DNA of 64,000 bases from the NCBI GenBank assembly GCA_950106755.1, contig OX467091.1, positions 27,111,538 to 27,175,537 on the forward strand, in the 5' to 3' direction. The DNA comes from Climacium dendroides (Eukaryota; Streptophyta; Bryopsida; Hypnales; Climaciaceae). Shown here in pieces: positions 1 through 64,000 of the stretch (its first letter is position 1; each line of letters begins with the position of its first letter). The notes beneath the pieces were generated by a model, which worked only from the letters and a program-made list of their open reading frames with translations, searched no databases and was not told where the DNA came from. The position numbers and the translations under genes were made by a program.

Positions 1-1
1 G

Positions 2-2003
2 CTATTTGACAACGACGGCAACTCCAGGAGGAAAGCGTGGAAGGATTTCAAGCGTGACTATAACGTCACCAAGGCCACGATGAACACGCTGCTCACAGGG
101 CCTGGGGAGACATTCTTCACTCAAATGAAGATGCCATCGAACAAGAAGAAGACAATCAATGAGCTGTCTCCCATGGCCAAGGAGTTCTTCAAGGTCTTCT
201 TGGAGAGCAAGGGGAAGTTTGTAAAGCCACAAGCAAGCGCCTTTTTCCGGCCCTACGAAACGAAGGACGACGAGCTCGGCCACTGGGATGCGAATGTCTG
301 GGATGAGGAAGTACAGTCGAAGATCAAGATGGCGATCATCGACTTCAGGAACATCCCCGGTGTCATCAACAGGGGTTCATGCACACAGGACTCTTCATTC
401 TTTGAGAAATTCATGGGAATTCTCAAAGAAGATCTAGAGAACGACCTCACAGATCCACAGGTGTATCTCTGGATCGCAGGAGATAAGGACGTGGAATTGG
501 AACTCCGTGGATTCATCAGGACGTCGATATTCGGAACACATTATTCCGTACACTATGCCGACTATCAACCGTCCAACTTCGAAAGGATAGGCGACATTCT
601 TGAGAGGAGCAGTCGCGCGAGGGATCCTATTCAACTACTCTTCCTTCTGAAGAATGGGGCGGCCATGAAGAACCGCCAAATTCCGCGATCATTTTCGGTA
701 CCACCGAAATCGCATTACAACGCTAAGCGGCAAACAGTGGAGGTCGAGTACAGGATCTACGACACAGAACTTCGAATGGAGTTCTATTTAAATGTGCTGG
801 ACCTATTCGTTTGCCCGAGGGATGTTGTGTTGTCGCATTTCGCGGGAGGAAAGCTCACATGTGCTGCGTGGGTAAGTGCGTGGGCACGAAATCATATTCT
901 TATCATTATGTATGCCAGCAATTTTGAATCGAGTTTAACTCGAGTCGAGTGGAAATTGTTGTGCTGACTACAGTCTTTTATGTTGTATACAGATGCTATC
1001 GTTGGATCACTATGCTGTTGGTGATAGCAAGAAGAAGAATGAGTTCCTCTCCTTGTGCGTCGATTCTGAGAACATGGACAAGGATGATTTCCTTGAGTCC
1101 GTGTATTTCCTAGACGACCAGGACTTCGATGGAAGGAATGAAAGGCCTGCGCCATCTACTCGGGGCAAAGAAGCGTCAACCTCGAGAAAGGGGAAGGAGT
1201 CTGTGCGACAATACCAACAGAGGATTCCTGATCAGTCTCGGGGAGATGATCAGATTGACCTTGTAGAGATCGACGACCACGAGGAGGCACAATGGGTCGA
1301 CCCCGTCGACAGTGCATTGGAACTGAGCGCTGACAGGCCTGGTGCAGCGGCGTTGAATCTTGAAACTAGTGAGATGAGGGGATCATCTAGTTCATTGGCC
1401 CAAGAACTTCACACGCCGATCTCGCGTATTCGCCTCTCCCAGAAGAAGAAAGCGCATCCGCCACCGTCTGATGCTCCGGTTAGTCAACAATGGATCTTGG
1501 ATATTATCCAAAAGAATAATGAATCGGAGGAAAGGAAACGGCGGGAAGAGCGAGAGGAGATGAGGGCGGAAAACAAGCGGGCTCGGTAGGAAAGCAATCA
1601 ACTGATCGCTCAACTTATCGATGCCTTGCTTGAGGTCGTCAGCAAAATGATGTCCGCAAGACCGATGATGATGCTGGACCCGGCTGCTATGTCTCCCCAA
1701 CTCATGATCGCAAATCAGGCACATGGCTCAGCGGATAGTGCTAGGCAAGCGGGGGCTTCGTCTCCAGTCATCCCATCTGTACCGACCATGTCCGAGAATT
1801 TGATGGCGCATGCGTCAACCAGCTCTGCACCGATTGAGCGGGACTTGGTGGTGATGGATGCTGGAACACAGGGAGATGCAAATGTCGACGCTGCACCAGA
1901 TTCTGCCACTCAATTAGAAGATGAGCAAGGAACCGCGGATGGAATAGAGGGCCAACAGTCACAGGGCCCTGTGACTAGTATGCCTCCAGGTTGTTCCTTG
2001 TGA
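2..2003 (+). CDS. Family X gene, 5'-partial: protein with DNA-methylase-like motif, two exons, one in-frame TAG
   Basis: The reading frame is open at the left edge of the window, so the 5' end is missing. Exon one runs to 871 and is followed by a GT-AG intron (872-992, gtaagt donor); exon two runs from 993 in the same phase. Just across this junction the protein reads PRDVVLSHFAGGKLTCAAW, then LSLDHYAVGD. The order D-V-V-L-x-x-F-A-G-x-x-T-x-A-A resembles the S-adenosylmethionine motif of N4/N6 DNA methylases (VLDPFxGSGTT), but no catalytic DPPY/NPPY motif is visible. Exon two has a charged helix (EERKRREEREEM) and an in-frame TAG at 1587-1589, after which the same frame stays open to the stop at 2003; CAG to TAG explains it. 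Tails of the same family recur near 39.6-40.8 kb and 47.6-55.3 kb, so this is probably mobile-element or multicopy sequence. The methylase link is tentative. Confidence 0.5.
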
Positions 2004-2173
2004 CTCCCTCAGCCTTCATTTCAACTCACTACGAGTTGAAATTCTTCCGAGTTCTTTTAGACAGTGTAGGGTAGCGACTAGCAGATAGGTTCAATTTTCT
2101 TAGTCCATTGTATGTAATGTAACATTTTCTCATTCAGAGAGCTATTGTAATATATTTTTTCTCTCACAAAGCA

Positions 2174-3658
2174 TTGTCTGGCTTGAATGTTGCAGTCGCG
2201 GGTTTGAAATGTGTCAATGATGTTCCTCTCTACGATGCTCCAAACTCGTTGGTGGAAGAATTCCTTGGGCATGTCAATGAACAGGTTGTGGCTCCTAATG
2301 GTGAACCTCCACTTGAGGCATGTTTGCCATGTCCTGCGGAAGTGAGATTCGAGGATGATGGTCTTCCTGGCCACAACGCTGAGGTGCTCGAATTCGTTAC
2401 CGACGACGCTCAGGTCCTCGATGCCCTTCCCGAAGTCGCTCAGGTGCTCGAAGCCCTTCCTGATGACGCTCAGGTGATGGGTGATATTGCTCCGAGCGGT
2501 GAAAGAGAGGATCTAGAATGCTCCCACCCAGATCCTTCGGTTGATATTGCGGTATGTGCTTTGTCATGTACGTTTCACTGTCGTGGTCGCTGTGACTGAC
2601 ACTGGTTGAAAGCCCTTGTTTTTCTTGACCTCCCCGATGTATTTCATGGTCTCCCATACGCGGCTTTGGTGTTGCCGTTGATTTCGAATTTGTACCCATT
2701 TAATTTTCTCTGTGTCTCTGTTCCTTATGAGTAGGGTGCCACAGAGGGAATTGTTGTTGACTGTGAGGCGGAAGTCCAAATCCTTAGACCATGCATGTCC
2801 AGGTTCACTAAGAAATGGCTCAATGTCGTTCTAGATCTGAATGGTCTATTGTGCGTGTGTGATGATATAAGATATCACATAAGAGAAAGAAGATTATGCT
2901 ATCCTGGAGAGGTAGTCCGTGAGGCCGTCCACAACGTCATGGAATTGCATAGGGTCACTCCTAGACCTCATGTTAGAAGGTTCTTGCGGGAGTTGACATC
3001 CATCGCAAACGTCGTGGTCTAGAGCTCCATGGACCAATCCTACGCCAAGCTCATCGCTGAATTCTTCTTCCGCGGACTAACCCCCCTCTACGGTGTCCTA
3101 GGCCGAGAACAATGTGTCATTATGAAATGTAGAGACAGAGATGGGACGCTACAAAACTACAGATTGACGGGATCCTGCAAAGACCTATATTTAAAGCCAT
3201 TGAAAAGATTGTACAAACTGAGGGGCTCCATATTCACTAAGGACAACACTGTAATAGTGGATGACAAGCCCGAGAAACACTTCTTGAATGACCCCACAAA
3301 CGTAGTGCTCCTAGATACGTGGTCGTTCGAAGGTCAGGGGCCGAGAGACATGGTCCTCGTACGTGAACTTCTACCTTGGATTAAGAGACTGCATGTAGAG
3401 AAGCCTTGGGAATTGTTTCCTTTTCGGAGAGACAATGCTGTGGGGGGGATCCACCTCATGCATGATCTCGACCAATCCAAGTACAAGGAACTGCAGAGGG
3501 CGCATGCAGTCTCCAATACACTTCATAGTGAGCGGAAAGTGGATGATTTCGGACGTGCCGTCCCCTGGAAGAAGAAAACCGCAGTGAAATGCGAGGAGCT
3601 TAGCGTAGAAGACATCTTCTTCTGTCCTTGTCCGCCTCCCGCACCACGAAGTTTGTAG
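2174..3658 (+). pseudogene. Family X gene, middle part: FCP1-like HAD phosphatase domain interrupted by an in-frame TAG
   Basis: An exon ending at 2551 joins a second exon at 2735 through a phase-0 GT-AG intron (2552-2734). The first holds a short repeat (AQVLDALPEVAQVLEALPDD, 2398-2477). The second encodes a recognisable FCP1/NIF-type HAD fold: VLDLNGLLC is the nucleophile motif DxDx with the second Asp changed to Asn, PHVRRFLREL precedes the strand IANVVV, and TVIVDDKPEKH and NVVLLDTW match the later aspartate motif and core strand. At 3020-3022 a TAG falls exactly where the family has Trp (VVV-stop-SSM for VVWSS); TGG to TAG explains it, and the frame continues to the stop at 3658. The DxN change implies altered or absent phosphatase chemistry, although plants do have DLNG variants. 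The links to the upstream and downstream exons are inferred from position and strand; I could not fix the splice between 3658 and 3762. Confidence 0.6.
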
Positions 3659-3761
3659 AATCTCATGGATTTTGTGGTCGCCTTCGCTGTATTGGAAGAC
3701 TACGCCTAAACAAATACAATACTTTATTCATTTGCAGTGAATATCTTTGTGTTGTGTCCAG

Positions 3762-4450
3762 GAGGTTAGGAATGCTATGGCACCTGTAATTCGGCATGTC
3801 ATGTACTCGGCGGCTACTGCACAGTCCACAATGGATTTCTCTATGATGGACATAGATGATGGCGTTGTTGATAGTCCTCCCAATGGAGGAAAGCGCCCTG
3901 CATTAATGCACTCTCCATCTCCTCTGAAGTCCCATTCGACAACTCCACGGGATCGGTCTGGAGTGAATCTAGAAACGCAAAGAAAGCTTTATGATGATGA
4001 AGTGGCTGTCCTGGCCGTTGTCGAGGTGTGTAATCAACAACTGAATGCGGTCTGTTCGCTTAAAGTTTTGCATTGTAGACTATGTAGATTACAAATGTCT
4101 GATTCTACTGATTTTTGCAGGTGCAGGATTCAATGCCTTCTTCTGTTGCCATGTTGGACAACACTTCTGGAGGCATAAAGACTATAGAATTGGTGAAGCG
4201 GCCTGCAGTAGCTAAAGGCACTCTACCTTGTCTATCTTCTTTGGATATTGTGAAACGACAATGTAAAATACATGTTGAATTGCCTGCTCTTCATTGTAGC
4301 AGTGGATCGTGGGATGCCTGGGAGCGGAGGTCCTTGAAGATACAACGGCAAGAGAGTGCCCGCCAAAGATCTGCTTCTAGTAATGGATATAGTCGAGGGC
4401 CAAAAATATTAAAGGCAATAGAGGTACTGAAGAGTAGGACGCAGTCATAG
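3762..4450 (+). CDS. Family X gene, C-terminal exons
   Basis: Two exons, 3762-4025 and 4121-4450, join in phase 0 across a GT-AG intron (donor gtgtgt, acceptor ttttgcag). The first contains DFSMMDIDDGVVDSPPNGG, the second ends ILKAIEVLKSRTQS before a TAG stop. No domain is recognised. Degenerate matches to both parts occur in the window: DFSKADVEDGVVDSP near 39.62 kb, ARLKALEVLEAAKND near 40.30 kb, and AKLKALEAMKSNY near 54.75 kb. This shows the gene is a repeated family. Whether the upstream phosphatase-like and methylase-like parts belong to the same transcript is inference. Confidence 0.45.
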
Positions 4451-4498
4451 TATGTAGAGTTAGAATCATGAGGAGTGCAATGTTTGAGGATATTTCTT

Positions 4499-4860
4499 GG
4501 GGGAACATCTGGTATTGGATTCTACAATTTCTGGGCTTTGACAATCCTGGACCTCATAGTCAGGATGCACTGTAGGTGACAACGATGTCTTAGACCCGAC
4601 TATGTGCATAGTTGAGCCAATTCGTGGTAGAAGAGAAAGGAAACATTATATAACCTTTACTCTCAGCTATTCTTTGAACGTACACTCATACATTGCTTTT
4701 TGGACATTGTGGTGTGTGAGAGTACATTCGAAGAGTAACTGAGAGTTAAGGTTATATAATGTTTGCTTTCCCTTCTACCACGAATTGGCTGAATTGGGGG
4801 AACAGCTAGTATTCGATTCTATAATTTTCGGGCTTAGTCGGTTCTAAGACATTGTTGTCA
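4499..4860. repeat. Nested repeats with a 174-bp inverted-repeat (MITE-like) core
   Basis: The core 4616-4789 is a long hairpin: its left arm starts GCCAATTCGTGGTAGAAG and its right arm ends CTTCTACCACGAATTGGC, with further pairing inward around ATTATATAACC. The trinucleotide TGA flanks both sides (4613-4615 and 4790-4792) and could be a 3-bp TSD. Outside it lie a second inverted pair (about 4577-4602 against 4835-4860, ACAACGATGTCTTAGA type) and a direct repeat beginning GGGGGAACA (about 4499-4538 and 4796-4835). No coding sequence is seen. Confidence 0.7.
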
Positions 4861-5530
4861 TAAATCTTGCATTCTTTGCATGCCGTAGCCATTTCCTTTG
4901 TCACAATCTACCTGCAGTGGTGGTGATGCCTCCAACTCAATCTCCAAGCACAATGTACTGCGTTATCAATAGTATCCAGTATATATAGTTCTCAGTGTCA
5001 TTCCATAGTGTACACCCTAATACTTGTATATTTCATGGATATTATCAATAAATTCCATTCTTCTCATAATGGACTTGCAATATTTACACTCTTTTCTAAT
5101 GATGCATTGCTTTTCTCTCTCCGTATAGAACAAAATCACCTATGTTTAAAGAAAACTGTGTATTTAGAACCTCTCATTTACTTGGAAAACTCTCATTTTA
5201 ATGAATATAGTGTTATTTCGAGATGTCCAATTTTCCATCCAAACATACGATGACAAATGGCGTAAAGACTTCCAAGTTCTTCAAAATCATTGTGAATTAA
5301 AACATGCTCATTGATTACAAATGCTGAGATGCACCTTGTTGTAAAACAGCATTTACAATCAATCCAATCATTGGTGATGAAACTGAGGTATATCATCCGT
5401 ATATACTGTACTACTATGTAATTGACATGTAACTTAGTATATGTCTTTGCCTCTATGAATAGTGCATACTATAAACACCTATAGGCTATAGTTAATTACT
5501 TATATATGATATATTAATATCATTAAAGAC
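4861..5530. other. AT-rich spacer
   Basis: The stretch between the repeats and the kinase-like ORF is AT-rich and ends around tatatatgatatattaatatc. I see no convincing gene, RNA or element end here. Confidence 0.5.
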
Positions 5531-7036
5531 TTAAACTACAGCTCCAAAGTGGCGGAAGTGTTCATCCGGTATAGGCCAATGAAACGAAGAAGTAAATCGC
5601 GAAATCACTTGCGCCAAACTACTATGGCCATCAGGACCATCTTCGCAAAGTCTCCCCAAATACACTTGAAAGACTTGTACTAAATCGTGATGCGAGTACA
5701 ACACATGTTTTTTGCTTCCACGACCTTGCAAACCGTAGTATGTCTCTGACATACATGTTCTGTTGATTCTCTGACATACATGTACTATTTGACCAACAAC
5801 AAATTCTTCGGACTTAATGGTAAATACGGGTATGTTCTCCACATCTGCATCTCTTCGATGTACGTATGTAATCTTTGGATCGATCCACCACCTCCTCCTC
5901 AGAACTTTGTCCCAATCACTTGTTGATGTGAATGTATACAATGACTTCATGGGCTCTGTACTAGTCGTGGTCATCCCCCAATCGCAAATTCCAATGAAAA
6001 CCTGCGACTCGTCTTCCGGGAAATGGAACATGATGTTGTCTGGAGAAATGTCGTTGTGAAGATGTCCGGCACCATGTACCGCATTCATAATATGCAGCAG
6101 TGCCCAAGCAAGCTCCGTACGCTTTGCTCTCCATCGCTTTAGACGATGAGCACGAATGACCTCCTCGTCGCTAATTTTGGGGTCACACATAATACGTATG
6201 GCGATATTGTCTGGATAATCGTTATCCATTCTTAACATTTCACGCAAAGTACCACCATTCCACCACAATGAATAGCCTTCGTTCCGATTTGTGTGGACTG
6301 CAACGAAGCATATGACTCCATCGTGCGGAATCCGCACCGCCATCGATTCAGTTTGGTGTTCCATCTTTGCAAGCTCAGGTCGTCGACCCTCTTGGAGAGA
6401 CATCTTTGCTGCAAATTCCCAATGTGGTTGAAGTTCAGGGCACCCTTCAATTCGCACCCTACGAATTGTGGCATAGCCTCCGCGTAGGACAATATTATCT
6501 TGTGGAATCACCCTTGCGGTTCTCGGAAGCGCTATTAAATGGCGAAATACAACTCGCATGTTTACTCTCCCTTCGTGAGTTGTCCACCAACTCATAAATC
6601 CACCTCTATTTCGTCTTGAAGCAAATGGTCTCATCCGACTCACGAACATGTCCACTTTTGTAATCACATGCGTGAAGGCTTCATCATCAATGCGATGAAC
6701 CTTACCAAATTTTTCGATGGTCCCTTTCGCATTCCATAGTGCATCATGCGCCCGTTTGTCCAACCAACTAGTGAAATTCTTCTTTTCCATTTCTTGATAC
6801 CACCCTCCCACCCGCAACGCTTCATGCATCATGTCCTTTATATCGCCTTTGAACTTCTCAATGCCCTCCTCTTGATAATGAACATACTTAGAGTCAAGAG
6901 ACATGGTAGTTTCTCTCTCATAGAATTCAACAATGCATTTTTTCAAAAATGCGGTACAAGTGTGCGAGGGTTTGTCCATGATGTCGGCCTCAATAGATTC
7001 CTCCACAAACTTCGTTTTCTTCTTCGCCCTTGGCAT
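5531..7036 (-). CDS. Protein-kinase-fold protein with HND and DWG motifs, about 501 aa
   Basis: An uninterrupted minus-strand ORF. The ATG at 7036-7034 (MPRAKKKTKF) is preferred because the 65 codons upstream run into low-complexity GC-rich sequence. Residues are numbered from it. The first 180 are helical and charged. A kinase-like domain follows: a glycine-rich turn LRGGYATIRRVRIEG near 185-198, a VAIK-like lysine in FAAKMS at K211, the catalytic loop HLHNDISPDN at 325-334 (HND for HRD, with D329 and N334 kept), and ICDWGM at 350-355 (DWG for DFG). The lysine, loop aspartate, loop asparagine and metal-binding aspartate are all present, so catalysis is possible. The C-terminal lobe is short and no APE motif is evident. 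The target is unknown. It has no stop codons although its surroundings are repetitive, so it may be a host gene, a recent duplicate or transposon cargo. Confidence 0.65.
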   Translation of the reverse strand: MPRAKKKTKFVEESIEADIMDKPSHTCTAFLKKCIVEFYERETTMSLDSKYVHYQEEGIEKFKGDIKDMMHEALRVGGWYQEMEKKNFTSWLDKRAHDALWNAKGTIEKFGKVHRIDDEAFTHVITKVDMFVSRMRPFASRRNRGGFMSWWTTHEGRVNMRVVFRHLIALPRTARVIPQDNIVLRGGYATIRRVRIEGCPELQPHWEFAAKMSLQEGRRPELAKMEHQTESMAVRIPHDGVICFVAVHTNRNEGYSLWWNGGTLREMLRMDNDYPDNIAIRIMCDPKISDEEVIRAHRLKRWRAKRTELAWALLHIMNAVHGAGHLHNDISPDNIMFHFPEDESQVFIGICDWGMTTTSTEPMKSLYTFTSTSDWDKVLRRRWWIDPKITYVHRRDADVENIPVFTIKSEEFVVGQIVHVCQRINRTCMSETYYGLQGRGSKKHVLYSHHDLVQVFQVYLGRLCEDGPDGHSSLAQVISRFTSSFHWPIPDEHFRHFGAVV

Positions 7037-7194
7037 CTTGATGAATGTCGCACGATTCGAGAATAAAAATGGCAAGGGTCCCCCCAAAATTTCACCTTTA
7101 CCCTCCCGAGGAGAGGAGGCAATAGGGCCCAAAGGCACTAAGCTTCTCCGCTCTCTCTTGCAAGCAAGGGGGAAGGTAAAAGTGAGAGGCGAAC

Positions 7195-7530
7195 GGCCCG
7201 ACCGCCTCTTTTGTATGAGGCGGACGGCCATCCCGTCCGCCCTGGCAGACGGCCGATCGGGCGCCCCGTCGGGTCCGTCCGATCGGACTACTGACCGGTC
7301 GGACGGGCCACCCGATCAGCCGACCGATCGGTCGGCCCCGTCCGACCCATCCGTCCGCGCGATCGGCCCCGACCGCCCCATGGTCCGCGTTCGTCCGGTC
7401 GGTCGGCCCCGTCTGCCCCGTCCTCACCGTCCGACCGCTTGGTCTGCCTTGTCTGCCCTGTCCTCGCCGTCCGACCGCTCGGTTGGCTCACTGAATCGGC
7501 CGACCGCCTGTCCACTGGACAGACGCGAGT
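7195..7530. repeat. GC-rich CCGTCCG / CGGTCGG minisatellite
   Basis: Short units such as gaccggtcggacgggcc, gatcggtcggccc and ccgtccgacc recur with variation over about 330 bp just upstream of the kinase-like ORF. Long frames on both strands here (rich in R, P, G, D) are composition artefacts. Confidence 0.8.
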
Positions 7531-8065
7531 CCGAAATTTCTATGTCCCCGGACGCTCAAAAACCCGCGGATGCAGACGTTGGACATCCGGGCGTCCCAGC
7601 GTCCGTGCAACCCTGCAATCAAGAGAATACAGTAGTGGGGCAGAGGTGAAAGGAGATAGTGATTACCACCCCTAGGCATTCAAATTTAGAAAGGATTTGA
7701 ATGAAGAACATTTACAGAACTTGGTGCTCAAATGCTTACGATTTAGAGAGATGAATAGCTAAGATTTATTAGTTCTCGGAGCATTTCATAGTCGTACAAG
7801 GTTGCCAAATTATCTTGAAAAAATTAATGAAACTATCATTTTTGGGGGATTTTGTCCCAAGTGATATTGAAGAAATCTTCATTGTGTTATTTTTTGTTCT
7901 CAATTTCAAGTGTGTAGCACGTAAAAATTTCTGAAGCGCCAAAACTCACAAATATGTAAAAAGAACCCTAAAACAAACTGAAAATCATGCAAAATTGCAA
8001 AATGCAAAATTACAAACCCTGAAACCCTCACTCTCTCAGTCGGTCACTCCCAGACTCCCTAAACC
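7531..8065. other. Spacer between two minisatellites
   Basis: Mixed composition, becoming AT-rich from about 7680. No ORF with a recognisable product, no element end and no RNA gene is seen. Confidence 0.45.
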
Positions 8066-8300
8066 CCTTGGCCCTTGAACTGTTCGCGCGTCCGCCCGTC
8101 CGCCAATTCGTCTGCTCTCCCATCCGCTTGTCCGCCCGTCCGCCACTCCATCCGCTCGCCCATCCGCCCGTCCGCCAATAAAAACGGCCGTCCGTTGGCC
8201 CGCCCGTCCGCCAGTCTAACCGGCCCGTCCGCCAATTTGTCCGCCCTTCCGCTCACTCGCCCGCCCCTAGGACGGCGACCGAGGACCGTCTGTCTGCGTC
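8066..8300. repeat. Second CCGTCCGCC minisatellite
   Basis: Units like cgcccgtccgccaat and ccgtccgccactcc repeat about every 15-20 bp. Word content is close to that of the 7195-7530 array, so the two are probably related blocks separated by AT-rich sequence. Confidence 0.75.
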
Positions 8301-8326
8301 CATAGGGTCCGGACGTGTTGTGACAA

Positions 8327-9004
8327 CTCAAATTTTTGATTTTTGATTTGTTTACCTTTTGAGTGAACTGGAAATTAGAAATAGGTATCCGGATTCATCT
8401 AAAGAGAGAAAGATAAATCCAAAAATAGTCACAAAAGGACCTTACGGAACTAATCCGGTTTTAGGTAGAAGCGGAACGGATTAGATTTCCAATCGGATAG
8501 TATTTCCAACCGGAATCTCGTTGACCGGATTGGAGAGAACCGGATGTCAAGAACCGGACCGGATATCCGATCAGTCATAAAGACAGTCCAGGACGTCAGG
8601 ACTATATAAAGCCTAACCCTGCCCATTTTCAGGTCTCTGGTTTTCCACGTGTTGTTGTGTCCTGATTTAGCGCCTGACTTTTTTTGTTGTTACCACGGCA
8701 AGGAGAGAAAGTACAAGAAGGTCCGGAAGTGAGCGAGGGGTGTGAGACGGAGAGATCTCCTCCGGACATGAGTGGGTGAGATATTGAGTGCGAGCGGATA
8801 CGGAACTGTGAGAGACTGAGAGTGTGAGCACATCGGTAGGATAGTTTACAAGCGGAGCGAAATATCAGAGTGTCAGCGCTCCTTGTTAGGGCTGTAGAGA
8901 GTGAAAACCGGGTATACAGTATCTCTTGAATCAGAAATTTCCAGAAGGATATTCACTTGAAGAGAAGATTGTGTGTCAGTAGAAGGTAGCTTCTTATACT
9001 TTGA
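8327..9004 (+). promoter_or_regulatory. LTR-like promoter segment, truncated
   Basis: Begins TGTTGTGACAACTC, contains a TATA box in gactatataaagcc near 8605-8618, then a purine-rich leader (gtgagcgaggggtgtgag). It runs without a gap into integrase coding sequence at about 9005, so gag, protease and RT that should separate a 5' LTR from integrase are missing. It reads as the 5' part of a Gypsy LTR joined by deletion or by a second insertion. It does not obviously match the LTR that follows this integrase at 25676. Confidence 0.5.
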
Positions 9005-9951
9005 TACAAGGCGTTCTATTCAAGATGGGGGTAGATGACCAATTACGAAGGTGTTTGGAGAAGAAGGAAAGGAAGCAGGTAATGACGGCTCTACATTTCG
9101 GTCCCTCAGGGGGACACTTTGCAGGCGTTACGACCGTAAACCGGATCCGGATGGCCGGATACTGGTGGCCTTCGATGATAAGGGATGTGAAAGCATTTGT
9201 TGCCACATGTGATCAGTGTTAGAGGACGGGCGCGCCCTCATTCAAGAATCACTGGCCACTAACCCCGATCATCCCTCTCACTCCATTCGAAAAGTAGGGG
9301 ATTGACTTTATTGGACCAATTAATCCGGTCAAGTCCAGAAAGAAGAAATACATAATCTTAGCGATAGATTATGCTACCAAGTGGGTAGAGGCTAAGACCA
9401 CAAGGAGGAATGATGCTACAACAGCAACAACCTTCTTGTTTGAAGAAATTATGATGCGGTTTGGACATCCATTAGAGTTGGTCAGCGATCAAGGAACACA
9501 TTTCTTGAACGACATGATACGGGCCATCACAACAACTTACATGATCAAGCATAGGAAGACGACTCCTTACAATCCAAAGGCCAACGGATTAACGGAACGA
9601 GCTAACGGGATCATCGAGAGGAGTTTGCTGAAGATGGTTTCCGCCCACAAAACTGACTAGGACCGGAAACTACCTTCCGCTGTGCACGCTTATAATACTT
9701 CGGAGAAAACAACCACCGGAAGAAGTCCCTTCTTCTTGGTGTTTGGATAGGCGGCGTTGTACAAGATTGAGATGGAAGTAGAGACACATCGGGTCATGGC
9801 AGCCAGAAGAGGAGTTCAAGACCGGAATCTGCAAATCCGGTTGCTGGCAATCGAGGATTTGGAAGAAGCCCGGTCGGAAGCATTGGAAAGAACGATAGTA
9901 GTTCAGTCCAAACGCAAGAGTGATTTTGATGCAAGGTTACCCAAGAGTCAT
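9005..9951 (+). pseudogene. Ty3/Gypsy integrase, N-terminal and core part (element Z, interrupted)
   Basis: The zinc-binding HHCC region is clear (LHFGPSGGHFAGV..., AGYWWPSMIRDV, ATCDQC), followed by the core with FIGPIN, IILAIDYATKWVEA, ELVSDQGTHFLND and the NPKANGLTERANGIIE block. In-frame TAGs at about 9220, 9297, 9658 and 9748 replace Q, W, W and Q when compared with the related copy at 19204-20300. The frame stops being integrase at LPKSH, where sequence TGTCGTACG begins. The missing C-terminal part resumes at 25367 with SHGVEEGG, duplicating GTCAT, so one insertion split this gene. Confidence 0.9.
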
Positions 9952-10863
9952 TGTCGTACGCGCAGTTAGCCGTAAGTATCCTTACAACGACAAATTGTTG
10001 CAAGATGACACGAATTATCGTTCCAGGGAACTTCTAGTAAGATATCGATTGAATTAGAAGCATCCGGATTGTGACTACTCACTTAATCCCCCTTCTTTCA
10101 CTTTCCTACTTTATTCCGAAAACTTAGTACATTCCGGATTCCGTTCCGGATCCGGATACACCCGGAACTGAGTTCCGTCTTTCTTCCGTCACTGGTTTTT
10201 GTTGCCTCTGTTTTACCCTCAGAGGGTCTGCCCTTGATCTAGAAAGGGGTGGGGACTCACCACTTGTAGAATTTAACCTCTCTATGCTCTAAATCTACTA
10301 AACATCACACCCAAAACAACACAGCTATAGGAGGAGGAAGGAGTATCCTCTCACAGTTTCCGAATTGGTCGATTCGGAATCAAGTCACACAGAGCAATTC
10401 TCACACCTCTCTTTACTACAACGACGGATCCGAACTCATAGACCCAAAAGAATAGAGTCTTAAGGGGAGACAATGTACCAAGGGGGAGGTTGGTAGACTT
10501 TCCGGAGTAGCGGGAGTTCCTTTCCTTTGGCGGTTGCTTATCTCCGCACAGAACCCTCCTGGTTCTGGACTCGCAGGGCCCTCTACCTTCTTACCCAGAT
10601 TGCCGTTCCGGCAATTTAAAAGCACGTCACACTTACACTCCCTTATTCAACCTGCATTCCTCCCACTTAGCTCAACACCAAGAGATCCGTAGCCCAAGAT
10701 CCGGATTCCTCCTCTCCCTCCCTTCTCTTTCTCCAGTACGAGGTTACACACACAGGCATACACTCAGCCAAAAGACCCTGTCTAAGCAAAAGTGCAGCGA
10801 GGAGTATCCTAGCTGACTTAGATTAAGAAAAGAAAATTGTAATACATACGTGAAAGCACTAAA
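9952..10863 (-). repeat. LTR 3' arm of element Y family (minus copy)
   Basis: About 910 bp nearly identical, inverted, to about 16330-17243, and related to copies at 43536-44330 (minus) and 50290-51279 (plus). Reading the minus strand it contains the shared block TCGTTGTAGTA...GTGTGACCTG and ends TAACTGCGCGTACGACA. Its inner edge at agtgctttcacgtatg abuts the end AAGGCCTTATTCG of the transposase-bearing element. ORFs read here on either strand are the same LTR in two orientations and are not genes. Confidence 0.85.
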
Positions 10864-10874
10864 AAGGCCTTATT

Positions 10875-11423
10875 CGTTAAAATGAGACAAATTGCAGTCT
10901 CATTTTAAATTTTCATACATGCAAGGTGGAAGAAGGGTTCATTAAATTGAGACTGTTCATTAAATTGAGACTTGAAAATGTCAAATATGTATTTCATTAA
11001 TTTTATACTATTAACTAAAGTAGCACAAACTCAAAAGTACATCTCGATTTACTAATTCCTTTGTAAAAAAGAAAACAAAATAGTCAAAGATATTATGAAG
11101 TGAGACATTTTTTAAAATCAAAACTTTCATATGTCAAAAAACTAATGTATACATGGAGGATAGCAAACTTTAACATGAAATTGAACATATGAATTACCAA
11201 AAATTCACCAAAAACATTTAGAATACAATACTTGGAGACGCAATAGTAATAAAAAAATTTACTATTAATAGAAATCAATTTCTCATACATAAGCACACTA
11301 CCATAATAAAAGTAACCAATACATATATGAATGTAAACATGTCCAAACTTGTTAATAATTACAATGAGTGCTCTAATTGAACTACCAAAACAACATTTGT
11401 CTAATAAAATTATGAACTATAAG
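10875..11423. other. 3' flank of the transposase-like gene
   Basis: AT-rich non-coding sequence between the element terminus and the stop codon. Near the end GTCTCATTTTAA and TTCATTAAATTGAGAC recur as short direct and inverted copies of the terminal motif, possible subterminal binding sites. No ORF of interest. Confidence 0.5.
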
Positions 11424-14309
11424 TCATTCTTCAATCATAGAACCATCGTTATTTGCAGTAGTCGTGAAGGCTGCCACTGATGCCTTAATAATTTGAATTT
11501 GTAGACTTGGAACTGTCACCTTTGGATTTTTAGTTCCATCACGAAACTGTGGCTTCCAAGCTGTCATGATACAATCTGTGCTTGACCATGTTGAAGGTAT
11601 AACACTATCTTCACGCCACACATTCCCTTGTTTGGTGTCCCAACCCTCATATGTCTCCATATTAATGTGCCGATTCGAAGTAGGCCTCCAATATTGGATT
11701 TTGATCATATGCATATGCCCTGGATCGGGACTCGAAGCCGTAATAGCCCTAGCGAGCCAAAATGGTTTTGGATCACCATCAGCAAGACGCACTGCAACAA
11801 AAGAACCTGCGTGTGTATCACGAGCAATACGAAACGAAGAACGTGGACGATCACGCTTACGTCCAACAAAGTTGGCATCCTCTGCATTTTCTTCACGCAA
11901 TGTGCCATTTCTTTGCATTTGATCTGTTTCATCATTGGCAATCCTTGAAGCTCGCCAAAATCCATCAAGTAATGCCTCTCGCACCTGAAGAGGTGCATCT
12001 AGAGCAGCTCTGATGCCTTTCCAATACTCTTCTAGTGGACCATTCTTCCGCCTGTACTCTCCACTATGATCATTGTTTTCCATTTTGTTCCAATGTTTAA
12101 CATAGCCATTCAAACCTTTCTTTATCTCTTCAAGAGCTTTCATTGGAACTGGAGCCAAAGGTTTAGGGCTACCACTTGGTACTTTAGGAAGTCCATCCTC
12201 AGTCTCTGACCACATTCTTATCCCATTGCCGTGCTCTGGCAACCACTTTGGGTCAGTACACAAATTTTTATACTCCATCAAAGGCCATCCTGAAGAATCC
12301 ATAAAAAACTTGAATTGTTGACTTTTCGAATGCCCTCCTAATTCATCTCCACCAGTGCCCAAATAACCCTCCACAAATTTCTTGAAATCAGGGAGCTCCT
12401 CAATGAGATGAGGAATCACAGGGTGCGTTTCACAATCCATAAAGGACTTCATGAGCTTTGGAAGTGTTGGATAGTCATTCGTCTTCAATCTTGAACTCCA
12501 TCGACCAAAAAGAGCATCAATGTCTTCGTGAGTGTGTCCCACAATAAGAAAGTTGATGTATACCTCACGAAAAATGCCTTTGTATACAAGCAAAGAGTAG
12601 AAAGCAAAAACATATCGATTCTTGTTGTCCCTTGACGCATTGTCCAATTGCAATATTAATATTGGTGGGAGAGGTTGAGCTGGAAGTGGCTATTCTGGAG
12701 GTGGAAGGAGGGAGTCCAAGCAATTTTCTGCTCCTTTTAAAAGCGCCTTTGTCAATGTGGATTGCCCCTCCTCAATAGAAAATAACGCCCTCGATGAATT
12801 TTTAGGTGGGCCTTCCAAATCCCGCAACAACCTTGCAATGGACCCAATGGTATGATTCGAATCTGTTGGGAAAATGCCCACACCATAGTGTGCATATCGT
12901 ACATCGCCATGACCATGAGCAATCATACCTGTGACAGCAACAGGCATTTTCATGAAGGATTCCGTCGACTTGTTCTTGTGAGAAAAGTGTGGAGAAGCCG
13001 TTTTTGAATGATCCATTTTATCATAAATGATGCACAACATTTTGTCCGGGTATCTCACGGAAAATTCCCGATTTCCATAGTAGTACTCTCTATGAGCCCT
13101 CTGACCTACAACATGGGTATTCAAAATATTGGTATACTTATCAAACGACTCTGATTTCCAACAAGCGCTCCTCAATTGCTTATACTCATCGCACAAGCCA
13201 CACCTAGCAAAACTATCCCCACGAGCCTTGGCAGCAAATTCAGGGAAATTCTGACAGCGAATGTTGCTCAAGCCACTGGAAGAAATCAGTTGCAAATTGA
13301 ACTCTGCATTGGACTCATTGATTTTAGGTAATTGGTCACTCCAACGAAAAGCAGAAGGTAGAACCATCGCTGCAACTTTCTCCCCAGACTCTATTGTCCT
13401 TGTTTTGTATGGCATTCGATCGGCATTAGACTCAATAAGAGTTCGAAGCGTGGCAGTAGCTTGAAGAGTATGCATGCGGGGTTTTTTGGATCCCACATTT
13501 CCATGCACCTGAGCTTGCTTCCCAATTCTAGCCTTCTCTTTGTACCTATAGAACGTAGCTCTTGCAATCCCATGAATGATCCACCATGCAGTGGGGCACA
13601 CTTCTGTACCTTTCAAGGTAATCCACTCTTTGCCAACACTGTCTTTATGGATTTGCCTATGCACCTCCAAAAGTGTCTTGCTACGCGCCTTGAAGTCCTC
13701 ACCTGAATATAGTTCAGTCCTTATTGCTTGGATTTGCCCACGCGGAAAAGGTTGAACACAATTTTTCTCACAACATGATTTTGTGGACACTGATGTGATC
13801 GATTCCATAGAGAGGAGAAGTTCTTTCTTGGGTGGAATCTCTGGATCAATCTTTTCATGAGTTGTTTCGTACGATCGAACCCCCTTACGAATTCTTCTGC
13901 TTGATGGGTTCATGGCTGTGTTATATACATGGGTTTGGTCATGGTCATATAAGCTGACATCGTCATCTAAAAAAACTCTCTTGATGTCTCAGGAACGAAG
14001 TGACCATACATTGCCAGATGAGAAGAGTTCCTCGTTCAGAGACTCAGCAATTTGAATGGCAACCCGGTCATCGCCAAGAGGCTTTCCATCTTGGTCAATG
14101 ATTAACTCTGGGTCAACGTTTTGGCAAACCCCCCTTGCAAGGTCCACCCCATCTTCGTTTCGAAGAGTGACAAATCGTGAGACCCATTTTGCACGAGCAA
14201 TCCCCTCGCATACCTGAACATCAGGTGGAAATGGGGGAACTGGATTCGCGAACTCATCAAACCCATGGAAATCCATTCTGCAAACACGAAGACCAATCCT
14301 TAGATTCAT
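11424..14309 (-). pseudogene. DUF7869-type protein, probable DDE transposase, copy 1 (two in-frame stops)
   Basis: One frame from ATG 14309 to the TGA at 11424 (961 codons) is broken only by TGA near 13986 (RS-stop-DIKRVFL, from TGG) and TAG near 12690 (PPPE-stop-PLPA, from CAG). Features in order: a Cys cluster (CCEKNC), a CxnCx2C cluster (IRCQNFPEF...FARCGLCDEYK), CIIYDKMDHSKTA, HGHGDVRYAHYG, LQLDNASRDNKN, and IVGHTHEDIDALFGRW. The spacing of Asp in KMDH, Asp in LDN and Glu/Asp in HEDID fits an RNase-H-fold DDE/D triad; this is inference. The family name DUF7869 is from memory. A second copy at 35761-37617 keeps all these motifs. The gene ends 560 bp from the AAGGCCTTATTCG terminus, as expected for a transposase near its end. 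Confidence 0.7.
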
Positions 14310-14532
14310 TGTTGAGTCAAAGATAAAGATGTTCTATTGCAGCAACTTCTAGTATACTAGAAACTAAACATACTCTATATTCACTAATATTAACATCATG
14401 TCTCTATAATTTCTTACGAATACAACATCGTTGAATGGATGATCCAATGATTTGTGCTATGATTCAGTCATTCATCTTCATCTAAGTAAATACTTTTCAA
14501 TGCAAAGTTGCAAACACTTTATTTATAGTTGA

Positions 14533-15588
14533 CATTATCATCGCCCCGACGATAACCGGAAGTTGTTGTTACTCAGAGTTATCGTTGACTCAATGATAAC
14601 TCTCCTCAACAAAACTCATTTCTTGATTCGTTGGATGTGATGAAGAAATAATTTAACCCAATGCACAATCTCGTTTGAAATCATAAGAAATTGAAGTATC
14701 TACACCTTTGAAAATTACTGACAAGATTATCATCGACCCGACGATAACTAGAACTCGAAGAACTCAAAGTTATCGTTGACACAACGATAATGATCTTCAA
14801 TGAAACTCCTCTCATGATTCGTTGGTTGTAACGAAGGAAACATTCAACCCAATGCACATTCTTCTTTCAAATCATAATAAATTGAAATAGCTACACATTT
14901 GCTAAGAATGTCGATTGAAAAAATCTGACTACGTTATCATCAACTCGACGATAACTAGGAGCAAAAGAATTCAGAGGTATCATTGACTCAACGATAACTA
15001 TCCTCAACGAAACTCCTTTCATGATTTGTTTGATTTGACGAAGAAATAATTCAACCCGATGCACAATCTCCTTTGAAATCATAAGAAATTGAAGTACCTA
15101 CACATTTGCTAAGAATGCTAACTGAAAATTACTGACTACGTTATCATCGACTCGACGATAACTAGAAGTCAAAGAACTCAGAGTTATCGTTGACACAACG
15201 ATAATGATCTTCAATGAAACTCCTTTCATGATTCGTTAGTTGTGACGAAGGAAAAATTCAACCCAATGCACATTCTTCTTTCAAATCATAGCAAATTGAA
15301 GTAGCTTCAAATTTGCTAAGAATACCGATTGAGAAAATCTGACTACGTTATCATCGATTCGACGATAACTAGGAGCAAAAGAATTCAGAGGTATCATTGA
15401 CTCAACGATAACTATCCTCAACGATAACTATCCTCAACGAAACTCCTTTCATGATTTGTTCGATTTGACGAAGAAATAATTCAACCCAATGCACATTCTG
15501 CTTTGAAATCAGAAGAAATCGAAGTAGTTACACATTTGCTAAGAATGCTAACTGAAAATTACTGAATATATTATCATCGATTCCCACA
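14533..15588. repeat. Satellite array: five units of about 207 bp with paired 23-bp palindromes
   Basis: The word GACGATAAC starts at 14548, 14740, 14947, 15154 and 15361, giving periods of 192, 207, 207 and 207. Each unit has two near-palindromes: one of type GTTATCATCGACTCGACG followed by ATAAC, and one of type GTTATCGTTGACTCAACG followed by ATAAC, about 45 bp apart. Units 2 and 4 share the form GACACAACGATAATGATC, units 3 and 5 share GACTCAACGATAACTATCC, so the array has a two-unit higher-order period. An 18-bp direct duplication (cctcaacgataactat) occurs near 15420. The array lies upstream of the transposase-like gene and is cut at 15588. Confidence 0.85.
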
Positions 15589-16066
15589 TTCGGAACCGGA
15601 ACCTGAGTCTAGCGCGAAATCGGTTCCGGTGCCATCCAAATTCTCCACCCCGGAAGTCCCCAAGTCCCAAACAATGTCGAACTTAATGACCGGATCATTC
15701 AAGGTTCCGGGACAGCAAGTCAAGGGAGATCTCATCAACTGGATCGGTGGAATGACCAATCCGGCTCGGACTAATCCGAAAGGATTTGTGCACATGCAAG
15801 AGACCACGCCGGAGAAAAGAAGCGAACCCGCAACATTGGAGGATACAACACCAGAGAAGGAGAAGGAAATTCAAGTCATCGAAGATTCTAAGGAGGAGAG
15901 TGCCCACTCCACTTCCGGAATCGAAGACGACAGCGATCTGTCTCCCGCAACGCGCCATATCCAGACTCGGGCCACAGCAAAAACCACGCCAGCAAAGAAT
16001 ACGAAGGGGACGCCTACCAACCAAGCGGGGAGCCATTCAAAGAAAGGATGGAAGCCAAAACATTAG
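15589..16066 (+). pseudogene. ORF1 C-terminal fragment (inverted part of element Y)
   Basis: Encodes SEPEPESSAKSVPVPSKFST through an acidic stretch to GRKPKH-like end (KGWKPKH, stop TAG at 16066). It matches the C-terminus of the ORF1 copy at 44585-46771. The minus-strand ORF1 at 17244-18718 ends at exactly the residue where this fragment begins (NLRPTS then SEPEPES), so the two were one gene now separated and flipped. Confidence 0.8.
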
Positions 16067-17243
16067 AATTCGTAGGAGAAGAAGTATAGAATCCAGAATG
16101 AATTTCCAAGCATGGACCCGGTTTCCGGAATCTGAGGCGGATAGTCAGGAAATCCGACAATCTCGGACGGTAGTTAGTAATCTTTCCGGATATCCCGGGG
16201 TTTTCAGTGATTGGTTGCTTGGATTTCCGGGTTTCCTTTTTAGGCTGTTAGGAGTTGACTTTGGATTTTTGTGTTAGTATTTTAAAGGCAGGCAAGTTAG
16301 TTGTCTGCCATTCCAATCTACTCCATTCCGTTTTAGTGCCTTCACGTATGTATTACAATTTTATTTTCTTAATCTAAGTCAGCTAGGATACCCCTCGCTG
16401 CACTTTTGCTTAGACAGGGTCTTTTGGCTAAGTGTATGCCTGTGTTTGTAACCTCGTACTGGAGAAAGAGAAGGGAGGGAGAGGAGGAATCCGGATCTTG
16501 GGCTACGGATCTCTTGGTATTGAGCTAAGTGGGAGGAATGCAGGCTGAATAAGGGAGTGTAAGTGTGACGTGCTTTTAAATTGCCGGAACGGCAATCTGG
16601 GTAAGAAGGTAGAGGGCCCTGCGAGTCCAGAACCAGGAGGGTTCTGTGCGGAGATAAGCAACCGCCAAAGGAAAGGAACTCCCGCTACTCCAGAAAGTCT
16701 ACCAACCTCCCCCTTGGTACATTGTCTCCCCTTAAGACTCTATTTTTTTGGGTCTATGAGTTCGGATCCGTCGTTGTAGTAAAGAGAGGTGTGAGAATTG
16801 TTCTGTGTGACCTGATTCCGGATCGACCAATTCGGAAACTGTGAGAGGATACTCCTCCCTCCTCCTACGGCTGTGTTGTTTTGGGTGTGATGTTTAGTAG
16901 ATTTAGAGCATAGAGAGGTTAAATTCTACAAGTGGTGAGTCCCCACCCCTTTCTAGATCAAAGGCGGACCCTCTGAGGGTAAAACAGAGGCAACAAAAAC
17001 CAGTGACGGAAGAAAGACGGAACTCAATTCCGGGTGTATCCGGATCCGGAACGGAATCCGGAATGTACTAAGTTTCCGGAATAAAGTAGGGAAGTGAAAG
17101 AAGGGGGATTAAGTGAGTAGTCACAATCCGGATGCTTCTAATTCAATCGATATCTTACTAGAAGTTCCCTGGAACGATAATTCGTGTCATCTTGCAACAA
17201 TTTGTCGTTGTAAGGATACTTACGGCTAACTGCGCGTACGACA
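16067..17243 (+). repeat. LTR 3' arm of element Y (plus copy, inverted)
   Basis: Follows the ORF1 stop. A TATA-like tagtattttaaaggc lies near 16278-16292. From about 16330 it is the inverted partner of 9952-10863. It contains tcgttgtagtaaagagag...gtgtgacctg (16771-16812) and the terminal hairpin region gcaacaatttgtcgttg, and ends GCGCGTACGACA at 17243, followed by TCGAA, the proposed TSD of element X. Confidence 0.8.
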
Positions 17244-18718
17244 TCGAAGTTGGCCTCAAATTCAACTTCGTCATTCGCATTTTGCTAGCGAAAGGCTCGG
17301 CTGGTGTGAGTATCCCCCTCAATCCCTCCATCCGGGTTGCATGATCCGCCACTGGTTTCCCTGGGGTACCTGAGACAAAAGGAAGTTCCCGAAAGGTGGA
17401 GAAATCCATCGCATGGTTTGGATCGATAGCCGCCAATAACTGTTGGATCTCCTTCAAAACTCGCTCTATCCTCGCAGTGAAGTCTACGAGGATGATTACT
17501 ACCTTGGTTCCGGTAATGTGGCCTTCCGATATCATCTTCAAGTCAAACAAGGCAGCTTTTGTGATGATGTCGGCCTTGATGTTGACTGCTCCGGATAGAT
17601 TCTTGACTAGAGCGAGAGCCTCTTTCTCTTTCTCTTTTGCAGCTGCCATTTCTCCTTCCGCCCAATTCACTCAGGCCTGGAGTTGGTTCCATTCTGCCTC
17701 CAATTCCTGGATCCGCTCCTTCTTCTTTGCTATGTCTTCCGGCCTGGCAATCGCTTGACAGCTTCTACGATCTGATCCGACTCCACTATTAAAACTTTCG
17801 CGGTATCTATCACCAAATCCGCCAAACCGTCGTGGAGTACCTTGGCTTCACGTATCCACTTGAGCCCCGCATTGAAAAATGCGGATTCCGTTTCCATTTT
17901 AGGTCCCTTGCTGGACTCCCCCCTCTCCATCGTCTGTGGCTTGGATCGCGACCCCGGATCGGTTGACTTCCTCTTCTTGGTCCTCGGATCGGTCAGACGT
18001 TCCTCGGGAAGTTCCTCCGGATCAGACTCGACCGGATCTCCGCCTCCTCCCCGGAAAGTCCGTATGACAAGATCGCCTTTCCGGTGTCATACTAGATTAC
18101 TTCCGCTGCACTCAAAAGTTCCTATTGATGGTACAGATGAAACAAGTAGGTGCTAACTGGACTCGCCTTTGCTCGGGTCACGTGATCTGCTAATTTAGCC
18201 ACTATCTCGGCTATGACCATACCCCAGTGTACTACCCGGTTCTCCATAGCCCCAAAAATAGTATTGGCCACCGTAATGGTAACCCGTGTTGGCTTTTCCG
18301 GATACAAGATCGGAATCAGAAACTCTAGTATCCGCTTATGTCTCTCGTCCTTGCATTCGCTGATAGCGAATCCGTCCTTAGGGTTTGCAGACCCAGTGAA
18401 CTTCCCAGCTACAAAACGGTCCGTCCTCGATGCTAACCCGTTCCCACTCTTCCGGAACTAATAGATGTCCGCCCAGATGTCCTCGGTCCACGCGACTGGC
18501 CGCCCTCTCAAAGTGAGTTCATACTGATTCGAAACACCGTGGAGTAGCTCTTGAATCATATCTTCACTCTTGAGGTTCCATGGTCGGTGTAGTAGACCGA
18601 CACATCCTAACTAAGTTAAGTCCTCCTCTAACTGCTTGTATAGTTCCGAGTTATCCGGAATGGCCGGAGAGTTAACCCGGGCAGATACCGCTACCTTCCG
18701 TACTGGTCCGGATGCCAT
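17244..18718 (-). pseudogene. ORF1 N-terminal and middle part, element Y LTR
   Basis: Starts MASGPVRKVAV at 18718. Conserved ORF1 blocks: LTKLGCVGLLHRPWNLKSED, TDRFVAGKFTGSANPKDGFA, EKPTRVTITVANTIFGAM, TYLFHLY. In-frame TAGs lie near 18460 (IY-stop-FRK, Gln in the sister copy), near 18131 (HQ-stop-ELLS) and near 18092 (EVI-stop-YDT); the last two are shared with the copy at 44585-46771. Frame damage also occurs near 17740. The function is unknown; the N-terminal half looks globular and the middle is helical with charged segments. The gene stops at LRPTS where the LTR arm of element X begins. Confidence 0.75.
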
Positions 18719-19138
18719 AAGATCTAAGTCAGAACAAGAGAAAAGTAGCTCTACTTCATTCGCTAACTCACCACTCTTTCTCTCAACTACTCACACAAAC
18801 AGTCTCAGAAGCACAGAATAGGAAAGTGAAGAAGAAAACCCTAGGAAGACAGCTTAAAATACTAAACCGTCTTTTTACGGGTTTAAGGACAACGGCTACA
18901 GGTCCGTTGTATTAACGGTATCCTACTTCCGTAGCTATGAGACCTATACGGTAGGTTCCTGTGTTCCGGGTGAGTCCGGATAAGTTCCGGTTACGGGTTG
19001 TGCCGGAACGCTTATTTCCTAATTCAAGCTATCTGATAAAAAAAAATCACGCTCTAACTAAAATTTTTTGATTTTTTTTCTATTTTCCGCACCTACTTCT
19101 TGTATTATTGATCCGTTTCCGGATTCCGGATTTCCACA
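18719..19138 (-). promoter_or_regulatory. 5' segment of the element Y 3' LTR: promoter and leader for ORF1
   Basis: Begins TGTGGAAATCCGGAATCCGG on the minus strand, directly after the purine tract AAAAAGGGGTAA at 19139-19152 that follows integrase. It contains a TATA-like TAGTATTTTAAGC and a leader of about 150 nt before the ORF1 ATG. It is close to identical to 24922-25366, the start of the 5' LTR. The purine tract and TG start mark a true LTR boundary. Confidence 0.85.
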
Positions 19139-19203
19139 TTACCCCTTTTTCAACTGTGAGAGTCCCCGCGAACATCCTCGACTTCGTCTTGGGAATCCGA
19201 TTC

Positions 19204-22200
19204 CTACGCGTACGTCTTAACCCAGGATTTATTTACCCTTGTGTCCATCCAAACCCCTTGAAGATCTTCTAGTTGAATGGATCCATTAGAGAATAATTGT
19301 CGCACTCTATATGGGCCCATCCATCTGGTGTGAAGTTTTTCTGGAAAAATCCGGTAACGACTATCATATAATAGAACTAACTCCCCTTCCTTGATCCCGT
19401 GATTGGTTGGTAATTTCTTGTTATGATCTGCCTTTCTTTTATCCTGTACTCTCCTCATGTGATCGAGGGCCACCAATCTTGCTTCCTCCAAATCTTCGAT
19501 AGCCATCAGCCGGATGTCCGGGTCGCTGGTCTGGATAGCGTTCCGGATTGACATCACTCGGTGTGATTCCACCTCTAACTCAATTCCATGGGTGGTCTCC
19601 TGTCCAAATACAAGAAAGAATGGACTTCTCCTAGTGGTAGTCTTCTGTGAGGTGTTGTACGCATGGACTGCAGACGAAAGTTTTAAATCCCAATCCGTCT
19701 TGTGCTTAGAGATGGTTTTATTCAAAACCTTTTCAACTATTCCATTGGCTCGTTCTGTCAAACCGTTTGCCCTTGGATTATAAGGTGTGGTCTTCCGGTG
19801 GGTGATCAGATACCTCTTGGTAATATTCTAAATGATATCATTCAGAAAATGGAGTCCTCGATCACTGACTAACTCTAGTGGGTGTCCAAACCTCATCAGA
19901 ATTTTCCGTGAATAGGAACGATGCTGTAGTCTGGGCGGAACTATTTCGGGTAGCCCGTGTTTCCACCCATTTGGTGGCATAATCCGTCGCCAAGATGATA
20001 TACTTCTTTCTTCTAGCCGTAACTGAAGAAATGGGACCTATGAAATCTATTCCCCATTTCTCAAAGGGAGCAATAGGCATGATTGGAACGAGTGGCCAAT
20101 GGTTCCGGAAGGAAGGAGCCCCTATTCGTTGACATTGGTCACAGCTCCCCACATGCTTCTTGACGTCCCGGATTAGATATGGCCACCAATATCCGGCTGC
20201 TCGGATCCGGTTCATTGTGGTGATAGCTGCGAAATGTCCCCCAAAGGGTCCGAAATGCAAGGCTCGCATTATCTTCTTCTAGTCCTTTGTTTCCACGCAT
20301 CGCCTTAGCTAATCATCTGCTCCCATTTTGAATAAGGTTCCTTTTATCAGTGAGTAAGGGCCAACCTTATAGTAGAACATGATTTTCTCCTCCATGTTTA
20401 ACCCCTCCGGGTATCTTCCGTCTACAAGGAAATCTATGATGTCCTGATAATCCGATCGAGTTCCTTCTTGTAGGTGGAACACAGATTCTTCCAGAATTTC
20501 CGGAAAGTCATCCGGGAATTCTGTGGAAATATCTTAAAGTGAAGTCGGTCCCTTAAATCTAGAGAGGTAGTCTGCATTTGCATTTGACTTTCCAGATTTC
20601 ACTTTTACTTCATAATTGAATTCTTGGAGTAATAACACCTACCTTGCTATTCTTCTGGAAAGGTCAGGTTTGTTTACCAGATACTTGAGTGAATCATGAT
20701 CCGTGTGGAATATTACTCGATACCCAAGCAGGTAATGTCGAAACTTCTTACATGCATAGACCACTGCCAACGCCTCCCATTCCGTGGTGGTGTATTTCCT
20801 TTCCGCCAAGCTCATTTGTTTGCTGGAGTAGTAAATGGGGCATTCTCTCTGGTGACTGTCGTGTTGCCAGAGGATTGCTCCTAAACACCATCTAGAAGCG
20901 TCTAGGGTAACATGAAATTCCTTGGTCCAATCCGGTGAAGACAAAATAAGGGCCTTGACTAATGCTGATTTCAAGGTCTCAAAAGTTTCTTGCTGTTCCG
21001 CACTCCACAAATACTCAGTATCCCTTTTTAGCAGTTCCGTAAGTGGATTAGCTTTCCGGGCATATCCATCTATGAATCTCCGATAATACCCTACACAACC
21101 AAGGAATCCTCGGATCTCTCGTACACAGGTTGGAGCAGAAAGGGTGAGTATGGCTTTGACCTTGTCCAGGTCTACCTCTAATCCTTTCCGACTAACCACA
21201 TGTCCTAAGAGGATTCCGGATTTCATTCCGAAAAAGCACTTTCCAGGGTGGAGCTTGAGATTTGTCTCCCTGCATCTCTAAAAGGTTTTTCGCAGGTATT
21301 CCAGGTGCGCATCCTTGGAACTGTATATAGCAAAGTCATCGATAAATACCTCTAGGAAGTGGCGTAGAAAATTCTAGAAGATGTCCATCATGAGTCATTG
21401 GAAAGTTCCGGGGGCATTGCATAATCCGAAAGGCATCCAGGTGAATGCAAAGGTTCCCCATTCCGTCGTGAAGGTTGTCTTCAATTGGTCTAATAACCGG
21501 ATGAAAACCTGGTTGTATCCGAAGAAGCCATCGAGGAAGCTGTAACATTCATTTCCGAAAATTGATCAAGAATGATGTCTGTAAAAGGAAGCGGAAAGTA
21601 GTCTTTCCGGGTTGCATCATTTAATTTCCGGAAGTCTTGGCATACTCGAATCTTGATCTTTCCTCCTGGGCCTGGTTTCTTTGGAACAACAACAATGGGT
21701 GAAACCCATTCTGAGTTGAGGACTGGGTAAATAAACCCGGCTTCTAACAAGGCGTCAATTTCCTCCTTCACCATCAAAGAGTATCTCGGGTTTAACCGGT
21801 GTTGTCGCTGGCGTACCGGAACCGCTCCTTCTACAAGGTCGATCCGGTGTTCTCCTAGTTCTGATGGTATCCCACTGAGGTCGGAGGGTGCCCAAGCAAA
21901 GACATCGAGATAATCTTCTAGAAGCTTCTTGTATTTAGCTTTTTCCGGAGCAGACATTGCTTTGTTAACAAAGAAAGTCTTTCCCGGAGTAACACTCACC
22001 TCCTCATACTCCACTGGGCTTACTATAGGCTTCCTCCTTTCCGGCTCTGGTCCATCTTCCTTGTTCCGTAACTCGCTCCAGACGGATCCTTGATTTGTTC
22101 GACCCAGTCCTACCGTTGGGAGATTCTCTTCGTTGAGCTGTCGTTTGATCCATTCGTATGATAACGGAACGCTCACCTCTCCTAATGACCGATCTTCCGG

Positions 22201-22842
22201 TATTGTTGGTGTCGGAGTTTCTGTTTCTTCCGTCGCAATTTCCAGGATGGGTTCCGGAAACTCAAAATCTGGTTCCGTAACAGACGTGAAGTAACTAGTC
22301 ACGGAATCGGAGTTCTCCTGATCAGACCAGTCCGTAGTATATCCATCGGACTCACTAGTCTCCCCCAAGTGATCAACATGTTTCCAAGGTATTCGTACGG
22401 CAAGTTTCCCCACCACGAATTCCTTGGCTCCCCAGTCAACCAGCACTCTTGCTGCATATAACCATGGTCTTCCTAATAGCATGGGAAAAGGCCTTCCCTT
22501 AGATACTCGGATGACTACATAATTTAGCAAATAAGTTTCTTTTCCGATCCGGGTTGGAATCCGGGCCAGCCTTCCTACCAGATACACTTTTGATTGATCT
22601 GCCATCCTCAAGACTTGGTCGGTTTCTTGGAATGTCGTGTACCTTAGATCAAAGGCGGTGTCTTCCAGTATAAGGTTGACTCCCGATCCGCCATCAACTG
22701 GAACCTGGGTGACCATACATCCTCCTACTTCGACTTCCAACTCTGGCGCTCCAAAGTCTTCGATTTGGGAGAAGTTGACTGCGACTGATGGAAGTTTGAA
22801 TCGCCTCGTTCCTTTCTTCGTCCAAGCGTCTCGGATCAATTT
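19204..22842 (-). pseudogene. Gypsy pol: protease, reverse transcriptase, RNase H, integrase (element Y)
   Basis: Same frame as gag, separated only by TAG at 22843 (NY-stop-KLIRDA). Protease: VPVDGGSGVNLI near 22690, the DGG variant of D(T/S)G. RT: EWVSPIVVVPKKPG, RVCQDFRKLNDATRKDYFPLPF and the catalytic VFIDDFAIYS near 21345. RNase H: TLDASRWCLGAILW, TEWEALAVVYA and FHTDHDSLKYL. Integrase: HFGPFGGH...SCDQC zinc region, FIGPI, IILATDYATKWVE, RANGLTERANG. A -1 frameshift lies near 21535 and a compensating +1 near 19905. TAGs sit at Q or W positions (about 21375, 21280, 20636, 20313, 20287, 19831), with one TGA (about 21403, from TGG) and one TAA (about 20523). Non-functional. Confidence 0.93.
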
Positions 22843-24855
22843 CTAATAATTTGCATTATCATGGAGGAATTGCCCAAAGGTGACACTAGCCTTTTGATCT
22901 TTGATATCTTGTACGATGTCGTACGTATCTAAGTTTGGTATCGGATTAATCAGAACCGGAACGTCCTCAAACGTAACCTTTTTCTTTCTAGGATCCGGAA
23001 TTACATCGATATTGTCCAAATTCTGTCGGACCTCCGAACCAATGTCAATGGAAATTGGAAGAGGTCCGACCCCTTTTTCTACTTCTACTATGGGTCTAAT
23101 AGGATCCGTCTCTTCCGAGTGATCAGAATCACTCGGATCGGATTCTAGAATGGGAGTGCTCACCTGAGGCTTTTCTTTCCGTCTCTGCCTTCTAGTTCAA
23201 TGCCTATTCCTTTGGTCTTTGGTGGAACTTCGAGTTGATACTCGATGAACGAGTCTTTCTACAACTTTTGGAAGTTCCACCTTTGGTTGTCATTTTTCCA
23301 TATTCTCAATTCCGGCAGTGGATCCGTAATTGAGTCTGGTTTGATCACGAGGTGGGACTTCTACATATTTGTAAATAGTACGGATCTATTGTGATCTGGG
23401 ACACTCATTCATTCCATGTCCATATTCTAAACAATTCTAGCATGGTAACGCTAGTGGGGCCCCTTGCCCTTGCCCTTTATGGGGACAGCTATTGGCATAA
23501 TGTTGGGGACTTCCACACACGAAACAACATCCGGGTGGAAATCTAGAAGTAGAATAAGTACCTTGACTAGATCCAGTCGGTGGATGCGTATGCAAATTGG
23601 TGCGGATCAACTACTGAGGTGCTTTCCCTCTTCCGTATCTGGTTTGGATCTGGAATATTGGATTCACCGGCTCTTCACACCCTTTCGGTTCCGGAAGTGT
23701 GTAGTACACTCCTTCTTCATCCACAAAATGGATCTGCTTCTGATGTCCCTGGGGGCATTCGCTTGCATAATGACCGGGTCTTCCACACCTTGCACACCAT
23801 ACATTAGCTCGGGAAGTCGGTACAATCCGTCGAGGCATTCGATTATCAGCTAGGTTGACCTTGATTGCCTCTAAAGATTCTTGGATGCTCTTCATAAGTT
23901 TCTTGGAATCGTCCTCCTCCACCTTCACCTTGACGGTTCTTCTGTTAACCTTCTCGTTTTTACCTTGCGCCACTCGTCTGCTGCTAGAAGTCTCTACCTC
24001 ACTATCCAAACTGTCGGCGCTGTCGGATGACTCGTCCGATCCGGTTCCGGAACTCGAGGTTTTGGAATCTGAATACCTCCCTCTTCGCTTCATCTTCTTC
24101 TCGTATTTTTTGCACTTCCCTTTCTTTCTTTTCTCGCTCTTCTTAATGGATCGTCGTAGCGATTGAGCTAAGTTCTCGTAATTTTGGGCTGACTCCATGG
24201 CTTCTCTTAGTGTTGCGGATCGGGATTGTCGGATCTGAAAATCCATCTCCTCTGGAAAACCTGCCACATACCATTCCACTTGTATACTCGGGGCTACGTC
24301 CGTGGTTAGGTTTTTGATCAGGTCTTTCACCCTCTGATCATATTTTCGGACCGACTCGTTGGGTCTCATAGAGACTTTACTAAGTCTCCCCAAAGCTCTA
24401 GCTTCTCCTCCTACTTCTCTAAAGGTCCGTAGGAAGAGTTCCGTCAAACGGTCCCAGTTGTTCCGGGTACCTTCCGGAACATCTTGATACCATCTAAGGG
24501 CTTCACCTTTTAGTAGTCCCTGAAAAATTCTCTATCTGGAGGCGGCATCTTCTTGATTAACTATAGTAGTAGCTTCAAATTCCCCCATCCAATCATCTAC
24601 ATTCTTACTACCGTCTCCCCAGAACCTACTGTAACGGAGACGCGTGGTAGTCACCATGGTATCTGGTTCGTCAGAGAATCGTTCCTCTTCAAAGGTAATA
24701 GGTTCCGCTTCTAGTTTCTCAACCACTTCAGGGCTTTGGGAATGTTCCGAAAGTACTTCCGGCCTAAGAGGAATCATAACCAGATCCTCTACGGACTGTG
24801 ACGCTGGTAACACGTGCACCACTATTCGCCTATTTTCTTCCTCTTGACGTTCCAT
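22843..24855 (-). pseudogene. Gypsy gag with three CCHC zinc knuckles (element Y)
   Basis: Starts MERQEEENRRIVVHV at 24855 and runs in one frame into pol. The retrotransposon gag core is seen in FWGDGSKNVDDWMGEF, GLLKGEALRWYQDV and NNWDRLTELFLRTFRE. A basic, Ser-rich stretch follows, then three CX2CX4HX4C knuckles: CARCGRPGHYASEC, CFVCGSPQHYANSC and C-stop-NCLEYGHGMNEC, the third containing a TAG that fits CQNC. Other in-frame stops: TAG near 24532, 23611, 23390 and 22843, TGA near 23290 and 23200. The acidic spacer before protease holds DPRKKKVTFEDVPVL. Gag and pol share one frame, so the ancestral product was a single polyprotein. Confidence 0.9.
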
Positions 24856-24921
24856 CCGACGTAAAGCTGTATTTCTTCTTTGAGGCCACTCATGAAGTTA
24901 GAATCAGATTCTTGTTTACTT

Positions 24922-25366
24922 GTCCGGATGCCATAAGATCTAAGTCAGAATAAGAGAAAAGTAGCTCTACTTCAGTCGCTAACTCACCACTCTTTCTCTC
25001 AACTACTTACACAGACAGTCTCAGAAGCACAGAACAGGAAAGTGAAGAAGAAAATCCTAGGAAGACAGCTTAAATACTAAACCGTCTTTTTACGGGTTTA
25101 AGGACAACGGCTACAGGTCCGTTGTATTAACGGTATCCTACTTCCGTAGCTACGAGACCTATACGGTAGGTTCCTGTGTTCCGGGTGAGTCCAGATTCCG
25201 GATCCAGATAAAATCCGGTTACAGGTTGTGCCGGAACGCTTATTTCCTAATTCAAGCTATCTGATAAAAAAAAATCACGCTCTAACTAAAATTTTTTTAT
25301 TTTTTTTTTATTTTCCGCACCTACTTCTTATATTATTGATTCGTTTCCGAATTCCGGATTCCCACA
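24922..25366 (-). promoter_or_regulatory. 5' LTR of element Y, truncated to its promoter segment
   Basis: Begins TGTGGGAATCCGGAATTC at 25366 next to TSD GTCAT. It matches 18719-19138 closely up to and just past the ORF1 start (ATGGCATCCGGAC, ATG at 24934-24932), then switches to gag leader. ORF1 and the LTR 3' arm are therefore missing from the 5' LTR. Either a deletion fused promoter to gag, or this family has unequal LTRs. Confidence 0.8.
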
Positions 25367-25596
25367 GTCATGGAGTCGAGGAAGGAGGATTTGTGTTATT
25401 ATACAATAATCGGCATGAAGACTTTCCGGGTAAAATGCATACCAGATGGATGGGGCCATATAAGGTAAACAAAATTTACTCCAATGGATCACTCCAACTA
25501 GAAGATCTGGGAGGAATTGAGATGGATACCAGAGTCAATGGATCTAGGGTGAAGAAGTATAATCTAGAATCATTTTCTGACCCGGATTCAAGCTAA
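25367..25596 (+). pseudogene. Ty3/Gypsy integrase C-terminal part (element Z, continuation of 9005-9951)
   Basis: Reads SHGVEEGGFVLLYNNRH, KMHTRWMGPYKVNKIYSNGS, LEDLGGIEMDTRVNGSRVKKY and stops at 25596. It aligns with the end of the element Y integrase (NHGIKEGELVLLY...). The first five bases repeat those before 9952, so this is the other half of the same gene. Confidence 0.9.
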
Positions 25597-25675
25597 GGAA
25601 ATTCCAGACTTCACCGAGGTCTAAAACTAGATTTCAGTGTGTTCACGAGGACGCTCACAAGTGAAAATGGGGTAA

Positions 25676-26394
25676 TGTGGAAGCACGGGTATCCTGTCTT
25701 TAGGTTTAGAAGGGAAATAAGGGGATTAGAGCTCCTTACTTCCTATTTTTTTCGTTTCTTCTTTAAAAAAGTAGACCGTAAGTAGTTAGGAACCAGATAC
25801 CGGAATAGGATTACTTTAGAATTAATAATAGTGTTAACAAAAGTAACCGAAAACTGAAAACCCGGAAACGGCATAGTTAGGTCAAGAGTAGGTCAAAGTG
25901 AATTTTATTAGAAACCGGAAAGCGGAAGAAAATAAAAGACCGGAGACCGGAAACGGATGGCAGGCAATCCGGGTGTAACGGGTGCCTACCTAGTTCTAGA
26001 CCACACTCGAGAGCAGGTCTATTTTGAGGAAAATGGTCACCTGTAACAGTCCCCGGTGAATGAAGCCCTAGAAATAGAAGGGGCAGGTGGCTATGATTTC
26101 CTTTTGCTGGAAAACTACCTTAAGAAGAGACTCGTAAGGAGCATTTGCGGTGTACTTACATGTCAGCCAAAGAGAAGAGTTACGGGCTCAGTTTACGGTC
26201 TAGATTAAGAACAGACGGGTCTCAAGAGGAGAGTTCGCTTAGAAGTTCACGCGTGAGTGTAGAATTAGGAGTGTACTAGTGAGACGACTCTTGAGGAGGA
26301 TCCTTGAGCGGAGTAAGAAGATTAGAGCGCTAGTGATTGTGAGACTCCAAAAAATAATTCCGGTCACTGAGAGGTTTAGAGGAAACAGGCCACG
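25676..26394 (+). promoter_or_regulatory. Element Z LTR promoter and leader segment
   Basis: About 720 bp between the LTR start and the ORF1 ATG, rich in accggaa-type words, with an AT-rich middle (agaattaataatagtgttaac). I see no secure TATA box. No ORF of note. Confidence 0.6.
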
Positions 26395-28267
26395 ATGGTG
26401 AGAGAAGAGGTAGCTGTATCCTTACGCATGGTGAAGCCGGTGGTACCAGCTGATCCAAGAGAGAAAGCGGAGCTAAAAGAAGACCTCCGGCAGATGGGGT
26501 GTGAGGGATTTCTAGCCCGGCCGTGGAAATTGAAGGACGAGGAGATCGTGAGGGAGGTAATCGGCGCGCCATTGAGGAAATGGAAGGGGATGTCGAGGAG
26601 CCGGCCCAAGGACTGGACTCCAACACTGTGGCGGGAGAGGTACGATTTCAAGAAGACGGACAAGGGACCGGCTTCCCGGACGGACCGCTTCTTTGTGGAT
26701 AAGTTCCAGAATCTTCCAACGAAGAAGGATGGTATCCCTGTGGCAGAATGCATAAATGGTAGAGAGAAACAATTAATGAAGTATCTAGCAGCCATCCTTA
26801 GTCCAGAGCGGCCAAACAGGATTACGGTCACCCTAGCGAACACTATTTTTGGTGCACTGTCTGGTGACCGGAAAGTAGATTGGGGCGTAGTGATGAGAGA
26901 TCAGATATAGAGATTGGTAGGAGGTATAGGGAAGTCTAAACCTTCCCCTATAACCCCTTTTCTCTACCACTTGCACCAAGCACATGGCTGGCTTACGAAT
27001 AGAGAGTTAGATTCATACAATACGATTAAAGCCATGTTAGAATTTAAAATAGAAGACCCGGATGAGGAAGCCGGACAAGAAGAGGAAGATTCAGAGTCGG
27101 ATACTATACCGGTCGAGGAAGCTATGTCACAGTGGAGGAGGCAGGACCGGAAGGACAAAGACCAAGAAATAGGAGAGGGTAGTAAGGATGTCGATCCTGT
27201 TTGGAACTAGAATCCCCTGGGTCGGATTGTGAATGAACTCAGTGAGTTCCGGGTTCGGTATGGGAAGAATCAAGAGATTATTCAAAAACTATACCAGTTG
27301 TTGAAAATCAGTCAGCCGCAGCAGCTCGTTTCCCAACTGGACCGGAAGATGAAAGAGGCGGTGAAGAAAGAGCTGAGCGAATCCACGTATAAGGTGGACC
27401 AGCTAAAGAAAGAGCTGGAGGAGAAGAGAGAAGAACTGGACCAGTAGAAGAAGTTCACCAAAACAGCCTCAAAGAATCTTCAGGCAATCTGGGAGTTCAT
27501 CGGCAATCCGGGCGAAGTAATCAACAAAGCAATGTTGTTTGACGAGAAGGTGATGGAGACCGGAAAGCAAATTCCAGCCAACCTAATGATGGCGCTAGTG
27601 TCCTACCACCGCAAGATGGAGGCAATAGTAGATTCACTTTGCGAGGTGATGAAGGAGGTAGAAGAACGAAGAGAGCGGGAGCAAGGACCGGAAACGGAGA
27701 GGGAACTCGCACCAGCACCTCTTTCGGTATCCGCAGAAGAAGTTCAGGCGAAGGACAAGGTGGAGGACGTACCAAGCTCTTCCATCTGGTCGGAGCCTAA
27801 GGGAGAAATGATTTCCCTACTGGGGGAAGTAACGGACATTGCTCTCAATGCAGCAGAAGCAGTAAAGGCTGCTCAGGAAGAGAAGACCAGAGAAGTGGAG
27901 ACAACAGGCGAGGCGAAGGAAACACCGGAGGAGGTGAAGGCCGCAGATGAAGAAAAGACGAGATCTGGACTGGAACCGTTCGAGAAGAAGAACATGCCCA
28001 AACTAGGGCTGAGCAACAAGTTTATCGACCTAAGTGAATTGACTCCAGTTTCTCCAACTCCTCCCGCAAAGAAGGAGAAGGTATTTCCTTCCACCCCACT
28101 CAACTTAGCTTTGGGAAGCGAAACTGGGTCAAGGGAGGAAAGGAAGACCAGATCACAAGGGCAAGGATCCGGGAAAGGTAGAGCGATTGAAGAAACCACT
28201 CCTCAGAGTGCTAGGGTCAATGTTCCGCCCACACCAACCACGCAAAAGAAGAAGCCTCCAATTATGT
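26395..28267 (+). pseudogene. ORF1 of element Z, first part
   Basis: MVREEVAVSLRMVKPVV opens the frame. Conserved blocks: LRQMGCEGFLARPWKLKDEE, DRFFVDKFQNLPTKKDGI, ERPNRITVTLANTIFGALSG, FLYHLHQ. Then an acidic segment, a coiled-coil-like KKELEEKREELDQ, and an Ala/Glu/Lys-rich C-terminal half. In-frame TAGs near 26908 (DQI-stop-RLV), 27208 and 27445 fit loss of CAG or TGG. The frame reaches KKKPPIM, is cut by a solo LTR at 28268, and resumes at 32133 (SAQKKRPIPPEDDD). No known domain is recognised. It probably encoded an element-specific protein, expressed from the LTR promoter. Confidence 0.8.
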
Positions 28268-28896
28268 TGTCGTAGACCAAAATGAGAGGATGAGGATGGT
28301 TATATAGAATATATAAGTAAGGAGTGGACATTGGTAAAATTTTTTGATTTGCAAGATGGCAAACTAATTATATTACCAATATTAATCCTACCTCACTATT
28401 GGATTAGTAGTAGATAGATAATTTGGTTATGAAAGATATTGTAAGATTCCTATTTTTCTAAAGATCCGGAACCAGATCCGCATCCGAGGAACGGAACAGG
28501 GGTCGAAAAATATACTGGGGTCGAAAGCAAACGCATCCGCACGCTACCGGAAGATTATCGGGACGGGAAGAGGAAATCTCGGATCCAACGGTAATCCCAT
28601 ACATCACGGAGGACCGTTTTAACAGCTAGATTCCTCCGCGATGATTGCGAAAACGGCTACTTTTCCAACGGTTGTGACTGCTAGGAAGGGATACGCAGGG
28701 GTTTGGTTCCTCAAACCTCATTGTGTCTTTGTGGTTTGGGAACACTCTCAGAGCAAGGTCTGCCTTTAGAGGTGTGAGAGGATTGGGTGATATTACTTTC
28801 TGGATCCTGTCGTAGAGAGGAGGAAGATTGAGCAGGAGCTGTGGCAAGAAAAGGCAGGAGGTTTGAGTGGTGAGTGTTTTGGAGAGTTCTGCAACC

Positions 28897-30795
28897 ATGG
28901 TGAAGGCGGAAGCAAGCGAGTCATTTTCTTTCAAGATCAAGAGCATCTGTCTAGTGATTCCGAAGGATGACGGAGAGCGGAAGCAACTAGAGGAAGATTA
29001 GGGCCAACTCGGGTGTGCAGGATTCCTCTGCCGACCATGGAGCTTGAAGAGCGAGGAAATGATCCAGGGGCTGATGAAGGAGCAATTGAACGAATGGATC
29101 AAGACCGTCCGAGCTTTGTCCGAAAGGTGGACTGTGGACATCTGGAAGAGGGTCTACGACTTTCCTCGACCTAGAGAAGGGATGGCTTTGCGGGTACACA
29201 AGTTCGTGGAAGGTAAATTCTCTAATCCTCCTCATCCTAAGGATGGCTACGTAGTAGCAGATTGCAAGGTGGCAAGAGAGAGGAGGATATTAGAATTTGT
29301 AGTACCGATCCTGTATCTGGAACGGCCAAACCGGGTCACGGTAACTTGGGCCAATACGATCTTCGGAGCGTTGAGTGGGGAAAGGAAAGTGTTTTGGGGA
29401 GGAATAGTGAAAGATCTGGTAGGGAAGATGGTGAACGCCCTAGGAAACGCAAAGGCCACCCCCATTGGGCCATTCCTCTTTCACCTATATGACTTCCTAG
29501 GTACTCTGAAAACTTCAGAGAAGACCATGTATAAGGCCGCAGCCACCCTAGTGAAACTTAATCTTACTCCACCCCGAGAGGAAGAAGAAGAAGAGAGAAA
29601 GGAAGGACCAGATGAGGGATCTAAGAGGGGATCCTCAAAGAGAAGGAAGGAGCCTTCCGAAAGGAAGACAGAGGCTGAGAGGGTTTCAGTCTCTTCTAAG
29701 AAGGGATCCAAAGAGAAGAGGAAAGTCTCGCCGGAACCAGAAGTTCTGGGAGAGGATACTTTGGGGAGGATCATTTCGGACTTAGGGAGAGTCCGGGAGG
29801 AGCTTGACACGGAGAGAGGAGCAATGAGGAATGTATGTGGACTGCTTGGAGGGATCAATGTGTCAAAGCTCGCGGAGAAAGTAGAAGGGTTGATCCGGGA
29901 TAATGAAAACCGGAAGTGGGAGATCCGCATCAAGGAGTTGACTGAGAGGAATGCGGATCTCTAGCGGCAAATTGAGAAGGGTGAGGAAAAGAAGAGAGAG
30001 GTGGAACGGCTTACCTCAGAGTTTAAGGGGGCCATTAGGAGAGTTGGGGCCTTTGTTTCCAACACTGCGGATGTTGTAAACAAAGCCAAACTCTATAATG
30101 AGGGAATCCATGAGGCAGGACCGGAAGCCACATGTAAGGCTGTCTTAGTTTTGGCAGAGTATTCCGAGGAGATGGAGAGGTTCTTGTTTGAAGTACGAGA
30201 TGTTCTTCACCAAGCAGAACGGTTTCCGGAATCCAGAATAAAAAGGAAGGATGAAGAGATGGAGCCAACCAAGAAGGATGCGCCCACAAAGACTCCAACA
30301 AAGACGCCAGCCAAGCGGGAAAGGCAGGAGGATGAGTTGACACCAACCTCTAAGGGTATGGTGGGGAGGAAAGAAGGATCAGTGCACGGATCCAGATCAA
30401 AGGATCGAATCCGGAAGTCGGAATCCGACTTAGGCACACCATAGAGTAAAGGCTCTCAACCCTCACCCGCCAAGAAGACTGTGAAGAAGGTTACTCCCGT
30501 CAGAGGAAGAGACGTGCCTCTAAAGAGTCAACAATCCGCGGAGGACGAGTCTCCAAGCCAATCCGAGTGGGAAGAAAGTCGGTCGAGATCCGGAGAAGAG
30601 GATTCGGAAGACACCGGATCAGAAGAGGAATCGGAACCTGAGCAAATCTCACCAGCAAAGTTCAAAGGGAGAACCTCAACACCGTCTAAGGGGAAGTCAC
30701 CCTTGAGTGGGAAACCGTCAACTAGTAGGAAACAGCCAACTAGGAAGGGGGCAACAAAGTTAGAGGAACCTTCTCCAAAGAAGGCTAGGAAATAG
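28897..30795 (+). pseudogene. ORF1 of solo LTR D
   Basis: ATG at 28897 in the context gcaaccatgg. After MVKAEASESFSFK come LGCAGFLCRPWSLKSEEM, FVEGKFSNPPHPKDGYVVAD, ERPNRVTVTWANTIFGALSG and GPFLFHLY. A long Lys/Glu/Arg-rich region, then KTPTKTPAKRER and a Ser/Glu-rich tail ending PSPKKARK at 30795. In-frame TAGs near 28998, 29962 and 30442 each fit a lost CAG or TGG. It is divergent from the element Z copy yet keeps all blocks, so the protein was under selection before the elements died. Function unknown; the basic tail could be nuclear or nucleic-acid binding. Confidence 0.75.
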
Positions 30796-32132
30796 ATAGG
30801 AAAGTTGTTAGGAAGTTTCTGGGAAGCGACCCTAGCATGGTCAGCCAAAAACTCAAGTTTTTGATAGGTAGGAAGTAGCTTGGGAGGTGCTTTTCAAGTG
30901 CATGCACTTGGGCTGCATTTTCCAGATTTTTAGGATCTGAGATCCACATTTTGCGGATCGGATGGGGTTGGTAGGAAAGTCAACTTAGAAGGATAAAGAA
31001 TGACACCTGTCATTCTCCTGTCCTTTAGTTTTATTTTTTGGGACCTTTGGGGTTCCCTGGATGTGTGTATTTAAGGGGCTGAAGTTAGTTTGAAGCCCCG
31101 AGTGTTTTCTTATTTGTGTTTTTCAAACACTTTGCGAATTGATTTCAAATTTCCACTTCATAAGTACTGGCCTAAAAAGGCTAAGTTCTGTGTTGGTATG
31201 CCATGCAATGCTAGAACCATTGTTTAGTGCGGGTAGCTGGTTTGCAGGTGTGGAGGAAGACAAGTAGCCCCCGGATTCTGTCCAGAATCTAATTTTGAGA
31301 GCTTTGAGGATTTGGTTAAGGAAAACTTTGTGTACTGAGAGGGTATTTTAGTTGCTGAAGTTCCTTGGGAGTCTTCTGAGTAGGATAGCCATTCTTAGGT
31401 TGGGTGAATTCTTTAGGAGGGAGAACGAATGCTAGCCGACGTCTGATGAGGTCCTGTTGGATCTGGAAGAGAGGAACAGGAAGGTAGTTAGGATCTCTCA
31501 ATTATCGGGTGCCAGATCACGCTCTTGGGGTCCTGTCCGGATAGGTCTGTCGTTGTAGTATTGGGAGGATAATAGGGGTTTCCTGAGTGACCTGCTAGTC
31601 TGGATCAACATCCGGATTAGTTATGAGGAAGTAACTATTTCCTATTTTTTTTTGGTATTTGTTGTTGTTATTCTAAGTGGATCTTCATTTCACTCTAAAC
31701 ACGTTTGAAAGGTAGGGTTTACGTTCCCTTCCTAAAATCAAAGAGCGGAACCCTCTTGGTAGAGGTAAAACTAATATTTTGTGAGTTACTGCAATCGGAT
31801 AGAAATCCTCTTTCTAGTTCCGCATCCGTCTAAGTCGATCCGGATAGAGAGAAGCACAAGATTATGACAATCCTCCTTGTTCGATTACTGGTGGAAGACT
31901 TGGAGTGGACGTAAGGGAATTGGAGTATGGAGAGGAAAGAGTATTGAGAGAGTTTCATGTTGCAAATATTTAGATCCGGTTTTGCTTGGGTTTGGTGTTT
32001 TCCGAATCCTGTTCTGGATATCTTGAGGAAACTAACGTTGAAATCATGTGGGAACGATACACGAGTCATCTAAGGTGTTTTACATCAATTTAACACCTAA
32101 GGGTAGGATTTGTGCTTCCTTGTGCTATGACA
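30796..32132 (+). repeat. 3' arm of solo LTR D
   Basis: Holds the conserved motif GGATCTGAGATCCA (30933), a TATA-like gtgtatttaagggg (about 31065-31079), the block tcgttgtagtattggg...gagtgacctgc (about 31551-31596), and near the end gtgggaacgatacacgag followed by a hairpin (aaggtgtt / aacacctt). No gene is seen. Confidence 0.75.
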
Positions 32133-32391
32133 TATGTCAGCACAGAAGAAGAGGCCGATTCCACCAGAGGACGATGACGAGGAGGAAGAAGAAGAAGAGG
32201 ACGAGGATGAAGAATCCGGGACTGAGGAAGACTCGGAGCCGTATTCTGACCCGGATCAAGCACTAGCAAAGACTCGGGCAACTAAGGCTGCAGCATCCAA
32301 GAAGAAGAAGCTTGCCGCCCGGGGTAAGGTACGCCAGGGACAGAAGACCGGAACCGAAAAGAAGCCGACCACGAAGAAGTTAAGAACTTAG
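32133..32391 (+). pseudogene. ORF1 of element Z, C-terminal part
   Basis: Continues the frame broken at 28267: SAQKKRPIPPEDDD, a run of Glu/Asp, then KTRATKAAASKKKK and KKPTTKKLRT before a TAG. Acidic then Lys-rich ends are typical of the ORF1 copies here. Confidence 0.8.
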
Positions 32392-33814
32392 GAAATTACT
32401 TAGGGTAAATTTTTGAGGATATGGTGGTGAAAGTCTAAAGTTTTGGGATAGCTGTATATAATTAGTAAGTTTACTTTTTGAGTGACACGGCCACTAGCAG
32501 TTGGAAAGTAACCGGGTCCGTAATTATAGGATCTGAGATCCACTTTTAGCGGAAGTAGTGGGAGTTTGAGTGAAAGTCAATACGGCTAGAAAATAGTAAG
32601 GGAATGAAAAGTGTTTGGCCTTGATTGGATGGAGGATTACTTCTAGGTTAGGATTTTGAGGGAGTAGTTTAGTATTTAAATCCGGGGCTTGTTTGGTCCC
32701 GATGTGCATCTTTATCTTACCTTCTTATATTCATGAGTACCTGGAAGTTCGCTCTTGGCGTGATTGAAACAAATCATAGTTGTGTGTACTTGACACTTGT
32801 CCATGTTTTGGAAGTCCAAGTTGGAAAGTGAGTGTAAGTGGATACAAGGTGTGCCCGGATGCTGAGTTTATCCGGTCCAGTATTGGGTTAGTGTGTGTGG
32901 GCAGAGGCAAAAGGGATCTTTAGTGTGGACTCGGAAGGAGTACGGAGGAGGGGTACTCTCCGGAAAGAGTAAGGGTTAGCATGCCTCCACAGCGCTCGTT
33001 TCCCCTTATTGTCCCCGTTAGTTCAGACCGGATTTAGGACTAACTCAGTAGGTTGTCGTTGTAGCATTGGTTAGAAGGAATTAGACCGGCTTGCGTGACC
33101 TGCTAGACACGACTGCGTTTCCTTTCCAGTTGTGAGGACGATTTGTTTCTCATTTGTAGGATTTCAAAGTTTATTTTTGAAAGTTTGATCACATAGTGAA
33201 ACTTCTGACACTTTAAAATCGGAGGGTAGGAGTTAAGCTTCCTTCCTCAATCCCAATTAGCAGATCCCTCTTTGTTTAGAGGTTAAACTCGACATGGTTA
33301 CGAGTAGAGATCTAGACCGGATGTGAATACTAGAGGTTAAGGTTAGATCTGTGGAAACGCGGATCCCAGTTACGGTCTATAAAACGTAAATACGGAATAC
33401 TACTTGAGGTATGTAAATAGAAGTGTTGGGAGAGTTACGGGGTAGTGTAAAGTTGTGGGGTAGTAAACTAACCAGTTAGAGAGTTTGTGTGATAAACAAG
33501 TGTAAGTTAAACCGAATTAGATCCGGTCAATATTGTTAGATCGGGAAGATCCGGTCTAACGTGTATTAGTAATTGTTGGACCGGAGAGATCTGGTCGTGT
33601 TTGTCCAAGAAAGCAAGGAGACCAAGGGGAAGTTCCGGTCTATTGTTTTGCTTGGGGTTTTGTGTTTTTGTAACCATCACTCTACCATTTTCTGGTAATT
33701 GTGAACCTAGCTAGGAATTCGATCTTCGTGGGAACGATACTCGAGTCACTTTAAGGCCTCTTTTAAGAAATATTGAGCCTTAGAAAAGGATTTTTGCTTT
33801 CCTGTGCTACGACA
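32392..33814 (+). repeat. 3' arm of element Z LTR
   Basis: Shares with the LTR D arm GGATCTGAGATCCA (32529), tagtatttaaatccgggg (TATA-like, about 32670), ttgtcgttgtagcattgg...gcgtgacctgc (about 33053-33103), and gtgggaacgatactcgagtcac near the end. A hairpin (aaggc / gcctt) lies before the terminal gctacgaca. Confidence 0.75.
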
Positions 33815-35090
33815 CCATTACCTCACCGGATGCCCCTATTACTGTTGTCATCCGGTTGATTGCAGTCCTGGTCTCCTCCTGTAGGGACATTGCGGCCTTC
33901 ACTTGGTCGCGACTAGCATCCAAGTCCTTCCGGTAGCTTTGGATTTCTCCTCGCAACCGGACCACCTGCTCGTCTGTCTCCCATTGGTTGATATTCTGCT
34001 TCAGCAACCTATCCTCCAACTCGTTCACTTCATCCGGATTGCTGATGCAGTTTGCCACGGCTTCCGACAGAGAATTGGTCGGAGCGCTTCCTACCAAATT
34101 CGCCACCTCATGAATCATCGTGGTCTTCACTTCCCAATCCGCTCTCACTGCACTGAGAATCCGGATTAGGTCATTGTATGGACCCATCAGGTCCAACAGC
34201 TAGGACGATGGAACGGGTCTCGGCTTGACCACTTCCACCGGCTCCTGCTTCTTTGGGATGACTGGCTCCACTAGTTCCAGTCCCTTATCCTTCCGAAGCC
34301 CCAAAGGGGCCCCCCTCAGACTGGGCGTCCTCTTCATCCTTCGGTTGAGAGGAATGTCATCTTCCTCCTCTTCCTCTTCTACTCAATTCTTCTTCTTAGG
34401 GTTCTTACTCTTCTCCTCCGATTCCGGGCTATCCGGTTCCGTCTCGGATTCCTCATCCGATCCACCGCACGTCCGGAGAGCCATCTGCGCCCTCCACTCC
34501 TTGTTCTCCTCCGACGTCAAGAGACTCTGATTCTTGTATAGGTGGAAAAGGTAGGGGCCTACTAGAGTAGCCCTACACTTGCCCACATTTGAGACTAAGA
34601 CATTCACCATCGTTTGAATGAATGCCGCCCAATCCATCCACTTCTCTTTACTCAAGGCTCCAAAGATCGCGTTTCCGAGCGTGGAAGTCACCCGGGTGGG
34701 TTTTTCCGGATGTAGAATCGGGACCAGAAATTCCAGAAGTCGTTTGTGTCACATATTGACGCAGTCCTCGATTGCGTACCCGTCTTTGGGGTTAGTTGCT
34801 CCCTGGAACTTCCCACGCACGAAGTCTCCCTTCCGGCTAGCCTGTTCCGCGCCGCCTTCCTCCAAATCGTAAACTTTCCTCCAGATCTCCCTAGTCCACA
34901 TGGGCGGAGCCGGTCGGATAATGTTGTCAAACTGGTTAGGGGCTCCTTCGATGGGCTCTCTCAAAATTACCTCGTTCCGAAACCCCCAGGGTTTTCCTAG
35001 GAATCCTGCGCAACCCATGGCGGAGAGGTCCTCCATCAATTCGACTCTCTCCCGCTCACTACTAGGCTCTAAAGGAGCCACTTTCTTCAT
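33815..35090 (-). pseudogene. ORF1 of a fourth LTR (element W), C-terminally cut
   Basis: MKKVAPLEPSSERER at 35090, then LSAMGCAGFLGKPWGFRNE, DFVRGKFQGATNPKDGYAIEDC, EKPTRVTSTLGNAIFGALSK and GPYLFHLYKN, an acidic stretch (about 34340-34470), and a helical region. Stops: TGA near 34752 (NM-stop-HKR, likely from CGA), TGA near 34383, TAG near 34203. The frame ends at the LTR end of element Z, which was therefore inserted in it. Confidence 0.75.
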
Positions 35091-35760
35091 TCTAATTTCT
35101 ATCCTCTGAGCGCTCGCCGGTACCTAATTTCGTTCGCGCTTAAACTGCAGCATTCGTCTCTTTTTTAGATTGCTACCTCTCTTCTCTCCTAGCCGCACGT
35201 CCCGTTTCCTCACACACACTCCTCGGTCTCAATTGAATTGCTCAATGCACAAGTCTCGCAGTGCTCCCTTTTTCTCTCTCTCTCTCTCTCAATTTTCGCC
35301 TCATTCACGCACTCAATTCTTCTCTAATCCCTGCGTCCGTGTAAAGAGAACAAACGCACTCACTTACAACTCTCAGACTTTGCACAATTCACACACAAAC
35401 ACACTCAATTTGTAGACACAAACTCAAAGCATTGAGAGCACGCCAAGTATGTTGGTGCTCCCAGGTGCAAATGACAGTCAAACTCTAAAACAGTCTCTTT
35501 TATACCCCGAAAACCTAATCATTACTTTTTCCGATTTTCCAGACGCAAATCCTAGATCCGTTCCTCCGGTTATGGGATTAGATCGGATTCGTTTCCGATA
35601 TCCGCTCCGCTCCATAATCCGGTTCATTCAGGGCTTATGTTTCTAGTCTTTCTAACTCTTGGCTTTTCTTTTCCCTTCCGTGCTAATCCGAGTCTATTTA
35701 ATCCAGATTTCGTGTTACAGAACACGATAGAGAGAAAAATCAAAAAGTTAGGTTGCAACA
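35091..35760 (-). promoter_or_regulatory. Promoter and leader segment of element W LTR
   Basis: Starts TGTTGCAACCTAAC at 35760 on the minus strand and leads into the ORF1 ATG. It contains a (CT)n run near 35275-35290 (plus strand). The flanking GATGT at 35761 may be one TSD copy; its partner was not found. Confidence 0.65.
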
Positions 35761-37617
35761 GATGTCAATGCTGTTTTTGGACTGAGTGAGGTGTCAGCTT
35801 CGAACTTGAGTAAAATTAGGTGCTGTAAGTTCCCTGAGTATGAGGTGAAGAAGCCTGGAGACAATTTTGCGCGATGTGACTCGTGTGACAAATTACAAGA
35901 CCTCAAAAAGGGTGCTATAAGTGGGTTTCACAATGAATTGAAGTATTCTCGGAAGTTGGATAGGCACATTGAGATTGCTCAAGCTCATCGAGAGTTGTAT
36001 TATGCAAACTGTCAACGTTCAATAGCTTTTCCACACAAATGCCTCACAGTTATGCACGACAAGATGGATCATGCAAAGACTGCTTCTCTAATCTTTTTCC
36101 ACAGGAGTAAGGAGCTTGATGGCCTTGTGAAATTGCCTGTGTCTGTCACTAGCATGATTACTCATGGTCATGGAGATGTGCGTTACGCACATTACGGTTT
36201 GGATCTCTTTAAACACGATTCAAACTATACAATTGGTTCTATGACAAAGTTGTTGCGGGATCTGGAATTGCCATCAAAGTCTTCTTCTCGGCAATTATTT
36301 CTGGGTCAGGGTCTTCAAATTTGTTTAGGGTAGTGCTGCAGGGTAAAGAAATGTGCGACACATCACTGCCACCACCTCCAATGAATGCAGTTCCAACAGT
36401 GCCTTTGCCTCCTATTTTGAACGTGCAAATGGACAATGCCACCGGCGACAACAAGAACACATATGTTTTCTGTTTCTGGTCTCTACTTGTTGCTAACAAG
36501 ATCTTTCGAGAAGTGTATGTCAACTTCATGATTGTTGGTCACACACACAACGACATTGACGCATTGTTTGGAAGATGGAGCATGCTGTTGAAGAAGGAGA
36601 ACTTCCCAACAATCTCGGCGCTCATGAAGTCATTCATGGATGTTGAGTCCATTCCTACTATCCCTCACCTCATAGAGGAGGTGCCTGATTTCAAACGTTT
36701 CATTGCAGAAAAATGGATGGATGGTGATGAAATCCTTGTGGGACACATAAGACCGCAACAAGTGAAGTTCTACCTAGACTCTGTTGGATGCCCAGTCATG
36801 AAGTACAAGTTGAAGTGCACGGATGAAAACTAGTTAGGCAAGCAAGGTCAAGCCATTAAGTTGTGGAAAGAAGACGATAAAGAACAGAGTCTGTGGCCAC
36901 GTGGTGTGCCTTTGCCAATACCATTCAAGCCAATGAAAGGTGTCCATGACATTGTCAAAGGTTTATCAGGATTCATAAACTATTGGGACGACTTGTGTAA
37001 AGCAGACGTGAGTGGAGAACATTATAGGCGCTATGAGAATGTGGTGCGCTATTGGCGTGGTGTGAAGGCAGATCTTCAAGAGCCACTTCCTACTTCTAGT
37101 GCTCTAAAAGACGGTTTCTGGCCAACTACTCGTATTCAAGCAACAAAAGCTGATCATTTAGACGAAGATGGCGAAGATCTCGAGGAGCATGGAGAGGATG
37201 AGCCTTATGTTGGGCCCTTGACGGATCGTCTACAACCATCCTTTAGGGTGGCTCGAGATATATACGAAGGATATTTTGTTGCAGTTCGCCCTGCAGATGG
37301 TGACAGCAGACTAGTTTGGATTGCCAGAGCATTGTCTGATCCAAACTCTAACCCCGAGAAATCAAACTGTGTGCTCATTTAGTACTTTCGGCCAACATCA
37401 CGCAATCAAGAAGTTCAAGACTTCTATGAAGGATGGGATAGTGATAGAGGTTTGCTTTGGAGGGTTGATGAAACCAAAGAACCTACGTGGGAGACAACAA
37501 ATGCTTTGATTACAGCATGGAAGTCTCAAAACAAAAGAGGTACTCGCCAATGCAGAATCAAGATCCCTACAGTTCAAATTGAAATCATCAACCAGAGTTT
37601 GGCTTCATATACATGAT
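35761..37617 (+). pseudogene. DUF7869-type transposase-like gene, copy 2, 5'-truncated
   Basis: Begins within the homologous region (DVNAVFGLSEVSASNLSKIR against ESNAEFNLQLISSSGLSNIR of copy 1), so the N-terminal third is missing. Kept motifs: CCKFPEYE...FARCDSCDKL, LTVMHDKMDHAKTA, HGHGDVRYAHYG, VQMDNATGDNKN, IVGHTHNDIDALFGRW. A frameshift lies near 36290, a TAG near 36831 (DEN-stop-LG, Trp in copy 1) and a TAG near 37380 (LI-stop-YF, Gln in copy 1). Stop at 37615-37617. Protein similarity to copy 1 is moderate, so these are different subfamilies. The third triad site reads HNDID instead of HEDID. Confidence 0.75.
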
Positions 37618-38397
37618 ATGGAGAAATCATATACATACATTGGATGCATTTTAATTATGACATTCATATAGAGGGTATTGTTTTATTTCTACATCTTATA
37701 TGAAATTGTTTTCATTGCATCAGTATTGGACCTTTAATATTATAATAGATGATAGTCATTTCAATTTTTTTAGAGGATATAGGTTTCAATTGATTGATTT
37801 TATTTTATTGCTTGATATTGACTGTTTTCAAGTGTATGTTTTGTGTTTACAAAACAATGGAATTTAAATATAGTCTTAATATATATATTTTTTAGATTCT
37901 TGAGCTATATTTTTTCTATTTTTTAATTCATTTTCTTATTTGTGTATCACTAAATATATTTTATTTGAAATTACATTGCTATTGAAGAAAAAAATGTAGT
38001 GGATATATCCACTATTTATTTGGTTAACATGTAAAGCACTTGTCACATTCTGGGTAGGGGGGCGGTTGGTTGTTACAACTTTCCTGCCGGCAAAGCTCAC
38101 TTAGTAGCACCAAGTCATGTTTTTTTTCTCATGCGCTCATACAAACCCAACGGAAATCAATCCCGGACCGCTTCAATGAGATGAACAACCCCTTACAACC
38201 AACCGCGGAGCTCATGACTTGGTGTTCAAAAGATGTCATTCTCTTCACTTACATAAATCAGAACATTTGTCCTAAAGCAAACTTCATGTATTTGAACAGT
38301 CCATCACTGAAAAGACTCTCATTTTAATGGAAATTGTGTATTACAACTAACAAAGTTAGTGTTTGCCCACCTAAACTGGCTAACATTACAATTCACT
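37618..38397. other. AT-rich 3' flank of transposase copy 2
   Basis: Very AT-rich to about 38040, then mixed. A tctcattttaa near 38320 recalls the subterminal motif of copy 1. No gene is recognised. Confidence 0.4.
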
Positions 38398-39245
38398 TTT
38401 TAGGTCCTAAATGGACAATATTATTATGAGAGGCCCTAAACCTCTCAAAATATTGAATATTGTATTGGAAGGTGGTATCCAAGATACCGCTTTTCGGTCG
38501 CAACAGATCCGCCATTAGACTCTCCTCCCGGATGCCCCAAGGGATATCTATCAATGCCTCACATCCCATGTTGGTGAGGTTCTGTCGTAGTCGCTCCATC
38601 CGAACCTCATCAGTTGGAATTTCTGGCACCACCTACATTAACGGAATTGCCTTCGGCCGGGGTGGTGGCGCTGGAATCAGCTCGTTTGAGTCCTCCGGCT
38701 CCTGCCTCAGCCTACGCCGGCTTGCCCTGGAAGTCATCACACTTACAAGAAACTACGCACAATCTCTTCCTAATCCTCTTGCTCACAAAAGATCACTCCG
38801 GAACACCCTGCACGATTGCAATTCACACAGTCCTTCAATCTACTGGAAATTTCTAAAAGCTGGAAAAGCAAGAAAATGAAGATGGAAGAAAGTAAGAAAG
38901 CAACTGTGCCTTCCACTAGCTACAGTCCTCTTCTTATATTGGCTAGACGGATGGGCGGTCGGACGAGAGTACGGGATAGGTTTTGGCGGCAAAGCCTAAC
39001 CCTAGTACGGATCTGATTTTCGGCTTTTAGGGCCGGCGCTGTCATCCGTTTTCCGGAAATTTTTAGGGTTCCTGAATTAGGTTCTTACACCTAATAGGCT
39101 TTCTTTGGATCTGGAGTTCTGGTATTTCTGAAATCCTTCTAATCTTCTATGGGGATTCAAAAATTTTCTTTTAAAGGAATAAATTTTGAAATTTCCCGTC
39201 AAATGCTAGTTTTCTGGGTCTAGCATGTGGGATCACACTCCCACA
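38398..39245 (-). pseudogene. LTR fragment with ORF1 N-terminus
   Basis: The minus strand begins TGTGGGAGTGTGATCCC at 39245, the TGTGGG start used by the Y family. ORF1 starts MTSRASRRRLRQ near 38738, has a TAG near 38634, then MERLRQNLTNMGCEALIDIPWGIREE, and decays near 38440. The rest of the LTR is absent. Confidence 0.65.
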
Positions 39246-40851
39246 TTCTGTATTTTTGTAATTTTGTACATTCGTTCAATTGTATATAATTTTAAGAGCG
39301 AAGATTTTGGCACACATGTTCGGCTACTGTATCGAGCGTTCCAATTGTCTGTCCATCTGAGTGAATATGCGTTTCTTTTGTTTGTGACCATTTCATCAGC
39401 AGTATAATGTGGGCAAAACTTGTGTAATCTGGGCTTCTTGTAGGTTGGTTCTCCAAATGGAACTAAAACAGTCAAACGTCACCGAGTGGCCAGAAGCCTC
39501 CTTTTTGGGTCGGAGAAGTCGTTCTCAGAGGCGTCTGGCTCTGTCGGAGGTAGTACCAAACCGTCCATGTTTTCGGGTCCCTAGATGATGTGCACGGCGA
39601 AGGACGCGGCGTCCACAGCCATTGACTTCTCAAAGGCTGATGTTGAAGACGGCGTGGTGGACAGTCCCTCGAGTTGAGGACTCGTCAAAAACCCCGTCTG
39701 CTCCCCGTCTCGATTCAAGCGAGCATCCTCGAGTCGAGGATGCCCCTTCTCGCCCCCGCCACGGGCCGATGTCGTCACGAATCGGAAGCTCGTTCTCCCC
39801 GTCAACGACAGTACAAACCATCCTTGCCCCAATGATGATGTGCCGATAGATTCTGTTGTCCCACCTACGGAGACAGAGGTCATTAAGGAGGTAGTTGGGT
39901 TGCCGAATCATGCAAGGGGGGCACAGGTGGGGGCTCATAGTGCACCTCATTTGCCTCGACTCGAGGATAGTGGGCCCCCGTCCCCGCATAGTGTTGAACG
40001 GTGAACATTACTTTCCTCGCACATTCTGTTTCGGCAGATTGTTGCAAAAGAACAGCAGCGGTCGACGAGCTCTAAATCAATTGGAAATGCACGTTCATAT
40101 ATAAACAATGTCGATATGCCACTACTACGGCCTACACCTCGAGGATCAAGGTCCATGTTTTCCTTCGAATTATCTCCATGCAAGCGTCAAGCAAAGCGCA
40201 AGGACAATACCTCTCCAAGTATAAATCTTAGCAGTGGCGCGTAATATCCAAGTGCGTCGTACTATTCCTCGAGACGTGAGGATATTTATAGAGGCATGGC
40301 AAGGCTAAAGGCGTTGGAGGTGTTGGAGGCGGCCAAGAACGATTGTATAGGTTAAAAATGACATTTGGCCAAGCCAATTCAATTTTTGATGCCGTGGGGC
40401 GTCAAATTGCCTAAACCCTATAAATAGCATGGTAAATAGAATACAGAAAAAAATTATTTAGAAAAGTTGAGGTTTACATGTACAATTAGCCTCTCTATTT
40501 CTACACAAATTCAAAGTACCTAGTACTCAATAGCCATTTAGCCTCTCCGTTTCTACACAAATTCAGAGTACCTAGTCCTCAATAGCCATTTACGTCCAGT
40601 GACATCGTGATGGAGGCTTGAAAGTTCTTTGTATAATTAAACTCTCAAGTAATTTGAGCCTACTAAACGCACTCACTTTTCTATGCATCTATCACTTCCT
40701 TGCTAATCATTTTTTAGAATGTAGCCTTAGAGATTATTATTGTTGTTGTGAGTTGCCCTCTATTTACAACTATTCAATCAATTGAGCTTTGCACTTGGGT
40801 TTTCAATATCTCAAAATGACCACTTTGTCTCAATTTAACGAATAAGGCCTT
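39246..40851 (+). pseudogene. Family X remnant, copy 2, with terminal motif
   Basis: Degenerate similarity to the C-terminal exons at 3762-4450: DFSKADVEDGVVDSP near 39620 and GMARLKALEVLEAAKND near 40295. Several CCTCGAGTCGAGG-type palindromes are scattered (about 39667, 39727, 39955, 40267). A 52-bp tandem duplication (tagcctctcYRtttctacac) lies at 40487-40590. The right end GTCTCAATTTAACGAATAAG followed by GCCTT (40827-40851) is the inverse of the terminus at 10866. Confidence 0.55.
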
Positions 40852-41373
40852 CTTAGTGCGGATAGTCCCAGTCAATTTGGAGTTACAACTGCTGATTTGC
40901 CGGACTAACTTCAGTCTTCCGGTCGATAGGTTCTACATTAACTGGAACTGCAAAGGGTGATAACTTCCTAACTCATCTATCTCGGATTCTGCCAAGAATC
41001 ACTAGTAGAAAAAGGGGCTATAAATTACTTGTCTTTTATGACTACACTGACAACAATGATTACAAAATAGTCATTTTGAAGTCATTTGAAGTTATTTTGA
41101 AGTAACTGTGTAGTCATTGTTGTTGATGCAGTCATAAAAGACAAGTAATTTATAGCCCCTTTTTCTACTAGTGAATTTAAATAACTCAATAGGCTATTGT
41201 TGTAGTATGAGTTAGTATTTTAGTTGGGAGTTCTTTACATGACCTGCTGTTCCCAATTGCTATCATGTTCAGTTGTGAAGGAAAGTCCAATTGGAATTAG
41301 AATTTTTGGTGATGTTTCTTTTTTTTTATTTTCATAGTCGATCTCTTGTCACTTTAAAACTTAGAGGGTAGGT
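40852..41373 (+). repeat. LTR 3' arm V, left half (right half at 47203-47571)
   Basis: Starts inside an LTR at ttagtgcgg and matches the arms of D and Z: attgttgtagtatgag...catgacctgc (about 41197-41249) and cactttaaaacttagagggtagg. It is interrupted by a 174-bp MITE (41000-41173) and by a solo LTR inserted at GTAGG. Confidence 0.75.
41000..41173. mobile_element. CACTA-type MITE, TSD AAT
   Basis: Terminal inverted repeats start CACTAGTAGAAAAAGGGGC and end GCCCCTTTTTCTACTAGTG, with pairing extending inward (ATAAATTACTTGTCTTTTAT). AAT flanks both sides. 174 bp, no coding capacity. Confidence 0.9.
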
Positions 41374-41511
41374 GTCATACGCGTAGTTAGCCGTAAGTAT
41401 CCTTACAACGACGTATTGTTGCAAGATGACACGAATTATCATTCCAGGGAACTCTAATATGATATCGGTTGAGTTAGAAGTATCCGGATCGTGACTACAT
41501 CCACTAGTAGA

Positions 41512-43535
41512 AAACATAGTCAAATGTAACTAGTCAAAAAATGACTGGTTACTAAAAGGCTACTGAAAAATGACTGACAGTCATGGAAATGGTGCCAAAG
41601 CTGACCTGTCACAATTAGTAGTCATTTAGTAGTGATTTCCTAGAGCAGTGGATGGCGACCAGATGAAACAAACGACCAGAACTAGTGTCATCCACAGTTC
41701 AGTCTGTATTCTGTGGCCTTATTGTTGATGCAATTTTCGTTGAGTCATATTTGAGTTGTGCTGTCATAAAATGAGCACAATATATGACTACAGTAAAACT
41801 AAAAAATGACTGACAATAGGACACTATGAAAATTGAACTTATTAAATTTATTATTTGCTTCTCTATAAAATGCTAATTGCATTGTAGTCATTTTTAAGTC
41901 ACAAACTACTTTTCAAATGGACAGCTTAGATGAATGGATCAGATGGACGGCTTAGATGAATGATGGATGGATCAAATGGATGGCTTAGATGGAATGATGA
42001 ATGGATCAAATGGACGGTTGAAATGGTGGAATCAGATGGGCAATTTGAAAATGAATAGTTTAGACTTTAAATGGATGGATAAGATTGTATCTTGATAGTA
42101 AATGGAGGGCTTAGATTTTAGGTCAGCCGCCACATTTTAGGTCAGCCGCCTTTCTATTTCTATGTAGGTTGACATGTGGCATATTGTAATTGCAGTTGTC
42201 AAACACACATTGCAGCTGCTGCTGCCTTCTTCTTCAAGATTCATCTCTTCTTATATTTTCTTGCTTTTGCCTCCTCTTTGCTTCTTTCTTCTTGTTTTTG
42301 TTTCCTTCTTGCTTCTTGTTCATCAACTTCCTCTCATTTGTTCCTCTTGCTTGTAAATGAAGGTTCAGGTCTACCTCCAACCTTGTCTCTTGAATGTAGC
42401 AATTTACTTTTTCTTTAGTACTTTCTACTGTTTACTTCTTGTTTGTTGTTATTTATTGTTGTTCAATTCAAGCAGTTCAAGCAATTCAAGTAGTTCAAGC
42501 AATTCAAGTAGTTTAGGCAATTCAGGTAGTTCAGGCAATTTAGGCAGTTCAGGCAATTCAGGTAGTTTAAGCAATTCAGGTAGTTCAGGCAATTCAAGTA
42601 GTTCAAGCAATTCAGGCAGTTGAGGCAATTCAAGTAGTTCAAGCAATTTTGATAGTTCAGGTAATGCAGGTGGTTTAGAAAATTTAAGCAATTTCAGCAA
42701 CTCAGGCAATTCCTGATTTCTAGCAACTTAGGCGATTCAAGGAGTTTAGGTAGTTCATGCAATTTAGGCAACTTAAACAATTCAAATTTTGACATAGTGC
42801 AATTATAGTATAGTCATAGTGTAGTCATAGTGCAAACATAATGTAGTAATAGTATAAATGTAGTCATTTATGCTTACAATATTGTAACCGAACTAATCAT
42901 TTTTTGGAATGAATATAACTTGAAAATGACTACCATAGCTTACATAGTAACTACAAAATGATTCCAACAGCCTATATAATGACTCCAGCAACCTACAAAA
43001 TAAATTCAGCAGCCAGAAAAATGACTACAACAGCCTACTAAATGACTGCAACAGCCTACGAAGTGACTGCAACAGTTTGCGAAATGACTGCAACAGCCTG
43101 CGAAATGACTACAGCAGTTTGTAAACTAATTGTAGCAATCTGCGAAATGACTGCAGCAGCTTACAAACTGATTGCAACAACTTGTGAAATGACTCCAGTA
43201 GCCTATAATATGACTCCAACAACCTATTTGACATCAAATAGAATCACTCCAATACCAACGAATAAAAAACTGCCAACTCAACATGTTAGATCTATAGCCA
43301 CGTGGCAAACTGCCATTGGAGGTGCTCCATATAATCACACCCTAATGAAGTTCCACATCAGCATAGGATGAAAAAGAATGCTCTTGTCCCAAATGACTGC
43401 CTTGTCCGTAATTACTTGTCCTAAATGACTCTGAGTCCAAAATCCAGTTTTAGTCATTCTATTGACATTAGTGTCCTAAATGACTGGTTACGCAGTTATA
43501 AACAACAGTCATTGATAGCCTGTTTTCTACTAGTG
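41512..43535. mobile_element. Non-autonomous CACTA-type element with internal minisatellites
   Basis: Ends CACTAGTAGAAAACA and TGTTTTCTACTAGTG; flanks ATC and ACC, a 3-bp TSD with one change. The words AAATGACT and its complement recur near both ends. Two internal arrays occur: units like caattcaggtagttcagg (about 42465-42780) and aaatgactgcaacagcctac (about 42900-43210). ORFs over them (Ser/Asn-rich, Leu/Glu-rich, MTAT repeats) are repeat artefacts. No transposase. Confidence 0.85.
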
Positions 43536-44584
43536 ACCCTTAATTCCCCCTTGTTTTACTTTCTTTCCTCGTTCCGGAAACTTAGTACGTTCCGGAATCC
43601 GATCCGGATCCGGATTACCTCCGGAACCTAGTTCCGTCTTTTCTAATTCCTAGTTTTTGTTACCACTGTTTTACCCTCAGAGGGTCCGCCATTGGTCTAG
43701 AAAGGGGTGGGGACTCACCACTTGTATAACTAACCTTTCTACACCCAAATCCTAATTAACGACCCACACAAGACAACACAGTTGTAGGAGGAGGGAGGAA
43801 TATTCTCTCACAGTTTCTGGTTTGGTCGATCTGGAAACAAATCACACAAAGAAATTCTCACACCTCTCATACTACAACGACGGATCCGAACTCATAAATC
43901 CAAGGGAGTAGATTTTCAAGGAGAAGACAATATACCAAGGGGGAGGTTGGTAGACCTTCCGAAGTAGGGGGAGATCCTTTCCTCTAGCAGTCGCTTATCT
44001 CCGCACGGAACCTCCTTGGTTCCGGACTTGCAAGGACCTCTACCTCTCTTACCCAGATCGCTGTTCCAGCAATTTAAAGGCACGTAACGCTCACACTCCC
44101 TTACTCAGCTTGCATCCCTCCTAACTAGCTCAACACCCAAGAGATCTGTAGCTCAAGATTCGGATTCCTCCTCTCCCTTCCTTCTCTTTCTCTAGTACAA
44201 GGATACAACACACACGCATACACTTAGCCAAAGACTCTGTTTAAGCAAAGTGCAGCTAGAGGCACCCTCGCTGACTTAGATTTTAAAAAAAAAAATTGAA
44301 ATACATACGTGAAAGCACTAAGATGGAATTGAGATGGAATGGCCGACCACTAACTGACTTGCCTTTAAAATACTAACACAAAAACCCAAAGTCAACTCCT
44401 AAAAGCCTGAAAAGAAAACCCGGAAATCCAGGCCACCAATCATTGAACTTCCGAAATATTCGGAAAGGCTAATTACTGCCGTCCGAGATTGTTGGATTTC
44501 CCCGAACTATACGCCTAAGATTTCGGAAATTGGGCCTATGCTCGGAAATCCAATTCGGATCCTATACTACTCTTTCTAGGAATT
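43536..44584 (-). repeat. LTR 3' arm of the GTAGG solo LTR
   Basis: Continues the arm that starts at 41374, matching 9952-10863 in the same orientation (ctcagagggtccgcc, actacaacgacggatccg, atacatacgtgaaagcac). It then extends beyond what the 9952 copy keeps, to the ORF1 stop. TATA-like sequence (complement of gcctttaaaatactaac) lies near 44372-44388. Confidence 0.8.
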
Positions 44585-46771
44585 CTAATGCTTTGGCTTC
44601 CGTCCTTTCCTCGAGCGGCTTCCCGCCTGACTGGTTGGCGTCCCCTTCATACTTTTAGCTGGAGTCGTTTTCGTTGTTGCTCGAGTCTGGATATGGCGCG
44701 TTGCGGGAGACGGATCGCTGTCTTCCTCAGTTCCGGAAGTGGAGTGAGCACTCTCTTCCTCGGAATCTTCAATGACTTGAACTTCCTTCTCCTTCTCTGG
44801 CGGTGTATCCTCTAGTGTCGCGGGTTTGCTTCTCTTTTCCGGTGTGGTCTCTTGCATGTGGAAAAATCCTTTCGGATTAGTCCGAGCCGGATTGGTCATT
44901 CCACCGATCCGGTTGATGAGGTCTCTTCTAACTTGCTGTCCTAGAACTTTGAATGTCCCCCTCATAAGGTTTGGCACCGTTTGCGACTTGGAAATTTCCG
45001 GGGTCGAGACTTTGGATGGTACCGGAACCGATTTCACGTTGGACTCAGGTTTTGGTTCCGAAGCTGGCTTCAAATTTAGCTCTGTCATCCGCATCTTGCT
45101 GGCGGTAGGCTCAATTGGTGTGAGTATCCCTCTCAATCCCTCCATTCAAGTTGCACAATCCGCTACCGGCCTCCCTGGAGTACCCGGGACAAAAGGAAGT
45201 TCCGGAAAGGTTGAGAAATCCATCACCTGATTCGAATCAATGGCCGCCAATAGCTGCCGGAGCTCCCCCAAAACTCGCTCTATCTTAGTAGTGAAGTCCA
45301 CGAGGATGGTCACTATCTTGGTCCCGGTGATGTGGCCTTCCGATATCATCTTCGAGTCAAATAAACCGCTTTCGTGATGACGTCAACTTTGATGTCGATT
45401 GCTTCAGATAGGTTCTTGACAAGAACGAGAGCCTCCTTCTCTTTCTCCTTCAAAGCTGCCATCTCCCCTTCCGCCCAATTCAATCGGGCCTAGAGTTGGT
45501 TCCATTCTGCCTCCAACTCTTGAATCCAGTCCTCCCTTCTCTTTAGATCTTCCGGCTTGGGCAGTCGCTTGATGGCTTCCACAATCTGATCCGGTTCCAC
45601 CTTCAAAACTTCCGCGGTGTCTATCACTAGATCTGCCAAGCTGTCATGGAATACCTTGGTCTTGCGTATCCATTCGAACCCAACATTGAAAAATACTGAT
45701 TCAGTTTCCACTTCCGGTCCTTTACTTGACTCCCCCCTCTCCATCGCCGATGGCTTGAATCGCGACCCCGGATCGGTTGACTTTTTCTTCTTGTTCCTCG
45801 GATCGGTCAAGTGTTCCTTGGGGAGTTCTTCCGGATCTGACTCAACCAGATCTTCCGCTTCCTCCCCAGAAAGTCCGTATGACAGAATCGCCTTTCTAGT
45901 GTCATACTAGATTACTTCCGCCGCGCTCAAAAGTTCCTACTGATGGTATAAATGGAACAAGTAGGTGCTAACTGGACTTGCCTTTGCTCGGGTTACATGA
46001 TCCGCTAATTTAGCAACTATCTCGGCTATGACTCTACCCCAGTGCACCACTCGGTTCTCTATAGCCCTGAAAATAGTATTGGCCACCGTAATGGTAACCC
46101 GTGTAGGTTTTTCCGGGTATAGGATGGGGATGAGGAATTCTAGTATCCGCCTACACTACAAGAGAAACGTGTCCTAAATGACAAAAATCAGCCCCTCCTA
46201 AATGACAGAAATTTGACAAGTTTCTATCAATTAGGACAAAAAACCGTCCGAATTGACAGAAAATTGTCCAAATTGACAAAAAACTGTCAATTTTCAGTCA
46301 ATTAGGGAGGGTTGATTTTTGTCATTTAGGACCAATTTCTGTCATTTAGGACCAATTTCTGTCATTTCGGATATGTTTTCTTATAGTGCTATGTCTCTCG
46401 TCCTTGCATTCGCTAATAGCGAATCCATCCTAAGGGTTTGCAGACCCTGTGAACTTTCCGGCTACAAAACGGTCCGTCCTTGACGCTAACCCGTTTTTGT
46501 TCTTTCGGAACTGATAGACATCCGCCCAGATGTCCTCAGTCCACGTGATTGGCCATCCTCTCAGAGTGAGCTCATACTGATTCGAAACACTATGAAGTAG
46601 CTCCTGGATCATATCCTTACTCTTAAGGTTCCATGGTCGGTGTAATAGACCGACACACCCTAACTTAGTCAAATCTTCCTCTAACTGCTTGTATAGTTCC
46701 AAATTGTCCGGAATAGCCGGAGAGATAACCCGGGTAGATACTGCTACCTTCCGTACCGGTCTGGATGCTAT
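44585..46771 (-). pseudogene. ORF1 of the GTAGG solo LTR (start codon lost)
   Basis: The start that is ATG in the 18718 copy is ATA here (46771-46769). It then reads ELYKQLEEDLTKLGCVGLL, HRPWNLKSKDMIQELLHSVS, TDRFVAGKFTGSANP, is interrupted by a MITE at 46154-46388, and continues through ANTIF, TYLFHLYHQ-stop-ELLS, EVI-stop-YDT, MERGESSKGPEVETE, MEGLRGILTPIEP to KGRKPKH and stop. Two TAGs coincide with those in the 17244-18718 copy. The C-terminal half is an acidic, Thr/Ser-rich tail ending in basic residues. Confidence 0.78.
46154..46388. mobile_element. CACTA-type MITE, 235 bp, TSD CTA
   Basis: CACTACAAGAGAAACGTG at the left, TTTTCTTATAGTG at the right, CTA on both sides. The empty site is visible in the ORF1 copy near 18327-18340 (agtatccgcttatgtctc), confirming the insertion. 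Interior units such as ctaaatgacaga and aattgacag repeat. Confidence 0.92.
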
Positions 46772-47202
46772 AAGACCTAAGTAAGAACGAGAGAAGAGTA
46801 ACCCTACTTCAGTCGCTAACTCACCACTCTTTCTCTCAACTACTCACATGGATAGTCTTGAAAAAACAAAACAAGAAGGTAAAGAGGAAAACCCTAGGCA
46901 AACAGCTTAAATACTAAATCGTCTTTTTACGGAAATCAAAACAACGGCTACAGGTCCGTTGTACTAACGGTATCCTACTCCCGTAGCTATGAGGTCTATA
47001 TGGTAGGTTCCTGTGTTCCGGGTAAATCCGGATTCCGGATCCGGATAAGTTTCGGTTACGGGTTTTGCCGGAACTCTTATTTCCTAATTTGGGTTATCTC
47101 ACACAAAAATCACGTTCTAACTATAATTTTTTTTTATTTTTCCCTATTATTCTCACCTAATTCTTGTATCCTCGATCCGTTTCCGGATTCCGGATTCCTA
47201 TA
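46772..47202 (-). promoter_or_regulatory. Promoter and leader segment of the GTAGG solo LTR
   Basis: Matches 18719-19138 and 24922-25366 along its length (for example caggaacctaccatatag and ggataccgttagtacaac on the minus strand). The LTR start has decayed from TG to TA. Confidence 0.8.
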
Positions 47203-47571
47203 GTAGGTCTTCAGCTCCCTGCCTTAAATCCAATACGCGGATCCTTCTTGATTCAAAGGTAAAACTCGATTCCAGTTATTATTGCTAGGGAACTAGATAT
47301 AAGAAAGACGGATTAGCTACCGGGTTTTTTGGTTCTGGTCTTGACTGTGAATAGATTGTAGATAGTGTAAAGGAGAGAGAAATGAAGGGAGAGGTAGAAT
47401 TAGGCTTAGGATAGAATAGGATGAATTTTCTAGGGTTTTCGTGATAACTATTGTCTGTACTTCCGGACATTAAGAAGTTTACTAACTAAATCTCTGTAGG
47501 AACAATAAATGGGTCATTTTAGGACCATTTCTAATCTTAGAGAAGCAACCTAATTTTCCTGTGCTACGACA
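47203..47571 (+). repeat. LTR 3' arm V, right half
   Basis: Continues from 41373 across the GTAGG site. It holds gtaggaacaataaatggg, homologous to the gtgggaacgatac block in other arms, and ends tgtgctacgaca at 47571, followed by TGCAT. Confidence 0.75.
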
Positions 47572-49464
47572 TGCATCGAAGAGGTGCACTGCCTATACAC
47601 CATGCTCTCTAACGTCTTAATGCATGTCTACTAACTTCTGCTACTTTTTGTAGATGAAGTCCTATTGATGGCCTAAGTTAATATTTTTGAGGGTGGTTGT
47701 GGGTGTCTATAGACCATGGAAAAAGATCGTGCTCCACTTGATGCTGAAGTAAAGAAGGAGGTGAAGAAACTTCAAAATGAGAAGCGTAGATCCCGACCTA
47801 ATAATGCCAAAGACATAGAAGAAGTGTGCTGTTGTGTGACAGAAATGGAGCGAAATCTCACCCGACACATAGAGACCATGAATGCATTCTAGAAGCGCTT
47901 GGAGGATATGATGCGTGAGTTTCTTCAAGGTCGAGGTGTGAAAATAGGCAATGCACCTGATGTTGGAGTGGGAACACTAGCATCATCCACGAAGATAATG
48001 GAAACATCAGCTTTGACCTTGACTATTGTGGACCTCAACACACTCAATGAGGATGAGGTTGTTCTTCCTGTAGTCATCCTTGTGGTTGCACCGAAGCCAA
48101 CAGTTGAAGCTGTGACTATACCCACTATCGTTGTCATTGTTGCCAACGTTGGCATGCAAGAGGATGTCATTGCCGACGTTGCTACAATAGCAGTAAAGAA
48201 CATGAAGTCTTAGAAGGATGTTTGTGATGTTCAGGAAGCGGAAGATGATGAAGAAGAACAAGATGTGTATGCAATTGAGGGGTAGCCATCCGTACCTGAG
48301 ATGATTAAAGACATCCAGAACTTGACAGCAAACCATGTAAATGATCGTTAGTTGGACTCTTCAAAATGAAAGGAATTGTAATCTTAAGTTTTTGGAATGT
48401 TCTTTGTGCAAGTGGTTTTGTCATTGCTGTAGCCTAGGATGTTTGTATGTATCTATAGTTCGTGGACAGGATGCCTTTCTAAAATGAAACACTACAAGAG
48501 AAACTGTCCAAATTGACAGAAACTGATCCTAATTGACAGAAATCAACTAGTCCTAATTGATAGAAATCAACTAGTCCTAATTGATAGATAATTGACAGGA
48601 TTTTGTCAATTTGAACAATTTTCAGTCAATTCGGACAATTTTTTGTCTAGAGTGACAGAAACTTGTCAATTTTCTGTCAATTAGGATCAGTTTCTCTTGT
48701 AGTGAAAAGAGTGTCTTTGCGGACACTATGTCGGACGTCAACTTCAACGTGAACAAATGTTTGCCAAAACGTAATGACATTTGGCGAATTATCATGTGAA
48801 ATTGAGTTCAGTGAATGGAACTTTAAAGGACCTATAAGGGTCAAGTACTTATGAATTGTAGGTAATAGTTGAAATTGGTGTTGAGGAGTGTGAACGACGG
48901 AGTGTTTGCCATGTAAGTTATAAATGGAAATGTAAGTTCCTATTCTGCAAATATGAAGTATAATGCATGTATTGGCTATGTTGTTGCAGGAGGCTATAGA
49001 AGGCCACAGCCTCTCATTAGGTCACCCTCCACGTTCTAAAAGGGCACAGAAGGTAGTAAGTCCGGTCAGCAAATTGCAAAGACTAGAGGAGCTAAGGTGG
49101 TCAAGCTTGCACGAGTTGCAAAAGTGAGCAATAGTGTAGTCAGTGGTGACTATATTTATAATTTCTTGTAGTAGCATTTCTTCCCGTTGTGGCAATTGAA
49201 AAAAGGTAGTAGGAACTTGCAATAGTCTTTCCAAAATTGAGGCACACTAAACAATTGATTATATGCGTATGGTGAATCTCTGATGCAGGTTGGCACTAGT
49301 AAGAAAGCGGAAGGTGCTCGTAAGAAACCGTAGGTACTGTGTGACTTCGATAGTTATGTTGCTTAAAATTGTGAGTACTGTTTTAGAAGACTTGAATATG
49401 AACGTGCGACCTTTGTTTGTCTTGCAACAAATAAACATAGTCAATGACTTTCAAAATATAGGGT
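47572..49464 (+). pseudogene. Family X remnant, copy 3
   Basis: A degenerate coding region from 47716: MEKDRAPLDAEVKKEVKKLQ, VTEMERNLTRHIETMNAF, KRLEDMMREFLQGRG, a Val/Thr-rich section, then EAEDDEEEQDVYAIEG, with several stops. It resembles in layout the charged helix plus tail of the exon at 993-2003. A MITE (48490-48704) interrupts it. From 48720 to 49464 there are short exon-like pieces without a clear product. Confidence 0.4.
48490..48704. mobile_element. CACTA-type MITE, 215 bp, TSD AAA
   Basis: CACTACAAGAGAAACTGTCC and AGTTTCTCTTGTAGTG form the ends and AAA lies on each side. Interior words (aattgacagaaa) are shared with the 46154-46388 MITE, so the two are the same family. Confidence 0.9.
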
Positions 49465-49724
49465 TGTCGTAGCACAGGAAAGTCAGATTGCTTCTCTAAG
49501 ACCGGAAATGATCCTAAAGTGACTCGTTTATTGTTCCCATAGAGATTTAGTTGGCAGAATACTTAATGTCCGGAAAAGAGGAAATTGGTTATTATAGCAA
49601 AACCCAAGAAAACCTACTCAAATCCGGTTAAGGATCCAAACATAACTACTTTATTCTATCCCAATCCTAATTCTTCACTTTCTCCTATCCTTACACTATC
49701 TACAATCTACTTATAGTTAATTGA
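49465..49724 (-). repeat. LTR 3' end fragment
   Basis: Plus strand begins TGTCGTAGCACAGGAAAG, the complement of the shared LTR end, and carries the complement of the gtgggaac...gagtcac block (gtgactcgtttattgttccc). It is truncated at about 49724. Confidence 0.75.
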
Positions 49725-50052
49725 GCGGATCGGTGGAATAACTAATCTGGCTCAGACAAATCCGGATAGTTTCACGCACATGCAAGAGACTACACCAAAG
49801 AAGGAGAGCGAACCAATGACACTAGAGGAGACGCCGCCGGAAAAGGGGACAGAGGTCCAAGTCATTGAAGACTCTAAGGAAGAGAGTGCTCATTCCACGT
49901 CTGGATCGAAGGGGGATAGCGATCTGTCTCCAGCACGGCGCCACATTCAAACCTAGGCAGCAACAAAGACGACTCCGATGAAGAGTGTTAAAGGGACACT
50001 AACTAGTCATGCAGGCAACCGCTCGAAGAAGACTCGAAAGGTGAGACAATAG
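49725..50052 (+). pseudogene. ORF1 C-terminal fragment
   Basis: Reads IERIGGITNLAQTNPDSFTH, EETPPEKGTEVQVIEDS, KEESAHSTSGSKGDSDLSPA and RSKKTRKVRQ before the stop, matching the end of the ORF1 copies at 15589-16066 and 44585-46771. A TAG near 49954 (QT-stop-AAT) is probably from CGG/CAG decay. Confidence 0.75.
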
Positions 50053-51279
50053 TGTTTTAGAAACAAATAGTTTGAATCCGAAACGGGTTTCCAAGCGTAG
50101 GCCCGAGTTTCAGATTTTTAGGCAAGGAATCTCTAATTTTCTCGAGGCAATTAGCACTGATCTCTCCGGATATTCTGGGTGTGCGGTGATTGGTTGCTTG
50201 GATTTCCGGGTGCCTTTTGGGATGTTTTTGGATGTTGACTTTTGGTTTCCTATTAGTATTTAATAGTAGACAAGTTAGTTGTCATGTATTCCATCCTAGC
50301 GCTTTCATGTATGTCATTTCACTTCCCTTCTTTAATCCAAGTAAGTTAGGATACTACTAGCTTGGCTTTGTATACAGAGTTATAGCTGGTGTATGTGTAT
50401 ATGTGCATGTGTGTATCTAGATATTGTAGTGAGAGAAAGACGGGTGAGGAGGAATCCGGGTTTTGGATGACGGAACTCTTGGGTGTTGGAATAGTTATGA
50501 GGAGATGCAATTTGGGTGAAGGAGTGTGAGCATAATGTGCCTTTAAATCGCTATAACGGCAATCCGGATAGAGAAGTAGAAGTTCATGCGAGTCCGAAAT
50601 CAAGGAGGTTCCATGCGAAGATAAGCAACCACCATAAGAAATAATCTACTGCTACTCCAAAAGGTCTACCAACCTTCACGTCAATACGCTAACCTTCCAT
50701 TTACATTCTACCCCCTTAAATCTGAAAGTTTGGATTTGTCGTTGTAGTAAAAGGGGTGTTAGAATTCCTTTGTATGACCTATCTCCGAATCAGCCAATCC
50801 GGAAACTGTGAAAAAATACTTCCTCCTCCTCATAATGCAACTCTGTCATTTGAATATATTACTAATTAGATTCAGAGTATAGAGATCTTAGATAAACGAG
50901 TAGTAAGTCCCCACCCCTTTTTAGATCAAGGGTGGACCCTTTGAGGATTTAGAGGCAAAAACCCTAAACCCTAAACCCTTAAACCTCTAAACCCTAAACC
51001 CTAAACCCTAAAATTAGAGGCAACAAAAACCATTAGTGGAAGAAGACGGAACCAGGTTTTGTGTGTGTTCTGGATACGAATCGGAATCTAGAAAGTCTTG
51101 ATTTTCCGGAACATAGTACAGAAGTAGTGAGAAGTAAGAGTGACTTGGAAAGAAGTAGTGACGGTCCGGAAGTCTCTAAATCAATGGCATCATACTAGAA
51201 TTCCCTAGAATGATAACTCGTGTCATCCTGCAACAATTTGTTGTTGTAAAGATACTTATGGCTAACTGCGCGTATGACA
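50053..51279 (+). repeat. LTR 3' arm of the Y family, with an interstitial telomere insertion
   Basis: Related to 16067-17243 throughout: attagtatttaatag (TATA-like, about 50251), tcgttgtagtaaaagggg (about 50743), tccccaccccttttt, gctaactgcgcgtatgaca at the end (51279). Divergence is higher than between the other arms. A block of (CCCTAAA)n is inserted at 50959-51012. Confidence 0.8.
50959..51013. repeat. Interstitial telomeric repeat (CCCTAAA)n with 10-bp flanking duplication
   Basis: CCCTAAA occurs in two runs separated by cccttaaacctctaaa. The sequence TTAGAGGCAA is present immediately before (50949-50958) and after (51014-51023); the homologous arm at about 16980-17000 has it once (cagaggcaacaaaaacc). 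The repeat unit is the plant type. Confidence 0.9.
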
Positions 51280-52906
51280 CGCAAGGAGCCTTTAGCTGAA
51301 ATACTAACTCATACTACAACAACGGCCTATTGGTTTAATCCAGATCCTTGGCAGAGTCCGGAATGGCTAAATTAGAATGTTGTCACCTTCTCTTCGTGAT
51401 TCCGGTTAAAGCTGAAATTATCAACTAAGAAATAGAAGCTACCTTGGAATAGTCAACGGTTGTACTTCAGACGTAATTGGGACTATTAACACCAACGGAA
51501 AACACGAACCGATCACACTTGAAATTTGAAAAATATCCTCATACGCAGTCTCATTTCAATGGTCCAAGAATCTAGATACTTCCAATATCTGGGCACACTC
51601 CCTCCTTACTTATTCCTGCAATTTCTACAAAACATACATCAATGGGATCAACCATCAAAGTACACGCCGCCACCTCAAACGTGAATAAAAAAATACTGAC
51701 TTGAATTGCATAATGCTAGGATGACAAAGTTTGAAAATGCACACTAACAAACTAAAATCCAACTTCTGAATACGTTACAACCCAAGGGAATAAGAATCTA
51801 ACCACAAAGGAATGACACATGCCATTTGCCTTATCACACTCTTGGTTGACTTTCACTAAAGTCCAAAACTAGCCGCAAAAATTGGATCTCAGATCCGAAA
51901 AACCCGGATCCAAAGAATCAAAACTACCTACTCACCTAAAAGCAACTTATAAAATGCTTCTCATCAAAAACTTAGGTTTTTAGCCACCACCCTAACTATC
52001 CAACTCTACTCTAAAGTTACTTCTTTTGGCGTTTGGCTAGAGTCTCCTGTGACTTGGCGGCAGCCCTCCTTGCTAGCTGTTTCTAGACAAAACCAAAAAA
52101 ACCTAGATCCGGTTTATCCTACATTTCTACTCAAAAGCAACTAGCTAGCTACTTCCTACCCATAAACTTTAAGCTACGAGCCACCTTCCCACTACGTGGT
52201 AACTTCCACAAAAAGTAGATCTCAGATCCAAAATTTCTGGATCTGGGTGGTCCAGATTCATTCTAACAAAAAAATAACTAGCAAATAACTTCCTTCCTAC
52301 CCAAAACTTAAGTTCTCATCCTTCTACCTACTTCAGGTCCTAAAATAACTACAACTACTTTTTCAACTACTTTAGAAGTGCCTCCACTCAATTCCCCTTA
52401 CGCGCTAAAAAGAGACTAGTTCCAAGTCCGGGTCCTCATCCAGTTCTGGTTCTTTATTCGACTCAATCTAGCTTTCCTCCTTCTTTGTATTCTCTAAAGA
52501 CTCATTTTCCTCTAATTCAAACTCAATGGGCGGACTTAACTCCCGTGCTCATTTTTGAATTGTATTCCACTTCCCCGCACTTATCCCCTTTGAGAATTGA
52601 CCGGATTGCTTTCTAATTTTCGGTTAAGACAGAGAAATCTATCTTTTCTTCTTAACCATTTTATCTCAATTGAGATACCCTACATTTGCTAATCCATAAT
52701 CTTAGTAATCTATCTACTTCTACCCCACAAAAATAAAATATTTTACTAAGGATGGAGTTCTTACTTCTAATTCTACTTTAAAATAATAAAATCCGGTTTT
52801 CTATGTCGCAACAAGGGTACTAATAGTGACTAGGGGTTTTGACGTCAAAGGAGTTGGCCACATTCTCCTACCCACATCCATCCAATCATATTGTTCTCAT
52901 TGGAAT
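51280..52906 (-). repeat. Degenerate LTR arm(s) with an ORF1 C-terminal trace
   Basis: On the minus strand: an ORF1-like basic tail (ARRAAAKSQETLAKRQKK, ending near 52019), then GGATCTGAGATCC (51884-51896) and the GGCCGTTGTTGTAGTATGAG block near 51310. A second GGATCTGAGATC-type motif at about 52216-52229 suggests two overlapping arms. No intact gene. Confidence 0.6.
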
Positions 52907-53533
52907 CACTACAAGAAAATGGTGTTCAAGTCAACAAAAAATTAACAATTTTTTGTTAAGAAGACATGCCCCTCACACACTAGTGATATAAGAGAGGTGA
53001 CTTTGGTGACATATGAAAAGAGAAGATAAGCTCTTTATACAAATAGGGTGATAAAAAACCAAAACAAACCATATGGGATATGTGAATCATTCATAGTCTT
53101 AATTCACATATCCCATATGGTTTGTTGTACCTTCTACCATCCCATTTCTATAAAGAAATTGTCTTCTCTACTCTTTCATCACCAAAGTCACCTCTCTTCT
53201 ATCTCTAAATTCTAAGTTTTAAGAAACTTGTCTTTTAAATTAATTGTAAGGTTCAATTTTCTTCTAATTAAATTGTAAAGTTTAATTTTTGGTCTTATTT
53301 ATGTGTTGTTTTTGGCCTGTATGGATTGGTTCTCGGCTTGCCATGTGGCAGCCATTCATTGAGCAATTTTGAAAATGAATTAATATTATTATTTTTCTGA
53401 TTTGACTACCATAACAAAATGAGCAATAATTTTTTGTTAGGTACTGTCCAAGACAACGTGACCACGGATACAAATGCCCTCAACACTTTTTTGTTAATCT
53501 TTTGTTGATATGGTCACTGTTTTTTTACTAGTG
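52907..53533. mobile_element. CACTA-type element, 627 bp, TSD AAT, with nested foldback
   Basis: Begins CACTACAAGAAAATGG, ends TTTTTTTACTAGTG, flanked by AAT. Inside, 52989-53200 forms a long hairpin: TAAGAGAGGTGACTTTGGTG pairs with CACCAAAGTCACCTCTCTT, and ACCATATGGGATATGTGAAT pairs with ATTCACATATCCCATATGGT. The foldback may be a separate insertion. Confidence 0.85.
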
Positions 53534-55297
53534 AATATGTTGTGAACTGAGCACGGAACTTTTTTGGTAATGAAAAAGCGGTTCTTGACATAGTCTTAGC
53601 AAAACCAAAGTGCAATGCATGTGCTTCTACTCTTGCCTGTAGTCCATGTCGAATACTTGAAGTTCATTATTTTTGTCTTTTCAAACACTTTAGGGAATAA
53701 CACATGCGCAAGCACTTATATGTATGTACATCAAAGGAGATGCTAGAACGGACAAATTGAAGTGCAGGTGGACATCGGTCTTCATATTCTTCTATTTGAA
53801 ATAACATCAATTTCGACATTGTAGTGCCCTTGTGCATGATGCTTGCAATGGTATCTTTTCTCTCCCCCCCGTTCTATATAATACGTCTTTGCCAACGATG
53901 ATGTCAAAGACAACGTCTTCTCAAACACCACCTTATCACAGTGAATGTGTTAGCATATGTTGGTGGAAACAGTGAATTCAGTACCCAAGCATGCCACTTT
54001 GGCAAAGAATATGTCCACGTTTGATTTCAATGGGGGCCACGTCATCTTTTTTTGAACGGCCATGTCATATTCCACGTCACAAAGTAGTTGGATGAAAAGT
54101 TATCCTGCGTGGCCCTACCTGCCAACAAAATGTCTACATGGAAGACAAAAGTCCTCCACATGGCTAGTTCTAGCTAATTTTTGTGCCCTTGTTTACTTTG
54201 ATGTTACAACCCTAAATATTCAAATGTGCCACGTTCTTTTATCACTGCATCACGTTTTTCACGCGTCAACTATGACAAATTTCATTGGATGTCAAAGTTG
54301 ACTAGTGGCCTGTCATAAGAAACGCACAACGAAGTTTTTCTTGACGTTACAAAAAACCCAGGTTTCTTATAGTGGCAATTTATAACCTTGATTGCAGTTC
54401 TTTTTGCTCGACTCAATGATGATTGATCTCATTCTTTACTATTTTGAGGAGCCAAATGTTTGCCATCAACTGACACTCTATTTCAGCAGAGGATTGTTAG
54501 AGGTCGTTGGTGATCTCTCAAGTCCAAGTTAGTTGGAGGCAAACTTCCGTTTGTAAACAATGTGAATACGACGCTACCCAAAACATCTACTCAAGGGGGT
54601 AGATCTCCTTTCGCATTTGAGGGTCTTCAAAGTGTTCGCAAGTAAAGGAGGAAGGATAGTGCATCTTAGAGTCTAGGCTTCTTTGATGTGGTGGACTTTG
54701 CAAGTGGTCCACACTATTATTCTTGTTGCAAGGATATCTTTAGAAGCTTGGCCAAATTGAAAGCATTGGAAGCAATGAAGAGCAATTATATAGCCCCATA
54801 GTAATACTTAAGTGAGTGAAAAAGTTTTCAAAGCCTTGGGTCTTTGAAAGTATTTACTATTAATAGAATGTTCTTTCAAGTACAAAAAAAATATATAGAA
54901 AAGTAGAGTGCTTGGTGTATAGTAAGCCTCTACGTTCCTACACACATTTCTAAAAATTGAACAATTTATAATTCATTCACTACAAGTAACAATGTGAGTT
55001 ACAATTACATATTCTTCATGTATTTGATTTCTTTAGTAAATCAAACTTTTATGAATTCATTGCCTACTTACTTGGTTTTCTAAAGCTCAAGTATTTCCTT
55101 GCACATTATTTCAAAAAGTCATTCCTCTCAATTTTATCCAGGTGGGTCCACATGTCATTTGAAATTGGTAAGGTCAATGCGCTTGAGAACTTCTATTTAT
55201 CGTTGGTCTCAACAACTATTGCTTTAATGGAGCTTTCCACTCATGTTTTCAAAGTCTCAAAATGACCACTTTGTCTCAATTTAGTGAATAAGGCCTT
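53534..55297 (+). pseudogene. Family X remnant, tail, with terminal motif
   Basis: Scattered similarity to the family X 3' end: SLAKLKALEAMKSNY near 54745 (compare KILKAIEVLKS at 4410), then AT-rich 3' flank and the terminus GTCTCAATTTAGTGAATAAG followed by GCCTT (55273-55297). A lone CACTA-like right end (tttcttatagtg, 54364-54375) has no partner that I could find. Confidence 0.45.
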
Positions 55298-56977
55298 AAC
55301 AAACAATTTAGCTTAATGGATGGATATTGCCACTTTGGTAAATTTGTTTGTTTTGTTTTGTTTGTCATGTTGAGATCTCTTAGACCGTGCATCCCCCGTT
55401 TGCATGCTTGGTACCTTTGGAAAGTCTTCAACGAGGAAGGGTGCACTGACTTGGTTTTGTGACATTCGGACATATGGTGAGAAAGTTATTGAATTTTGAA
55501 GTTTTTATGAATTATTTTCATGAACTAAAAAATTAGAAAATTAGGAGTATTACTTTTACTTTTGTTTTGGCGGTGGCAACGGCACAGGGCACACTTGTAG
55601 TCAGGCAATAAGAAATGAAAACAAACAACTGAAACAAATACTGAAAACTGCTTCCGTCCCTTCCGTCCCTTCCGTCCCCTTCCTCCTTCCCTTTTCTTCC
55701 TTGAGTTCCCTCGGGCAGGCGCCTGACCTTCAGCTGCGTGCCCTCCCCTCCTTCCGTCTTCCTCGTCCTCGTCCTCCTCCGTTGTGCTGCTTCCCTCCTC
55801 GTGCCTGGCTTTGGTGCAACTTCCGTTCTCTGCCCCGGCGTGAGTCAGACTAAGCTTACCCCGTATTAACATACTTACCCATTCTCATTCAATTCGGCCC
55901 CCATCCCCTCCCGTCCCCTCCTTTTCCACGCCCACGCCCTGCTAGGTCCCCTCCCGTCTGTTCTCGTCTCTTCGCTTCCCGTCTCGTCTGCTATCCTCTC
56001 CAGCCTTGGCATCGCCGTGGCGGCCTCCTAGGCAGGGCTTTGTTCGCACTGCAGCTAACTTACTTTCCGGCTCACTGCTGCCCACGCTCAGCTGGCACCA
56101 GGATGCTCCCCCGCAATCGACCGCCAAAGGGGCACCCCGGGACATAGATATGTTCGTCAGGGCTGCGGCAGGAACGGCATCCCATCATCTCTTGCACCAA
56201 GGAAGCCGAGGCCACCACCTTGTGCTGCTGCTGCTGCTGCTGGGATTGCGTTTCTGCTGCTGGTGGTGTTGTTCTGGCGGAGATCGTGCTAAGCTGCTGG
56301 TGGTTGCGCCGCTCTTGGCCACGGGTAGGGTGGTCGGTGCTGGGTCACTGAACTGAGCTCAACGCTGACGACGACGACGACGACGACTGGTGCTGCTGCG
56401 TGGGGTGGGAGGGTCGTTGGTTTCATAGCACGAGTGTGCGGCCATGGCAGAGTGAATGAGAGAGTGTGTGAGGGAGGGAGAGAGAGAGATGCTGTGGCCT
56501 GCGGGGACAGAAGATGAGGTGGGAAGATGCCAGGGAAGCTGCTGCCTGCCACTGGGGAGCACTCACTAGACCCAACCGGTCTTGGAGCTTGGACAAGCTG
56601 GACAGAATCTGGGGGGCCCGCAAGCGAGAGCGAGAGCGAGCCTGGGTGGGGATTCCGCGTCGCCTTTACCGTCGTCACCTAGCTCTTTGACGAGCTTGCA
56701 ATCTGCTTCCTCGCTCTCCGAAATCTGCGTGGGTAGGGAATCAAAATGGTGCGTCGACGCTCCTGTTGATGGTGAGTGCGGTGTCGGATGGCTCGAGATT
56801 GAACAGGCCGTGGGCACAGGTGTGGCCCCAGTGCGCTTGCTGGGCCACGGAATTGTTTTGTTTGTTCGTCTGTCTCTCTGTTTGGGAACGTTTGTCACCC
56901 GCAGAACAGGACCACGGGATTGCGAGCGATTCTTCTTCGCTGAGTCGGAGGCTATAACGCAAGTAGGAGTATGCAAG
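55298..56977 (+). promoter_or_regulatory. Phytochrome upstream region and leader
   Basis: AT-rich to about 55640, then GC-rich with cttccgtcc repeats (55650-55690), (GCT)n at about 56223-56247 and (GAC)n at about 56366-56388. A probable leader intron is 56772-56904 (donor ggtgagtgcg, acceptor cacccgcag). A short upstream ORF, ATG at 56746 in context tcaaaatggt, encodes seven residues and stops at 56769. No TATA box stands out. Long ORFs on the minus strand here are composition artefacts. Confidence 0.6.
56746..56769 (+). promoter_or_regulatory. Upstream ORF in the phytochrome leader
   Basis: ATG GTG CGT CGA CGC TCC TGT TGA; a strong context (A at -3, G at +4), 208 bases before the main ATG in the unspliced leader. 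It could lower translation of the phytochrome if the transcript starts upstream of it. Confidence 0.4.
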
Positions 56978-59900
56978 ATGTCGACTTCCAAGTTGGCGTA
57001 CTCTTCAGGGAGTTCGGTGAAATCGAAGCACAGTGTGCGGGTGGCGCAAACCACCGCAGATGCCAAGCTGCAGGCCGTGTACGAAGAGTCGGGTGATTCC
57101 GGGGACTCCTTCGATTACTCCAAATCCGTTCATGCGTCCAAGTCCACGGGCGAGACGGTGCCGGCGCAAGCGGTCACCGCGTACCTGCAGCGGATGCAGC
57201 GAGGGGGGCTCGTGCAGACGTTCGGATGCATGCTGGCCGTGGAAAAGAGTAGTTTTAGGGTTGTAGCCTACAGCGAGAATGCGCCAGAGATGCTTGACTT
57301 GATGCCGCAAGCGGTTCCCAGCGTGGGGCAGCAGTTGGATGTGCTGGGCATCGGCACGGATGCGCGCAGTTTGTTTACGCCGTCCAGCGCCACCGCCCTG
57401 GAAAAGGCCGCAAGCGTTACGGATGTGACCATGCTGAACCCTATCTCCGTGAACTGTCGCAGCTCGGGCAAGCCCTTCTATGCCATTCTGCACCGCATTG
57501 ATGTGGGGCTGGTGATCGATTTCGAGCCCGTACGTCCCCATGACGCCATCGTGTCGACCGCGGGCGCGCTGCAGTCACACCTCTTGGCCGCCAAGGCCAT
57601 CTCGCGACTGCAGGCTCTACCGGGCGGCGACATTGGCCTTCTGTGTGATACCGTTGTGGAAGAGGTACGGGAGCTGACCGGCTACGATCGCGTCATGGCC
57701 TACAAGTTTCACGAAGATGAACATGGCGAGGTTTTGGCCGAGATTCGGCGCTCGGATTTAGAACCGTACCTGGGCTTGCATTACCCCGCCACTGACATCC
57801 CCCAGGCCTCGCGCTTTCTGTTCATGAAGAACCGCGTGCGCATGATCGGGGACTGCTACGCCCCGCCCGTGAAAGTGATCCAGGACAAGGATTTGCGGCA
57901 GCCCGTCAGCCTGGCGGGCTCCACGCTGCGCGCGCCGCACGGCTGCCATGCGCAGTACATGGGCAACATGAACTCCATCGCGTCGTTGGTCATGGCCGTG
58001 ATTGTGAATGATCCGGACGAGGAGGCCACTGCTGCGCGTGGGGGGCAGCAGCAGCGCGGGCGCAAACTCTGGGGCTTGGTGGTGTGTCACCACACATCGC
58101 CGCGCACCGTGTCGTTCCCGTTGCGCTCGGCCTGTGAGTTTCTGATGCAGGTGTTTGGATTGCAACTCAACATGGAAGTGGAGCTGTCGGCGCAATTACG
58201 CGAGAAGCATATTTTGCGCACGCAGACTCTGCTATGTGACATGTTGTTACGCGATGCCCCCATTGGCATCGTGTCCCAGTCGCCCAACATTATGGATTTG
58301 GTTAAGTGTGACGGCGCAGCTCTGTACTACGGCAAACGCTTCTGGCTCCTGGGGATCACGCCGACGGAGGCCCAGGTCAAGGAAATTGCGGACTGGCTCT
58401 TGGAATACCACAAGGATTCCACTGGGCTGAGTACGGATAGTCTGGCCGATGCCGGGTACCCTAGTGCTGGCCAGCTCGGCGATGCCGTGTGTGGTATGGC
58501 CGCTGCCAAGATCACACCCAAAGATTTTCTTTTCTGGTTCAGGTACCGACCTGCGCACCGCCTACTTCCCTGCCTTCCCTTTCCCCCCTGTGTGATCTTG
58601 TATTTGGTCGAAGTCAATCTCTTCGGCTTCTTCGCCTCATCCGTCCCTCTCGTTTGTATTCCAATAGACTATGTAGTTTGTAGCTGCTGCAGGTGCCGGT
58701 CATGACGGGCATTTTGGGTATGATTGACAAGATTATTCTCCCAGGTTTTTTTTATTGTGCATCTAAAGGGACGATTCCTCGCCTCTCCTCACTCGCAAGG
58801 CTGCCGTTCTCTGCTGAATTGGGTCTCATACCTGTGCGTTGTTTAGGTCTCACACCGCCAAGGAGATCAAGTGGGGAGGTGCAAAGCACGATCCCGATGA
58901 GAAGGACGATGGTAGAAAAATGCATCCTCGCTCTTCGTTCAAGGCTTTCCTGGAAGTTGTAAAGAGGAGAAGTTTACCATGGGAGGACATCGAAATGGAC
59001 GCAATTCACTCTCTGCAGCTCATTTTGCGGGGTTCCTTTCAGGATATCGACGACAGTGATACAAAAACTATGATCCACGCCCGACTGAACGATTTAAAGC
59101 TTCAAGGCATGGACGAGCTCAGTACAGTCGCGAGCGAAATGGTTAGGTTGATAGAGACTGCTACGGCGCCTATTCTTGCCGTGGATTCAAGTGGATTTAT
59201 TAATGGTTGGAACGCGAAAGTAGCTGAACTAACTGGACTTCCAGTTGGAGAAGCCATGGGTCGGTCACTGGTCAAAGATTTAATTTTAGAGGAATCCGTC
59301 GAGGTTGTGGAACGACTACTCTATCTTGCCTTACAGGGTAACCGCAACTTTCCTATAATTCTTTATCTGTTCAACTTCAGGACGTACAAATTGTTTGGGC
59401 TGAAGAGTTGATCGTTTTGGTTTAGATTCAAGCCCTACATATTTGAAGCTCCTTTTCTGATGTTTGTTGTGTATGGGTCATGTGTGTAGCATCACTGACT
59501 TCGTTAGTTGGTACCGGCAAAATGTTAGTGAGTGCGATCAATCTGTCAAACGTGGCACTTTGATTGTGTATTCGGAAAACCAGGGACTACACATTATGCG
59601 ATTTGTGCCCTCAGCTTCTCCATACTTTATTCACATACTTGTGATTGTTTTGAAAGTTTTATTGTTATTTGGGCTGTCTCTCGATGAAGGTAAATATGTT
59701 GACGGATACCTGTGTGCATCATCTGCAGGTGATGAAGAACAGAATATTGAGATACAATTGAAGACCTACGGGCCACAAAAAGAGAAGGATGCAGTAATCT
59801 TGATAGTGAATGCATGTTCAAGCAGAGATGTGACAGACAACGTGGTTGGAGTTTGTTTCGTGGGGCAGGACGTGACAGGTCAAAAACAGGTCCTGGACAA

Positions 59901-62073
59901 GTTCACTCGAATACAAGGGGACTATAAAGCAATTGTGCAGAATCCCAACCCTTTGATTCCTCCAATATTTGGCACTGATGAGTACGGATATTGCTCAGAG
60001 TGGAATCCGTCAATGGAAAAACTGACTGGGTGGAAGAGGGAAGAGGTGAGTTTACGAAAAAATTTCTTGTTGGGTCCGTTTGTGATCTACTGGGGCTTCA
60101 TTTAATCGGTCAGAAATTTCGTGTAATCTTGTTTTCATTCTGCTAGTATTATTATGTTGATAACGACTTAGCTGTTGCCATAAGTTAGCATATTCCAGGA
60201 TAGACCGATTTTTCACTGGCTGGAAATTTTGCGGTTGATTCTGCAATTTTTCAACTTAATTGATTTACAGTAGTTAGATGAATCTCGAGCCTGTGTTAAG
60301 CAACTCAGCCTGTAATTGGTATTTTCTCACTTGTTTCTTTTGTAATTCAGGTGCTTGGAAAATTGCTAGTGGGTGAAATTTTTGGAATGCAACTTATGTG
60401 CTGCCGGCTGAAGGGTCAAGATGCAATGACGAAATTCATGATTGTTCTTAATAGTGCAATGGACGGTCAAGATACCGACCGATTTCCCTTCTCTTTCTTT
60501 GATCGACAAGGGAAATACGTGGATTCTCTGCTGACTGCCAATAAGAGAACTGATGCGGAGGGAAGCATTACTGGCGTGTTCTGCTTTTTGCACACAACTA
60601 GTGTGGAATTGTTGCAGGTAAGAGTCGTCAGACTTTCGTTCAAGATCACCTGGAAAGACTGCATGTATATCATATCTTTGAAAATGCGATGCTACTGTTT
60701 AACTTCTCAAATCCATCTAATTGGTAGCCTAGGTCGAATTCACTTTCTTCGTAGTTTTTCAACGTCTTATCACTCCCGCCTCATAATTTCGGAAGTGGGA
60801 GCTGTAGATTTTTTGTGACAGTTTGTGAAATCATCTCTCGTAGAGCTTGAATGAAGGGACAGATAATGCACCTATCAGAGTCGAAGATTTTTTGCATCAT
60901 TTTGTCCTACTTTGTGGTTTTTGAGTTGACACTCCTCATTTGTTTTGTACGTAGGCATTGACAGTTCAACGGGCAACTGAAAAAGTAGCTTTTGCGAAGC
61001 TCAAGGAATTAGCTTACATTCGACAAGAGATCAAGAATCCCCTGTATGGTATCATGTTCACACGCAATTTAATGGAAGAAACAGACTTGTCCGAGGACCA
61101 AAGACAGTTCGTGGAAACTAGTGCTGTATGTGAACGTCAATTGCGCAAAATATTGGACGATATGGATCTTGAGAGCATTGAGGACGGGTTGGTTTCCGAA
61201 TTCTTTTCCTGTGTCCTGCCAGTTGTCGTCTGTGCATTGTTCAGTTTTTTCTGTTCTATGTGCTGGAGTTGCTGAGAGCTTGCTGTTGAATTTTCTTGTT
61301 CTGAAGTACTCATGTCACACATGTGTAGACCGGTTTATCAGAGTTCGTGGTGTTGAAGATTTCTATCCTTACATGTCTACGCTGGATTTTGCCTGAGCAG
61401 GTACCTAGAGCTGGAAACAACGGAGTTTGAGATGGGAACAGTGATGGATGCTGTTGTCAGTCAAGGCATGACCACATCAAGAGAAAAGGGACTCCAGTTG
61501 ATCCGGGAGACACCTAGGGAGATCAAGAACATGTGTTTATTTGGGGACCAAGTTCGATTACAGCAAGTTCTTGCCGACTTTTTGTTGAATGCAGTGCGAT
61601 TCACCCCATCTTCTGAAGGTTGGGTCGGGATCAAGGTGGTCCCTACAAAGAAGCGCCTGGGTGGAGGCGTTCATGTTATGCATCTAGAATTCAGGTTCGT
61701 CTTTTTCTCTACTCACTGATTTGAAAGAGTAGTTGCAATTCATTGCAGGGAAGCTTTTTCGCTGAGTCTAAGCTGGAAATATGATCCATTGTCCCGCACT
61801 CAGTGGCCGCATTGTCCCGAATTTGAAGATGGTTTTGGTTGGGTATGCAGAGTAACCCATCCAGGAATGGGGCTTCCAGAGGAGCTCGTTCATGAGATGT
61901 TTGACCGAGGACGAGGCATGACTCAAGAAGGTCTGGGGCTCAGTATGTGTCGTAAACTTGTAAAGCTAATGAATGGTAATGTTCAATATATTAGAGAGAC
62001 AGGGAAGAGCTACTTTTTAGTTGAAGTAGAGCTGCCTTTGGCACAAAGGGATGATGCAGGCAGTGTGAGATAA
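56978..62073 (+). CDS. PHY: Phytochrome, canonical plant type, 7 exons, 1129 aa
   Basis: Red/far-red photoreceptor binding a linear tetrapyrrole. Exons: 56978-58542, 58847-59337, 59729-60045, 60351-60617, 60955-61187, 61401-61694, 61851-62073; all introns GT-AG; total 3390 nt, exactly in frame. Start [11 protein letters not shown], as in plant phytochromes; the frame is open further upstream but looks non-coding. PAS-GAF-PHY module: [36 protein letters not shown] with the chromophore cysteine at residue 323, PHY tongue [15 protein letters not shown] and PRSSF near 547. Then PAS1 ([17 protein letters not shown], near 625), PAS2 ([15 protein letters not shown], near 770) and a histidine-kinase-related domain near 895-1129: [15 protein letters not shown] has Arg at the His position, as in plants, with ATP-lid blocks GMGLPEEL and [10 protein letters not shown]. 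Length is typical of the family. Intron 1 splits the PHY tongue. No stops or frameshifts. Confidence 0.97.
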
Positions 62074-62709
62074 GATAAAGACCTCATGCTTGCTTGCGGG
62101 CAAGGAGACCCTTCGCCAATCCATTGCGTTTCTTGCACGAATTTATTGTATGTTCACACCAGACACTGGAGTCGGAAGTACGGAGACAACTGGGCAGGAA
62201 TCGTTAACCGTAGTATGGACTGAGGTAAACTGCAGCTGTCTGAGTTCACTCGTGTCACGAACTTTGGCTTTCTTATTGTCAAAAGTATCTCTTAGTTTTC
62301 ATGTAGGAGTCAGTTGGTCCCTCGCTTCATGAATTCACCATCACTGGGTGTCCGGAAATTAATTTGCTTAAAATACGAATGAAACTGGATTCGGAAGCAT
62401 GAAGTTCACAATGAGATTTGTGCATGATTTGGCCACACAGAAATCCAAAATACATGATTGGACAAAGGTGCTTGCCATATGCACGTGCGTTGTCACGACA
62501 GAAATGGACTTACAATGGAAACGAAATGTGGTGTTGAGAACGAAATTGCTTTACTTCAACATTTGGGGGTAAGAAGTTTGGTTACAAAATATGATCGTAG
62601 AAGCAAAGTCCATCGTGCAACACCTCAGTCTGCCCTTCAAAGAATTTTGCATAATGTAGAATAGGATTGACGTTTTTCGTCTAGCTTAGTTAACGTTCCA
62701 TTCCTTGTG
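62074..62709. other. Phytochrome 3' flank
   Basis: Probably 3' untranslated region and downstream sequence. A small ORF at 62458-62664 has no recognisable motif. I see no secure polyadenylation signal. Confidence 0.4.
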
Positions 62710-62899
62710 CAATTGCAATGAAGTATGGTGATGAATGAAACTGAGTACAAATTTGAAACGTTTTTATTCAAACGACCATACCACAAGCATCAATGGACAA
62801 AGTTCAATTGCAATGAAGTATGGTGATGAATGAAACTGAGTACAAATTTGAAACGTTTTTATTCAAACGACCATACCACAAGCATCAATGGACAAAGTT
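62710..62899. repeat. Exact tandem duplication of 95 bp
   Basis: Two copies of a unit beginning CAATTGCAATGAAGTATGG (62710-62804 and 62805-62899), with no difference visible between them. A recent event. Confidence 0.93.
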
Positions 62900-64000
62900 C
62901 AAAAGTAGATTTATGAAAGTTGTAGTGTACAACATATAAAATGTTAATGAAAGTTTGAAGAAAAAATTAGTTGTGATTTGGAAGAAAAGCAATTCCTAAA
63001 TAAGCCATGTCTAAAACTCAGTTTTCAATATGATTCGGAATCACTTTGCAATCACTTTATCCTTTGTCAACTTTTTTTGAAACTCTAAAAAATATTTTTG
63101 TCAATTTTTTTTGAAATTCTAAAAAACCTTATTGTGCATTGGCATTGGTATACATCATAAAAATTGAAGGAAATTGACATTTATAGAATTAAAAATGTGT
63201 TTGACAGATATGCAATTGATGTTTGTTTTTACAATATTAAATTTTTTTGAATTGAATTGAAAGTATAGGATAGCATTAGCCATTGTAGAGAGAGTATAGG
63301 TTGCAATATAGACCATTGTTGTATTTTCATGCCCTCGTATTTGAAATATTTGTTAAATTGAACAATGCATTCAATTTATATTTCATAGAAGTACAATGTG
63401 TTTTTATATTCAATTTCTTTATCCACAGACTAGAATTCATAATGCATATAATTGATCCAACAAATTAAAATAGTATATATATTATTAGTGTCAATATCAT
63501 CAAAAAGTTAAAAAGTGCCAAAAATTATAATGACCTTCAAAAAATGATATTGCATAGGGAGATTTCTAGATAAATAAAAATATATTAGAGGATTTTATCA
63601 CTTCTTTAATTATGAACTATTGAAAGTCCAAAAATAGTTAAATATGGAATTTTTTATTCTCATCCAAATGTGTAAAGTTGAAGGAGCCTAATTATGAGTT
63701 TTTAGGATTCTTGGTCATGAAAATGGATGTAATAAATCTAGAAATTGACACCCATATAGGTAGTTTAAAATGTATTTATAGAAAAACCATTGTAATATAT
63801 ACAAAAGATAATTTGACAAATAACAAACTTAAACTAATATGCACATTTGTCCTTTTCAATTGACCTTATAAAGAACTTCTAACTTATTTGTCAATGGCTG
63901 GATTGAAGCTCCAACTTTGATCTTTAAGGATCCTAAATGGATGCTTGGATTTTAAAGGACCAACTTGCAACTACAAGACTCAACCTATGTGGAGGGCTCA
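62900..64000. other. AT-rich flank
   Basis: Very AT-rich with t-runs (tttttttgaa repeated near 63070 and 63105). No gene, RNA or element end is recognised. The ORF at 63678-63863 has no supporting feature. Confidence 0.5.

What the first reader, a model, noticed from the sequence alone, without database searches (positions are those of the whole stretch)
25676..33814. Gypsy retrotransposons with giant LTRs that encode a conserved protein (ORF1)
In two independent elements the order after integrase is purine tract, LTR start TGTGG, promoter, ORF1, 3' arm, LTR end ACGACA (plus strand 25660-33814; minus strand 19152 leftwards). Two ORF1-bearing units without any gag or pol are flanked by perfect 5-bp TSDs and so behave as solo LTRs. 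ORF1 is therefore inside the LTR. Five or more divergent copies keep the same blocks (LGCxGFLxRPW, KDG, RVTxTxANTIFGA, LFHLY), implying past selection. LTR-borne genes are rare (the Sag gene of mouse mammary tumour virus is the familiar case); I know of no described plant-lineage family like this.
Basis: partly seen in the sequence, partly recalled or inferred. Interest (0 to 1): 0.87.

Follow-up and report, generated by a model that had tools for sequence, protein, structure and literature searches.

The report
Retrotransposons with a gene-bearing LTR
In a genome that is probably from the green-plant lineage, several families of Ty3/gypsy-like jumping elements carry a conserved gene of unknown function between their polypurine tract and their outer end, that is, inside the long terminal repeat, so each new insertion would carry two copies and every leftover single repeat would likely remain a self-contained gene.

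Summary
Three insertions (E- on the minus strand, nested solo LTR B, solo LTR D) end at the predicted LTR termini with perfect 5-bp duplications (GTCAT, TATGT, GTAGG), and each empty site reads as a continuous older sequence. In two elements with different integrases the order is integrase, purine tract, TGTGG, ORF1, 3' arm, ACGACA end. Because E- begins with the sequence that follows its own purine tract and ends beyond ORF1, ORF1 lies within the LTR (3.5-4.3 kb without later inserts). ORF1 was under coding constraint: two copies of one family differ at codon positions 53/33/132 (dN/dS about 0.04-0.20), and divergent families keep 37-46% amino-acid identity at saturated synonymous sites.

Against: the only element with both ends in the window (E-) keeps about 450 bp of its 5' LTR, which stops near codon 6 of ORF1 and runs straight into gag; I read this as a deletion. 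No intact two-LTR copy could be examined; the host-genome tool did not complete. ORF1 has no credible known relative, and its fold prediction failed (pLDDT 40). A TATA-like box 208-281 nt after ORF1 suggests, but does not show, that ORF1 lies in U3, as Sag does in mouse mammary tumour virus.

The parts
9952..25366 (-). Element E-: Ty3/gypsy-like LTR retrotransposon, 5' end at 25366 (TGTGG), 3' end at 9952 (ACGACA); contains later rearrangement and a DUF7869 transposon
   Evidence: TSD GTCAT on both sides; the integrase of E+ reads on across the empty site
9947..9951 (.). TSD GTCAT, left copy of E-
25367..25371 (.). TSD GTCAT, right copy of E-
24917..25366 (-). Remnant of the 5' LTR of E-: LTR start to about codon 6 of ORF1, then gag; rest of the LTR and primer site absent
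   Evidence: similarity to C ends shortly after ATGGCATCCGGAC; 92.9% with gaps; 95.9% over 414 ungapped columns
23614..24531 (-). gag of E- (Retrotrans_gag, zinc knuckle)
   Evidence: PF03732 E 9.8e-12
21493..22842 (-). protease and start of reverse transcriptase of E-
   Evidence: translation (no Pfam match to this piece up to E 0.1; naming by recalled motifs)
20642..21277 (-). RNase H of E-
   Evidence: PF17919 E 1.2e-32
19207..20278 (-). integrase of E- (in two open pieces)
   Evidence: PF17921 E 1.2e-12; rve and rve_3 weak, below their cut-offs
17245..19138 (-). 3' LTR of E- (LTR C): start, promoter-like box, ORF1 N-terminal and middle part
15589..17243 (+). Rest of LTR C (ORF1 tail, 3' arm), lying inverted
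   Evidence: matches 43539-45062 in inverse orientation
9952..10867 (-). Second copy of the LTR C 3' arm, forming the left end of E-
   Evidence: 97.7% identical to 16328-17243
9073..9951 (+). Integrase of element E+, left part (split by E-)
   Evidence: 64-69% identical to E- integrase
25372..25596 (+). Integrase of element E+, right part
   Evidence: 63% identical; contiguous with the left part
25676..33814 (+). 3' LTR of E+ (LTR A), 4269 bp without the nested LTR B
26395..28267 (+). ORF1 A, part 1 (stops at codons 172, 272, 351, all TAG)
32138..32391 (+). ORF1 A, C-terminal part after the nested LTR
   Evidence: frame continues across the empty site
28268..32132 (+). Nested solo LTR B, 3865 bp, TSD TATGT
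28897..30795 (+). ORF1 B (three internal TAG stops)
41373..47202 (-). Solo LTR D, TSD GTAGG, with later inserts (about 41499-43538 and 46154-46389)
   Evidence: flanks read on as the 3' arm of another A-type LTR
44588..46774 (-). ORF1 D (broken, with an insert)
33816..35108 (-). ORF1 F, abutting the right end of E+
38492..38650 (-). ORF1 fragment G
   Evidence: score 19.5, E 1.9e-7
49727..51280 (+). Partial LTR e: ORF1 tail region and 3' arm
47203..47571 (+). 3' end of another A-type LTR (H) into which D inserted

Best explanation
These are Ty3/gypsy-like LTR retrotransposons whose purine tract lies upstream of a conserved protein gene (ORF1), so ORF1 is part of the long terminal repeat, is likely copied into both LTRs at each round of reverse transcription, and likely remains a self-contained gene in every solo LTR. 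Shown: insertion ends, TSDs, gene order, and coding constraint on ORF1. Inferred: an upstream TATA-like box (seen in the C/D family) drives ORF1, and a second one 208-281 nt behind the ORF1 stop drives the genomic RNA, which would put ORF1 in U3, the same place as MMTV sag. Inferred with low confidence, from layout alone: ORF1 is a nuclear accessory protein acting on the element's own nucleic acid or chromatin; it has a conserved N-terminal domain, a charged middle, a second weakly conserved stretch, and an acidic then lysine-rich tail. The simplest origin would be a downstream accessory gene that became LTR sequence when the priming purine tract came to lie upstream of it.
For: Termini and TSDs of three insertions. 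Empty sites: E+ integrase reads through the E- site, ORF1 A reads through the B site, and the flanks of D align with the 3' arm of LTR A across the junction (my script dropped two bases of the right flank, visible as a 2-base gap). Two elements with integrases 63-69% identical in three pieces both have ORF1 after the purine tract. ORF1 C against D: differences at codon positions 53/33/132 in 481 codons (p 1.9e-16; transversions alone 9/7/21, p 0.003); dN/dS 0.125, 0.042, 0.163, 0.203 in four segments. Between families A, B, C, F (six pairs): amino-acid identity 0.37-0.455 with pS 0.74-0.82, i.e. saturated. One TATTT(T)AA box 208-281 nt after the ORF1 stop in each of five 3' arms; 0 of 2000 shuffles gave it in all four arms tested (A, B, C, e). 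An upstream box at about LTR position 290 in E5 and D and, with an extra T, in C.
Against: E- has only about 450 bp of 5' LTR, with no ORF1 body, no ACGACA end and no primer site before gag. No intact element with two ORF1-bearing LTRs was seen. The box motif was chosen after looking at the arms, the shuffles keep only base composition, and the ORF1 stop in e was placed by alignment, so 0 of 2000 overstates it. LTR A has no upstream box by the same scan, and that of B is of another kind and near the LTR start. The five sizeable ORF1 copies all carry stops. Synonymous divergence in ORF1 (dS 0.5-0.65) exceeds that of the non-coding LTR (84-85% identity), which I cannot explain. No transcript data.
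Confidence: 0.78

Rival explanations
1. ORF1 is in R/U5 rather than U3: the upstream box makes the genomic RNA, ORF1 is its first gene, and gag-pol is expressed by splicing from near the ORF1 start; E- would be a copy that recorded such a splice.
For: The 5' remnant of E- joins the first codons of ORF1 to the gag leader; the upstream TATA-like box lies about 140 bp before the ORF1 start in the C/D family.
Against: A spliced RNA without a primer site should not be reverse transcribed by the usual route (established knowledge); the break shares AGTA with the intact copy, which also fits a plain deletion; a box in the 3' arm is found in all five arms, the upstream box only in E5, C and D.
Confidence: 0.17
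2. The true LTR is about 450 bp and ORF1 belongs to the internal region or to a separate non-autonomous element.
For: The two ends of E- share only about 450 bp.
Against: E- ends, with its TSD, beyond ORF1 at ACGACA; B and D are bounded by TSDs at their TGT (D: mutated to TAT) and ACA ends, and the self-comparison shows no second copy of the first 450 bp at their other end.
Confidence: 0.06
3. ORF1 is LTR-borne but is a passenger without a role in the element.
For: The five sizeable copies in the window are broken; no known domain.
Against: Strong third-position excess within a family and conserved blocks across families.
Confidence: 0.06

Closest known systems
Mouse mammary tumour virus sag
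   Same: A protein gene inside the LTR makes the LTR unusually long (about 1.3 kb; PMC3026287, passages read).
   Different: Animal retrovirus with env; the proteins were not compared here. Sag acts on the vertebrate immune system (recalled) and its two mRNAs start in the 5' LTR and in env. Here the LTR is 3.5-4.3 kb and, in the C/D family, has a TATA-like box of its own before ORF1.
Additional ORFs of plant LTR retrotransposons (Athila, Ogre, Retand, Grande, Bagy2)
   Same: Conserved extra genes beside gag-pol in gypsy elements; LTRs up to about 5 kb are described in non-chromoviruses (PMC6317226, outline and sections 7 and 13 read).
   Different: The review read describes the extra ORFs as lying in the internal region (PMC7264820, part 1 of 3 read), and in Retand they lie between pol and the 3' LTR, mostly antisense (PMC11963269, abstract and passages). 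ORF1 here is sense, lies after the purine tract, and showed no match to PF10536, PF04195 or PF03078 in the Pfam scans.
Giant-LTR non-autonomous elements (LARDs; recalled)
   Same: LTRs of several kb.
   Different: Those are described as non-coding (recalled); here the LTR encodes a protein and elements with gag-pol carry it.

Membership tests
Ty3/gypsy LTR retrotransposon | gag and pol with order protease, RT, RNase H, integrase | tested here: met
   (gag, RNase H and integrase zinc domain by Pfam; protease and RT by reading the translation)
Ty3/gypsy LTR retrotransposon | purine tract directly before the 3' LTR | tested here: met
   GTGAAAATGGGGTAA and GTTGAAAAAGGGGTAA before TGTGG
Ty3/gypsy LTR retrotransposon | 5-bp TSD at TG...CA termini | tested here: met
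   GTCAT, TATGT, GTAGG (the TG of D has mutated to TA)
Ty3/gypsy LTR retrotransposon | two full-length LTRs and a primer binding site | tested here: inconclusive
   the 5' LTR of E- is truncated and no 5' LTR of E+ was found in the window
LTR-borne gene (MMTV-sag-like arrangement) | coding sequence between purine tract and the end of the LTR | tested here: met
LTR-borne gene (MMTV-sag-like arrangement) | gene present in both LTRs of one element | tested here: inconclusive
   only the first codons remain in the 5' LTR of E-; inferred from solo LTRs B and D
LTR-borne gene (MMTV-sag-like arrangement) | gene lies in U3 | tested here: inconclusive
   TATA-like box behind ORF1 in five arms; no transcript ends
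MMTV Sag protein family | sequence homology to Sag | not tested
   no Sag sequence was compared; no credible Pfam match to ORF1
Plant aORF families (plant mobile domain, Transposase_28, Athila ORF-1) | match to PF10536, PF04195 or PF03078 | tested here: not met
   not among the families listed (up to E 0.1) or (up to E 10; HMMER filters drop most weak matches)
Tat lineage | additional RNase H domain | not tested
   no scan was made of the stretches between the pol pieces (translated)

The most novel reading that the evidence does not exclude
A whole clade of plant-lineage Ty3/gypsy retrotransposons has turned its LTR into a complete gene cassette (own promoter, conserved nuclear accessory protein in U3, second promoter for the genome), so that solo LTRs are not dead scars but a dispersed, still-translatable gene family, which makes this the first U3-borne accessory gene outside retroviruses.
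Probability: 0.45. Interest if true: 0.8.

Novelty: new variant of a known kind. Interest (0 to 1): 0.66.

Why it matters
LTRs are normally treated as non-coding. A gene kept in the LTR would be duplicated at every insertion and survive LTR-LTR recombination, so element loss would leave the gene behind; this changes how solo LTRs are annotated, how dosage of an element-encoded protein could scale with copy number, and would show the sag-like arrangement arising outside retroviruses.

Tried and rejected
Short-LTR reading (about 450 bp): rejected because E- ends with its TSD beyond ORF1. ORF1 as Gag: profile comparison with the gag of E- gave nothing. Known domains for ORF1: no credible match in Pfam (best Iron_traffic E 0.037 in 1 of 6 rows), NCBIfam (best E 0.053 in 1 of 6), PHROGs (one piece only) or PDB sequences (best E 1.1). 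Fold of ORF1: AlphaFold2 with six rows, mean pLDDT 40.2, too poor to search with, so no fold search was run and its helices are not used. Rfam: no match at gathering thresholds in the window. IMG/VR scan with ORF1 B: 90 pattern matches, none a relative. Cytosine-context test for the stop codons: C-to-T differences between C and D are not clearly concentrated in CHG, so methylation decay is not shown. A PF20167-like resemblance of the ORF1 domain crossed my mind from memory only; the Pfam scans did not list it and it is not claimed.

The host genome could not be searched: the genome search was asked 12 times with the same request and was busy each time. The search for homologous proteins failed or timed out five times, then reported its cap. 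Paper searches that ran: 19, 20, 42, 44, 45, 61, 62, 75, 76; of these I saw listings (titles and starts of abstracts) only, except for the four papers named elsewhere. No listed title or abstract start describes an LTR-borne ORF in a plant or algal element, but most subscription papers are not in that library.
Full report
What is there. The window (64 kb, no N) holds a stack of nested retrotransposons. From the inside out: solo LTR B (28268-32132) sits in ORF1 A, which is in the 3' LTR of the plus-strand element E+ (25676-33814). The integrase of E+ is cut by the minus-strand element E- (9952-25366). The right end of E+ abuts another ORF1 (F, minus strand, 35108 to 33816), so E+ probably landed in it; the left end of E+ was not found in the window. 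A second solo LTR, D (41373-47202, minus strand), has landed in the 3' arm of yet another A-type LTR (H, ending at 47571). A partial LTR (e, 49727-51280) and an ORF1 fragment (G, 38492-38650) complete the set.

Ends and target sites. E- is bounded by GTCAT/GTCAT, B by TATGT/TATGT, D by GTAGG/GTAGG. The empty sites confirm the boundaries independently of the TSDs: the E+ integrase reads on across the E- site (residues 2-143 of the E- integrase piece on one side and 142-206 on the other; translation, with two TAG stops); ORF1 A continues in frame across the B site to a lysine-rich end; the flanks of D align with the 3' arm of LTR A through the junction (two bases of the right flank were left out by my script and show as a 2-base gap).

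Why ORF1 is in the LTR. In E- and E+ the purine tract is followed at once by TGTGG. The 5' terminus of E- begins with this same sequence (TGTGGGAATCC), as expected if the tract primes the second strand. The 3' terminus of E-, next to its TSD, is the ACGACA end that lies beyond ORF1. By the standard course of reverse transcription (established knowledge) everything from the sequence after the tract to the 3' terminus is LTR. B and D have the same layout; protein searches with the gag and pol pieces of E- found matches only in E- and E+, as expected for solo LTRs. LTR lengths: A 4269, B 3865, C about 3549, D about 3554 after leaving out inserts (arithmetic).

The awkward fact. The 5' LTR of E- is only about 450 bp. 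It matches the start of LTR C (92.9% with gaps; 95.9% over 414 ungapped columns) up to about the sixth codon of ORF1 and then runs into the gag leader, with no LTR end and no primer site. The two sequences share AGTA at the break. I read this as a deletion from ORF1 into the leader. A record of splicing from the ORF1 start to gag is possible and is given as a rival.

Is ORF1 a real gene? Profile matches: 8 rows, 7 real, 6 copies. Between C and D (same family) 481 codons show 53, 33 and 132 differences at positions 1, 2, 3 (p 1.9e-16); transversions alone 9, 7, 21 (p 0.003). NG86 dN/dS: 0.125 (127 codons), 0.042 (91), 0.163 (158), 0.203 (99); for the middle segment the best of three frames was taken, D being frameshifted there, and a second frame gave 0.146 over 39 codons. 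Between families the six pairs have amino-acid identity 0.37-0.455 and pS 0.74-0.82; dS could be computed for one pair only (A-B, dN/dS 0.17), the other five are saturated. E+ and E- integrases are 63-69% identical while their ORF1s (A and C) are 40% identical: ORF1 evolves faster than this part of pol but has been kept in place. A result that I cannot explain: synonymous divergence between C and D is larger than the divergence of the non-coding LTR parts (84.5% and 83.9% identity). All five sizeable copies carry in-frame stops today.

What ORF1 looks like. About 630-710 codons. The N-terminal 210 residues carry the conserved blocks. Then a charged stretch rich in K and E, a second weakly conserved stretch (VxNKAxLF-like in A, B, C), an acidic run and a lysine-rich tail (A residues 601-660 hold 20 D/E, 661-708 hold 16 K/R). 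No credible match in Pfam, NCBIfam, PHROGs or the PDB sequences. The structure model is unusable (mean pLDDT 40.2). Function is therefore inferred from layout alone: a nuclear, nucleic-acid- or chromatin-directed accessory protein, low confidence.

How it may be expressed. In E5 and D, and with one extra T in C, a TATTTAA box lies at about LTR position 290 (a little less in C, which lacks 13 bp there), about 140 bp before the ORF1 start. Each of five 3' arms has one TATTT(T)AA, 208-281 nt after the ORF1 stop (the stop of e was placed by alignment). In 2000 base shuffles none had it in all four tested arms (A, B, C, e) in the 200-300 interval, against 44 of 2000 for a single arm; the motif was picked after seeing the arms. 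A and B share further blocks nearby (GGATCTGAGATCCAC; the last 150-170 bp), and the arms share GTCGTTGTAG. This fits two promoters, the second making the genomic RNA, and so ORF1 in U3. Against it, LTR A lacks an upstream box in the same scan and B has only a TATA-rich stretch near its very start.

Comparison with what is known. MMTV is the familiar LTR-borne gene: its LTR is exceptionally long because it encodes Sag (PMC3026287, passages read). [quoted passage not shown] in Retand they lie between pol and the 3' LTR (PMC11963269, abstract and passages). LTRs up to about 5 kb are described in plant non-chromoviruses, and the sections read mention no LTR gene (PMC6317226, outline and sections 7 and 13). 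My searches for LTR-borne ORFs (listings only) showed none in plants or algae by title or abstract start. The element is filed as Ty3/gypsy; its lineage within that group was not tested. The host was not identified: a phytochrome gene (PAS_2, GAF, PHY) points to the green-plant lineage.

Verdict. The both-ends claim needs full-length copies from the source genome. I rate it a new variant of a known kind.

Noticed in passing
ORF1 copies, gag, pol and E+ integrase pieces (one search list): In-frame stops in the 14 pieces counted are 21 TAG, 2 TGA, 0 TAA (two of the TAGs are natural ends; some pol pieces were chosen as open frames), although CAA, CAG and CGA codons are about equally common (57, 60, 51). 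Would fit CAG decay at CHG methylation sites, but C-to-T differences between C and D show no clear CHG excess.
   Followed up: partly
9952-17243: The second half of LTR C is inverted in place (15589-17243) and its last 916 bp occur again at 9952-10867 in opposite orientation at 97.7% identity, with a DUF7869 transposon and tandem repeats between them.
   Followed up: partly
11427-13988 (-) and 36432-37613 (+): Two copies of a DUF7869-bearing transposon protein, 47% identical over 394 residues.
   Followed up: no
14532-15583 and 42410-42748: A tandem array of units of about 191-223 bp and a minisatellite with 9-bp period.
   Followed up: no
56570-60815 (+): Phytochrome gene in several pieces (PAS_2, GAF, PHY found in 57008-58702).
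   Followed up: no
5534-7315 (-): 594-residue open frame with a weak protein-kinase match (E 9.6e-6, below the curated cut-off).
   Followed up: no
3023-3655 (+): 211-residue open frame with an NLI-interacting-factor-like phosphatase match (E 3.4e-5, just above the curated cut-off).
   Followed up: no
3' arms of LTRs A, B, C, D, e: A conserved non-coding stretch (GTCGTTGTAG, then TGACCTG-like) across families and a near-palindrome GGATCTGAGATCC shared by A and B: possible binding sites.
   Followed up: partly
ORF1 C against D: Synonymous divergence (dS 0.5-0.65) exceeds non-coding LTR divergence (about 16%), as if the non-coding LTR were also constrained.
   Followed up: no
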